This document shows positions 1-64,000 of a DNA stretch of 64,000 nt, piece after piece. The stretch's first letter is position 1. The number at the start of each line of letters is the position of its first letter. Made by a program: the position numbers and the translations under genes. Source of the stretch: Climacium dendroides (taxonomy: Eukaryota; Streptophyta; Bryopsida; Hypnales; Climaciaceae); assembly GCA_950106755.1 (NCBI GenBank), contig OX467086.1, positions 18,804,001-18,868,000 of the forward strand, read 5' to 3'. Below the pieces are notes generated by a model. The model was not told the DNA's origin. It was given only the letters and a program-made list of their open reading frames with translations, and did not search any database.

Positions 1-772
1 ATAGAAATCAAATGATAACTACTATAATGCATGTATTGTCTCATGTGTGAAGATGGAAGGGGAAGCTACCACCAACTTTACAAATTCAAGCGGACAATAC
101 TACTCGTGAGAATAAGAACGTATACATATTTGCATTATGTACAGTTCTAGTGGATATGGACTTTTTCCAAAAGGTACAATTCAACTTTCTAATTGTTGAG
201 CATACGCATGAAGATATTGACCAACGATTCAACAATGAAGAGAAAGAATATTGATTCTATAGATGAGATGTTGGCTTTGGTAGAAAAAAGAACGTCGTAC
301 ATAGAGGCATTTGTAAGTGCACGTTAGTTGGAAAAATGTTTGAAATTGGAAGTCTTTCATCACATTACATCTTCTAAAAGAGGAGAGTAATTAACAAAGA
401 TCACGTTTCCACACCATATGAGATTCTATATGGAGAATGGAGTGCTTAAGGTGTAGTACAAACATTTCAATAAAGATGCATGGAGACAAACAGAAGGACA
501 CATGTGCTTGCAATCCTTACCTACGACAAAAAAGAAACTAGTTCTAATAGAAGTATTTACAACAAATGAAAGAAAGTTGAGGGCTTTGGAAGATTTCATC
601 ATTTGTAAAGAGAAATGTGTGGAGAGAAGATGGAATGTATTGAAGAATCTCAAAATAATTAACAAAACAGAAAAATTCATAAAATATTTAAAAGAGTTTC
701 CCAATTTGGATAGAACTATAGAGACAAACAAGCCATTTTGACCATTAGGCTTTGCAGATAATAGCAAAGAGA
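1..772 (+). pseudogene. HTHEDIDQ-signature transposon-type protein, 5' half (broken)
   Basis: This is the left half of a decayed gene interrupted by the 773-13,168 insertion. Readable blocks include ADNTTRENKN (about 90-120) followed by FNFLIVEHTHEDIDQRF (about 180-230). This combination recalls a family of transposon-type proteins (DUF7869-like) in which REN-KN and GHTHEDID are conserved; here the G of the second block is E. A frameshift lies between about 235 and 260. After it the frame stays readable from PHHMRFYMENGV (about 409-444) to FADNSKE (ending near 771), with scattered stops, including a TGA at 739-741 where Trp is likely. The same frame resumes at 13,171. Catalytic function is unknown to me. 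The family assignment rests on memory of the motif and is moderate. Confidence 0.5.
764..772. repeat. 9-bp target-site duplication, left copy
   Basis: GCAAAGAGA occurs here and again exactly at 13,169-13,177, immediately outside two inverted termini. A 9-bp duplication is typical of Mutator-like elements. Removing one copy plus the insertion restores a continuous reading frame in the split host gene. Confidence 0.75.
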
Positions 773-825
773 TCAACGACGCTAGCATGTGAGCATGTGA
801 GCATGTGAGCATGAGCCTATGAGTA
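773..825 (+). repeat. Left terminal inverted repeat
   Basis: It contains GACGCTAGC followed by repeated GCATGTGA units and GAGCCTATGAG. It matches the reverse complement of 13,124-13,168 apart from substitutions and one fewer TGTGAGC unit on the right. A similar terminus in the same orientation occurs at 43,115. Confidence 0.7.
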
Positions 826-1446
826 GTGAGCAGGAATTATGTGAGCTTGAAGACTACAAATTTGAATTATGATATAATTTCTAATTTTTTTAGTTAAAAA
901 TTTAAAAATATTGATTTTTTTCAGCAAAGTTTATTTTTAGAAAAATATGACCTATTGCCACAAAACTCATGACCGTGGATTTAAAAGCCTAGAAAGTTGG
1001 CGCTATTGCAAGTTTAAATTTTATATCTAGGTTTATTGGTTTAAATCACGTTTTTAAAGTCAGTATTAGAGTAGGCTTATAAAGTGAAAGTACAAATAAT
1101 TAATCCAAAGGAAATTCTAAAATTGACAAAAAGACAAATGCAATGAAAATATTAAAAAAAATTCTACATCTTACAAACAGTAAAATATCTTTTCATTGCA
1201 ACAAGGAATACATATTGAAATATAAATATAATACTTTGCAATATATGCAAATTTTAAAGATAATATATTGGTACTATAGATTTACTTCATATCATGCTAA
1301 TACTTGTCAACTAACTTGTTCACCAACTTCAATTGTACGTCTTGATGATTCCGGCAGCAACAACCACTTGCTTAATTTCATCCAAACTGAAGGTAAGGGC
1401 GTGGATGAATGTATCTATCTTGTAATACAATTTGTAGAAGTAACGG
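826..1446. other. Non-coding left end of the TIR element
   Basis: AT-rich DNA with no convincing coding frame. It aligns by eye, in the same orientation, with 43,180-43,765. Shared words include ACATATTG, TACTTCATAT and CACGTCTTGATGAT-like blocks, and similarity stops near 1,446 (GTAGAAGTAAC). That endpoint marks where the nested gypsy relic begins. Confidence 0.6.
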
Positions 1447-1524
1447 TGCCGTATTGAGAGAGTTTGCTTCGGGAAATCACGAAGATTCTAGTTGCGACTG
1501 GGAATAGTTTTGCTATGGGTTTTG

Positions 1525-1620
1525 TCAAATCTTCGTATCTTGAGTCTTTGGTCTTCAATCTTCAAAACTTGAATCTTCACTTGACTCTTCACTCGAATCT
1601 TCACTTGATCTTCCGTTGGC
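1525..1620. repeat. CTTGAATCTTCA-type short repeats
   Basis: Imperfect 12-15-bp units built on CTTGAATCTTCAC and CTTGAGTCTTTG recur here and again near 2,000-2,060. They lie in the 3' non-coding part of the gypsy relic, possibly within its old LTR. Confidence 0.5.
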
Positions 1621-2179
1621 CTATCTTGTAGTGGTTCTATAGGGCCAAGGGTAAATGTATGTAATAAGAAACAAGTCTTCGGACGAGTAAAACGGGACGG
1701 CCAAATCACGAGCTGACCGTCCGGAAATTGGCTCCTAAACTCAAACCTACGGTGACTAGGAAGCGCCTTTCACTAGTAGGAACAACATAGAAGATCAACT
1801 ATGTGGGTGATCAATCCCACTTCGTCGCCACAAACATAAAATGGAGCTAATACTGTCATAAGAATGACTCCATAGCCCGCAATCAAGTTTACAATGCAAA
1901 ATTTAAATAACAACTAGCCCCCAAAATAGGTTGGGAAAATAAGAAATTCACAACGAGCCTCCAAAACCGGCTAGAAAAAACAAGCTACAAGCCACAACAC
2001 ACGAATCTTCAACATTCTTCCACTTTGAGTCTCAAATCTTCAATCTTGAGTCTTGAAAACTTCTTTCACTCACAAACTTGAAGAAATTCCAACAAAAACT
2101 AAGAAAAACTAAGTCCCAAGCAAGTTGCAAACTTTGATCTAGTATAACAGATGCTCTAGGAGCTCAAATTCTGAGTGCT

Positions 2180-2960
2180 TTAGCAATTTTAGAAAGCTAA
2201 CAGCACAATCTAATCACTCACAAAATTTGAAACTATTCTAAGATACTGTCCAAAAGTTATTAAAGGGCAAAGTAGAAGTCTTCTTCTTCCTTACTAACCA
2301 AACACTGCCTCTTTAAACCTCAATAACTTTTTATTACAAGATCGAAATACTATGTGTGAGAGCAATTTGAAAAGCTCTCACTACTATCTATAAGTTGTGA
2401 AAATATTACAATAATCTAAGATACTATCCAAAAGTTATGAGAGGTAGAGTCTCGGCCTTCTCAAACAAGAAGGTAGAAATCTTCTTAACCTTTGATACTT
2501 CATAACTTTTGCATTACAACTCCAAATTATATAAATAAACACAATTTAAAAAAATAAAATGATAATCTAAAACATATTAAAGTTTCAATTCCATCAAAGA
2601 AAACTGACCAAAAGTTGTAGGCGTTGAAGTTACGGCCTTTTTCCTTCAAGTTCAATCTCTACTCCAGACTTTGTCACCTCATAACTTTTTGATAAACACT
2701 CCAAACGACAAATATCATAGCTTTTTAGAAAGACATAAACAAGGACAATACACCTCCCAAATATCAAGTCAAATCAGTAAGTACTCCAAAAGTTATAGCT
2801 TGTTAAGACCTCTGACCTCTCAAAGGAGATCCTTGAGTCTTTACAATTTCAAACTTTCATAATTTTTGACTCCCAACTCCAAATTCAACTTACAAACACT
2901 CTTTGAAAAGCTCTGAATACAAGGAATGTTGTGCCAAATTTTCATTACTCAATTGTGTAT
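2180..2960. repeat. ~179-bp diverged tandem repeats
   Basis: The anchor CCAAAAGTT(A/G)T recurs near 2,249, 2,428, 2,608 and 2,785, giving periods of 179, 180 and 177 bp. Each unit also has CATAACTTTT and ACTCCAAAT or similar, followed by CAATTTGAAAAGCTC-like words. There is no coding frame. It is part of the 3' region of the gypsy relic. Confidence 0.65.
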
Positions 2961-3305
2961 TCTTCATGAGCTACATTCACTCGAAATTCGGCCAAAAACC
3001 TCCCAAAACACATACACACTCTTCACTTCCTTTCTCCACCAACTAAGCATCTTTTCCCTCTTTTCCTCCCCATCTAAAGTGAAGGGTGGGGTATATCAGC
3101 CCATGCCCCTACCAAGATCCCACCTAAGATTCCAAACTAAATCCCCATTCACACTCTCCCTTAACTCCACACTTCAAGTTAAATACTATCACTAATTTTT
3201 CATTCTACATTAATAATCACACACTGTGATTTCAATAAAATACTCGAAGTAAAAACTAACATCCAATAAATGCTCACTAGAGGTAAAAAATTAGAGTTTC
3301 AATCA

Positions 3306-3770
3306 AAGCTTTATTCCATTTGCAGAAAGTTGAGAATGTGTTTGATGATGGTAGCAACATAATTTACACGCTCGACTTTCATCAATGGGTTGACTGGACC
3401 TTCCAACCAACGTTAGTGGCCATAACTACCTTCCACCGGCCAAACCATACAATAGTACCGATCGATGTTTTTGCCCTCATAACTCGCCTTGAATGTCACT
3501 TCCCGAATGCCCGGCTCAATACACCCAACTTGGAGCAAGATCACCAAAACACAAGCATCAGAATCAAGATTTCCGTGCCATCGCCACTCTATGCGAGGTT
3601 ACTTCGGTGGTCGAGAAGGCCCAACTTCATCTCGAGGATGCCTAAGTGGCAATGCAAGATCTTGCACCAAAAAGGGCTGTTCTGGTAGTTGTAACAAGGA
3701 AAGCACGAATTCAGCCTCCAGTTGAGGCTCTTCATCTTGAGACTCAGAAAAACCCTTTAGTTTGACATTC
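3306..3770 (-). pseudogene. Unrecognised minus-strand ORF remnant
   Basis: The minus strand reads as about 150 codons with only two stops, one in a PPK-stop-PRIEW context and one after EGSYGH. Readable parts include GFSESQDEEPQLEAEF, LVILLQVGCIEPGIREV and YEGKNIDRYYCMVWP. The base composition is less AT-rich than its surroundings and it lies on the pol strand, downstream of integrase. It may be an extra 3' ORF of the relic or captured host sequence. I do not recognise the family. Confidence 0.3.
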
Positions 3771-4038
3771 TAACTCTAAAGTAGGAAACAAAATCCACTA
3801 TTGAAAAACAATGAAGCTCTAAGGCAAACTGTTCTCTTATATATATATTGGAACGACGTCACCTTGAAGCTATCTAATAAAATATATTATAATATGTTTT
3901 TATATAATACACAAATCTACAATAGGACATTCACCCCCTTTAAACTTGCACATCCTCCGGTATGTGCCAAGTTTAGTCATAAAAAATATCTTGGATTCCA
4001 TCAACTGCATCCTACAAGTTTTCATCGTCCTCTTCATC

Positions 4039-5085
4039 TTATTGGTCATCATTCATCTCTTGTAGATCCTTTATTGATTGAAGATCATCGAGATGATACT
4101 TCCCACTTGTTCGGAAGACCTTAACTCGTTTTTCAACCACCGCTACACGTAAAGAAACTCCATCTAATTCTCGGAGTGAATAAGTGCCGTTTGAATGTAC
4201 TTTAACAACCACGTAAGGGCCAAACCATCTTTTGGCAAACTTTCTCACGGTGCTATGTTGATGTTCCAATGTACTATCAAACACTAGTACCCAATCTCCC
4301 TCTATGATCTTGTGCACCCTTAATTGATGTGTTTTATCGAATCTCTCTTTATTGCTTAGTCTGGCAGCTTTCATCTTTTCCCTTGCTATTTCAAGGTCTT
4401 CAGGTAACCTTCCAAGCTATTGAATACGAAGTTCCAACAGTCTTTCTCTGCTTATGTCATCCTCCCATGAAAGAAACATCCAAGTAGGAATGTCTTGCTC
4501 CACTGACATGATTGGTTTTTGTCCAAATATTAGCTCTACAGGCATGTAACCAGTGACGGTGCTGTGAGTCATTCTGTCAGCCCATAGAGCAAACGGAAGC
4601 AATTTTAGCCACAAATTTGGTTTTTCTTTGCAGGCCTCTACCAAAGCATGGATGATAGGAGGATGTCCTCTCTCAATTTTGCCATTAGTCTTTAGATTAT
4701 AAGTTGTTGTAAGCTTCAATTGCACTTCATACCGTTGGAAAAATTCCTTGGCTTCAGTGGCATTCAATTCTCCTCTATCAGCTCTCATTTGGCCAATGCT
4801 TCCATATTAGCTAAAAATGTCTTCAAGAATAAATCGACATACATTTTTTGTTGTCTTAGTCCTCAGAGCCCTTCCTTCAACAAAGTTTGAAAGCTCTTCT
4901 CGAGCCAAAATAAGGTACTTCATTCCCCTCATTGCATTTGGCATAGCGACCAAATCAATCATCCATTGAAAATGGATAGTAATAGGGTAGGTAGGATGCA
5001 ATTCATCTTTGTGCCGCACCTTAGATTGTAATTGGCAAACTACACAAGATGCTACAAACTCTTCAACATCTTTGTAGAATCCTTT
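4039..5085 (-). pseudogene. Gypsy integrase (broken)
   Basis: Three pieces lie in one frame (4,807-5,019, 4,417-4,788, 4,039-4,374), separated by stops. The zinc-binding part begins just upstream in the HDTHWTGHRG block at about 5,100-5,160. The catalytic core is recognisable from FQWMIDLVAMP (first Asp), then FFQRYEVQLKLTTTYN and KTNGKIERGHP (the usual N-G-x-x-E region). The C-terminal piece reads WVLVFDSTLE, RWFGPYVVVKV and LRELDG, a standard gypsy integrase end. No chromodomain follows. It cannot be functional. Confidence 0.75.
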
Positions 5086-5939
5086 CTACCAATACCTCTC
5101 CTTGATCTTTGTATACGTGGCCCAAATGCCCCTATGGCCAGTCCAATGTGTATCATGAAACTCCTTTAAGACTAGGCTTTTAGTATCAGAGTCTCCTACC
5201 ACTCTCAATGACATTTCACCAGTTCTTTTTGTCCTCTTCCATAAAAATCCATCTTTCAATAGGAAACCATAAGATTGATGTCTAATGTCTTTGAAAGTCT
5301 TGTCCATCCAACCTTCTTGCCTTTCCATGGTACTCAAATAAAGTCCAATGTCTTTTAACTTTCCTTCATATAACTCTGTTTTGAAAGGCAAAGCTCCTGT
5401 GGATGAACTCTTCCCATTTGTTGTCATCACATAGCTCTCATGAGATATTTCTTCACTGGTTTCTTCAGCCATCATCTCCTTTTCACTGAAATACCTTGCT
5501 CTAAACAACATATCGACAGCACAATTATTTTTGCCTTCAATGTGAACTAGAATAGGATTCAAAGATTTGATGTAGGCAATCCATCGTAGCATAGCAATGT
5601 CTGGTGAATTACAATTTGCTATCATCCCCAACAAAGGTAGGCAATCGGTCTCTACTACCACTTCTGCTCCAATTAGGTAGTTTCTGTCAGCCTTGAGAGC
5701 TGTGAGTGCACCCTATAGTTCTCTCTTGACTTATGGATATGCTCTTTGAGGCTCAGTCAAAATCCTTGTTCTAAATCGGATAGCAAATTTTTTCCTTCTT
5801 CATTATTTTGTCCAATTGCCCATCCAATTGCAATGGGACTTGTATCAACAGTCACTATGACCGGTCTTCCACAATCATAACTCACTTGCTTAAGAACCGG
5901 TGGCGATCTCAAAATTTTCTTCAACTCTCCTATAGCCAA
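5086..5939 (-). pseudogene. Gypsy RNase H and linker (broken)
   Basis: The frame at 5,757-5,939 has VIVTVDTSPIAIGWAIGQ, the first Asp block of RNase H. The piece 5,086-5,661 has VVETDCLPLLGMIAN and LVHIEGKNNCAVDMLFRA, where functional copies normally read VADxLSR. A frame change separates the two. The last part leads into the integrase zinc finger (HDTHWTGHRG). Confidence 0.7.
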
Positions 5940-5954
5940 ATCTTGTTCATGTTG

Positions 5955-7261
5955 TCAAAGAAATTTGTTCTTCTTACGCAAAAGTTTGTACAATGGCTTT
6001 GATATATGAGCAAAATGAGGGATCCAAATTTGGTAAAAGACACAGGCTCCCAAAAACCTCCTTACTTCGGTGACGTTGCTACATGCTTTCATTCTTTCAA
6101 TAGCATCGACCTTCTCAGAATTAGGTTTTCTTCCATAAGAACCACATAAGTGTCCAACCACCAAAATCTCATCAACCCCAAACTTTGACTTCTCAATAGA
6201 GAAAGTTAAGTTCACTTCTTCAAGTTTATTTAAGATTTTGGCCACATCTTTGATATGATTACTCACAAAGACTCTGCAACCGTCATTTTGAACCCTCAAG
6301 TCTTTTTTCTTCTCTTCACACCCTTTCATAGGAATGTCATCCACAAAAGGTATGGTCTTCTCGGGCACAAAGTCTCTTAGGATCTGATTCATGGCGCTTT
6401 GTATATGTACCACTGAATTAGTGGCACCTTGAGGCAATGTGCACATGCACAATAAACCAAGTGGAGTTTTCATGGTTGTCAAATCTCTGCTCTCAGTAGC
6501 CAATTGGAATTGATCGTAACCAGAGTATAGGTCTCCAATGGAATAAATAGCATGTCCAGCAAATGCTTCAGCCACTTCATCAACAATTAGACTAGATCCT
6601 TTGTTTCTAATGGTCACTTATTAGCAGGTTGCATGTCTTGAATAAATCTCAATGCACCAAACTTTTTTGGAACAGTAAACCATCGGTTTGAATAGGGAGC
6701 CATTGATGGCTCAAATATGCCCATTTTCATTTTCTCCTTTAGTAACTGTACTAATTTTGGAAGTAGAACTCTAGGCACAAGTATAGGCTTTAAATCCCAT
6801 GGCACATGTGGTACCGTAAAGATAACCATTGGTGCAACAACGCTTGGTTGGACACATCCAATCTCATCTAGCGAAGAATCAAAGGCTTTGTCATGTTTTG
6901 AAAGCATGTCTCGGAACTTCTCCCTTTCTAGTTCCAATAAAAAGTCATCGCTTCCAATCATTAACTTTGCCAATGTTTCTTCCGTAAACTTATGTCCAAT
7001 TTTCTTGACTTCTCTTAGACTTGGCTCTTTCTCTGCTTGTCTGATATGTTTGTCAATGTCTGAAGGAAGTTGAGTCGCCACAGGCTTGACCTTTTTGGCC
7101 ACTATTTTGTATTTCATATTAACCATAACTTCGTGTTCCAACATATGGCTATGGCTTAAATGATGTTCTCTTGCTATCTTTGATATATCATCGTACAATG
7201 CTTGTGAATGAATTTCAATCACAGCATTTTCAACATCATCTCTTGGCCTATCTACATGCAA
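5955..7261 (-). pseudogene. Gypsy reverse transcriptase (broken)
   Basis: The N-terminal piece (6,614-7,261) ends in SNRWFTVPKKFGALRFIQDM. The catalytic piece (5,955-6,617) has GDLYSGYDQFQLA, TPLGLLCMCTLPQGATNSV and the active site FVDDIP, then RRFLGACVFYQIW. The YDQ and FVDD variants differ from common plant gypsy elements and remind me of lineages known from fungi and from non-flowering plants; that placement is from memory and weak. The two pieces are in different frames that overlap by a few bases, so a frameshift has occurred. Confidence 0.75.
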
Positions 7262-7590
7262 GTTTTATAATACTTGCAAAATATCATTGGTGATGCCAAT
7301 CTCTTCATAAACTCCAGAGATATGCTCATCGTTGAGAATCACCTTCATTTTTTTAAAGTTTTTCTCTGATTTTCTTATGGCCCTTCTATATACAGGATGT
7401 ATATTCTTCATAGTCGTGAAACTCAAAAATTTGTCCTTAATCACACTAGAAAATCCAATCCCATCACTAGTATGTACATCGGGGAATTTGGAAGTTTTAC
7501 TTCCTTCTGCACCCGTGGCTCCCCTTGCTCCACGAGTGCTCTTTAGAAATCCGGAAAGTTTTGAGAAGTTGGTAGAAGACCTTCTCTAAG

Positions 7591-7989
7591 TTAGATTCGA
7601 TGTCTTTCGTTGTCATGCCTCACTATTAAGAATTGCAATGACTTCTTGCTATCAATACTCCGGATACGAGCATAATGAGATCCATCATCCAACACTTTGG
7701 TTTCCATACGTGAAGCAGTGAAAAATGGTTGGCCCAAAAGAACTGGATAAGCTCCAGAGTTTTGAACAAAGAAATTTTGTTCAACCACCACATTTCCAAT
7801 CTTGGCTGGCACTGCAGGACAAGCTCTGTATAATCGAGTTTGTCTAGTGTTGGCTGCTCGCATGATCCAACCATGATCGGTATCAATTGGCCATTTGCCT
7901 TTCTCATAAAGCTGGCGAGATACGATGTTGATTTCTAAACCATGGTCAACAAAGGCTAAAACCGATTCATCTAGCCCTCCAAGCTTCAC
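7591..7989 (-). pseudogene. Gypsy aspartic protease (fragment)
   Basis: The frame reads LAFVDHGLEINIVSRQLYEK, the place of the D-[ST]-G active site, here DHG. It continues through AYPVLLGQPFF, which matches the usual ILG[RQ]PF motif of retropepsins. About 330 bp of poorly readable linker (7,262-7,590) separates it from the RT piece. No gag is seen upstream. Confidence 0.65.
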
Positions 7990-8149
7990 CTTTGTTTCGG
8001 TAGTAGCTCTAGCCCAAAATGGTTGATGAAATTCGGGCTTGTCTTCTTGATCTCTAGTATTAATGATTTCTATACGAAATGGTATATATTATTGTATATA
8101 CATGTAGACTAAAACTTGTTCTAATCTTCATGTGCACATTGTTCTTGAG

Positions 8150-11100
8150 ATGTTGACAGAAGGAAATCTACAAGCACAAAAAGTTGATGCCGCACTTCAA
8201 CCTCTTTCTCAAGATGAACTTGAGTTACAGTTGTATGGATTCTTGAAGAAGGAGACTGTGAATACTTCTTCTCGTCTTGAGCGGTTGGGGTATCAACCAC
8301 GAACTAAATCAAAAATCAATATTCTTTTATGTCGTATGATATCTCTACCGGTGGTGAGGCCTTTCTTGAAGAATGATGTCATGAATTTAGCTGCACACTT
8401 TGTTACTTGTGGTTACATGGAAGGAAATGGAGTTTTCTATGTTGCCTTGGAGAACAATGAAGGGAAGACAATAGATGTTACGGATGAAATCATCAAAACA
8501 TGGAGTCCAAACTAGGTGAGAGCAAATGCTGCATTTGAGAGAGAATTGCAAAATGATGAGGATCTCAAAGTTTTTTCTGGCAAGATGTTTATGGTATGGG
8601 ATGGCAATCATCGTTTGCAAGCATGGATGCCTCTTATCAACCGAGATCATGCAGATGACTTTCAATGGCATTGTGTTGTTGAAAGTATTATTTTAAAGGT
8701 TAAAGGGGATGTTGCAACTATGCTGACAGCATTACATGAAGACAATTGGTAAACCATTATATTTCTTGATCTCTTTTTATTTTATTCATTTATTTTGTTT
8801 TCCAAGTTTGTTTCACTTGAATCATTATCTATATTGTTATTCTGCATTCTTTTATTTCAAAGGGTTTTTTTATATGTTCTAATATAATAAATTTTATTTT
8901 GGCAGGCAAAATCAGAAGTCCCATGTCTCCATAAATCTTGTTCACAAGCTCTATCGCATTCAAAATATTGCCGGACAGCCACTCTTGTATTTTGAAAAAC
9001 TTGTTTCTAAGGAGGATCTTGTTGCAGCTGAAGCCAAGCAAAAATCGAAATAGAGAACTTGGTTCACTTTAACTCTTGAGGCTCTAAATGGAGTCTTATA
9101 CCAGGTTCATTTCTTCATTTTCTTTTCTAGTTTTCAAATTTCTTGTTTAGGTTTAGGTTGAATGTTTAGGTTTCTTGACATTAACTCTTTTTTTAATTGC
9201 ATTTCATATCTCTTCCTCTACTATTCAAAACATTTGTTATCATTTGCATTTATGTTTATTCTTACATATTCTTCACTTTTTGCAGCAAGAATTGAGGGAT
9301 GCTGCTGCTGCTGCTCAAAGAAAATTCTATGAGAAGTATCTCAATCCAGTGGATTGAACTTCAAGTGCAATTTCTGAGTGGGTTTCAAAAGCTGTTGATA
9401 AGGTCAAGGTAGCTTCTCATTCAAAATTTCAGAAACAACTTCCCATTGCAGATCCAAAGCATACGAGCACATTTTTAGAGCAGATAAAGTTTCACTATGA
9501 AACTCATGATGACAATCTGGAGATGATCCAAGAAAAACTTTGGATGTTGGCAACTTCAGCGATGGATATTTCTATAAAGATCAAGTGGCTTGAGAGATGG
9601 AATAGTCTCCTTCTTTTCGTGAGACTCTCAAATTCTCTAAACCAAAATTCAGTGATCTCAAATTTCCTGAGTGGCTTCATAAAGCTACGTGGTGGGCTCA
9701 AGTGAGTACTTATCTTTCTTTCCTATTGTTTTAGTATTAATTCCTTGAACCTTTTGGATCAATCAAAAATTCAAAATATTCTTCTAATTTACAATTTATG
9801 TGCATGGCAGTTGGCTATTGAGACAGAAAAACTCTTCAATGCCACAGTGGCAGATTTGGACGTATCTATTAACTATCTTTCCAATGATATGGATCCCTTG
9901 CCTACTATTTTTGATTATGTAGAGACTATGCGCATATTGTTGTGGGATACTGCATTCTTCCGTGAATTTACTGTCGATAAGGGGGTTCACAAGAACAACA
10001 AGATAGACAAGCAATTCAACTTCAAATCAGCCATGCAAAGGGTGCTTTATAGATACTTTAAGTATGTTCTCTTCTTTGCCAAAGCTATTTCCAAAACTCC
10101 CACTTTCTTTGCCAATTATTTCGACAAAGAAAGTGAAGAGTGCATGTTTACAGAGGGGATCATGGAATCTTGGGATTCCATGCATTGGGAAAAATGTGGG
10201 TGGTATTTGGATTGTCCCCTCCAAATACCACCAACTTTTAATGTTGTCCTCCGAGATTCTATTGAGTTTGCCCTCAAGGATACAGCTATAGATGTTCTCA
10301 AGAAGGTCAGTAAGGATGCAGCCAAGAAGACCAAGAAGACCAAGTCTAAGAAGTTGGTGGTTGAACTTGATGATTCCAATGAAGATGTACCAGTTCAAGA
10401 TACTTTGAAGAATCTTGTTGTTATTATACCTTCTTCTTTCGATGTTGAAGCAAAACTCCCTGCTTCAAAGCGCCAGAAGACATCTTCTACTTCCGTTGTT
10501 TTGGTACCAACCTCCTCTCCTACCTTTGAGCTAGCTCCCAAGCTTAAAGATATGATGAGTACATTGGCTCTTTTGTCTACCAATCCTACATCTCTTGATC
10601 TAATCTTGAATGATTATTTTGTTAGAATCGTTGAAGAGAAGAAGAAAAATGGTACATTTGGTACATCATATGACAACATTATGGCTTTTCTCTCAAAGGT
10701 CAGTTCATTTTTTTTATTTTTTTTATTTTCATCTCATTTTTATTATTATGAAATCATACATATTCTACCCAATTTACATCTTCTCATTTTGTTTTTTTAC
10801 AACTTTGACATCTTCTGTTATGAATTAACATTTTTGAAATTTATCTTTATAGGTCGGTGAAGGTAGAGAGTTGTTTTTTTATGGCAAAATTCAAAAGAGA
10901 CCAGCTGTGGACCTCATTATTGTAGAGTATCCAGATGGTCTTCCAGTTCCAGGGGTTTCAAATCCATCATCTGAAATTCCTCATTGGAATGCTAGCATTC
11001 CAAGTTTTCTCCATGTAATGATGGCATTCTCTCTCACCTATCTTCATGATGATGGAGCATTTATTCTATTTTATCCTGATACTTCTACGATGAAGAGAGA

Positions 11101-12239
11101 AGTATCCGGATTCTTCAAGAACTACAAGTTGAAGATCAAGGATGAGTGGACTATCATAAATTGCTTACATTTGGCAAATCCCATGAACCCATCCAAATTT
11201 GTAAGTAGTAATTTCAATCTTTCACTTTTTATTTTGATTCACTTGTTATTGCAGTTATTTTCATTTTAAGTGTACATTCTAATTTGATTTTGATTTTGAT
11301 TTGCAGACTTTGAAGTTCAAGGCTTTGCTATTGATTCGATCATAGCCTCTGCTATTACTAGGCAACCTCGAGAGCTTCAAATTTCTATTGATCCCTCAAT
11401 TCCTGAGGTTGATTTAACCACAGATGATGTCCTTTTCAACACTATTACGACAACAACTCAATCATGTAGAAAGGAAGATGGCAAGCCATGGAGGGGTGCT
11501 AAGGAAAAATCTGAGGTTCTCATGAAGCTTTTTGTTCATGGCTTAAGCCCTACAAATGGTATTGTGGCAGACATGACTGCCTCTACAGGTATTGTAATCT
11601 ACAACATTGAATCATTATTGTTGTATATTCTGATTTGATTTTTTTCTCTACCTTCCAATTTTGATGTTCTTATAATGTCAATATTGTGTCTTATACAGGT
11701 TCTTCCATCAGAGCAGCTCATTCATCTAATCGTCATATTCTAGCATTAGAAAGTGATGCCAAGCTTTTTGATGAGGTACTGAAGCCATTACAAACACCTA
11801 CTATCATCTCCAAGACTCTTGATTCTACTACCACGGGTGATGGTATGGAGATTGATGACGACTCTCCAATTGAAGATGTCGAATTACTTGACTTATGTGA
11901 GTAAGTTTTTTTTGTTTGTTTGTTTTTCAACAATTGCAATTCAAAATTCAATACTTTGAATTTTAATTTGTTATTACATACTCAAGCATATGGTTTGTTG
12001 TTTGCAGTTGGATGAGTCCATCACCAAGACAAACCTTGCCTTTTTTCCGACACTCTGGATTTTTTAGAAGTTCTTCTCTGAGTCCTCGTGGCCTACCTAT
12101 TTATGTTGAAGATTTAGCATTAGCTTATGCTAATGTTTCATCTGATTCGTCTTCGATCTCTCTATCACCTCATAGATCTTATGATCCTAGAGTATGTTCT
12201 TATTTTGAACTCAGTGCATCTGAGTCAGACGATATTTGA
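8150..12239 (+). pseudogene. ParB-like / DNA-methylase-like 8-exon gene (decayed)
   Basis: Eight exons with GT-AG borders can be placed: 8,150-8,748; 8,906-9,104; 9,286-9,701; 9,811-10,698; 10,853-11,200; 11,307-11,588; 11,699-11,900; 12,008-12,239. Exon 1 holds FMVWDGNHRLQAW, like the DG-H-R motif of ParB/sulfiredoxin-fold proteins. Exon 4 has a Lys-rich stretch (KKTKKTKSKK). Exon 5 has VDLIIVEYPDG and GAFILFYPD, positioned like methylase motif IV (normally DPPY) and the following strand. Exons 6-7 have IVADMTASTGSS...RHILALESD, positioned like motif I and its acidic residue. This order is that of beta-class N4/N6 DNA methylases. Breaks are stops at 8,513, 9,051 and 9,355 and shifts near 9,590 and 11,323. 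Both catalytic motifs are altered, so activity is doubtful even in an intact copy. Domain calls are by motif only. Confidence 0.6.
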
Positions 12240-13123
12240 GTTTGATTTCATACTTTTATATTTGATTTCTATTTACTTTATTCTATTTTGAATCTAACTA
12301 TGCATGATGTGGCAACAATTCCATTTGATGGCCTTAAACTTCACTCTTTGCTCAAATTGAATAATAAATTGCAAGTCTTGAATTACACTACACCATTGGA
12401 CTTTATAAAATTCTACATAATTCACTTTAATTTGGAATTAAATTAAACTATTAGCATTGGATTTGTTTAAAAAAAAATTTGATTAAGATAGTCCAAAAAT
12501 AGAGGCATTGACTAGAAAAATAATTGCTTAATTCATTCTAGGTTAATACATATACCTAGTATAATAAATGAATATTTTGTACATTTAAAATATTCAAAAT
12601 TCAAGATTTTCTGTTTTTATTTTAAATCATTTAAAAATAAATTTAAAAAAATAAATGGACCATTTTCATTCTTTAAATTTACATGAAGGCCAACAATTAA
12701 GACTTCATTTATCACTTAATCATAAACTCAAGACCATTTTATGATCTAATGCTTGTAATATTTTGCCTATCATCAAATTTATATTCAACATCTACAATCC
12801 ATGTTTATTGCCCCTTCTATTTTTACTTGATAAATGTGCCCTTTAAATAATGGTATTACAATGCATTGTATTTTTCTCATATATGTCTTGTAGTGAAATA
12901 TCCTAAACCACTATATAGACCTATTTTCAATATGTGTTACTTACAAAAATTTCCTATTTTATAATATTTCAATTTAATAAAATATATTGGTTCAATTTTG
13001 GGGGGACAAAATCAAATAGGAACAAATTCATTTGTTGTTTATTTGGACTATAGATCCTTGCATTTAAATCCACGGTCATAGGACCTGAATAGATTTAGGA
13101 ATTCTAAATGGATAAAAAAATGG
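12240..13123. other. Non-coding right end of the TIR element
   Basis: AT-rich with no coding frame. Parts of 12,540-12,960 match 49,905-50,330 in the second element copy, for example TAATGCTTGTAATATTT-like and ATCCTAAACCACTA words. It ends in the right inverted terminus. Confidence 0.6.
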
Positions 13124-13168
13124 AGGCTCATAGGCTCACGCTCACAAGCTCACAAACTAGCATCCCCG
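13124..13168 (-). repeat. Right terminal inverted repeat
   Basis: It reads CTCATAGGCTCACGCTCACA, then further TGTGAGC complements and CTAGCATCCCC. This is the inverse of the left terminus at 773-825. It is immediately followed by the duplicated GCAAAGAGA. Confidence 0.7.
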
Positions 13169-13860
13169 GCAAAGAGACTATTAATTTGGATTTAGTTTTT
13201 GAAGAAGGGGAGCAATCAAATACAATATCATCAATGGTAGACTCTATTATGACAACAATGCCAAATCCTGAGGCTTGAGGGTACATTGGTTCAAAGAAAA
13301 ATAAGCCAAAATAAGTTGCAGGGACAAGGGCTCCTAGAAGAAGAAGAGTTATAGAAGGAGGAGAGACAATTGCAACAACAAACACAGAAGAAGGTCAACA
13401 TCCATTTCCAATGTTTGATCCAAAGAAAGATCTTCAAGTTGGACAGTTTATTGCCTTTTCAATGGATGCTACTGAAGTAAGAGTAGGAGTGTTGTTTTAT
13501 ATGGCAAAAATGTTGGAGCTTGGTGAGTGAAAGCGAGCAACAAAGATGAAAGTTATATGGTATTGGCTAGTTCTGAAGGTGAGAGTAAGAGAAAGAAAAA
13601 GCTCAAGCAAAGACCGATACACAAATTGTATAGAAGCATTATGAGAGCCATCTCATGAAAAGTACAGGTGGGTGCAGAAAGAAGCAACTATATTCTCATA
13701 GAATGAAATATTGAAAAAAACAAGTAGTAGGTTTGTACAAAAGAACAATGTACTAGTGCATGGAGACATAACAGAGAAAGAAGTTAGCATTCCAGCACTA
13801 GCGAAACCTCAATTATTTGAGCACATTGCAATGCAATTGGAAGAATTGGACAATGAATGA
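13169..13860 (+). pseudogene. HTHEDIDQ-signature protein, 3' half (broken)
   Basis: The reading frame continues from the left half: KETINLDLVFEEGEQSN directly follows FADNS once one 9-bp copy is removed. The frame stays readable to a TGA at 13,858-13,860, interrupted by several stops, mostly TGA or TAG where Trp is plausible. A basic linker (GTRAPRRRR) precedes DLQVGQFIAFSMD and WVQKEATIFS, a C-terminal domain I associate with the same protein family. It ends FEHIAMQLEELDNE. Its value is mainly as proof of the insertion. Confidence 0.5.
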
Positions 13861-14440
13861 CTACAAAATTACATGGGTGCATACTAAATTTGAGTTTTAC
13901 ATTGAACAAGACTTCGGAGATTGGTAAATTTAGTGAAATAATTGTGTAGTAGGAGACCTTAGTTTAACGTAGTATTGTATGTGAAATACTAAAACTATTT
14001 GTAAATTCAATAAAGATTCTTTTTGTTGATTTTTAAATGTTGAATTCTATATTCAGATGCATGACCAAGGATATGAAATTTTGAATTATTTTTTAAGAAA
14101 GCTTTCTAATTTACACAATGAAGGGGCAAATCAAACTTGAAGAAAAAAACCATTTTCTAAAGAAAAATTAGTGTTTCCTTCTTCAATTTTGTATGCCCCC
14201 CTCAAAGGACAACTTTACACCCCCCCCTTATTGGCGATGAGGTTGATTTCGCTTGTAAAATTTGTAAATGAAATTTTATATGGCCAAGTGCAAAAATTTA
14301 CAAATTTTGTATTTTGTATAACAGGACTAAAGTCTCAAAATGATCATTTTGTCTAAATTTAACAAATATGGCCAAATTGGCATGATAATTTGTTTTGCAC
14401 TATCATGCTTTTAATATAATATAAATGTATAGAGCAAATT
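13861..14440. other. Non-coding, AT-rich
   Basis: No gene, RNA or clear repeat is visible. A pyrimidine-rich stretch with CCCCCC occurs near 14,220. Confidence 0.5.
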
Positions 14441-14799
14441 TCACACTACAAGAAAATGAATATTTTATGACTACAAAAAAAGACTACAGTGAATTACAAA
14501 ATAAAAAATGTGACTTACGCAAAAATCACTGTAGATGGTGAGGATATGATTAAGATGAGTCATGGCTGAATCATTCACTTTCAGTCATATGACTGGTAAG
14601 TCATATTTGTAGTCATATGGATTTGGAAGTATAATAAACCATTTTTAGATGTATTTTGCCAACATGGCGTATATGTTGACCACCTTTGGAGGCTTGACTT
14701 TCTCATGAGTTGTTCGGGAAAAAAAAACACCTACGTGGCATATGACTGTACCCATTCATATTTTGGCTGATGTGGAATGTGACTGTGGTAAGTCATATT

Positions 14800-15115
14800 T
14801 TGAAAGATATGCAATACGACTACAAAGAGTTATATTCTAAAGAATATGGAATATAACCGTGGTGAGTCATATTTTGAATCATATTTTAAGTAACATAGAG
14901 TATGACTGCAGTAAGTCATATTTCGAGTCATATTTTAAGTGATATAGAGTATAATTGTTGTGAGTCATATCTTAAGTGATATGGAGTATAACTGTTGTGA
15001 GTCATATTTTAAATGATATGGAGTATAATTGTTGTGAGTCATATTTTGGTTGATGCAGCATATGAATATCGAAAGTCATATTTTGGTTGATGAAGCATAT
15101 GACTATCGTGAGTCA
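14800..15115. repeat. CACTA left subterminal repeats
   Basis: About six imperfect units of 45-60 bp, each with GAGTCATATTTTAAGTGATA and GTATAA(T/C)TGTTGTGAGTC words. Inverted TATGACT motifs recur at 16,040-16,510. Confidence 0.75.
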
Positions 15116-15399
15116 TTTTTTTGTTCAAGTTAGTACTAAAAGATAGTAAGAAGTAAAAGTTAAGGTATAATAAGAGGCAACAAAAACTAAAACAAAAAAC
15201 CAATAAGAAGTAAGAATAAGACAAATGAAGATGCAATAAAAGATTAGCAACAACTATAAAGCAACAACAAATTAACAACTATGAAACAACAAACTAACAA
15301 CAAATAAGATATAAGAAGCAACAATAGATTAGTAACAACTAAGAAACAACAACTAAAACCTCAATAATTAAACAATAACAATTAAAACACAACAATACA

Positions 15400-15780
15400 A
15401 CAATTAGAACTTCAAAAAACAAAAGGAGGAAGAAGAAATAAGAGTTAGAAAGCAACAACACAACAACCAAAGCACAACAACACAACAATTAGTACTTCAA
15501 AAAACAAAAGGAAGAAGAAACAAGAGTTAGAAAGCAACAACAACACAACAATACAACAATTAGTACTTCAAAAAACAAAAAAAGGAAGAAGAAACAAGAG
15601 TTAAAAAGCAACAATACAACAACCAAAGCACAACAACACAACAATTAAAACTTCAAAAAATAAGAGAAGGAAGAAGAAACAAGAGTTAAAAAGCAACAAC
15701 TAAACAACAACAACTAAAACATAACAACACAACAATTAGAACTTCAAAAAACAAAAAGAGAAAGAAGAAACAAGAGTTGA
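15400..15780. repeat. A-rich ~70-100-bp minisatellite inside the CACTA element
   Basis: Units contain ACTTCAAAAAACAAAAGG, GAAGAAACAAGAGTTA and AAGCAACAACACAACAA. The anchor ACTTCAAAAAA recurs near 15,411, 15,496, 15,566, 15,650 and 15,744. Confidence 0.75.
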
Positions 15781-15799
15781 AAAACAAATAGATGAAGCA

Positions 15800-15925
15800 C
15801 ATGAAGTGGCGGCTAGGATTTCAAAACCCTAAAAAATAGCAGCTAGGGTTTTAAAACCCTAAAAAATGGCGGCTAGGATTTCAAGATCCTCAAAAAACAA
15901 TGGCTAAGATTTTACAATTTTAGGT
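15800..15925. repeat. ~32-bp tandem repeat
   Basis: Three to four units of GGCGGCTAGGATTTCAAAA with CCCTAAAAAAT between them, partly degenerate. Confidence 0.7.
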
Positions 15926-16530
15926 TGCCCAAATTTTTAGGGGGATAACCGGAAAAAAACTTAAAAAAAAACGTGATAAAATGTCCATGTCATGTAGATC
16001 ACCTCTTCTATAGATGGCCCAAAGATGGAAAAAATTTACTATAGAAAAACATGACTACAAAATATGATTGCAAAATATGACTAATTAGAAAATATGACTA
16101 ATTAGAAAATATGACTCTATATTATGACTAAAGCAAAAATATAACTTGATATTCTTTAAACATGAAAATTGACCGCATTTTACTTGGGTTGCCCAAAAAA
16201 ATTGATTATTGTACAAATGTGACTGCAAAATATGACTAGAGGAAAATATGATTGCCAAATATGACTAGGCATTCCCCAAGTATGTTCCCTAAGAAGTATT
16301 TTTCCGTTCCCCAAGCATGTCACTATGGTTCCCTAAGAAGTATTTTGCCATTCCCCATGCATGTATACTATACACCCATGAAGTACAAAGGCAAAATATG
16401 ACTAGCAGTCATATTTGCAGTCATGTTTTTTCCAAATGTTTTGAAATCCAAAAATATAACTGCGAGCAGTCGCTAGTCATCCTTAGTCATATTCTTGCAG
16501 TCATAAAACATTCAAATCCTAGTAGTGTCA

Positions 16531-17643
16531 AAATTTTAATACATACAATATTTGACATGATTTTTTCTCACATTTTATTCAAAAATTCATGATTACTTAA
16601 AATTTTCACAAAGGAGTATGAATTTTTTATTACTTATAAAAAATATGTGATTACATCTCTCAAAAATAAATGTAAAATCTTATTAACAAATAGTTGTAAA
16701 ATGGGAGCATAAAGAAAAAAGGATTTTGAAATTCATCATCATAATAATCATGACCACCTTTTTGTTAAATTTGGTAGCTAGTAAGGTGGTACTTCTAGAA
16801 ATCCCAAATTCTAATTCTACATCAAATCATAAATTAATACCTATAATATATTTGCCAAACCATTTGTAATGTACATTGAGGATACTTCCATTCTTGTAAG
16901 CTAGGTACTTTTTCCAAATATTTTAACCCTTTTATTACATTACATTGATGATGCTCTCCCTTGCACGAAGATGATTCAAAATCACCATACTTGTGTTAGG
17001 GGCTTCTAAAATTGAATTTTTGAGTAAGAAATTAAAAAAAAAATTGACCTTCTTTTGAGAATAAGCAAGCATGTCACTAAAATACAATTTCAAAATGTAA
17101 AGGATTTTTAAAAACCACCACCCATTAGTGTACAATTGTGTTCAATCTTTCTTTAGTTGTCAATAGATCATCTAATGGTGAAATTTACTTTTAGAAATGC
17201 TAACTTTGAACTAAAATCTTGTCTTTTTATCATAAAAAATTTCATCCATTTTGAATAATATTCCACCCCATTTCATATAGTGCAACTTAGGCTATAAGAT
17301 ATATATACTCAAAATGGCCCTCAATCCAAATGTGACCCTACTATGAAGTCCAATCGCACCTTCTTCGCATTCTAATATAGTACAATTGTAAAGAATTGAC
17401 ATTATGACAACTTCAAGAGTTGAAAGGGTTTGAAATTATATTGAATAGTCACTATAATATATCTTCAAGAACCCCCCAATGTGGTTAAGATACATGGACA
17501 AAGTTTCCTTCATTATTTTACAATTTGAAGGGGAGCTTTTGGATTACCATTGCAACTTTGCAAGGAGTTAAAGAACTACAATAAAATCCAACGACAAAGA
17601 AGTTCTATAACAATGGGAAGTTATATAGTTTTGCTTTGACTAG
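16531..17643. other. Non-coding, AT-rich
   Basis: No coding frame with conserved features and no clear repeat. Confidence 0.5.
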
Positions 17644-17645
17644 TA

Positions 17646-17955
17646 TAGTAGAACTCCTCTAAATACACCTTTCATAAGTCAATAAACCTCCGTAAAACAT
17701 TAGGTTAGAGTAGTCCTGGCTTCTAGAAAAAAAATAAGTGGTTGCACTAAGCAAGCCAAGCAATGAGTGGTGGACCTCACCTAATAATAAAAAAGGAAAG
17801 ATATTCTTGTGAACAAGCTTCATGACTTGGAAGATGTGGTACATATACCACAAGGGCAACTTCCTATGTAGTGCGGACCCTCTCTAATGCCTTGAACCTC
17901 TCTAAACTAATTCTATTATGTAGTCCATACTGGTTGAGTTAGAGGAGTTCTATTG
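17646..17955. mobile_element. Candidate pogo/mariner-like MITE
   Basis: The left end TAGTAGAACTCCTCTAA and the right end TTAGAGGAGTTCTATTG are inverted copies of each other with two mismatches, bounded by TA on both sides. The termini resemble those of pogo-like MITEs such as Emigrant. The ~310-bp interior has no coding frame. Confidence 0.45.
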
Positions 17956-17957
17956 TA

Positions 17958-18540
17958 TCTAAGGTAAAATAGCCCATTGTGTCAGAATTTGGAGTTTGAC
18001 CTCACACTATTGTTGAAAATTTTCAATTTTTTTTCAATTAAAGACAAGTGTGAGAAACAGCAAGTGCAATTGAAATTATATATTTTTTTGACATAGTATG
18101 AATTTGTTAGGAATTTTTGAAGTGTTCAGTGCACCATGACCCAAAAGGGTCTATAGACTATCCCATAACCAACAAAATCTGAATCCATAATGCTCATCTT
18201 ACCACCTAATGTATTCACAATATTTTCTATCATGGAAGGCCTAAAAAGTCAATTTTTACAATGAATTTCACATTGAAAAGTTAGAAGTTCCTAATGAGGT
18301 CATTGTTCACTCCATTACTGTCATGTAAGACATGCATTGTGGCCCAAATCTCACATATTGAAAAACCCCACAATGGGGTCATTTCCTAAGTGACCACTAT
18401 GGGTCATTTGACCGCAATGGACTGTTTTACCTTGTAATAATGTGTCTTTTTTACCAAAAAATGAGTTGACTGATTTACATACAAACATGTGAAAATTCTC
18501 TAATTTGTTATTCTATTGCAACCAAATTTCTGAAAAATTG
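17958..18540. other. Non-coding, AT-rich
   Basis: Nothing recognised before the GC shift that marks the start of the kinase gene. Confidence 0.5.
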
Positions 18541-18887
18541 TGAACCCAAAATGCCTTATTCCAAAATTTGCTCGAGTTGGGCTTCCGAGCAACCAGTCAA
18601 GCACCAGTGCCAGAGAACTAAAAGCTCGTGCGCCATACTATTACGACTCGCTCCCAGATTCTTGCAGCTCCGGAATCTCTCACTCATTCTTGTCAAGTGG
18701 ATCCAGCCACAGATACAGCTGAACCGAAGAGATCGAAGAACCCACCTGCAAGTTTTCTTCCGATCGAGTAACACTTGGATCTCACTCGCCTTCCATTGAG
18801 CTTCCAAATTTTGCAAACTCTGTTGTTTTGCTGTCAAGAATCTGCAACTTTCGACAGGAGGGAGAGAAGTCTCGAGCTTGTGCGACC
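18541..18887 (+). promoter_or_regulatory. GC-richer 5' leader/promoter region of the ITPK gene
   Basis: Base composition rises abruptly relative to the AT-rich upstream DNA and stays high into exon 1, as in transcribed leaders. No certain TATA box is seen and no transcription start can be assigned. Confidence 0.35.
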
Positions 18888-24298
<5,411 letters not shown>

Positions 24299-24860
24299 AA
24301 TGCAACGAAGTTCTTGCCTTTTTTGGTCTTGTTTCCGATTTTTCTTTCTATGGTTTTTTCGCCTGTACACCAGTAGCATGTTTAGTTTTGTACAGGTACA
24401 AACGCATCGTCAGTTCAAATGAATGATTCTTTTTCTACTCTTTGATTGGGTGCTCTCTTGGGTCATGATGCAACTCTCATTCAACAAGTCTTATTCAATC
24501 TTTCAATGGCATGTGTTTACTCTTTTTGTGAATCTTCTGCCATGTGTTGCATAAGGTACCTTCATCCAATTGTAATCCTTACCCCAAGTGATCATTACAG
24601 ATTCTTGCTCAACCCTGAAACGACGAGCCTGTCACCGTGGAAATCATCTGTTTGGGGACCGTGTGAATTGGTGGCTTGAAAAAATGAGAAAAGCACTCAT
24701 TGGGAGACAAGCTATTGTAGAAGACGTTCCCCTTTCTCACAAAATTTGGAAGATGAATAGTTGCACTTTTGTCCTACATGGGGAGATTCTTTGTCATTCA
24801 TCAACTAGAAAATGTCCTGAGCATTGTTTAAGGGTTAAATGTTTATGCTTTGAACTTGAG
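24299..24860 (+). other. 3' region of the ITPK gene, nothing else seen
   Basis: T-rich sequence after the TAG at 24,296-24,298 is consistent with a 3' UTR. No certain polyadenylation signal is assigned. Short open frames here lack conserved features. Confidence 0.4.
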
Positions 24861-24863
24861 AGA

Positions 24864-25040
24864 TTAGAATTGATTCTAGATATGCAAGGCAACCCATTCT
24901 TAATCAACGACCCATTTTGGCACTGGAGGGTGGTGTAATTTTGTACAGGAGGTGATTAACATTAGAGTTGATTCTGGATATGTGAGGCAACCCATTCTTA
25001 AATCAATGACCCATTTTGGCACCAGAGGGTAGCATAGTTG
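24864..25040. repeat. 98-bp direct duplication
   Basis: TTAGAATTGATTCTAGATAT at 24,864 recurs as TTAGAGTTGATTCTGGATAT at 24,962. It is followed in both copies by AGGCAACCCATTCTTAA and GACCCATTTTGGCAC. Confidence 0.8.
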
Positions 25041-25162
25041 TGGCACATTATGATTGATTACAAGACTCTCAATATTGCAATCAAACTTTGGTAAAAAAAA
25101 TAGGAAGGTCTATATGACAAGTATGGGTGGAATAGAATCTTGAGCTAAAAAGTTCATCGTAA

Positions 25163-25545
25163 TTATGTTTTGAGAAATAAATATCTAAAAAATCATTCAA
25201 ATTTTATGAACTCTATTTTTGTACATAAGAAAATTTTCCCACTATTGAAACCTACTTTGCAAATACTTGTATCTGCTTGAGTGGTCAAAATGGATTGCCT
25301 CCCTCACGTCTGTAATAAATACTTTGAAGGTTTGGAGGTTATGTTTTGAGAAATAAATATCTAAAAAATCATGGAAATTTTATGAACTCTATTTTTGTAC
25401 ATGAGAAAATTTTCACACTATTGAAACCTACTTTGCAAATATGTGTATGTGCTTGAAAGGTCAAAAATACGTATATCTGCTTGAGTGGTCAAAAATGGAT
25501 TGCCTCCCTTACATCTATAATAAATACTTTGAAGGTTTGGAAGTT
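25163..25545. repeat. 176-bp direct tandem duplication
   Basis: TTATGTTTTGAGAAATAAAT starts at 25,163 and again at 25,339. The copies continue in parallel through GAACTCTATTTTTGTACAT, TGAAACCTACTTTGCAAATA and GGATTGCCTCCCT to AATACTTTGAAGGTTTGG. The second copy has an extra ~25 bp in its middle. Confidence 0.88.
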
Positions 25546-25559
25546 TGGATCTTTATTTG

Positions 25560-26432
25560 TACAAGTACCCTCTAAGAAGTCTTGCATCTCCAATGTGAAG
25601 TTGTTCAAAATTTTCCTTCTTAATTCTAAGAATATCCTATCAGAACTATCCTATTAAATTTATGCAATCTTGATCAAAGTACAAACTTTCACTTTCAAAA
25701 AAACAAAAATTCCATTTTTGATTTTTTTTTAATTTATGTGTTTTTCATTGTTTTACATAATAATTGATTGAAAAATATTGGTGATGAATTTTTAAAATTT
25801 TATTGTGGAAATATTTTGAAAAAGTCAATGTGCACATCTCACTTTTAGGAAAAATTCACATTACCTAGGAAAAATTTTATACTATAGAAAATTTAATGTC
25901 AAGGTGTTACTAATCAAGTTCTTTAAATTCTAATTAGGTTTGGCAAACCATCTCAAAGGCATAGAAATAGTTATAATACAAGGGTCAATTAGTAATACAT
26001 TCTTGAAATTGTGGGTCAATTAGTAATTCATTTAGAAATATCTATTTAATAAAATTTGGAAAAGCAACACCTTGACATTGAATTCTTTGTAGTGTAAAAA
26101 TTTTCATAGGTAATGTGGATTTTTCCTAAAAGTGAGAAGTGCACGTTGATGTTTTTAAAATGTTTCCACAATAAAAAAAATTTAGAATTCATCACCAATA
26201 TTTTTCAATAAATTATTATGTAACACAATAAAAAACACAAAATTCTTTTTACCGAAAATGGAATTTTCATTTTTTGTTTTTCGATATTGGAATTTGGTAT
26301 GTATATCAAGATTGCATAAAACAATACATTTAATAGGATAGTTTTGATAGGATATTCTTAAAATGGAGTTCAAAAAGAAAAGTTTGAAAGGCTTCATAGT
26401 GGGGTTGCAAGACTTCTTGGAGGGTACTTGTA
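25560..26432. repeat. 870-bp foldback with ~350-bp arms
   Basis: The left arm (25,560 to about 25,908) and right arm (about 26,066 to 26,432) are inverted copies. Examples are TACAAGTACCCTC(T/C)AAGAA, TTGCAATCTTGAT-like words and GTCAAGGTGTT, pairing from the outer ends to the loop with substitutions and small gaps. The ~155-bp loop has no gene. A transcript would form a long imperfect hairpin. It may be a foldback transposon, but I see no target duplication. Confidence 0.82.
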
Positions 26433-27283
26433 TAAAATGCAAAAGTATACTCGTGTATATGTAGGATGAGTTGGAATTGTCTTTCAGTTATCCAAACAGA
26501 AATGAGGCTGTCTAATAGCAGCAACCATGCTTTGATGAATATTTAGATGCTATCAGATGTACATTCCTGAAATTGTCACGAAATGCCTACTTATGGGTAC
26601 AGCAGATGAAATATGAAGTGCACTTCAAACGTTGTTTCATTGCTTCATTTCTTCAGTCATCTTATATCCCCAAGACAAAGACTCTCAAACATGCATTTGA
26701 GTCATCGTTGATTCTTTGTCAGCTCCTTCAATTGAAAATTAACCCTAGGTCAAAACTTGCCAAACTGATGTCTGTTCAATAGACTTCAGAATTTGCACTT
26801 CCAGCTGTGATTCTGTAACGTGTGTCCAAATCCAGCCCCAAGCAATTCTAAGCCCCAGAATCTTTTCTCAAAGAATTAGCCTCCTAATAGAGATTTCGAT
26901 TTGCATTTTCCCAAATTGTCTCCATTCTCAGAGCTGAAAGCCTGGAATGTACTTCAACAGTGTGACTCCCGTCGTCCTTCGCATAAGATTAAGTCTCAAT
27001 TATCTTTGATGATGTTTACAGTTTCAAAATCCAAAATGGGTATAAAGTCAAAGTGCCCTTGTGACATTCACCTGCAGGTCTTGTGCGCTCAAAACGCCAC
27101 CAAGCCAGTTTCAAAGCCAGAGTTGAAGTTTCAAAGCGGTCTTCAGACGAGAGGGTAGCTGAATCAAATAAAGAGAAAAAGCAATTTATCTTACAAAAAA
27201 TCAGTTGCAATGACTTGCAAGGTCACGCACTGAAGGTATGTGCTCAAGTACACAACAAAAGGTGTTACAGTCTGCTCGCTTCT
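26433..27283. other. Non-coding between the foldback and the F-box gene
   Basis: No conserved frame. The part nearest the F-box gene is its presumed 3' flank. Confidence 0.45.
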
Positions 27284-28975
27284 TCAAGGGCCGCCGACAG
27301 TTTGGCTTTTCTTGATCCTTCCAAGAGTAACCCACCCCGAATTCCGTACCACAGCTTTCGTTGAAGTGCTTGCAACCTCCGGCCGTTGAATTCTGGCAAC
27401 TTCAGGATTGGCAGCCTTCGGTTCTACAACCGGCACTTGTTGAGCCCCCTGTTTCCTTCTCCGACGCTGACTGCTTTTCCTAGACGCCTGAATGCTACGC
27501 TCTATCTCTATGGCCTGCGAGAAGTCCCAAATCCGGACTGTCTTCTCATCCCCCGCACTCACCACCCGATCTGCACCTAAGTCTACACTAAAGGAGCAAT
27601 GATGCGTGCCAGGCAAGAAACGCTGCACAGTTTCTTCCCCTACCTTCCCCACAACTTGCCCCGACCCCGCTCCAATCCGTGCCCTTGCAGATGGAAGCCT
27701 CTTCCCACTCCCACTGGCTTTCTCCATGATCTGCCGCACGTCCATCATGGCCACACTCCCATCAGCAGAAGCAGCCACCAGCCACGGATCCTCAAAGGCC
27801 AAGGAATGAATCGCCCCACGTTGCAGCATCCAAACTGCAATTGCATCCTCTACAGTCCGAAGTTTACTGCATCCGCCACTACGTCGCCGCAAGGTTCGAT
27901 CATCAAACATGCGCACAGCACCATCCTCACCACCTGTGAACACAAAATGGCCCGACTGATTGCCCTGAACTGCATAGGCCTGTCCCACATGCGCACCTGC
28001 AAGCATCCGGTGTTGGCCCGTTTCCACATCCCAGCTATAGACGTGGCTCCCTGCAGTGCTGAGAATGCGCCGTCCTCGTGGAACTAAGGCCCACACCCAG
28101 TCGTTGTGCAGAAACTGAGTCACACTGCGGAGTGTCGTTCGGTCCCACACCCTAATAGACATGTCCCACGAGCCGCTGTAAATGTTGGCAGCGTCGAGCC
28201 CAAGGCATGTAATGGGACCGTTGTGTCCATAGAGACAAGTTTCAGCTCCACCCCAAATCCCTGCAACGTCAAAGAGCTGTGGACATTCCGGAATGGATCG
28301 CCAGAGACGAATCACAGCATCACTGCCTGCAACTGCTAGAAGCTCCATGTCTACAGCAATTGCACGCAGAGTCTCCCCCAGAGGCCGCGAGCAAACCAAA
28401 GGGAGACCTTCCTCCAAGTTCCAAACGCGCACAACCTGGTCGTAGCCGGCTGTGATGATGAGATTGGCAGCAGGAAGAAGACGAATGCAGCGCACTGCGG
28501 CTGTGTGGCCATGGAGCATATCCACTTGAAAGCGTCCCATTAAAACCTTGCATCGCTCTTCGCGCGCCATGTAAAGCTCCCGCCATGACTTGGAAGGCGA
28601 AGGTGCTGCAGGGGGGCCGGGGAGGCCCCAACGCTCGCAGTAGAAATGCTTCCATCCGTGGCTGTCAGAGGCTAAACGCCGGAACAGGACACAAGTACAG
28701 GAGAGGAGGCACAAGGCGCGCGCGTCCAAGTGGGAGAAAATCTCGAGGATGAGCGCGGGGGGAAGCTCCAAGAAGGGGCAGTGGTCGGGGTCAGGGAGGG
28801 AAGGGTTCAAGGCTTTACTAGGGTTGGTGTTGTGGGATTTCACCACTTTGGAATAACTCTGCTTGTGTTGGAGAATGCGTGTGGTGAGACAAGGGGTGGT
28901 GGTGGTGGTGTCATTCCAAGCATCATCGGCTGCTCCATCTTCCGTTTTCCAACCGACTTGAGAGCCCAAGGCCAT
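27284..28975 (-). CDS. F-box/WD40-repeat protein (FBX2-like)
   Basis: A single uninterrupted frame of 563 codons from ATG at 28,973-28,975 to TGA. An F-box lies at about residues 68-112 (FLELPPALILEIFSHLDARA). It is followed from about residue 155 by seven WD-type blades, for example GHTAAVRCI...YDQVVRVWNL, GHNGPITCL...SWDMSIRVWDR and GTHHCSFSV...DEKTVRIWDF. The C-terminus is basic (SSQRRRRKQG). F-box/WD40 proteins are substrate receptors of SCF ubiquitin ligases: the F-box binds SKP1 and the propeller binds the target. The layout and length resemble Arabidopsis FBX2 (At5g21040), linked to phosphate-starvation responses; I am moderately sure of this orthology. The gene is much GC-richer than its surroundings. 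The intact frame suggests it is active. Confidence 0.9.
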   Translation of the reverse strand: MALGSQVGWKTEDGAADDAWNDTTTTTPCLTTRILQHKQSYSKVVKSHNTNPSKALNPSLPDPDHCPFLELPPALILEIFSHLDARALCLLSCTCVLFRRLASDSHGWKHFYCERWGLPGPPAAPSPSKSWRELYMAREERCKVLMGRFQVDMLHGHTAAVRCIRLLPAANLIITAGYDQVVRVWNLEEGLPLVCSRPLGETLRAIAVDMELLAVAGSDAVIRLWRSIPECPQLFDVAGIWGGAETCLYGHNGPITCLGLDAANIYSGSWDMSIRVWDRTTLRSVTQFLHNDWVWALVPRGRRILSTAGSHVYSWDVETGQHRMLAGAHVGQAYAVQGNQSGHFVFTGGEDGAVRMFDDRTLRRRSGGCSKLRTVEDAIAVWMLQRGAIHSLAFEDPWLVAASADGSVAMMDVRQIMEKASGSGKRLPSARARIGAGSGQVVGKVGEETVQRFLPGTHHCSFSVDLGADRVVSAGDEKTVRIWDFSQAIEIERSIQASRKSSQRRRRKQGAQQVPVVEPKAANPEVARIQRPEVASTSTKAVVRNSGWVTLGRIKKSQTVGGP

Positions 28976-30725
28976 AAGCTGCCCTTTTCCGTTACGGTGG
29001 ATTGTGCACTACCGCTAACCCTAAAATTGGCGGTCACACCACTCCCCCAACTTCGGCCTGTGCACAACCATATGCAAAAGATTACTGTCATTCCCAACGT
29101 CATTTCACTGAATTCGATGGTATTGTGGTAGAGAAACAACGGAATGCACAAGAACTTCAAACAGCCGGAGATTCCAGCTGGATGAAAACCAGCAAAATAT
29201 GAACCCTAAAAAAGGACCGCATATTGGCCCTCTCCGCAAGATTTCTTCATCTTCCCGAATTCAATACATGTTCCAAAAGCTTATGCGCAAGTGCCAACAA
29301 AAACTGCCTAAAACCCTCGATTATCATCCCGTTATTTTTTTCACCATCCAAGTCAGTGAGAGCGTTCTGTTGCAAAAATTCGCACACCCTAATTTCGCGA
29401 ACATGCACCAAGTTCTCCCTCCATTTTGCTTCTTAATCATATCCAAATTTTGGAATCGAACATACCTCCAATAACCCTTGAAATTGAAAAAAGCGAAGCA
29501 AGGAATGGGACGAACAAACAAAATGTGAGGAAACCCCAACGGAAGCAACGCACCTGCGAAAGATCAAGAGACACAGAGACGGTGCACTTCCCTTGACGAA
29601 AGGGCGTCGGACGTCGCTGCTAACAAATGTGGACGCAACAAGCTACAACAGGTCACGGCGACATGGCTCCTGCAGCGATGAATCCTCTCAACCCACAACC
29701 CACAACGCCGAAGAACAGCAAGCCCCCCTGGGAAGTGTCAAGAAGGAGGGACGACACTACTTGCCTACTCGGGTAGGCTTCGGTTTTATTCATACCCGTC
29801 TAATACCATCTCAATACCACCCTGATACCCTTCCAATACTACCTCATTACCCTGTGATATATTCGTGGATAGCACGATTGCATGGCTGCGATGAATCAGA
29901 AGCATGCCTTGGGAAGAGTGACTGAAAGAAAAAGGAAAAAACTGCCTGGAAATCATGGGCTCAATTGCTCAAAGGTTGTTGTTTTCTATATATAAAATAT
30001 AAAAATAAAATACCGGTATTGCTCTCGAAAGTCGTGATCAGGATAAGTTACTGAGGTAGGAGGTCCATAAATGAACCATCTACGGTCTGGAACTGAATTT
30101 TGGGGAGGTGAAACGTCTTGAAATATTTTTCAGTAAATTTTCCTTGAAAGGCAAGTGGAATTGGCATGTAACCCAAGTTGTTTCATATTTTTTGGATCAT
30201 TTTTGAATTAGTTATGAATTTTCAATCAAGATGTGGTATAGGTCCCTATTTATGTCCCTAGGGTTTCCATGAACTATTCACTTGCAACTTTTGAAGATAA
30301 ATGGGAAAGCAAAGAGTATGATTTGGCTCTTGTCATTAACAATGCTTTTTTCTTTCTATTCATTCAAGGACTACAAAGGTCCATTTAAGAACCACTTCAT
30401 ATCCATTCACAACCACCTATATGGGCAGTTCTTAATGCCCATTCATATTTTGAGCCTCCTACCTTAGTTACAAATTTTTGAAGTTGAAAAAATGTGATCA
30501 ATAGTGGTCATCAAAAAGAACCACCTCCTGAAATGAGTAGAATTGGTACATTGAAGAAAGCAAAATGTACCTCTTAGTCATGTTTGCTTTTAATGCCCAA
30601 TTGGAGGCTTGTTCTGGTCATTTGTCCTTTCTTGGTTTTGAAAGAGGCATGGATGATCGTTTGGAAGCCATACTTTTCATTCACATTATTTAGATAAATT
30701 CTACAATCACAAAAGATCATTGATG
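28976..30725. other. F-box gene upstream region and non-coding DNA
   Basis: About 1 kb upstream of the F-box ATG remains moderately GC-rich and probably holds its promoter and leader on the minus strand. No TATA box can be named with confidence. From about 29,930 the sequence is AT-rich without features. Confidence 0.4.
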
Positions 30726-30730
30726 CAATA

Positions 30731-30826
30731 TTTAGTGTTCATTTTGAATACTAATTTTAGTTTTTTTGTTGGAAATTTAGTGTTTGTAACAATAACAAAT
30801 TAGTATCCAAAATGAACACTAAATTG
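30731..30826. repeat. Short inverted repeat (~28-bp arms)
   Basis: TTTAGTGTTCATTTTGAATA with CTAATTT at 30,731 pairs with AAATTAG and TATCCAAAATGAACACTAAA ending near 30,825. A ~38-bp loop separates the arms, and there is one mismatch in the shown part. Confidence 0.75.
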
Positions 30827-31095
30827 TCAAATAAATGAGAATTAGAGTGAGTTATATGATAAGGTAAATAACACTATAGAACCATAATACTAAATTTCAT
30901 TATTAGAATAGTGAGGGGGGTATTACTTGCTAGATCCAAATCCTATAGTGTTTTGAAGCCCAAAATAAATTCCAAATACTCATATCTAAAGCAAGCTATA
31001 ATCTTCACCTTCAATTTTTTGTAATAAATTCAACCATGGGATCTTTTATATAACTTTTTGAAAAGTATCCATTGATTGCAAGATCAATGTACCTA

Positions 31096-31472
31096 CATCA
31101 CAAAGTATAGACCCTACGATTTGTCAATAGTTATCATGTGGTTATTGTTGTTTCATGGGTTCGCACGTTAATTATAATTTATCACATCATTACGATGCAT
31201 TACTTCGCATCGTTATCGCATCGTTGCAATGCATTACTTGCAATTGCATCGTAACGAAGCATTACTTTGCATCGTTATCGCATCGTTGCAATGCATTACT
31301 TGCAACTGCATCGTTATCGCGTCGTTGCAATGCATTACTTGCAACTGCATCGTAACGATGCGAAGTAATGCATCGTAATGATGCGATAAATTGTAATTAA
31401 CGTGCGAACCCATGAAACAACGATAACCACATGATAACTGTTGACAAACCATAGGGTCTAAACTTTGTGATG
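31096..31472. mobile_element. Palindromic MITE with internal minisatellite
   Basis: Inverted arms of about 130 bp start CATCACAAAGT(A/T)TAGACCC and end with the complement (GGGTCTAAACTTTGTGATG). TA flanks both ends, as expected for a mariner-type target duplication. The centre holds repeated GCATCGTTATCGCATCG and TTGCAATGCATTACTTGCAA units, so parts of the centre also pair with the arms. There is no coding capacity; open frames here are by-products of the repeat. Confidence 0.85.
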
Positions 31473-31474
31473 TA

Positions 31475-34400
31475 AACATTAAAAACAACAACCTTTTGTG
31501 GTCTTTCCAAAGACAAAGTTTGTTCTTTTCAAAATTTAAAAAAAATGTGTTTGCCCCACAACTTGTGCATTTTAGTCAAAAAGTTGGAAAATGGATTGAG
31601 AAATAAATTAAACGAAAATTAACCAATATAGTTTCATATTTATTTCATCTTTGAAAAAATCTTGAAAGTAGAAGGTGGTATAAAATGAAAGAAAATTCTA
31701 AATTGCTTATAACATTGACTATAATTGGGCAATAAATTGAAAATTTTCAATCCTAGTAGGAAGAATGTAGGAAAGAATTTTAAAATTTGAGTTTCAAAAT
31801 GAATTTAAGTGCTTTTTCTACCTCCATTGCCCGCAAAGTAAAATTCTTAGCATAACTTTTATCTAATTAGTTGAAATAGAATCATTCATTGGTTTTTGTG
31901 TAGGCATCAATCTATCCAATGATATAAAACTTAGTAATACTTTTTTGAAATGTAGTTTTAGCTTCTTGCTTTGACATACAACTTTTTAAAAATTCATATG
32001 ACTATTGCAATACATATCGGCATGACATGAAACTATGCTTCAAATGTAAAATATGATGATTAGTTCGATGCCACAAATCACCACTCTAATTCTCGCTCTA
32101 ATTATTTTCCTTAATCTCCCAAAGTGAACACTCTAGTATCCATCACCTACTACAAAAAGGTTATTTTTGGTTCTTGAATTGCCACATTGAGTTCAATGTT
32201 AGTATCTTAAAGATGAGTCACCATAAAAAGGTCTAAATTGACCTTTTTTAAAACTTTTGGGGGGAGGGGAGGGTCATATAAAGAATGAGTTTTTCATTTC
32301 AAGGCAAGAATAAAATACAAGGCCACCATCCTGGTTATAGGACAAGACAAGGGACATCTTTCTAAACTTTTAGGTTTCAATGATCACTTCTCTTCTTTGA
32401 ACAATTTCTCATTTTTTTTCCTTAACAATTAGTTTTTAAGCATTATATAGAGTCTTCTAAGTCTTGGAAAACTCTCACAAAAAAATTGTGAAGACACTAA
32501 ACCATAGTTTCAAAGTATGAAGAATAACAAATATACAATTGAACTTCTGAAAATGCTATAAATAAGTTACATGGGTAAAGATATGGCATCAAAATTTGGT
32601 TGAAAAAGACAACGCATTTGTTTGAGGTTCCTATTGCATGGACAAAGCAATTATCCATTTACAATCCAAAGTGAGATTCTAATGTGTGACTTATAAAAAA
32701 TGAGATAGTTCAATGATCATTAATTCAATGTTTCAAGCATATAGACAACTTGTCTAAAAAAAGAATACAAAGAAGCACCAACATTTTAAACATTTTTTCA
32801 AAGAAAAGTGAGCTTGTGAAGCGCAGCTGCCTTGTTTTTCATAGGGCCAAAAAAATGATTTTAGTGAATTTGAATGCTTATATCTTGCAATCCACATGGT
32901 GCTTATTTTTGAAATTTTAATCACACGTTTTTAAGTCAGCATACTACAAGATCCTATGGTTACATGTGTCAAAAAAAATTATTTTTTCAAAAATTTGGTA
33001 CTCGTACTAAAAATGGCAGTTTTGAAGCATTTTTGGTGAAAACATAGTGAAGGAACTTTAGGAGTTAAAGTAGAAAATCAAGGTTTGGCAAGATTAAATA
33101 AAATTTAATTTATGCTATTTCGGCAACCATTCAAAATTGAACAAAGTATAGGCATTTGGCTAGGTTTAAATACATCATTTAATGATTTTAAAGAAAATAA
33201 TAAGTTATTTGTTCAGAAAATGCATAGAATATTGAAATAAGATTGCCATAAATGACCATTGTATGTCTCTAAAGAAGGAAATTGTAATTCCTCCTTAGTC
33301 AATTGCAATTTCCAAATATTAAGTAAGGTAGGGGGATAATTTCAAAAAAAATAGCATCATTTAAAAATATATATTTATTGACAAACCTGCTAGTAGGATA
33401 TGGTAGCTAATGACTGAGTACTAAGAATTGTGGGACAATAAATATTACATTGGTGCATGCCTCCAAATATGTACTTATAGTGACAAATACAAGTGCTCAT
33501 ATACAAGGTACAAAGAAAACTCGCAGCTACCAATAGTTACAACTTACAAATGTGGTCCAGTCCTTATTTTCACTTCAAGAGATTTTGCCTTAAGTGTGGC
33601 AATTTAACTTATTCTTAAATGGCGAAGGAGGCAATGAGGAAACCAATTTTGAAGCATATTGGTGGCAACTTAGCTAAAATTTGAAATAACTATATGAATT
33701 GGTGATTTCTCATTTGGGGGGCAACATAGAGGGCGAATTTTAAGGTGTGATTGGAGTGAAATTGATACAAGATTGTTCTTGTGCACCTCCCCTTTTGGGG
33801 GAACATAGTCTAAGACATAATTAGTATAGTATGGGTAAGACATGAGGACTTTGTGGTGATGAGATTTCACCAAAATTGAATGATGTCAATCTTCAATGTT
33901 CATAAGTGCACACGCTAGGGAGACCTATTTGCTCAAATGTGGACATAAAATAATGTATTTTTAGATTCCCCTCAGTAGGAATATGCCTACCTATTGTGAA
34001 AATAAATTATAGAAATTTCAGCTTTAAATCATTAGTTTAAAGTACTCAATAGTACTCAAAACTCCTAAACCCCCAAAGTGATAAATTAGCAAATTTGACC
34101 TTATATATAAAATTATTTTTTATTTTTTTTGAAAAATAAGGAATAGGAAACATCTACAAATTAAAGAAAAATTCAGGTTGATTGGATGCATGCTTCAAAA
34201 GTTATAACGGAGGACAACCTAGCATTTGGCAATACACTACAAAAGGTCCGGTCTTTCTTACAACCACCCTACTCTAAAATTCCATGGAACAAATTCTTCT
34301 CTTTCATAAGTTTCATTGCACATATTTCATTTCAATTGTTGAGAAGTTGGTCCTATATCAAAGATTCTTGCAATTCTACTATTGATAACTATTTGGTGAA

Positions 34401-34500
34401 AAGATGCACACATCCTACCCTTGTCTCCCCCTCTCATTTTTTATTTAAATTTTTTTCAGACTAAAGATCTTCTCATAGAAAGAAATAAAACCAATCTCCA
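31475..34500. other. Non-coding, AT-rich
   Basis: No gene or strong repeat seen. Used as the background sample for counting CWATWG (five in 31,001-33,000). Confidence 0.5.
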
Positions 34501-34504
34501 AGCT

Positions 34505-34690
34505 GTCAATCTGGGATACAAATATGGATACAAAAACAAATACGGATACATGTATAGAAGATAGATACAAATATGGATACGACTATGACTACGGATATAG
34601 ATATTGAAGACGGATACAACTACAAAAAATAGATATGAATATAAGTATGAATACGAGTATGAGTACAAAAGACGTATGCATGTACACACT
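34505..34690. repeat. GATACAAATATG-type short tandem repeat
   Basis: Imperfect 6- and 12-bp units such as GATACAAATATG, GATACGACTATG and GATACATGTAT run across about 180 bp. Confidence 0.75.
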
Positions 34691-34744
34691 AAAATCCCAT
34701 ATCGATTGTAGAACCTCATGTCAATTTGAAATTACAAATTAGAG

Positions 34745-34931
34745 GTAGGGAGATATGTAGGGTTTGGGTTGGATTGGAGGTTGGGTTGGAGAATAAAAAA
34801 ATATTTAATTTGAATTGCAAGGGGTGGATTGGAGAATTAAAAAAATATTTAAATTGGATGGGTGAGTAGGTGGGGTGTAAAACCTCTACCTCACTATGCG
34901 CTCAAAATACAGGTATAACCCCCCCCCCCCC
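34745..34931. repeat. Short duplication followed by a C13 run
   Basis: GGTTGGATTGGAG and GGAGAATAAAAAAATATTTAA recur about 60 bp apart. A run of 13 C lies at 34,919-34,931. Confidence 0.65.
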
Positions 34932-36795
34932 AACTTTCTTAGAATATGAATGAAAATTTATTACAATCATTCAATGCGAGTGATGGAATAGGATTCTAAA
35001 GAGCCTTATAAGAGGCAACAATAAATTTGACTCTTTCAATGTTTGTTACAATAAGCACATTTAGTAAAAATGACTTCCAAAGTACCATATTCAATGCATA
35101 TGAATATTTTTCTTACTAAGCTAAAGGAACTAGGATTTAGTGATAAGACTTACTCTAATGACACGGTATGACCAATCATCACTATAACCTCTATATCATA
35201 TTTTTGTCATACTCATGTTATCACCTAGAAGCATTTATGAGATGAAGTGCACTTTCTAGAGACAAATTAAAACTAACTTTGTATTGTTGATACATAGCAA
35301 AAGAATGCAAAAGCTATAAGAAGAGACAGTTTTAAGAATGTGATAGATGGATGTAAATGCAAAATTTGGCAAATTTATTGCCGCACTTCACAAGGCAAAA
35401 TTGCTAGTTTGGATCATGAATGTGGTTCCCATTTAAAGGCATAGTAGTTTGAAAATTTTCTACAATTGTAGGCTCATTGGATCCTATCATGATCGGTATA
35501 ATGTCAATTATGTTTGAAACAACCATCGTCAATTGGTTTCTCCCTTTATTGTCTTCTTCTCATTAAGTCTCTTATATTAAAGATGGAGTTATTTTTCATG
35601 CATTTTGAAGTGCAAGGAATATTTAACCTATCCACAAACATATGCCTTATTATATGCATGGAATATGTTTTTGGATGTTTACAATTATAATTGAATTCAA
35701 TGTACTAGTTTTCTCCTTTAGATGGACACACTATTATATCTAAATGGTATTGTTATCATATAGGATACAAATGCTATTATTGGAAAGGTTAAAAAGCTAT
35801 TGAATGCATTGCATACATATCTATGGTCTTTCACATTGAAAAAAAATGTCATTTTTGTTGGAGATGAGAAAGTGTTAATAGCTCAAAAGTAGCTAAGTAT
35901 GGCAATAGGAAGATATCATTTAGATACAACATTCTTTTGTATGCTCCCCTTACTACTTAATATATTTTGCTTGTAGTGACCCATTAGTGTCCACATCTTA
36001 GTATGTTGTTGAAAGAATGAAGGCTTCTTTGTATTGAATTGTACTAGAGTTGTGATAAGATTTCATGAATTTTTGATAAATAATGGACATACCAATTATT
36101 TTTATAGGGGTAGAGGGTTGAACAACCTTGATGAGCCTTTTTGAAGTGGTATGTTTTAAGTGAAAGTTGGTCTTAGTAATTGTTCCCTTGGTTATATTAT
36201 ATTGAATGCATAAGTCTAGAAAGTGTAGGGGCCATTGTATTGATTGTTAACAATAGAAATGAAGATGTTTATTTTATAGAAATGCTTCATGTTTATTAAA
36301 AAATAATGACACTTACTGATAACACTTAGTGGTGAAGCGGTGCACTTTTGTCCACACCCACAAGTTGTCTTGTTAAGGATGTGAACTCATAGCATCCGTT
36401 GAGTGCAAGGAGTTGGTTGAAAGAGGATATGAAAGGAACTAGAGTACTTCAAATTCTTATTTCAATTTGATTCTCGATCCTATTGTATTTTAAAACCGAG
36501 ATGAATTTCCATCAATCTTGTCAAGAGTGTTTACATGCCTCTTTAATTATTGCTTTTGAAAGTTCAATGCAAAATTTACTACTTTCTAAAATGCTTGGTG
36601 TATGAAACATATATAAAAATTTCAACTCCTATGTTGAAAGCATCATAAGATGTCCATTTGATTATAGCCTTGAATATGGTGAAAATTTAAAAATGACCTT
36701 AGTATACTATGTCATAATTTGGTTGTTTTGCAGAATGATACACAAGAGCTACTGCAAACTTATACTATTAAGCATTACTTAGTCAAATTACAACT
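34932..36795. other. Non-coding, AT-rich
   Basis: No conserved reading frame and no clear repeat. The distal end is the presumed promoter side of the zinc-finger gene. Confidence 0.45.
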
Positions 36796-36800
36796 GAGAT

Positions 36801-36810
36801 CTATAAAAGG
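36801..36810 (+). promoter_or_regulatory. TATA box of the C2HC zinc-finger gene
   Basis: CTATAAAAGG lies about 90 bp upstream of the ATG at 36,896, so transcription would start near 36,835. This supports exon 1 as the true first coding exon. Confidence 0.55.
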
Positions 36811-36895
36811 TTACAACCACTCTCGAGGAGAGTGTTGACCATGATGTGTAGGAGCTTTTACTTTGACACAACCCCAAAGTTGATGCCTTGAAGAA

Positions 36896-39055
36896 ATGGG
36901 AGAAACTCCACCCCGGAGAGCACCCGGGCAACGACCTCGCATGCTGGTTTGCTACCTCTGTAGCAAGGAATATGGCAGCAAGAGGTTAGTATCCACTTCT
37001 CAATGCAACCGCAATTTTAATCCCAAATTAAGTCTCATACCATTTTAGTAACTTTTGAGTAGCTCACATATATGGAAGATTTCTTTTTTTTCAATTTCAT
37101 GAATCTCATGATCAACACATTATGGTGAATTTCATTAAAATGGTGGTGATTTTTTGCCATTTTCCATACTCTGTGTGCCATTCTAATGGAATGTTGTGTC
37201 ATCTTTGATATTCATTTTAATGAATTGTAATGCCATTCTACAGGAATACCGCCATTTTAACGAAATTGCCCATACATGCAATGCTCTTTGATGATTCTAA
37301 CGTGATATTAATTTTGAACCCTTCTGGATTATTTTTCCACAGAAGTAATCGATTAAATTGGTCAATATAAGTCCATAAATTTTCTGGTCCTTTACAAATT
37401 CGGGATACATCACCAGACTTTAGCGTCACTTGTACGCAAAGTGACCAAGTGTACATCCATGCAAGTCTAATAGTCACGATGTTTAGCGCAGTTTGCCTAT
37501 CCATGTTCCCCAATGCCAAAAGAGGTGGCTGCAGGAAGAAGAGCAGAAACCGAAGAAGGAACGTCGTCCTTTGCCTCTCCCTCCTCAAAAAGAGCCACCC
37601 ATCAAGACTGGTGGTGCTGCTCCGAGTGCTCAAGAGATTGACGACTTCAACAACGAGTAAAAATTGATACCCTTACGCTATATATTATTACGCTAAAGTT
37701 ATCAGGCAATAGCGCTTAGCAATCTGTAATGTGCTATGATTATGGACTTGATAATGCTCAAGCGCCGGGAGGCTTGAGAGCAGAGCATTATGAGATATAA
37801 TGCCAAGTCTAGCCATTCATCACAAATGCCCATCTGTATTTGTACTTTTAGCAAATTTAAGGGTGAAGAGAGAGGGTCTGCCTTATGAGTTATAACGCAT
37901 TTCTGACTGTCCAATGGAATGGTGACAAATCTGCCTTGAAAACTGGACTTGGTACTATGAGCTTGCTTGATTCCTTATTTCCATGATGGATTGAAGGAAA
38001 CAAGCACGTCTAGATTGGTTGTTTTTACTCACTGGAATCCAAAGAGGAAGTGTTCTACAAAACTTAACTGCATGACTCCCTGCGAATTTGCAAATGCCAT
38101 TTGCGACAGTTTCTTTGAACGAAAATCCTGTCAATTGCACATTTGTCTAGGTTTTCTAGAACACCTCTGGCGTGTGAATTCTCTACTACCGATGTTATTG
38201 TTGTGTGATATGTCTATTGAATATGTGGTTTCCAAAGAAGAAGTGGATCATGTAATGAGTTCACTACTTGGCTAAATTTGATGTAGGGCCCGAGTTGCAT
38301 TCGAGGCTAGTTTGGAACAATGCCCTCATTGCCAACGACGTTTTGTTCCCACGGCCTTGAAGTATCATTCGAAAGCATGCACTGCTGCAAATCCTGCCAA
38401 GCCAGCCGGCACGGGCCTTACTCCCATGTCACTAACCAACAGACTGGTTCCCGGTGCCATTGCTGGATCGCAGCATGGAAAAGCAAGTGGGTACTCGTTT
38501 CATCGCATTAATTAATTTACAACTTTGATTTTGCTTACAAGTTGCAACTCTTTGGTTGATTGTGTACCGGTATGTATGTGACTGTATAGGTCTTTTTGTT
38601 TACTCTTTTGTTTGTTCAAGCTCCGGAGCACTCATGTTGTCAGAATTTGGAACAATTGGAGTGCATGAATTCAAACAGGAGAACAACCTCCACCACTATA
38701 CAGAATGACGGGCAAACGTTTGAAGCAATTCTTGGAAAAACAAGGAGCAGCTGGTACAACGGGTAGGGATCACTTGTTGCCTGCTCCAAAAGACCCTGTA
38801 AGACCAAAAAAATAATGAAATTTTCTCACTTCCTTTTTCAATGAATTTCATTGTCAGTGAGGGTAGAGCACTAATTTTGCGGATATGTAGTGAACTCTAC
38901 CACTGGCACCATTCCAGACTTATTCTTGCAAATCATTCACCTTCTCACAGGGTCAATCCTCGAAGTCAAGTGCTGACGTCGAAACCAAGCCATGGCTCAG
39001 GAAAAATAAAGCCAAACTTGCAGTCGATACCCCGGTAGAAATCAAAGGCAAATAA
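36896..39055 (+). CDS. Two-finger C2HC zinc-finger protein (ZC2HC1/ZNF474-like)
   Basis: Five exons with GT-AG borders keep one frame: 36,896-36,984; 37,492-37,656; 38,287-38,486; 38,679-38,797; 38,951-39,055. They encode 225 residues. Finger 1 is C19-C22-H34-C38 (CYLC...SLPIHVPQC) and is assembled across intron 1. Finger 2 is C97-C100-H112-C116 (CPHCQRRFVPTALKYHSKAC), with identical spacing. A basic, proline-rich linker (KPKKERRPLPLPP) follows finger 1, as in C2HC proteins of the ZC2HC1 type. In animals and algae several such proteins occur with cilia; a role in motile sperm here is only speculation. The C-terminus is basic and unremarkable. All five exons are intact, so the gene is probably functional. 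Confidence 0.8.
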
Positions 39056-42000
39056 CGCAAACTTAAGGTACGAGTTCTCCATTCTTCACTATATTAAATA
39101 TTCATGGTTAACTTCATGTAACTCTCATATTCATCTTACCACTACTTATCTTAGTATCATTGAGATTTAAACCCTAAAGGATCAAGTGACCATAACGGAT
39201 ATTTCGTTAAAATGGCAATATTCTTCCATCATTTTTCCATTCATTTTCTAGGACTAGTATAGATTTCAGACGACGCGGTCTAAACTCTAAAATTGATTTA
39301 CATTTTAGACCACATGGTCTAAACCTAAAAGTGCCAAGGTTATGGAATATAGCCATTTTAACAAAATATCGGTTCCATTCAACGTATTCAAGAGATCTCA
39401 AATAGTCATATGTACAAAGTTGATTTTGATTGGATGTTCATGAAACTTTGACACAAGGTGTGAACATGTACCCCCTTAGTCAATATATATTTTTTCCAAT
39501 CGGGTGCCTAGATCAAAAGTTATGGTGCACTAAACTTTTTGGGCAACCCAAACTCTAGTAGCATGTGCAAAACTCTTCTAAGTTTGAAATTTGGCAGATA
39601 TATCACTTTCATTATACAAGATGCAAATGCGCCCCAAAATCATGTGTAGTATGAGAATCTCACTCTAAGAAGAGCTAAAGTTTGTTGGTTTTGTCTAACA
39701 AGATAAAAATAAAATTCTTCTAACTTTAAATATAATAATCTTTGAATTTGTGGTCAAAGTTTTTGAAAACTTTTCTACATATTCCTATAGTAGTTTAATA
39801 CAATTTTATATGATTGAATTTGGAAAAAAATTTCAATGCCCTAAAAAGTGGTAGTTTTCACAATTTATGTTTGAAATGTGCCTTGGTCCTTTAGGAGTTG
39901 AAGGTAACATTGCAATTATTGTCTTTGTAAAGTGGACAATGGTATGACAATGTAGAAAGTGGTACTATTCTATAGGGCACGTGGTTGTGGATATAATACA
40001 TGAATTTCTATAACCATTCAAAATAATGAATTTTTTATATTTATTAGAATTACAAAATGTGGTCATAGAAATGGTAGCATTCCAAGATTGTCAAATAGGA
40101 TTTTTCAAATTTTCAATCAATGAAGATTACACTAAGGATTATAGAGAAGATACACTTTATGAAATGTGACATGGAAAATAATTATGCAATTCTAGATTTG
40201 GGATAACCATTGTCCACTTGATTATTATATTTGAAGTAGTTGAATTTTTGCTACTAGTCCCTAGAGTCTGAAGGCTTTTTTTCTTTCAAAAACCACTCAA
40301 AATTGTCATTTCTATTGCAAGGGTCAATACTCTTGAAATTTTCATTTTTTTGGCATATCTAACCATAGGATCTTGCACTAGACTAGTATAAGAATGTGTA
40401 GAAGAAATTTCAGAAACATTGACCACATAGATTATAAGATATTTGCATTTAAAGTGAAGAAAACAAGTTTTTTTGCACATTCTGTGACTAGATTTTTAGG
40501 CTTTGAATCTCCTTATTTAAAATTTTTGTACTATTGAGTTTGATTTTAAAATTTTTTATGTTGAAGATTTGAGTTAAGAGTTGGGGGAAAAAATTCAAAA
40601 AGAAAAACACTTGATTTTCATTCATTAAAAAATTGTTAAGTAGAAGTAGATCCAAGATTCAACAAAACATTGAATTATTAATAGCTCTAAGATGGAATTG
40701 AAACACCATAATCCCAATAGTGAGATTGTTCTTGCAAGCATATTTAATCTCATCAAACAATTATTTTGAAAAATTGCAAAAATTACATTCAAAAATGAAT
40801 TCCTTAATTTATTTTTTCAAAAAGATAGTTAGATTGCTCGAAAAATATGATTGTTCATAACTTTTACATCACTAGTCCAAATAAAATGAATAAAAGCTTC
40901 AAATATAAACAAAAATAAGATCTATAAGCAAAAAAAATTCAATTTTTTGTAGATTTCTTTTTCTCATAGCAAAGTGAAAATTATGTTTAAGATGGCATAA
41001 CTTTTGCTCCCAAACACCAATTGAAATAGAAATCATTTTCCTATGAAGCTAATGAGTTTCTCTATCTTTTGAGATTTTTTTTTTAAAATCACTAAAAATT
41101 GAGGCTGTAGTAACTTGCCCAAACTTCCAAGTGGCCCCCAAGGAAACACTTGGGACTTTAGGGGGCTAGATAGGACACAAATGTAATACAACAAAGATTG
41201 CCATCACAATATTAACCACTATATTGGCTCACAATTTAACCTAGGATGTAATTATGACTTAGAAACTATTAGTAGGAAGAATTAATTTGTAATTGTGAAT
41301 TAATAACTTTTCCAAAAGGTAGTAGTGGGAATTTTGGGACAAAATTGTTTAATTCAAGGAATTCAATTATGTGAAATGATGAAGAAACTCTAGGGAAAAA
41401 TTAGGAATTTTGAATGAGAAAGACATTAAATAAGAAATATATAGTTTAAAAAATTAGGAAAATGGAAAATTTGATGAAATAGGAAAACCAAGTGCTATGA
41501 CTAGAAATTAGCATTAGAAGTGAACTAGGAATTAAAAATGCTAGGACAAAAAATTTAAAGCTAGCTAGTAGGATTAGATAAAAGATTAGGATACTAACTT
41601 AGTGGTAGACACTTCAAGAGATGTTCTAAGGTAGAAAAAAAATATTAATGTGGGTTGCGATAATTTAGAATAGGGATGAAATTAAAGGATGAAGAGTAGA
41701 AGGTTAATGGGGGTTTAGAGTAGGAAATTAGAGTTATCTTTTTTCTCTCTTGTTTATTCCATGTGTATGTGTTTGCTCTTGGAGTTTTGAGAGGTTTTGG
41801 AAATTGGATTAGAATTATGAATTGAACAATTTGTCAAGTAGACTCCCACATTCTTGTGGAAGGAAATTAGTAGAAATGAATAGAGTACATTTTGGGATGA
41901 GAAGGTGGACTTTCTCTCTCTCTCCTTTGGTTTATGAAGTATTAGGTAGAGATCTCTTGTACAAGATAAGGAGTAGGAAGATATTTAGGTGAGCTGAGAT

Positions 42001-42060
42001 TTTGAGAAGTTGTAGGTATTTCTATAGGCTTTTCAAAAACCTAAAGCTTGCCCCAAATGG
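39056..42060. other. Non-coding, AT-rich
   Basis: Follows the zinc-finger gene. A short inverted pair around GACGCGGTCTAAAC and GACCACATGGTCTAAAC lies near 39,270-39,325. No gene seen. Confidence 0.45.
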
Positions 42061-42066
42061 AGCAAG

Positions 42067-42460
42067 GACAAAAATGGGGCAACCATTTTAGTGGGAGGAA
42101 GTCAAATGTTGACTCTAAGTGAGATTGGCAACTTTGGCAAATAAGATCAAGAGAATGGTAAAGCAAAAGGATCTGAATTTTTGAGAGGTAGACTTACACA
42201 TTAGCTTTCTAAAAAGCTAAGTTTCTTTGAAATTGGAGAAATGAAGACGATTGAGCATCCGTTTTGGTGCAAGAAGGTCAATTATTGACTTCAAATGAGA
42301 CTACCAACTTTGACAAACATGATCACAAGAACAGTGAAGCAAAAGGTTTTGAATTATTGGGAAAAGATATATTTGTAAGTTAGCTTTCTAAAATGCTTAG
42401 GCTTGCAAAAACTCAAGCAAGGACAAAAATGGGGCAACCATTTTAGTGTGAAGTGGTCTA
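42067..42460. repeat. ~177-bp diverged tandem repeats
   Basis: GACAAAAATGGGGCAACCAT at 42,067 recurs at 42,422, with a diverged copy at 42,246, so periods are 179 and 176 bp. Units share TTAGCTTTCTAAAA and a GTCAA-TTGACT block. There is no coding frame. Confidence 0.75.
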
Positions 42461-43114
42461 GTGCCTTGTTGGTTGTAAGTTGAATTTGTTGCCCAACTTA
42501 GAGAAGATTTGGTTTATGTGTTGAAGGCTTTGGGGCAATTGTGCCATGGCTCTCAAGTATCTATTGACACTAAATTAAATTGAATTCTTGCAAGATGTAA
42601 TGTGAGTATATAATTCCAATTGATTGTGTATTGATTGTGATTCTAATCAATAGTTCATAGTTTTACTTGCTTAATGTAATGGGACAAAGATTAAAAATAG
42701 TAATTTTTAGAATTTAGGAAATCCATTGCTTTGAAGGTCTAACTTATCCATTCTCCCTACCAAAATTTTGTAAGGGGGTTTGGCCATCATAGGTGAAAAT
42801 CTTGATATATGGATATGCTATATATTATGTGAAAATTATCATCACTTGAGAACCAAAATTCCAATATCAAATCATAGGTTTACTCTTCCATTGACCAACA
42901 TGTCTCTTTTTCTTTTGGTTATATTACAATCCTTATTGTGCAATTGTCAACTTTCTCCACAAGAGTTTTGTGTGCATTTATGCCTTGCAACCAATTTTGT
43001 CTAAAGAATTTGATTGATTTGAATTCTATTGGCATTACAACACTTTTTTTTATATCAATGACGTGTTTGACAATGGAGTTGTAGATGAAGGTTTATGCTT
43101 TGACACCCAAACAA

Positions 43115-43765
43115 TGATGCTAGGACGTAAGCATGTGAGCATGAGCCTAAGAGATGTGAGTAGGGATTGTGAGCCTATAGCCTAGAATTTTAAAATATAA
43201 TGTAATTTTTAAACATTTTTGATTAAAAAATTAAAAGACTAATTAATTTTTTAAATTTATTATATTTAGAAAATATGACCTCTTATCACAGAAACCATGA
43301 CTGTGTATTTTAGATTTAAAAGTTGAATAAGTTGATGTTATTGCATGTTTTGAAATTTATATCATGTTCTAAAAGGCTTAAAGACCATCTTATGGTGGGT
43401 TGATCAAGTGAGAGTATAAATAATTTAAAAACAATTCAAAAGATGAGAGGAAAACAATTGCAATGAAAATACAATAGGATGTAGAACATTATGTACATAA
43501 TAGAATATTCTTTTATTATAGCAAGGGATACATATTGGAATATGAATATAATATTTTGCAACTAGATTTTTAGAATTTTGAAGATAATATATCAATACTA
43601 CATATCTACTTCATATTATGCTAATATCTATCAATTAACTTGCTCATTTGCACGTCTTGATGATTTTAGCAATAGCAAACACTTGCTTCACTTCATCCAA
43701 GTTGAAGATAGAAACACGGATAAACGTGTCTATCTTGTAATCTAGTTTGTAAAAGTAACAAAAGA
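43115..43765. mobile_element. Left end of a second ParB/methylase-type TIR element
   Basis: It begins GATGCTAGGACGTAAGCATG followed by GTGAGCATGAGCCTAAGAG, matching the terminus at 773-825. It continues in parallel with 830-1,446 through CACGTCTTGATGATTTTAGC and TCTATCTTGTAAT words. The orientation is the same as the first element. Confidence 0.7.
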
Positions 43766-45248
43766 TATAATAAAGGTGTTTGAAATTTATGCACATGCCA
43801 AGCTTTCCAATGGAAGTTCCATTCATGCTTTTATAATGGAGACAAATATAAGGTAAAAAATTATAAAGTGTGATGATATAAACATTTTGGTTAGGGTCAA
43901 TTTGGGATGAAAGCGTAATAAATCTATGTCTTGAGAGATGGTCATGGGGTTATTAGTAACTGTTATAGGACACTTACACCTTTTTAGTTATTAACAATTA
44001 GTAAATATTGCACTAATTGAAATAGAAGTGCAAATAGTAGTATATATTATCAATTACCTATCTTTTTGTAGTGCTTAAGGTATGTTCACACTTGGTGTTA
44101 AAAAAGTGCTGCCAAAAAGTGTTATAATAGTACCAAATTTAAGGCAAAAAAGGAAATTCATCCCAATAATACTTGCAATAACATTCCTTGTATTTTCCCA
44201 CTAATTGCGGTGATTTTCAATGGGTGCCTTACTATTCTCATAAACTTGCTTGTCATTCAAAATGGAAGGGATTCTTTTAGCATGTGGTAGTTGAGGATGA
44301 GTCCACAACACAAACTCAAATATCCTAGACAAGGTAAATATAGACATCAAGGTGACATTAGCTTAGTGGATAATAGGTGGAATCCAATTTCTTTAAGCTC
44401 AATGATTTTGGTATATGTAAGAATGATATTAATAAGAATAAGTTAGACCTTGAGGATCTCAAGTTGGGTAAGAACATGCAAACGCTTAGTTCCCATGAAG
44501 CATAGTGCAATTTCAGTCTATACAAAACCAAAAAGCCTTTGTCTGAACTACCGTGCCTTTATACTCATAGTTCTATCCTTTTAAATAGAAGCAATAGTGG
44601 ATTTTTCATACTTAACAATCAATAGCTTGCATTTGGCTTGGATGTAATTTTAAATGGTTAATGTGACTGTTTCCTTAACTTGTGTGAAATTCTTACTATC
44701 TTCCATTCCAATGTATTGCAATCTATTTATACTATACATCAGAAATGGGACATGACTATGTTAAACTCTTCAACTGCAATCCCAAGTTGTAGTCTAACAA
44801 CAACTAATCTAATTTGAACCAAAGGATGATAGAAGTTAATCTTGTTGGGGTGATAAAAATCACCTTTAGAATTGATCAAAAGATCTACATTCTTTAGTTA
44901 GACCCAAATAACTTTTTCCCCTCTAAATGCAGAACTCGAGTACATGTGTCTTCCATTCAAGGCATCTCATTGAGTACGTCTACAATTTTCTTTCCATTTC
45001 TAAATGCCATAGTTCTCTTCAATTTCAAATTCTCTTTAGAGAGGCCTTTCTCAAAAGGGCCTCTATAGAGGTAAATCCTAAAGTTGATCATCTGCATGAA
45101 TGCTAAAGTCTTATCATCACAAGTAACAACAAACAAATTAGACATACATTTAAAAAAAATTTGCATTCATTTTCTGAACATTGTTTCTTGTAGGTTGCAC
45201 ATTAGAATGTCTATTTATTCTTTTATTATTGTTACGGATGACTAACAA
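43766..45248. other. Non-coding interior of the second element
   Basis: AT-rich with no recognised frame. In the first element this part is replaced by the gypsy relic, so the ancestral content cannot be checked against it. Confidence 0.4.
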
Positions 45249-45251
45249 CTA

Positions 45252-45478
45252 CACTAGAAGAAACCAAAATTTTCGATGTCTAAGGGAACGGATTTTAGGT
45301 GACGTTGAAGAAAACAACCTATGTTTTTCTGTCAACAATTATCTCCATTAATGTTCCATTGGACATCATTATTGACATGAAAAATACAGGGTTTTTTTTT
45401 CAACGTCACCTAAAATTCGTTCCCTTTGACGTCGGTTTTTTTTTTGAATGTCACCTAAAACAAGGTTTTCTTATAGTG
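45252..45478. mobile_element. 227-bp CACTA-like MITE
   Basis: It starts CACTAGAAGAAACC and ends GGTTTTCTTATAGTG, flanked by the exact 3-bp duplication CTA (45,249-45,251 and 45,479-45,481). Internally, GGAACGGATTTTAGGTGACG and its complement form a second inverted pair. Confidence 0.85.
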
Positions 45479-45481
45479 CTA

Positions 45482-47539
45482 TGAAAGCTTCTCAATAAGT
45501 TTTTCCTTTAATAAAAGTAGCTCGAGTAGCTTCCAAGCTTCTAGAAGCTTGTAGAAGGTCCTAGAAGCTTGTGGAAGCAGTTTAATATATATAGAAGTCA
45601 AAACTGAGAGGTTCCTTAGTTTTGACAACTCACTCTAATGTTTAGTTCATAGCTCTTAACTTTAATTTTAGACCAGAGGCCTTGTTCTTGATACTCTAGC
45701 TCTCTTGAATACAGCTTTTGGATCTTAGCTTGTGGTTCTAACTTTAGTATTGTACTCTTGAACTTCAATATCAAGTCTTATTATTCAGAACTTCTCTTGC
45801 CTTTTTTAGTATCTCTTGTGTTCATTACAATTGTCAATTTTTGTAAAGATGATGAAGGAAGTCATTCTTTAAATGGTTTGTAATTTAGGGTTTAGCCAGG
45901 GTAAGAAATAGAAAAAAAATGAGGTTTAAGGTAATATTGTTCCTTGAATCCACCCCAGTAACAGTATTAAAAATATCAAAATGAAATTCAATCCTCTAAT
46001 TTACAAATTGTCAATTTTGGTGTAGTTTTTAAAGAGTACCACCAAGCTTTGATTTCTAGATAAATCTTGTTCACTTTAGACATCAATGTTGTATGTTTGT
46101 ACTATTTATAGAGTCAAATATATTGATTTTAAAATTCTTTGGTGATAAATTTCTTTGTATGCTTATGCATGTTTGTTGCCCAATGGAACAAGTAAGTCCT
46201 TTCATGGTCTACCATTGGAACAAATGGATTCCCTAATCCATACTCAATGTGAATTGCATTAAAGTTGATTTGAACAATATCACACATGAATCCCTTGAAG
46301 GTTGGATCCTCCCCATTTTCTAACATTATTTTGTTCAAACAATGCCAAAAATGAGTTAGCCTTTGATGCCCTCAATTTGCATATCATAAACAACAATGGT
46401 CATGACTTTGCAATAAGTAGAATTGTAGACGTGACAAATAATAGTTTGTCCATGACTTCACTTTCTTTACATAATCAAACATGACAAATTAGTTCTTAAG
46501 GTTGTTACTTAGTTACATCCGTCATACAAGATTGATTCTATTTCCAAGGTTAGTTCATCTATAAACATCTTGAACAAATATCATAGTTGGATAGCAAGTT
46601 TGGCTTAAATGACATTAAAAAGTCCCTATATTTTTTGCTAATTCTAGGACCAACAACCAAATCTACAAATAAACATAAAGATGTTTTGTTGAAAATCAAA
46701 GGGAAACAATTATAATTCACTGAATCTAATATCAACTATCATTTGACCATCTACCATCAAGAAATTTTTTGATGGTGAAATTATCAACAATTAGTAGAAT
46801 TGGATGGTTGAGAGGTCATTTTAACAATAAAATTCATTATCCGTCATGAATCTTCAAAGGATATGGAACATTTTAAAGATGAGAGCTTGATTGCTTATTG
46901 TAAAAATGCATAAATTATATTCAATGTAAAACTTTAGACTTTATTTTGGCATAGTAGAATAGTTTTTTTTCAAAAAAAAGTTAAACTTAAAAAATTTGTT
47001 AAATCAAGCTAAATTTCATTTTCAAAATCCGTTTGTGAGTTTTACCCTCCAAAAAAAAGGTATAGACCAAACTTAGAAAGGTGTTTGAAAATGTCAAAGA
47101 AAATGTCCCTTCCAACTTTTCTTTGAATTTTGTTATAACCACGATTATAACTTTTGATTGGAGGCTTTAAATCTCAAACAGGTTTTTAAAGATGAAATTT
47201 AATTTGATTTTCCAACTTTTTTTAGTTGAAAGTTTTTTAGAAAAAATTATTCTACTATGCCAAAATGAGGTCCAAAGTGCTACATTGAATAGAATTCCTG
47301 CTTTTGATTCAACTAGGTATAAGTGATTGAGTTCCTAATAATCCTAGTTTATAGATCTTACATGGGTTGTTTTATCTCCTACCACCCACTTGTGTAAAAA
47401 ACTTGTCTTCTTTTTTAATTCACTTGCAATAAGTAGCTAGTGAATCTATGTGAGGTATTTGTCCAATTTTATACATTCATTTCAATTTTATTGTTGAATT
47501 TTTTAAAATAACATTTGAAGGTGCTGAAGTTTATTTTGG
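45482..47539. other. Non-coding, AT-rich
   Basis: Short AAGCTTCTAGAAGCTT-like palindromic words occur at 45,530-45,580. Otherwise nothing is recognised. Confidence 0.45.
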
Positions 47540-48500
47540 CCTTCTTAAACCTTAATTGTTAATGGCCACACTTTTTTGGGATTTAAATTTCCTTCTATTA
47601 TATGTTAGGAATTACTCAAATTGTAAAAAAATTCTTGCTTTTCTAGACCCTAGCCATTAACAACCATGCTTTTTTGAATTCCAATTGCTTGCATCATATG
47701 CTAAGATTTGGTCAAATATTACAATTTATTTTTCTTTCCCTAATAGACAACCATTAGTAGCCATGCTTTGGAGGATTCAAGTTTGTTTCCAATATATGCT
47801 AAGAATTTGATCAAATGCATCTATTTTTTGCATTCTCAATGCACAGTTGTTAATGACCACATTTTTTTGGATTTTAGTTTGCTTGTGCTATATGCTAAGA
47901 TAAAGTCAATTGTTGCAATTTATTTGCCTTCTTAATAGATAGTTGTTAATAATCATGCTTTTTTGGATTCAAATTTGCTTCCAATATATGCTAAGAATTG
48001 ATCAAATGTTGTAATTTTTGGAATCTTTTTACACTAGTAGAAACAACGTCACCGAAACAACAGAAATTTCTGCGTTTTCTACTAGTGTTAATGGCCAACA
48101 GATAATGGCCATGCTTTTTTGGATTCAAGTTTGTTTGCATTATATACTAAGATTTGGTTAAAATAATACTACAATTTATTTTAATAGACCACCATTAATA
48201 ACTAAGCTTTTTTGTATTTAGGTTTGCTTCCAACATATATTATGGATTTGGTTGAATGCTACTATTTTTTGGCCTTTCTAGTACACAACTATTAATAGCA
48301 ACTTATTTAGGATTACTTCTAATATATGCTAAAAATGGTCAAATACTACAATTTTTGGGTCTTCCTAATGGACAACCATGAACGACCATGCTTTGGGGGA
48401 TTCAATTTTGTTTGCACCATGTGTTAAGATTTGGTCAAATGCTACAATTTCTTTGGTCTTCCCAATAATGAATAGTCATTAATGGTTACTATGTTGAATC
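47540..48500. repeat. ~100-bp satellite-like tandem array, about nine units
   Basis: Units carry CATTAATGACCATGCTTTTT-like, GGATTCAAGTTTGCTTCCAA-like, ATATGCTAAGATTTGGTCAA-like and TGCTACAATTT words. Anchors near 47,650, 47,752, 47,848 and 47,943 give periods of 95-102 bp. The units are diverged, so the array is old. A 56-bp MITE interrupts it at 48,032. Confidence 0.8.
48032..48087. mobile_element. 56-bp CACTA-like MITE
   Basis: It starts CACTAGTAGAAAC and ends GTTTTCTACTAGTG, flanked by TTA on both sides (48,029-48,031 and 48,088-48,090). It shares the word AACGTCACC with the MITE at 45,252. Its interior is only about 30 bp. Confidence 0.78.
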
Positions 48501-48812
48501 ACATATTGTACAATATATATATACAAAAGAAAACTTTTTTTAGTTTTGATTTAAATTGGAAAAGATTCATTTTTTAGGGTCTAGGTATCAAATGCTAGAC
48601 CTTATGTTTGCTTTAGATTCTAAGGAAGTTTGGCCAATATAAGTTTCTTGTTATTATTGGTTAGCTATTAATAGCTAAGTTATTTTACATCCTCATTCAA
48701 TACAAATAGAGTTGTTTGAATTAGATGTGATTCACATTTCATATTTTAATTACATTAGTCATTTTTCTTAATGCATGACAATTGATTATATTTGGACATC
48801 ATTTCACAAATG

Positions 48813-49915
48813 TTGACTAAAAGGGATCTACAAGCACAAAGATTTGATGTTGCACTTCAACCTCTTTCTCAAGATCAATTAGAGTTACAATTGCATGGCT
48901 TCTTGAAGAAGAAAACTGTAAACACTTCTTCTCATTTTGAGCGGTTGAGGTATCAACCAAGGGCAAAATAAAAAATCAATATTCTTTTATGTTGTTTGAT
49001 TTCTTTGTGAGTTGTAAAGCCATTTATTGAAGAATAATCTCATGAATCTAGCTACACACTTTCTAACTTATGGTTACGTAGAAGAAAATGGAATTTTCTT
49101 TGTGGCATTAAGGAACAATGAGAGGAAGACAATAGATGTCACTAATGATATTATTAAATTGTTGAATGCCAATTGAGTGCGAACAAATGTTGCATTTCAG
49201 AAATAATTGAAAATTGATGAAGATCTCAAATTTTTCTTAGGCAAAATGTTTATTGTGGAGGATAGCAACCACCATTTGCAAGCACAGGTGCCTATTATCA
49301 ATCAAGATCTTATAAATGACTTCTTGTAGCATTATACTATTGAAAGTATTATTTTACAGGTTAAGGGAGATGTTGCAATTATATTGGCAATATTTCATAA
49401 AGTCAATTGATAATTTCTTCAATTTTTTTAATCAATTTTCATTTTATTTGACTTCTTAGTCTCTAAAGCTTATTTTCTTTTGTTTTTCTAAAGCCAAGAA
49501 GAAGTTAAAACCAAAAAAACTTGATTCACTTTGACTATTGTAGCTTTAATTGCAGTCTTATACTACGTTCATTTCATATTTCATTTTATTCTTAGGTCTT
49601 CCTTTCATTCTTGGTATTAATTTGAATAAACATTTTCTTGCTTTACTATACATAACATTTGTCATCAAGAGCAATTATACTTTTTTTTATAAATCATTCA
49701 TTTTATACAACAAGAATTTGGTAAAAATAACTTTCCATTCAAAATTGAAGAAGAAGTTTTCCATTACAAATCCTAAGTACACCATGGCCTTCTTAGAATA
49801 AATAAAGTATCACTATGAAACTCATAATGAAAGTTTAGAGATGATTCAAGAGAAACTTTGGATGTTGACAACTTCAACAATGGACACTTCTATGAAGATT
49901 CATCAAGGGTTAATA
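48813..49915 (+). pseudogene. Second ParB/methylase-like gene copy (heavily decayed)
   Basis: Exon 1 of the first copy is recognisable from about 48,836 (LQPLSQDQLELQLHGFLKKK) to 49,410. Parts of exon 2 (about 49,495-49,560) and exon 3 (about 49,745-49,905) follow. Many stops and shifts are present. The ParB-type motif has decayed to EDSNHHLQAQ, against WDGNHRLQAW in the first copy. Near 49,910 the sequence jumps to what corresponds to about 12,540 in the first copy, so exons 4-8 including the methylase part are deleted. Confidence 0.75.
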
Positions 49916-50330
49916 CATTCATTTAGTGTATAATACATGACTACAATATTTTTTTTAAATATTCAATGTTCAAGATAACTTTATTTTTATTTAAAGCATA
50001 ATTACAAAAATAAAATAAAATGGATGAACTATTTTCATCATTTTATTTTGCATAAAGGCCCATGATAAAGACTACATTGATCACTTAATCATTCAAAAGC
50101 ATTGTTCATGATTTAGTGCTTGTAATATTTATAGAGCTTGTCACTAAATTTATATCTGGCCTTCTTGGCCCACTTTTGTTGTTCTTTCTATTTGAGACTT
50201 CATAAATGTCACTCCTGTAATAGTGTTATGGTGTATTGCAATTTTACGTCCATGTGCTTCATAGTGAGACATCCTAAACCACTACACCTATTTTCATTGT
50301 GTGTTTGTTTATACACACTATCTTCTTTGA
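49916..50330. other. Right-end sequence of the second element
   Basis: Matches 12,540-12,960 by eye (GGTTAATACAT, TTAGTGCTTGTAATATTTAT, ACATCCTAAACCACTA). No right inverted terminus could be found further on. Confidence 0.55.
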
Positions 50331-52018
50331 ATATTCTTCAATTTTTGGAAATAAATCGTGAGCCTTGGCTATATTTGCAAATAGTATATCTTCAATGTGT
50401 TTTGAGTGTTTATTTTTACGCTATTGCTTGTCATTTCATACTTATAGTTTTCTTTGCTTGCATATGCAACTTTCTTTGTTGTATACGTTGGATTCTTTAT
50501 TGGTATAATATGGAATTTTCCTAGTTAGTGTATGTCGGTTATTTTGTTGGTATACTATGCAGTTTATATTGTTGATGTATACAAATTCTATTTTTTATTG
50601 TTGGTATGTAAATTGCTTTTCCAACTATCTTTATTTATTTTTGAGTGAAAGTATTATTCTCATCTCTAAACTTTATTGTTTTGAGTGTGTATATGCATGA
50701 GGTTGTATTATACTATTATACAATTCTATAGATATTGTTGACTAGTTTGAAAACCAACCTTAAAAGGTGAAAAAAAAATTAAAACTTATGTTTACTATAG
50801 GGGGGCTTTAAAAAATAAGAAAAAAAATTATAAATACAATATGGACTACTTTCAATCAAACTTGTAGAAAAATAGAATTTTAATAGGATAGATTAGGTTC
50901 CTTGAAAAAAATTACATAACTTCCATAAAATTATCATTGCTTTACAAGAAAGTGCCTCAATTTTTATTAATGAAAGAATTTGAGGCTAAATATAGGTCAA
51001 CTTCATTTTTTTGATTCTATGGGGGTTTAGATGCCATTGCAGCATCCTAGCTCCATCATTGAATAATTTTAAGAAATTAAAAATTTAATTGAAACATGTA
51101 CTGTCTAATTAATGGACGCAACAATAAATTTTGATGATGATTATATATAAAAATTTGAAAGCAAACACAACATTAATATCAAAAAGCATATCTATAGTTG
51201 TCATCTATTAAAAAGGTTTGAACTCTTCTAACTTTTGAGTACAAATTTTGTCCCCTAAAGCACTAAGGTATGTGCCCATTACTAAGGTATATGCTAGGCA
51301 AAAATCATCAAGAACTACAACTTTCTCAAACACAATTAATGAGAATAAAAATAATTTAAAAAAAATTAAATGTACAAAATTGTATTAGAGTAATATGGAA
51401 AATTCAAAATGTTTGGAAAATAATTTGAAAACTTTGAATGTATAGATAATATGATTATGGCATTTGAAAATTTTAAAAATAGATTTTTTAGTTTTTTTTC
51501 ATCAAAGCCAACAAAATTTGACTTTTCTTAGAGTGAAATTTTGTACAACAAAGGTTAAGTAAGGTTTTCTTAAACTAGAAGCCTAAAGCCATGAGAGCAA
51601 TTTCTTCATATTATTTTTCAACTAATAGGAATTTCAAATAATGAGAACACCTAAGAATATAAATATACAATTGAAATTTTAAATTTAAAACTAAGAATGA
51701 TGTACACAATATTTTTGTTTTATATAGCGAAAAAATGCCCAAAATTCTAAACCCAAAAAATACATAAAAATTCCTCCCAAATTGTAGGTTTACAAACTCT
51801 TGGGCTCATGCTTTAAGACTCACAAAATAGCACTTTTCCAAAATCTCAAGACAAAGAAACAAAAACATGTTGAGCATGAAGCTCTTCCGCTGCTTGCCAC
51901 TTTAAGTGAAAAAATTACTTAAATTCCTCAACCTTAGTGAGTTTGGGCTCCATTGTCCCATGACTATTGCTTTCTAGCCTGAAAGTAAGCAAATGGTCAA
52001 CATGATGTTATTGAATAG
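50331..52018. other. Non-coding, AT-rich
   Basis: No conserved frame. CWATWG density is at background until about 51,960 and rises sharply from 52,060. Confidence 0.45.
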
Positions 52019-53217
52019 TGTAGATGGTTTTCTACAATGGATGAACCATTGAGGAATTCCTATAGTTTAAAGTTCGTTCTCAGGGAGGCAAAGTGCTATA
52101 GGTAATTCTATAAGGTAATGGATTTACTCCATTCCCAGGTTATGCACAATAGAAAGCGGGGAAAATATTTGATTCTACTCTCACCATGGATATAACCCAG
52201 AGTTTATTACAATTGAGCCAGGTAGAGAACTTATCCATTATTATCTTCACTCCATAGCTTTAGCTTTCACCAACTCTCCAAACATAGTCTTCAATTGATT
52301 CTCTTCGCCTTCTTACTGTATCACCGTTTGCTCTTATTCTCCCAGCGTGTACTCCGAGTCCGATTGATTTTACAAATCTCCTTCCTTAATTTTACCAATT
52401 GATTCCTCTCAAAATGTTCTCACAGTTACAATAGAAATCCTCAAATTCTGATTGCTCTAAACTATAGATCTTTCTCTCAGTTGCTGATTCTATTGACTTA
52501 TCCCATTCCATCCATCTCATCAGATCTGCACAATTGCGAAACGAATCTATAGATCTACCCACAGCCACCAACTATTTCCACTATGGTTCCATGTACCATC
52601 CAGCATATCAACTACTATTGTTTCTCACAATAGAAATTCAGCACTCCATACATGACTCACAATTGACATCCAATTAATTCCATTCACACACATTTGACAA
52701 ATCCAACACAATAGACAATATACTCCATCACACATAGCATGCACAAATGCCAGATTTGCAATTCATCTCCACTTTGTATTTCATCACCGAAAATTACAAT
52801 TGATCCTCACATTCACTTCCACAGACTCCTCTCTGTAATACTATTGATTCAGCACAATAGAATTAGCACCAAGACTATAGACACTAGAGTTCCTCTCACA
52901 CAAACTCCACTCGAACTATCGCTCACACAAACTGCCGGCCTTCCTGCCGCAGGAGCTCTGGATACCCTCTCCAGACTGAGACTTCCAGAGCACGAACAAT
53001 TGATTTCCACCTGCTTCGCTGCAACCGCTGGTAACCGCCGCAATAGATTACATCCATTCATCCATTTTCACAACCATTGATGATAAACAACAATAGAGTT
53101 CACTTAACTGGTAATAACCGGGTTTTAAGCCTGCCATCATGCTAGTACTATAGAAAAATTGAAAAATTAACAAAATTTTCAGTTTCACATATCTCCTCTA
53201 TAGATTATATGACTACA
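52019..53217 (-). repeat. Candidate 3' LTR
   Basis: On the plus strand it begins TGTAG and ends CTACA, a 5-bp inverted terminus with the usual TG...CA. A purine tract (minus strand) lies just outside its right edge. The dense CWATWG signal starts just inside its left edge. The partner LTR is beyond the window, so the borders cannot be confirmed by alignment. Confidence 0.45.
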
Positions 53218-53220
53218 TAG

Positions 53221-53230
53221 CCCTCTTCTC
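53221..53230 (-). other. Candidate polypurine tract
   Basis: The minus strand reads GAGAAGAGGG, three bases before the candidate LTR. This is where the plus-strand DNA primer of an LTR retrotransposon should lie. Confidence 0.4.
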
Positions 53231-53386
53231 AGTTAGTTGCGTCCCCGCAACACAGAAATTAATCTAAGGCACCTGCAATATTCACAACCAACGAAACAGC
53301 GTCCATAGATTCGGACTCCCCACTGACCACTCAAAATCGCAACATCAACTGACTCAATTGCACCCTGGAAATCACAGCCCCACACA

Positions 53387-55897
53387 CTACTTGGCAGCTT
53401 TCACCGTTGAGGTAGACGCCTCCCCCAAAACACGATCCGATTGACAAGTCGAATTGTTATTGTGCCACTCCAGCGGCATCCTCAATAGTTCGCCGCTCCC
53501 CGCTTGTAAGATTTTCCAATTGTGAAGATCCATACTCTTGTGCAATTGCTGATACCCAATCCTACGCCGATCCAGCTCCTGATTCTTCTGAAGGCGGTGA
53601 AAAGTATCCATAGCTGCATAACGACTGCCTTTATACTCGTCCAAGATTACATTATGTGCCCCCTGCAGGAAATGCATGGTACACATCAATTCGAACAATC
53701 GTAACCGCCTGGCAGGCATATACTTGATCTTCGTATAGATATAACCGTCCTGCCCTTGTCGCCCTCCAATCCGCGGATCCAGGATCATGTCAAACTCGCG
53801 ACACCAGTGAGCCAAGGCATGGCAAAACACTGCTTGCCTGAAACAGACAGGGTCTTTGTGATGCCTATGCTTCAAGAAGAACCTCATAAAGCCTTCCACG
53901 CAATTGTCTACCGAATCCCAGGTACCATCGATAAGGCACCAATTGTACCAGGGTGTGTCTAACCGATCTGTTGCCCTCCATAGATATCGTCTTGGAACAT
54001 TGCACAATCGTGAATCTCGAGACACCAATAGTGGCAACCCCGGTTGTCGCACTCCATGCTCCTGATGAATCAAAACTTCAATTGGGTGCAATAGCAACTC
54101 TGTCTGGCTCCCAAAATCCTTTCCGATCTACAATAGTGCCTCCCACGATAGAGACTCCGGTTGATGATCAGTCTTGATAAAAAGATTCTCGTATCTTCCG
54201 AGAAATCGATTGTCCTCTATTGTAGTCTCAAAAATTAGACTCCAATCGTCCAAACTCGGCCCCACTCCATAGAGACTGGGCGGCCTGACCACCACCTGAA
54301 ACGCATTCTTCCATTTGCTATCGTTCTCCAGGTTAAACGGCAGCAATGCCGCAGGCCCCATTGACGAAACCATCTGCTTCAAATGGCCTTCATGAAATCT
54401 ATAGGTATAAAAATATACCGATGGATGAACATCAAGCTGCATTGCCCGCACCACCCGCTCTTTGCACAATCGAATCATCTCCACCACCCATTCCTCGTCC
54501 TTAAAAATTGGCAGCAATTGCTTAAGTCGGCCTTTCCACGCATCAATAGCCTCGGAGTCCCACGATCTCTCATGACTATCGAATCCCTCCATAATGGGAG
54601 CATTCCAGCTGCTACAAACTGGACTTCGCCGCTCTGCACCCATAGCTTGCTCCTACACTCTCCTCACACCTTGCTGCCGCTCCACTTCGTTACAATAGAG
54701 AAAAGTTCTTGCAGCCACATCCCCCATCAATAGATATGCATGAAATGGGTCCTCCACCATAAACTCCTGCCTCATCAACATCTCTGCAAAAAGGTTCTCC
54801 ATTCTATAGACCTGACTCTCTGCCCACAATCGCTCAAAACGCAAGGGAGTTAAACAATCACCTCTCTGGACACCCAATACCAAACAAAACACCTCACAGT
54901 CCCATCGATAGGCCTGCTCTATGCGCTGCACCGGTGGCAAATTCTCCATTAAGCCCAATAGATCTTCAATTGGCAGCATCTCTTTCCTCCTTGAGGCAGA
55001 ACCCGTAGCATCTATAGATATTCCTTCTGTGTCCTTATCCTCCGAGTCACTATCGGTCAGAACTCGTTTTTGCAATTGCGTGACCTGATATTGCAATTGA
55101 ATCTTCTCCTGCTCCAACTGGGCAGACCTCTGGCATTCCGATCGTATCTCCTCCTTCAGCTGGTCCACTATAGCGCCCATCTCCTTCCAAGAATGCTGAG
55201 CTTGACAATGTTGGCGCTCCAGGTCTGTATGGGCTTTCTTCCGTTTTAGAAGTACCTGATCTCCCTTTTCCTTCTCCTGCTGATGGCTCGCTTTCAGCTT
55301 TTCCAATTGTTCCTCCACTTGCTCGTTGGCGGCCTTCCAGGTTCCCAACACATCCTTCCAATCGTCCTTCTCCCGCTGGTGGGCTGCACCAACCTCCTCC
55401 CATCGCTGCTTGAACCATTGTTCCCGCTACGTTGCAGCTACCTCCATTGTTTTCACTTTCTCCTCCAATTCAGCAATGCGGTGCTCCTCCTCCGTTTGTT
55501 GCTGCATTTCCTTGTCCAATAGTTCCAATTCCTCCTGCATCTTCAACTTCTTGGCCAATAGTTCTGCCTTGGATGGCTTCCTTCGTGATATGGCCTCCAC
55601 ATTGAATTCCTCCTTCACTTTCATGCCCGGAATCAGCATCAAGCTCCTCCCATCCGTCCCAACTGATACGCACAATTGAACTCCTGGACTCACAATTGCT
55701 GATGGAGAAGCGGCAGCAGATGTCGGCCCTTCTTCCAACTTGATCTTCTTCACTTGATTCCAGGTGATCGCACCCTCACGAGTGCCAATCAGTAGACAAT
55801 CGTTCTCCTCTTCCTCCATAGTATCCATCGATACCTCCGGCGCAACCTGCAATAGATCCTCTGCCCCCTCTATAGGTGTCTACGACGCTCCCTCCAT
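53387..55897 (-). pseudogene. 837-codon coiled-coil ORF with four internal TAG codons
   Basis: ATG at 55,895-55,897 opens one frame down to TAG at 53,387-53,389 with no frameshift. It contains four internal stops, all TAG, at codons 6, 157, 415 and 590 (55,880; 55,427; 54,653; 54,128), and no TAA or TGA. About codons 118-275 are a strongly predicted coiled coil, Glu/Lys/Gln-rich (ELELLDKEMQQQTEEEHRIA). An acidic patch (DSDSEDKDTEG) follows. The last ~400 codons look globular, with many Trp and charged residues (WYNWCLIDGTWDSVDN). No signal peptide or membrane segment is visible, unlike env-like ORFs of Athila or SIRE1. I do not recognise the family. It is labelled pseudogene because of the stops, but readthrough or suppression is possible: the frame is otherwise clean. 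Confidence 0.6.
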
Positions 55898-57526
55898 TGC
55901 AACCCTAATCGATTACTGACAATCGCGCTCGAAAATCACACACTCTCGAAATTCATTCACAATTGCTCCGTTGCTCACTCCCACTGCTCAGATCCTGAAA
56001 CTATAGACTCTCGACACTCGGATGCTCTCGGATGCTTCAATAGTGCTTACGATAATCTTCCCAACTTCACCTTTCACTATTGCTTCAGCCCTCTTTCCAC
56101 ACTATAGACCATCACTCCCCTCTCAGGTTGTTACAACCACTTTCGCTATAGTTCAAATCCTCACTTTTCTAAAGACGGCGGATACTTGTCATCTATTGGT
56201 CTGTCAGTTCCGACGCGAACTCCCAGGATTCCATTCATTCCTGTCCTATAGATTTGAAAAATAAATACTTGCATTTAAACCTTACACTATAGAGATCTCC
56301 CACAAATAACTCACGAATTGACCACTCCCTCCCATACCATTGTATTAATTTAATTTTTTTTAATAAATTTTTTTTTTTTAATCATGTTTTTTTTCTTGTT
56401 TTCATTTTTTTCATTTTCTTTTTCTTCCATTTTTTTAAAATTTAATTAAATTAATTTTTTTTTTCTCAATATCTATAGTCATCGTCAATACTGAACTATA
56501 GCTTCACCGTCATATCCTTTACTATAGCTGAACTGAACTATCGATTGGATCTATAGTCACTAGCTCTCTTCTATCAGACTATTGATATATTTTTCTATTG
56601 ATTAATAATTATTAGCATACTGTTTGTTTTTTTTTTTTTTTTTTTTTTTTTCAATATATATTTTTATCATGTTTTTGCTATTTTGTTCATTTTTTTTCTT
56701 TTATTATTATTATAATTTTAATTAATTAATTTTATATTATAATTTTTTTTTAATTTTTAGCTATTTTATCGACCAATATCTATAGTCTTAAATTAGTACC
56801 GAACTATAGTTATACAGAACTATTACTATTGATTACATCTATAGCTGAACTTCTCTTCCCTGCCGAACTATAGATATTCTGCTAATTTTTGTAATGTATT
56901 ATTATTTATTTTAACTTGAATGTGTAATTTATTTATTTTATCATGTTTTTCTTATTAGTTAATTTTTAATAATTTAAAGTTTAATTTTTCTTGTTCTTTT
57001 TTTTTTTTTTTTTTAAATTGTCTTTAAATGTATTGTTTGTTTGTTTTTTCTTTTTTTCCATCCAGTGTCTATAGTGCTCTTCAGTGCCGAACTATAGTCA
57101 ACTTCTATTGTACCTATCACTATAGCTACAAGGTTTGTCTCCTTACTTACTGACTGTTGATATATTGTTTTAATCATTTTTTTCTATATAATTTTTTTTT
57201 ATATTTGTTACACTCATCATTTTCTCTCTTAGTTTACCCCATCCCATACTTTCTTTTCTCGCCACTCTTAATTAATCCAAGTCATGCACTATAGAGAGTA
57301 TGATTATATTTATTCTATATGTATGATTATGAATTTAAATTAAATTGAGTGCTTATTCTGAAAATTAATCTTCTTCCGCCTTCCAAAATGACTAATAAGG
57401 CCAAATTGACTCACTCAACCATTCAAACTCAAAAATTCGAAAAATTTGAAATCACTAACCAACCTAAAACATATTGAAAAATATTAATCATTCCTTCTCC
57501 TCTTTCTAGGATAAGCCGACCCCGGC
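55898..57526. other. Spacer between pol and the 3' ORF
   Basis: Non-coding on both strands. 55,898-56,280 is mixed-composition DNA with CWATWG motifs. From 56,340 it is extremely T-rich on the plus strand (A-rich in the element's sense), punctuated by motif-dense blocks. Confidence 0.6.
56467..57170. repeat. Three ~300-bp units: motif block plus T-rich filler
   Basis: Blocks at about 56,467-56,610, 56,771-56,890 and 57,061-57,170 share TCTATAGT, then GAACTATAG, then TATTG(A/T)-type words in the same order. Aligned CTATAG sites at 56,473, 56,780 and 57,069 give spacings of 307 and 289 bp. Poly-T-rich filler separates them. Confidence 0.7.
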
Positions 57527-60500
57527 TTAATTATAATAAAGTTTAAGTCTATATCCATTGATTCGGGTAGGCAAGAATTTACCTCCAAAATCTTTCAATT
57601 GTGCAGAACCATTGGGATTAATATCTGTGACTTCATAAGGCCCCAACCAATGCATTTGCAATTTCCCCGGGAATTTAAAGAACCTACTATCATACAATAG
57701 AACTAAATCTCCAACTTTAAAATTTTTAGCCCCCAATTTACTATCATAAAAAGACTTACGACGCTTTTGCATAGCATATGTATTTAAATAAGCATCCCTT
57801 CTCATCTCATCCAACTGTTCCAATTGGGCCAACCTAACTTTTAAACTATTGTCTTCATCTAATCTATTTTCAATAGCTATTCTTAATGAAGGAATTTCAT
57901 ATTCTATAGGTAAGATGGCCTCCTGACCATATACCAATTGAAAGGGGGTAAATTTAGTGGTTACCTTATAGGCAACTCTATAGGCCCATAATGCGCCCCA
58001 CAATTTGTCATCCCAATCTGTGGCGGACTCAGCTATTGTTTTAGTCAGTATTTTACAAAGTATCCCATTGGTTTTCTCTGTCTGCCCATTAGCTCTCGGA
58101 TGGTAAGGCGATGTCTTCCTATGTTTTATTAAAAATGTATTAGTTAATTGTTCTATCGTTTCATTAAGAAAATGGGTTCCACGGTCACTAATAAGCTCAC
58201 GTGGACACCCAAACCTAGAAACTATATTTTCAAATAAAAATCTAGCCACAGTATGAGCATCGTCATTTCTAGTTGCCATAGCTTCCGCCCACTTCGTGGC
58301 ATAATCAGTGGCAACCAAAATATATCTTTTACGACCCCTTCTAGTGGCCGGTGCTATAGGACCCATAAAGTCTATCCCCCACTTCTCAAAGGGGGCTAAG
58401 GCTAATATAGGTAACAATGGCATAGCGGTCGTTGGTGTGGGGCGTCCCACACGTTGACACGGGTCACATTTTCGAGCATATTGGTGAGCATCATGAAACA
58501 TTTTGGGCCACCAATACCCAGATGTTAAAGCCTTTCTAGCAGTAACATCTCCCGCAAAATGACCCCCACATGCATCCATATGACAGCCCTCTAAGATCAG
58601 AGGCACTTCATTACTATAAATACATCTTCTTAGTATGCCATCTTTTCCTTGTTTATACAATACTTCCCCCAATAAGGTGTAAGGTCCACATTTATATAGA
58701 AAAGCTTTCACTTGTGCGGGACTAAGCCCCGTAGGTGTAATATTAGACCTTAAATAATTTAAAATCTCAGCATATTCCGGTTGGATAACATCAACCTCAA
58801 AAATATGTGCATCCGGCAATTGATCATCTAAAGGTTGCAAAGCCTCTATGGCTAATGGTTCTAACCGGGAAATTTGATCGGCATTTCCATGGCTTTTTCC
58901 CGGTCTTACCACTATTGAAAAATCAAACTCTTGCAACAATAGAACCCATCGGGCCAATCGGCCACTTAAATCCGGTTTATTTACTAAATATTTAAGGGCA
59001 TCGTGATCCACATAAAAAATAAAGGGATAACCTAACAAATAATGGCGAAATTTTTGCACGGCAAAAATCATGCCTAATGCCTCACGCTCAGTCATAGTGT
59101 AATTTTTCTCAGCAGCTATTAGCTGTCGACTTGCATAATAAATAGGATGGTCTAAATTTTTATTATCTTTTTGACTCAAGACACATCCTAAAGCTACGTT
59201 TGAAGCATCGACATAAACATGAAACGGTTTTGACCAATCCGGTGGGACCAACACCGGGGCATTATATAATTTTTCCTTTAATGTATTAAAAGCATTTTCA
59301 CACTCTTTATCCCAAGTGGGTCTAGCACCTACTTCCAATTTTTTTAGTAATTTAGTTAAAGGAGAAGCTATAGATGCATAGGAACCAATAGCTCTTCTAT
59401 AGTATCCAGTTAGGCCAAGGAATCCCCTTACCTCCTTCACAGTTTGTGGTCTAGGAAAATCCTTAATCAATTGTATTTTATCTGGATCCAACTCAATCCC
59501 TTTTTGACTTACAATATGACCCAATAGTTTACCAGAGGGCACCACAAATTGACATTTACTAGCATTGAGAGAAATGCCAAATTTATGGCATTGCTCAAAA
59601 CATTGGGCCAATTGATCAGCATGGTCTGACTTTTTACCATAGACACAGAAATCATCAAGGAAAATTTCCATGAATTTCCGCAAAAATGGAAGAAAAGCCA
59701 CCATCATCAATCGTTGAAAAGTGGCCGGTGCATTGCACAACCCAAACAACATTACCACTGCGGCATATGTGCCCCAATCGGTGGTAAAGGTTGTTTTCAA
59801 TTGATCCTCCAAGGCTAACCGTATCTGGTTATAGCCAGAAAAGCCATCTAAAAAAGAATATACCTCATGGCCTGCCACGGCATCTAAAATAGAATCCGTG
59901 AAGGGCAATGGAAAATAATCTTTTTTAGTTGCCTCATTTAATTTACGGAAATCCTGGCATATTCTAATTTTACCGTTCATTTTAGGGACAATAACAATAG
60001 CACTGACCCATTCACTATAGGGAACCGGGTAAATAAATCCCATTTCTAGCAATTTCTCAATTTCCTCCTTGACTAACAAAGAATACTTAGGATTCAATCG
60101 ACGTTGTTTTTCCCGGACTGGCTTTGCATCTTCTTTTAAATTAATATGATGCTGACATATTTCTGGGGGAACCCCCCGAAGGTCTCTATAGGTCCATGCA
60201 AAAGCAGAGATATGTTTCTTAAAAAATCTCTCCCAATATCTGCGTTCTTGCCTAGACAATCGTTTACTAATTTGAATTTTTTTAGGAATCTCACCCTCGC
60301 TTAACAATAGATCACAGCATTCATCTTGAGGTACATGCTTAGCTATAGGGACTGAATTCATAAAATCACTATGGTTGAGATCACCATCATCAGAACTATA
60401 GACTGGTTCTTCTTCCGATGACTTCACCCCATAGACTATCCTGTCAGTTAACCAAGCCCCTATTGTTTTATCAGAGTCATCATCTATTGAACATGGGATC

Positions 60501-63500
60501 ACGTATTCCCCTGGACTCACATTTCTATAGATCATTTTCTTTGATTTGTTAAGGGACCCTCGAGCATCCTTCAGATGGATTCTATTGGCCTCTAATTCTT
60601 CCGTATCTGTACTATAGCCCACATCACTAGTAACATCAGAGGAATACCATTGGGTTTCTCCCTGGTATGAAGAAGGGTACATATTCAATTTAATTTTATT
60701 ACGACCTTGTCCTATAGTTAAAATACCCTTACTCCAGTCATCCTTAGCATGGGCTTGGTACAACCAAGGTCGTCCCAACAATAAAGGATATGACACATTT
60801 GGTGTACTTGGCTGAAAGACTAGAAAATCTATAGGGTAAACAAGGCCTGATATAGTAGTAAGAACCTTAGGTAATATTCCTAATGGCTTTACCCTGCTTT
60901 GGTCAGCCATATGCAATATTAATTTAGTTTCTTGTAGGCCGGTCAATTGTAAGCTGGACATTGTATCCACATTCATCAAATTCACACTTGACCCGCCATC
61001 TACTTGCACTCCTTGTATAAGTAACCCATCAATTTGTACATCTATTGTTGGGGCACCAGGGTCAAGACTTAATGAGACTTCATTTACTATCAATCTCGTT
61101 CTCTTCCTAATCAAAGACGATTGAAGAAGGGAACGACATTGAGGTGCCACTGCCAACAATTGTTGTAATGTAATGTCAGCTTTTGATTTCCCTAAGTCAG
61201 TCAATATATCATAGGGCTCTATCCCACTCATTATACTTATTGGTTTTAATTTCCTTCCTTTCCTACCCTTTAACGATTTCATGGGTAATTCTATAGGTGA
61301 ACTAATAGGAACCTCTGATACAATTTGTGGTTTCCAAGTTGTATCCCCTTTATCCAATTGTTGTAAGCCCTCACTCCTAATAGGAGTTCTTCTAACAGGT
61401 TCTATAGATGCTTTGGGTAATCTCACAGAAGTGAGATTATGACCCAAATTGATCCTGTTAGGACCAGCTTCTATTGTAGCTGATTTAAAATTTAAGGCTT
61501 TATCTATGGATGGTGTTACTGGCCATAATTCCTTAGGCATACCCATAGATGAGGTACCAACGTCTTCTGGAACTATAGTTGACTGCCTGGGGGTCCACTC
61601 TATAGATTTCAAGCCTTTATCTATAGTGCCCAACAAAGAAGGCTGATCTGCCTTATTTGGAATAACCTCAGGGACTGTCTCTATAGTTACTGTTTTTCTC
61701 TTGACCGGTTCTATTGGTTCACTCACATCCGTGGAAGAACTATTGTCTGTCTGCATGGCATGTGGGTCCAGCAAATCTTGCTTAGCCTTCATGCCACGAG
61801 TACGGACTCCATGGACATTTTTCAATTTAAAATTACCCTTAAAATTATCATCCTCATGTTCTTTAACTACATCAATCCACCCAACATTCCTATTTTGATT
61901 GGAACTTTTAGAATTATTATTCATTGGATAATCATCAGGTAATAATACCAATTTAGCACTATTGTCTTTGGAATTATTATTATTGTAATTATCTCGAGGA
62001 CCATCTCTCCTAGGACCATTGCACTCTTCAGCAGTATGGCCATTTTGTTTACAATTGCCACATAAGGGCACATATGGGACATCTGCCTTTGCATTTGTAC
62101 AATTGCTTCTAATATGACCACGTTGGTTACAATTGAAACAAACTATGTTATCCCAACTAGGATTTCTACCGCCATAAGTGGGATTGCCTTGATTGGGATT
62201 TCCAAAAGGCATCTGGTTCCACCCCATATTTTGGTTGGTTGGATTTCTCGGTATAAATCTATTGGGATTATTATTATACCCACCACCGTTGAAATTATTA
62301 GAATTAAAATTGGGAGTTACATTATTAGGTGGGGCATAATTATTAAAATTTGGATTACTATTGTAATTAGGATTATTATTAAAGTTTTGATTATTAGACC
62401 TAGGATATCTGGGTCTTCTATTCCATCCACCCCCACTAGCATTATTCCAATTGTCATTATTACCCCCCCAATTTTTGATGTTGGGATTATAATCATTATC
62501 TATTTGATAGACTACTTGATTTTGTTGATTCCTATTTTGTCCATTTTTCCCTCTATTATTACATCTATCACTATCATGATTACCACCACAATGGAAACAT
62601 TTAAGAATTATTCCTTGTGGGGAAGGACAATCTATATTAAGGTGTCCTTGACCCTTACAATTGGTGCACCACATGTTTGCTCTCTCATTTACCGGTTGCC
62701 CTTTTTGATTTCCCGCTTTTGCTAAATTCACTTTTAAGTCTTGTATAAGACTTGTCAATTCTTGTATAACATTTGTAGGATTTGGGCTAGTCCCCGTCTG
62801 TGGTGCCACTACTGGATTCACTGGCATAGCCGGTGGACCTTGAGTATAAGTAGGCGACATTGACGGTGGAACATACTGGACTGACTGTATAGGAATTGTT
62901 GGGGCCATAGGTGTTTGGGGTACCGTTGCATATAGCTCAGGATTACTCCAAATATTTTCATATAATTTAGCTCTATTGTAGGCCTCTAGTAACATGGTCG
63001 GTGAAACCTCTTTTACATAGCCTTTTAATTTAAAGGGAATTAACCCTCTAATAAAGATTCCTAATTTCATGGCGTCATTGAATCCATGACCCGTAGGTAA
63101 ACGAAGGACAAGGTCCTCCATTCGCCCATAATAATTATCTATAGTTTCGTTGGTGTTCATTTGCATTTCATGCAATGCCTCACTCACTCGCTCATCATAA
63201 CCTATAGGTCTAAAATGTGCTATAAAAGCATCCCGTAAAGCTTGCCAATCAGCAAAATGACCCAACGGTTGCCTATGGAACCATTGCTGAGCATGATCTT
63301 CCAATGTTGTTGGAAAAATTGCATACCAATGAACATCGATCCTAGCGTTATTCGCATTACATGCGGTTAAAAATTTGCTCACGTGCTTATCTGGGTCATT
63401 TCCGATATGCCCATGAAATTTAGGCAATGGAACCAAAGAAATGGGCCGGTCCTTAGGCTGACCAGCCCTCATATTTACTGGAAGTACTGGGGCGGCCATC

Positions 63501-64000
63501 ACTACAATAGACTCAATTGATGTACTATCAATAGATTGTAAACTACTATGGGATGATTGAGTAGAAGAACTATTGCCCTCTCTCTCGGTATCCTCCAAAT
63601 CACTTATTGGATCTGCTGTGGACCCACTAGGTGTACGTAAAATTCTATTGCTGTCTTCCCAGGAGATCAATTTTTTATTATCTATAGATTCTTCAAATAA
63701 TTGATTTATACAACTTAAAATAGTTGTCCTAGTAAAAACATTGCCTTTATTCAAGGACAAATTATTCTCACTACTATGGTAACTCTCCGCTTCACTTCCT
63801 TTACTCTCGTTAATATCAATAGATGTTAAATCATCTAGTTTTACACTCTCTTTTTGTTTATCTTCCTCACCCAATGTTCCCTCTGGAGTTGGCAATTGGG
63901 ACACACAAATACCTTCGCAAAAGGTATGTGTTATTCCAAAACTAGAAGAGGGTCCAATAGAAGATGCTTCTTGAAATAAATTAGGTTTAACTATAGATTC
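57527..64000 (-). CDS. Ty3/gypsy gag-pol polyprotein (5' end outside window)
   Basis: One frame is open from the window edge to TAA at 57,527-57,529, at least 2,157 codons with no stop. The first possible start inside, a GTG at 63,904, is not needed because the frame continues upstream. Counting from 63,904: gag core at about 140-315; four zinc knuckles near 412, 434, 588 and 615 (CTNCKGQGHLNIDC, CFHCGGNHDSDRC, CFNCNQRGHIRSNC, CGNCKQNGHTAEEC) around an Asn/Gly-rich linker; protease with VDGGSS near 968; reverse transcriptase with FLDDF near 1,413; RNase H with YVDAS near 1,567 and DHDALKYL; integrase with an HHCC finger near 1,775 and the core from GIDFMG through ISDRGTHF. The C-terminus (LPTRINGYRLKLYYN) has no chromodomain and recalls Athila/Tat-type elements. 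The intact frame implies recent activity or selection. Confidence 0.92.
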   Translation of the reverse strand, partial: ESIVKPNLFQEASSIGPSSSFGITHTFCEGICVSQLPTPEGTLGEEDKQKESVKLDDLTSIDINESKGSEAESYHSSENNLSLNKGNVFTRTTILSCINQLFEESIDNKKLISWEDSNRILRTPSGSTADPISDLEDTEREGNSSSTQSSHSSLQSIDSTSIESIVVMAAPVLPVNMRAGQPKDRPISLVPLPKFHGHIGNDPDKHVSKFLTACNANNARIDVHWYAIFPTTLEDHAQQWFHRQPLGHFADWQALRDAFIAHFRPIGYDERVSEALHEMQMNTNETIDNYYGRMEDLVLRLPTGHGFNDAMKLGIFIRGLIPFKLKGYVKEVSPTMLLEAYNRAKLYENIWSNPELYATVPQTPMAPTIPIQSVQYVPPSMSPTYTQGPPAMPVNPVVAPQTGTSPNPTNVIQELTSLIQDLKVNLAKAGNQKGQPVNERANMWCTNCKGQGHLNIDCPSPQGIILKCFHCGGNHDSDRCNNRGKNGQNRNQQNQVVYQIDNDYNPNIKNWGGNNDNWNNASGGGWNRRPRYPRSNNQNFNNNPNYNSNPNFNNYAPPNNVTPNFNSNNFNGGGYNNNPNRFIPRNPTNQNMGWNQMPFGNPNQGNPTYGGRNPSWDNIVCFNCNQRGHIRSNCTNAKADVPYVPLCGNCKQNGHTAEECNGPRRDGPRDNYNNNNSKDNSAKLVLLPDDYPMNNNSKSSNQNRNVGWIDVVKEHEDDNFKGNFKLKNVHGVRTRGMKAKQDLLDPHAMQTDNSSSTDVSEPIEPVKRKTVTIETVPEVIPNKADQPSLLGTIDKGLKSIEWTPRQSTIVPEDVGTSSMGMPKELWPVTPSIDKALNFKSATIEAGPNRINLGHNLTSVRLPKASIEPVRRTPIRSEGLQQLDKGDTTWKPQIVSEVPISSPIELPMKSLKGRKGRKLKPISIMSGIEPYDILTDLGKSKADITLQQLLAVAPQCRSLLQSSLIRKRTRLIVNEVSLSLDPGAPTIDVQIDGLLIQGVQVDGGSSVNLMNVDTMSSLQLTGLQETKLILHMADQSRVKPLGILPKVLTTISGLVYPIDFLVFQPSTPNVSYPLLLGRPWLYQAHAKDDWSKGILTIGQGRNKIKLNMYPSSYQGETQWYSSDVTSDVGYSTDTEELEANRIHLKDARGSLNKSKKMIYRNVSPGEYVIPCSIDDDSDKTIGAWLTDRIVYGVKSSEEEPVYSSDDGDLNHSDFMNSVPIAKHVPQDECCDLLLSEGEIPKKIQISKRLSRQERRYWERFFKKHISAFAWTYRDLRGVPPEICQHHINLKEDAKPVREKQRRLNPKYSLLVKEEIEKLLEMGFIYPVPYSEWVSAIVIVPKMNGKIRICQDFRKLNEATKKDYFPLPFTDSILDAVAGHEVYSFLDGFSGYNQIRLALEDQLKTTFTTDWGTYAAVVMLFGLCNAPATFQRLMMVAFLPFLRKFMEIFLDDFCVYGKKSDHADQLAQCFEQCHKFGISLNASKCQFVVPSGKLLGHIVSQKGIELDPDKIQLIKDFPRPQTVKEVRGFLGLTGYYRRAIGSYASIASPLTKLLKKLEVGARPTWDKECENAFNTLKEKLYNAPVLVPPDWSKPFHVYVDASNVALGCVLSQKDNKNLDHPIYYASRQLIAAEKNYTMTEREALGMIFAVQKFRHYLLGYPFIFYVDHDALKYLVNKPDLSGRLARWVLLLQEFDFSIVVRPGKSHGNADQISRLEPLAIEALQPLDDQLPDAHIFEVDVIQPEYAEILNYLRSNITPTGLSPAQVKAFLYKCGPYTLLGEVLYKQGKDGILRRCIYSNEVPLILEGCHMDACGGHFAGDVTARKALTSGYWWPKMFHDAHQYARKCDPCQRVGRPTPTTAMPLLPILALAPFEKWGIDFMGPIAPATRRGRKRYILVATDYATKWAEAMATRNDDAHTVARFLFENIVSRFGCPRELISDRGTHFLNETIEQLTNTFLIKHRKTSPYHPRANGQTEKTNGILCKILTKTIAESATDWDDKLWGALWAYRVAYKVTTKFTPFQLVYGQEAILPIEYEIPSLRIAIENRLDEDNSLKVRLAQLEQLDEMRRDAYLNTYAMQKRRKSFYDSKLGAKNFKVGDLVLLYDSRFFKFPGKLQMHWLGPYEVTDINPNGSAQLKDFGGKFLPTRINGYRLKLYYN

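Follow-up and report, generated by a model that had tools for sequence, protein, structure and literature searches.

Drosophila gypsy contains an array of sites for Su(Hw), a protein of the host, and En/Spm has a subterminal motif array for TnpA. BEN-domain repressors, known from animals, bind CCAATTGG-like palindromes. The VANC anti-silencing proteins of Arabidopsis VANDAL (MULE) transposons, as described in the passages drawn on here, target short motifs (PMC5735166; PMC10398659). VANC proteins carry DUF1985/DUF287, and their target motif YAGTATTAY is directional and located in tandem repeats of non-coding DNA (PMC5735166). VANC binding and hypomethylation have been demonstrated (PMC5735166; PMC10398659), and the parallel that we draw is based on sequence. 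The plant LTR retrotransposons Athila, Tat and Tekay carry additional ORFs (aORFs), and the passages of the source used here name no DNA motif in aORF-bearing elements (PMC11728184). A literature search of titles and abstract starts found no such motif described for an LTR retrotransposon.

The window, a 64,000-nucleotide stretch of the Climacium dendroides genome, holds most of a young Ty3/gypsy element (Table 1). In full it measures 13,560 bp; its LTRs are identical, and it carries an extra ORF besides gag-pol. The assignment is based on the TG...CA ends of the LTRs, a short target duplication, a primer site and the order gag-RT-RNaseH-integrase. The primer site resembles that for tRNA-Asp, and the RT motif looks Athila-like. 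The initial annotation placed the element at 52019..64000; it continues past the window to 65,578. The hairpin near the 3' LTR recurs, with paired changes, in relatives from three more distant extra-ORF groups. Direct repeats of at least 60 nt inside the element form a single family, which is T-rich.

Table 1. Features of the element in window coordinates
Feature	Position	Strand	Motifs and remarks	Basis
Target-site duplication AATAG	52014-52018	+	ahead of 3' LTR	
3' LTR (TGTAGTC...CATCTACA)	52019..53217	-	24 CWATWG, 20 per kb	
Set of 146 CWATWG sites	52019..64000	none		motif counts
Hairpin, six base pairs, GGGA loop	53236..53251	-	immediately ahead of polypurine tract and 3' LTR	
Extra ORF frame, 836 codons	53387..55897	-	29 motifs	translation, homolog P0001
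T-rich non-coding spacer between gag-pol and extra ORF	55898..57526	-	25 motifs, 17 of them CTATAG	
gag-pol, single open frame (gag, CCHC, RT, RNase H, integrase)	57527..64000	-	67 motifs	Pfam
5' LTR	64380-65578 (window frame, beyond the window)		1199/1199 identical to 3' LTR	

Ranked among all hexamers of the element, the CWATWG words take the first three places. They occur 146 times in 52019-64000 against 25.0 expected under a second-order model, recurring as first proposed throughout the LTR, the spacer, the extra ORF and gag-pol. The palindrome CTATAG is the most strongly enriched (52 vs 4.5, 11.6-fold), followed by the other words at 4.3-4.9-fold (CAATTG 38 vs 8.3; CAATAG and CTATTG together 56 vs 12.2). 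With the leader included, the count is 152 against 17.5, 25.8 and 61.7 under Markov orders 1, 2 and 3. The hand counts in the initial annotation were reproduced, with 24 sites in the 1,199-bp LTR, 29 in 53387-55897 and 34 in 60,001-63,000 (250-bp bins summed). Many words that differ by one base fall short of expectation (CTATAA 2 vs 5.6, CAATTA 2 vs 7.9, TAATTG 1 vs 7.9). CGATTG and its complement CAATCG are above it (18 vs 4.1), as are more weakly CTATGG/CCATAG (19 vs 8.2) and CAATGG/CCATTG (18 vs 11), so the tolerated motif is somewhat wider than CWATWG.

The excess belongs to the element. The boundaries of motif density coincide with the LTR ends, and outside the element the window (52,018 bp) has 125 CWATWG against 100 expected, including 6 and 6 in the 2-kb bins around 31,001-33,000. 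Among 20 random 10-kb genome stretches, densities are 0.6-2.1 per kb compared with 12.2 in the element, and the pooled 200 kb contain 270 sites against 338 expected. A genome-wide excess was thus rejected, as were simple repeats as a source. The spaced pair CTATAG-N4-CAATTG has 107 genome matches, which agrees with chance (about 59 per strand from genome word frequencies), and these matches were set aside. One random stretch (L009) includes a dense 1-kb island of 13 CWATWG in 990 bp, for which blastn found no significant match to the element.

More than half of the sites (96 of 146) fall in gag-pol and the extra ORF. Synonymous-codon shuffles (1000 per frame) yielded 26.0 sites in gag-pol (sd 3.7) and 7.2 in the extra ORF (sd 2.2), far below the observed 67 and 29. 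This rejects a codon or amino-acid effect, in agreement with the initial annotation. Motifs in gag-pol are sparsest in the integrase core and at the RNase H-integrase junction. The linkers between gag, PR and RT were described as motif-dense, which applies except to the linker from gag to CCHC (5.7 per kb).

The two asymmetric words, CAATAG and CTATTG, occur in similar numbers (26 and 30) on the sense strand of 52019-64000. Together with the peak at CTATAG, this balance is as double-stranded recognition predicts. An RNA signal, with the words bound in genomic RNA for Gag packaging or dimerisation, would agree with a motif that spans the whole transcript and with regional inequality of the asymmetric words (1 CAATAG and 11 CTATTG in the extra ORF and 3' UTR, 6 and 1 in the spacer). 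The overall balance, the peak at a palindrome and the palindromic motifs of other clades make it very unlikely nonetheless.

Related LTRs keep the density of the motif while its positions turn over. Our searches recovered 43 matching pieces including the element's own two LTRs, and all 10 analysed for density hold 13.2-20.0 CWATWG per kb, even where they are no longer alignable. The middle of the LTR has diverged to about 52% identity between two lineages but still carries 22.3 versus 17.0-21.7 motifs per kb; two comparisons found 2 and 5 sites in common. Three related LTRs have flanks with 1.6-3.2 CWATWG per kb. One distant solo LTR sits within the relic of an extra-ORF relative.

Copy differences are nearly all at C/G positions; outside motifs, 6 of 3662 A/T sites in gag-pol are changed. 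A CpG transition separates some CWATWG sites from their counterparts in other copies. Both observations are what a mutational artefact such as the decay of methylated cytosines might leave behind. Such an origin is hardly credible, however, given that the outer C and G of the motif are kept, the products CTATAA and TTATAG fall short of expectation, a comparable excess is missing from two other gypsy elements in the genome and other clades bear other motifs. On word counts and copy differences, decay of methylated cytosines was rejected as the motif's origin.

In the loci analysed, the type of motif follows the clade of the extra ORF. CWATWG is the motif of the clade at 73-100% identity, as in L053 at 73% (20 vs 1.8; first-order expectations here and below). 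At 41% identity, L051 has CRATYG (26 vs 1.6) and CCRATYGG (12 vs 0.1), no CTATAG and 11 CWATWG, every one of them CAATTG. At 39%, L052 has CCDANTHGG (20 vs 0.2) and a single CWATWG (1 vs 1.3). The motifs of the 41% and 39% clades were defined post hoc from one 1.5-kb locus each. All three share the half-site theme CNA/TNG, and the window element also holds CRATYG (57 vs 9.8) and CCRATYGG (3 vs 0.6). When 64 palindrome classes were scanned without preselection, a CNA/TNG class ranked first in 12 of 12 segments tested from extra-ORF elements. In 11 of the 12 it exceeded all 152 background windows, from which two covering the L009 island were omitted. Comparable excess was absent from the background windows and from two gypsy elements, met by chance, in which no extra ORF was detected. 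Because the genes of an element are all linked, motif and extra ORF co-vary with gag-pol too. That relatives pair other proteins with other words points to an element that labels its own DNA for the protein it encodes.

Gaps of 6-10 bp between motifs are rarer than expected (2 vs 10.4, P 0.0008, both LTRs counted), and spacing is more even than random in 8 of 11 related LTRs, as predicted by a protein footprint. L040 has one gap of 9. Even spacing was not seen in the spacer, the extra ORF or gag-pol, and a search for helical phasing found no 10-11 bp period. Cytosines in the same context change less inside motifs (5/352 vs 38/844 outside, P 0.0096). Lower change inside motifs is not general across regions. 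The test on CTA/CAA found no such reduction in the extra ORF (3/62 inside vs 5/145 outside) and little in the L034-L035 comparison (1/54 vs 2/80). Context-matched changes inside motifs at all positions were 1 against 5.5 expected in gag-pol, 8 against 4.0 in the extra ORF (window vs C40) and from 2 against 4.5 to 5 against 4.1 in LTR pairs. Several tests of spacing and of conservation draw on the same sequences and do not count as independent.

A host DNA-binding protein might read the motif, with elements gathering sites for transcription or chromatin state and the extra ORF unrelated. The palindrome and the footprint-like spacing suit any dimeric factor, and the LTR is the densest region. 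However, sites also fill gag-pol and the extra ORF, the motif shifts with the extra-ORF clade while keeping the CNA/TNG theme, and random genome stretches show no CWATWG excess. A host reader is therefore improbable.

A large family includes the extra ORF, with 150 scored matches in this genome. Its N-terminal part is coiled-coil-like and its C-terminal part is conserved; the homolog P0001 (771 aa) is 38% identical. Two structure predictions were of low confidence, with mean pLDDT of 44 and 46, the first giving only the coiled coil of P0001 (68-85). Pfam searches of three window pieces and P0001 found no credible domain, DNA-binding ones included, and no match to BEN, Athila ORF1 (PF03078) or Transposase_32 (PF20167). 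DUF1985/DUF287 likewise had no Pfam match in the window pieces or P0001. A PDB search gave nothing significant (one weak match, E 0.42), and scans of the extra ORF and pol against viral contigs gave nothing useful. The window copy combines identical LTRs with in-frame stop codons in its extra ORF, so a copy can do without its own protein in cis.

We infer that the extra-ORF protein is the reader of CWATWG and presumably a dimer. At a probability of roughly 0.7, CWATWG is a self-recognition mark read by this protein. The initial annotation offered self-recognition as a conjecture, and the Markov excess, its absence in the pooled random stretches, the kept density and the match of motif to extra-ORF clade all argue for it. 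Points that count against it are the linkage of all genes in an element, the overlap between the clade motifs, the searches that recognised no DNA-binding domain and the stop codons in the window copy. The coiled-coil protein would bind double-stranded DNA at palindromes of CNA/TNG half-sites, and selection on the element would fill its whole DNA, LTRs and coding regions, with the site wherever protein sequence permits. Protein clades would read versions differing in half-site letters, outer C/G and spacing, and each protein would thus mark its own family only. As the protein would act in trans, copies whose own extra ORF is broken could still be served by others. The most likely use would be to shield family members from silencing by DNA methylation, as VANC does for VANDAL; taken on its own, anti-silencing as the outcome is tentative, at somewhat short of even odds. 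The same protein might instead read the motif for cDNA handling or protection, integration guidance or copy-number restraint. This is possible though rather unlikely. Motifs over the whole element are what a DNA-coating role predicts. Guidance into motif-rich DNA disagrees with the motif-poor insertion site of the window copy and flanks of three related LTRs, the solo LTR in the extra-ORF relic being the single contrary case.

Self-recognition through the extra-ORF protein invites comparison with described systems. Gypsy with Su(Hw) and En/Spm with TnpA likewise have many binding sites in a TE that alter chromatin or methylation, but their sites are limited to one non-coding region. The CCAATTGG-like palindromes of BEN-domain repressors resemble CCRATYGG of the 41% clade. 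Similar to aORFs, the extra ORF lies 3' past gag-pol in a Ty3/gypsy element and is without known domain or function (PMC11728184); it differs in matching neither Athila ORF1 nor Transposase_32 in Pfam. If true, self-recognition would also suggest a function for one of the many plant retrotransposon extra ORFs. The likeness to VANDAL/VANC proposed initially holds at the level of function. In both, a TE has a non-canonical extra protein and a short motif that is dense in its own family, sparse elsewhere and different in families with a diverged protein (one locus each for the distant clades here). It does not extend to DUF1985/DUF287, to the carrier, an LTR retrotransposon rather than a Mutator-like DNA transposon, or to the motif, which here is a palindrome, scattered and frequent also within coding DNA, as opposed to directional and tandem. 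A large, undescribed family of LTR-retrotransposon proteins fairly likely reads a diversifying CNA/TNG palindrome code, with each lineage rewriting its entire DNA, genes too, to bear the site of its own protein. If so, retrotransposons would have sequence-specific self-versus-other recognition, evolved independently of VANC. The roughly 150 matches in one genome would then allow half-site letters and spacing to be mapped against protein changes, opening to direct test how a DNA-recognition code and its targets evolve. The mark would be strong enough to mould synonymous codons across gag-pol. Transposon-encoded self-recognition would then not be peculiar to Arabidopsis MULEs and would have a separate origin in LTR retrotransposons, which account for a major part of plant genomes.

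The hexamer family CWATWG (CTATAG, CAATTG, CAATAG and CTATTG) saturates the Ty3/gypsy LTR retrotransposon that extends from window position 52019 past the window end, as the initial annotation had claimed from hand counts. Against a second-order Markov model built from the sequence itself, 52019-64000 contains 146 sites where 25.0 are expected: CTATAG occurs 52 times (4.5 expected), CAATTG 38 times (8.3) and CAATAG plus CTATTG 56 times (12.2), and these words occupy ranks 1-3 among all element hexamers. The window outside the element carries 125 sites with 100 expected. Twenty random 10-kb stretches of the searched genome (412.6 Mb, 123 contigs; window at C34:18804001-18868000) hold 0.6-2.1 sites per kb, and pooled they give 270 observed versus 338 expected. 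The genome-wide excess that would have counted against the annotation is therefore absent. One random stretch contains an isolated 1-kb island of 13 sites, mainly CAATTG (L009, 7770-8760); blastn found no significant match between the island and the element, and it may be a solo LTR from a different clade. Elsewhere in the window, a cluster of AGTCATAT and its complement at 14583-16485, also dense in another stretch (L015, 26 in 10 kb), is apparently an unrelated repeat. Five degenerate 76-bp direct repeats lie at 47741-48441, and a 563-aa open frame at 27284-28975 looks like an F-box/WD40 protein, as recognised by eye from its translation.

The enrichment is specific to the site and appears symmetric. 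Among one-base neighbour words in the element, the excess is gone when the outer C/G (CTATAA 2 versus 5.6 expected, TTATAG 3 versus 5.6, CAATTA 2 versus 7.9, TAATTG 1 versus 7.9) or the central AT is altered. Positions 2 and 5 are freer, with CGATTG and CAATCG together at 18 versus 4.1, CTATGG and CCATAG at 19 versus 8.2, and CAATGG and CCATTG at 18 versus 11. Overall, the sense strand carries the two non-palindromic words in about equal numbers (26 and 30), if unequally within single regions, and the palindrome CTATAG is enriched most strongly (11.6-fold, with the other words at 4.3-4.9-fold). For these two reasons we take CWATWG to be a site with two-fold symmetry in double-stranded DNA. Motif starts are rarely 6-10 bp apart (2 such gaps versus 10.4 expected, P 0.0008), and never in five other LTRs (1.1-1.9 expected in each); the smallest gap in L040 is 9, and at the 3' ends of three other elements with the extra ORF the smallest gaps between their own motifs are 26, 27 and 19 bp. 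Of 11 mutually related LTRs, 8 have motifs spaced more regularly than random (P below 0.05); the spacer, extra ORF and gag-pol do not. The spacing is footprint-like.

The element is 13,560 bp long, is flanked by the target duplication AATAG and carries 176 motifs including both LTRs. One open frame encodes gag, a zinc knuckle, RT, RNase H and integrase (Pfam), followed 3' by a T-rich spacer and then the extra ORF, a frame of 836 codons. The two LTRs are identical over 1199 bases, hence the insertion is very recent or the LTRs were converted. Each of the six elements examined has a hairpin with a GGGA loop ahead of its 3' purine tract, and stem bases change in pairs from clade to clade; the background rate of such stems is 6 in 252 kb on both strands.

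Positions of the LTRs and the conserved hairpin in window coordinates
Feature	Position	Context	Remark
3' LTR	52019-53217	minus-strand element	inside window
5' LTR	64380-65578	minus-strand element	beyond window end
Hairpin, six-base-pair stem with GGGA loop	53236-53251	5' of 3' purine tract	also in L042, L044, L051, L052, L053

Codon usage does not account for the motif load, in agreement with the initial annotation: 1000 synonymous-codon shuffles reduce gag-pol from 67 motifs to 26.0 (sd 3.7) and the extra ORF region from 29 to 7.2 (sd 2.2). The accompanying claim of high density in poorly conserved pol linkers held for the PR-RT linker (20.5 per kb), which with the integrase C-terminus (16.0 per kb) is densest within gag-pol, and failed for the gag-CCHC linker (5.7 per kb). 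Motifs are sparsest in the integrase core (1.9 per kb) and at the RNase H-integrase junction (3.7 per kb).

Related copies keep the density of motifs while part of the positions shift. An LTR search of the genome returned 43 matching pieces, the window's own two LTRs included, and ten loci were read: two near-identical copies (97-99%), five of a sister lineage and three more distant. Their LTRs carry 18-25 motifs each (13.2-20.0 per kb versus 3.1-4.3 expected per LTR), and CTATAG ranks first among hexamers in 9 of 11, the window LTR included. Sister-lineage LTRs (L032-L036) align with the window LTR at both ends; ends and internal region are about 80-98% identical, and the middle is unalignable (identity about 0.52). 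Motif density in the middle is nevertheless 22.3 per kb in the window and 17.0-21.7 per kb in the sister lineage, with 2 and 5 sites in common in the two comparisons made. Since the internal region of the sister element is 92.6-97.8% identical to that of the window element, the LTR middle was swapped for an unlike stretch with an equal motif load, possibly through template switching or recombination between lineages. On whether sites are conserved or gained between copies, as the annotation had asked, gag-pol of the sister copy retains every one of the 67 window-copy motifs at 131 differences and has one extra site, and the extra ORF shows four losses and two gains. Three copies of the sister element, spaced by about 66.8 kb, lie at C40:12247951-12395802, apparently as a tandem segmental duplication. 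One solo LTR (L037, flanks L045 and L048; target duplication CATGG) lies inside a decayed extra-ORF relative (27% identity).

Differences between copies are almost confined to C/G positions. Of the 3662 gag-pol A/T sites that lie outside motifs, 6 differ, compared with rates of 0.112 at CG, 0.090 at CHG and 0.037 at CHH, a mark of methylated DNA suggesting that the elements are or were methylation targets. Context-matched change over all motif positions is mixed: 1 versus 5.5 expected in gag-pol, 8 versus 4.0 (window-C40) and 2 versus 1.7 (window-C1) in the extra ORF, from 2 versus 4.5 to 5 versus 4.1 in LTR pairs, and 11 versus 13.5 in the more distant L032-L034. Trinucleotide-matched cytosines (CTA or CAA) differ at 5 of 352 sites inside motifs versus 38 of 844 outside (P 0.0096) in five pooled comparisons, among which a reduction is absent from the extra ORF and slight in L034-L035. 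Three pairs outside the pool give 3/53 versus 16/89, 0/58 versus 5/149 and 0/48 versus 0/58. Local protection would explain the overall lower change at motif cytosines, and so would selection on the motif.

The extra ORF belongs to a real protein family. A 771-aa predicted protein (P0001) aligns over almost the whole frame at 38% identity, and the C-terminal part is matched by two fragments from JGI data, at 66% and 53%. Structure prediction for P0001 gave a poor model apart from a long coiled coil at residues of about 78-220. Within the searched genome, the C-terminal piece of the extra ORF gave 150 scored matches of 202 candidates, a few being two pieces of one copy, and these include groups whose 954-aa frames are open throughout. 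Matches with 717-aa open frames lie 0.2-0.26 Mb from the starts of four large contigs (C1:226635, C37:260047, C35:215359 and C40:228813), perhaps in subtelomeric positions, with two more on C4 and C44. The window copy has identical LTRs and an open gag-pol, yet four internal in-frame stops in the extra ORF (53387-55897), so its parent probably already lacked a full-length extra-ORF protein of its own, which a trans-acting function would allow. Three of the four stops are missing from both other aligned copies, one is common to the C40 copy, and both other copies have their own stops at other codons.

More divergent extra ORFs accompany other motifs. For three relatives we compared 1.3-1.5 kb of 3'-end sequence, one locus each; they look like the same kind of element because all have the hairpin, followed by a purine tract and an LTR-like start. 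In L053 (extra ORF 73% identical), the stretch directly 3' of the ORF match contains 20 CWATWG versus 1.8 expected. L051 (41%) instead has 26 CRATYG versus 1.6 and 12 of the eight-base palindrome CCRATYGG versus 0.1; the stretch read contains no CTATAG, CAATAG or CTATTG, and all 11 of its CWATWG are CAATTG, the word common to both classes. L052 (39%) has one CWATWG versus 1.3 and 20 of the nine-base odd palindrome CCDANTHGG versus 0.2, a motif with 20 occurrences across 200 kb of random genome DNA. As the L051 and L052 motifs were named after inspection, 64 palindrome classes were also scanned without prior selection. CNATNG is the best class (z 8.2-11.6) in the window LTR, extra ORF, spacer and gag-pol linker, in L036-L039, and in L053 and L051; in L052 the best are CNANNTNG (9.9) and CNANTNG (8.4), both deriving from the nine-base motif. 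The conserved pol segment reaches 3.5, inside the range of 152 background windows (median 2.3, maximum 5.9; CNATNG one of the eight highest, at 4.4), from which the L009 island (CNATNG 4.9) was left out. Four segments at two gypsy elements in which tblastn found no extra-ORF match score 1.4, 1.6, 1.6 and 2.5, the last for CNATNG.

The motif and the clade of the extra ORF co-vary around a common half-site, in a comparison where two of the three motif classes are single 1.5-kb loci and the gypsy control without the extra ORF is two elements. This co-variation, the half-site and the lack of excess in pooled random DNA form the pattern that a diverging family of putative site-specific DNA-binding proteins with targets in their own element would leave. 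A dimeric reader protein would fit both the palindrome and the coiled coil. The reader may be encoded by gag-pol rather than the extra ORF, as the two are linked within the element.

Titles and abstract beginnings in an open-licence literature library yielded no description of such a motif system. For putative binders of this kind, the closest working model would be the VANC proteins of Arabidopsis VANDAL transposons, the parallel that the initial annotation had proposed, in which motif-dense TEs with family-specific motifs are described together with loss of methylation (PMC5735166); unpublished work on the structures of VANC proteins with their target DNA is noted in a meeting report from 2026 (PMC12859917). 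Membership in the VANC/VANDAL family itself is rejected, as element class, protein domains and motif layout all differ.
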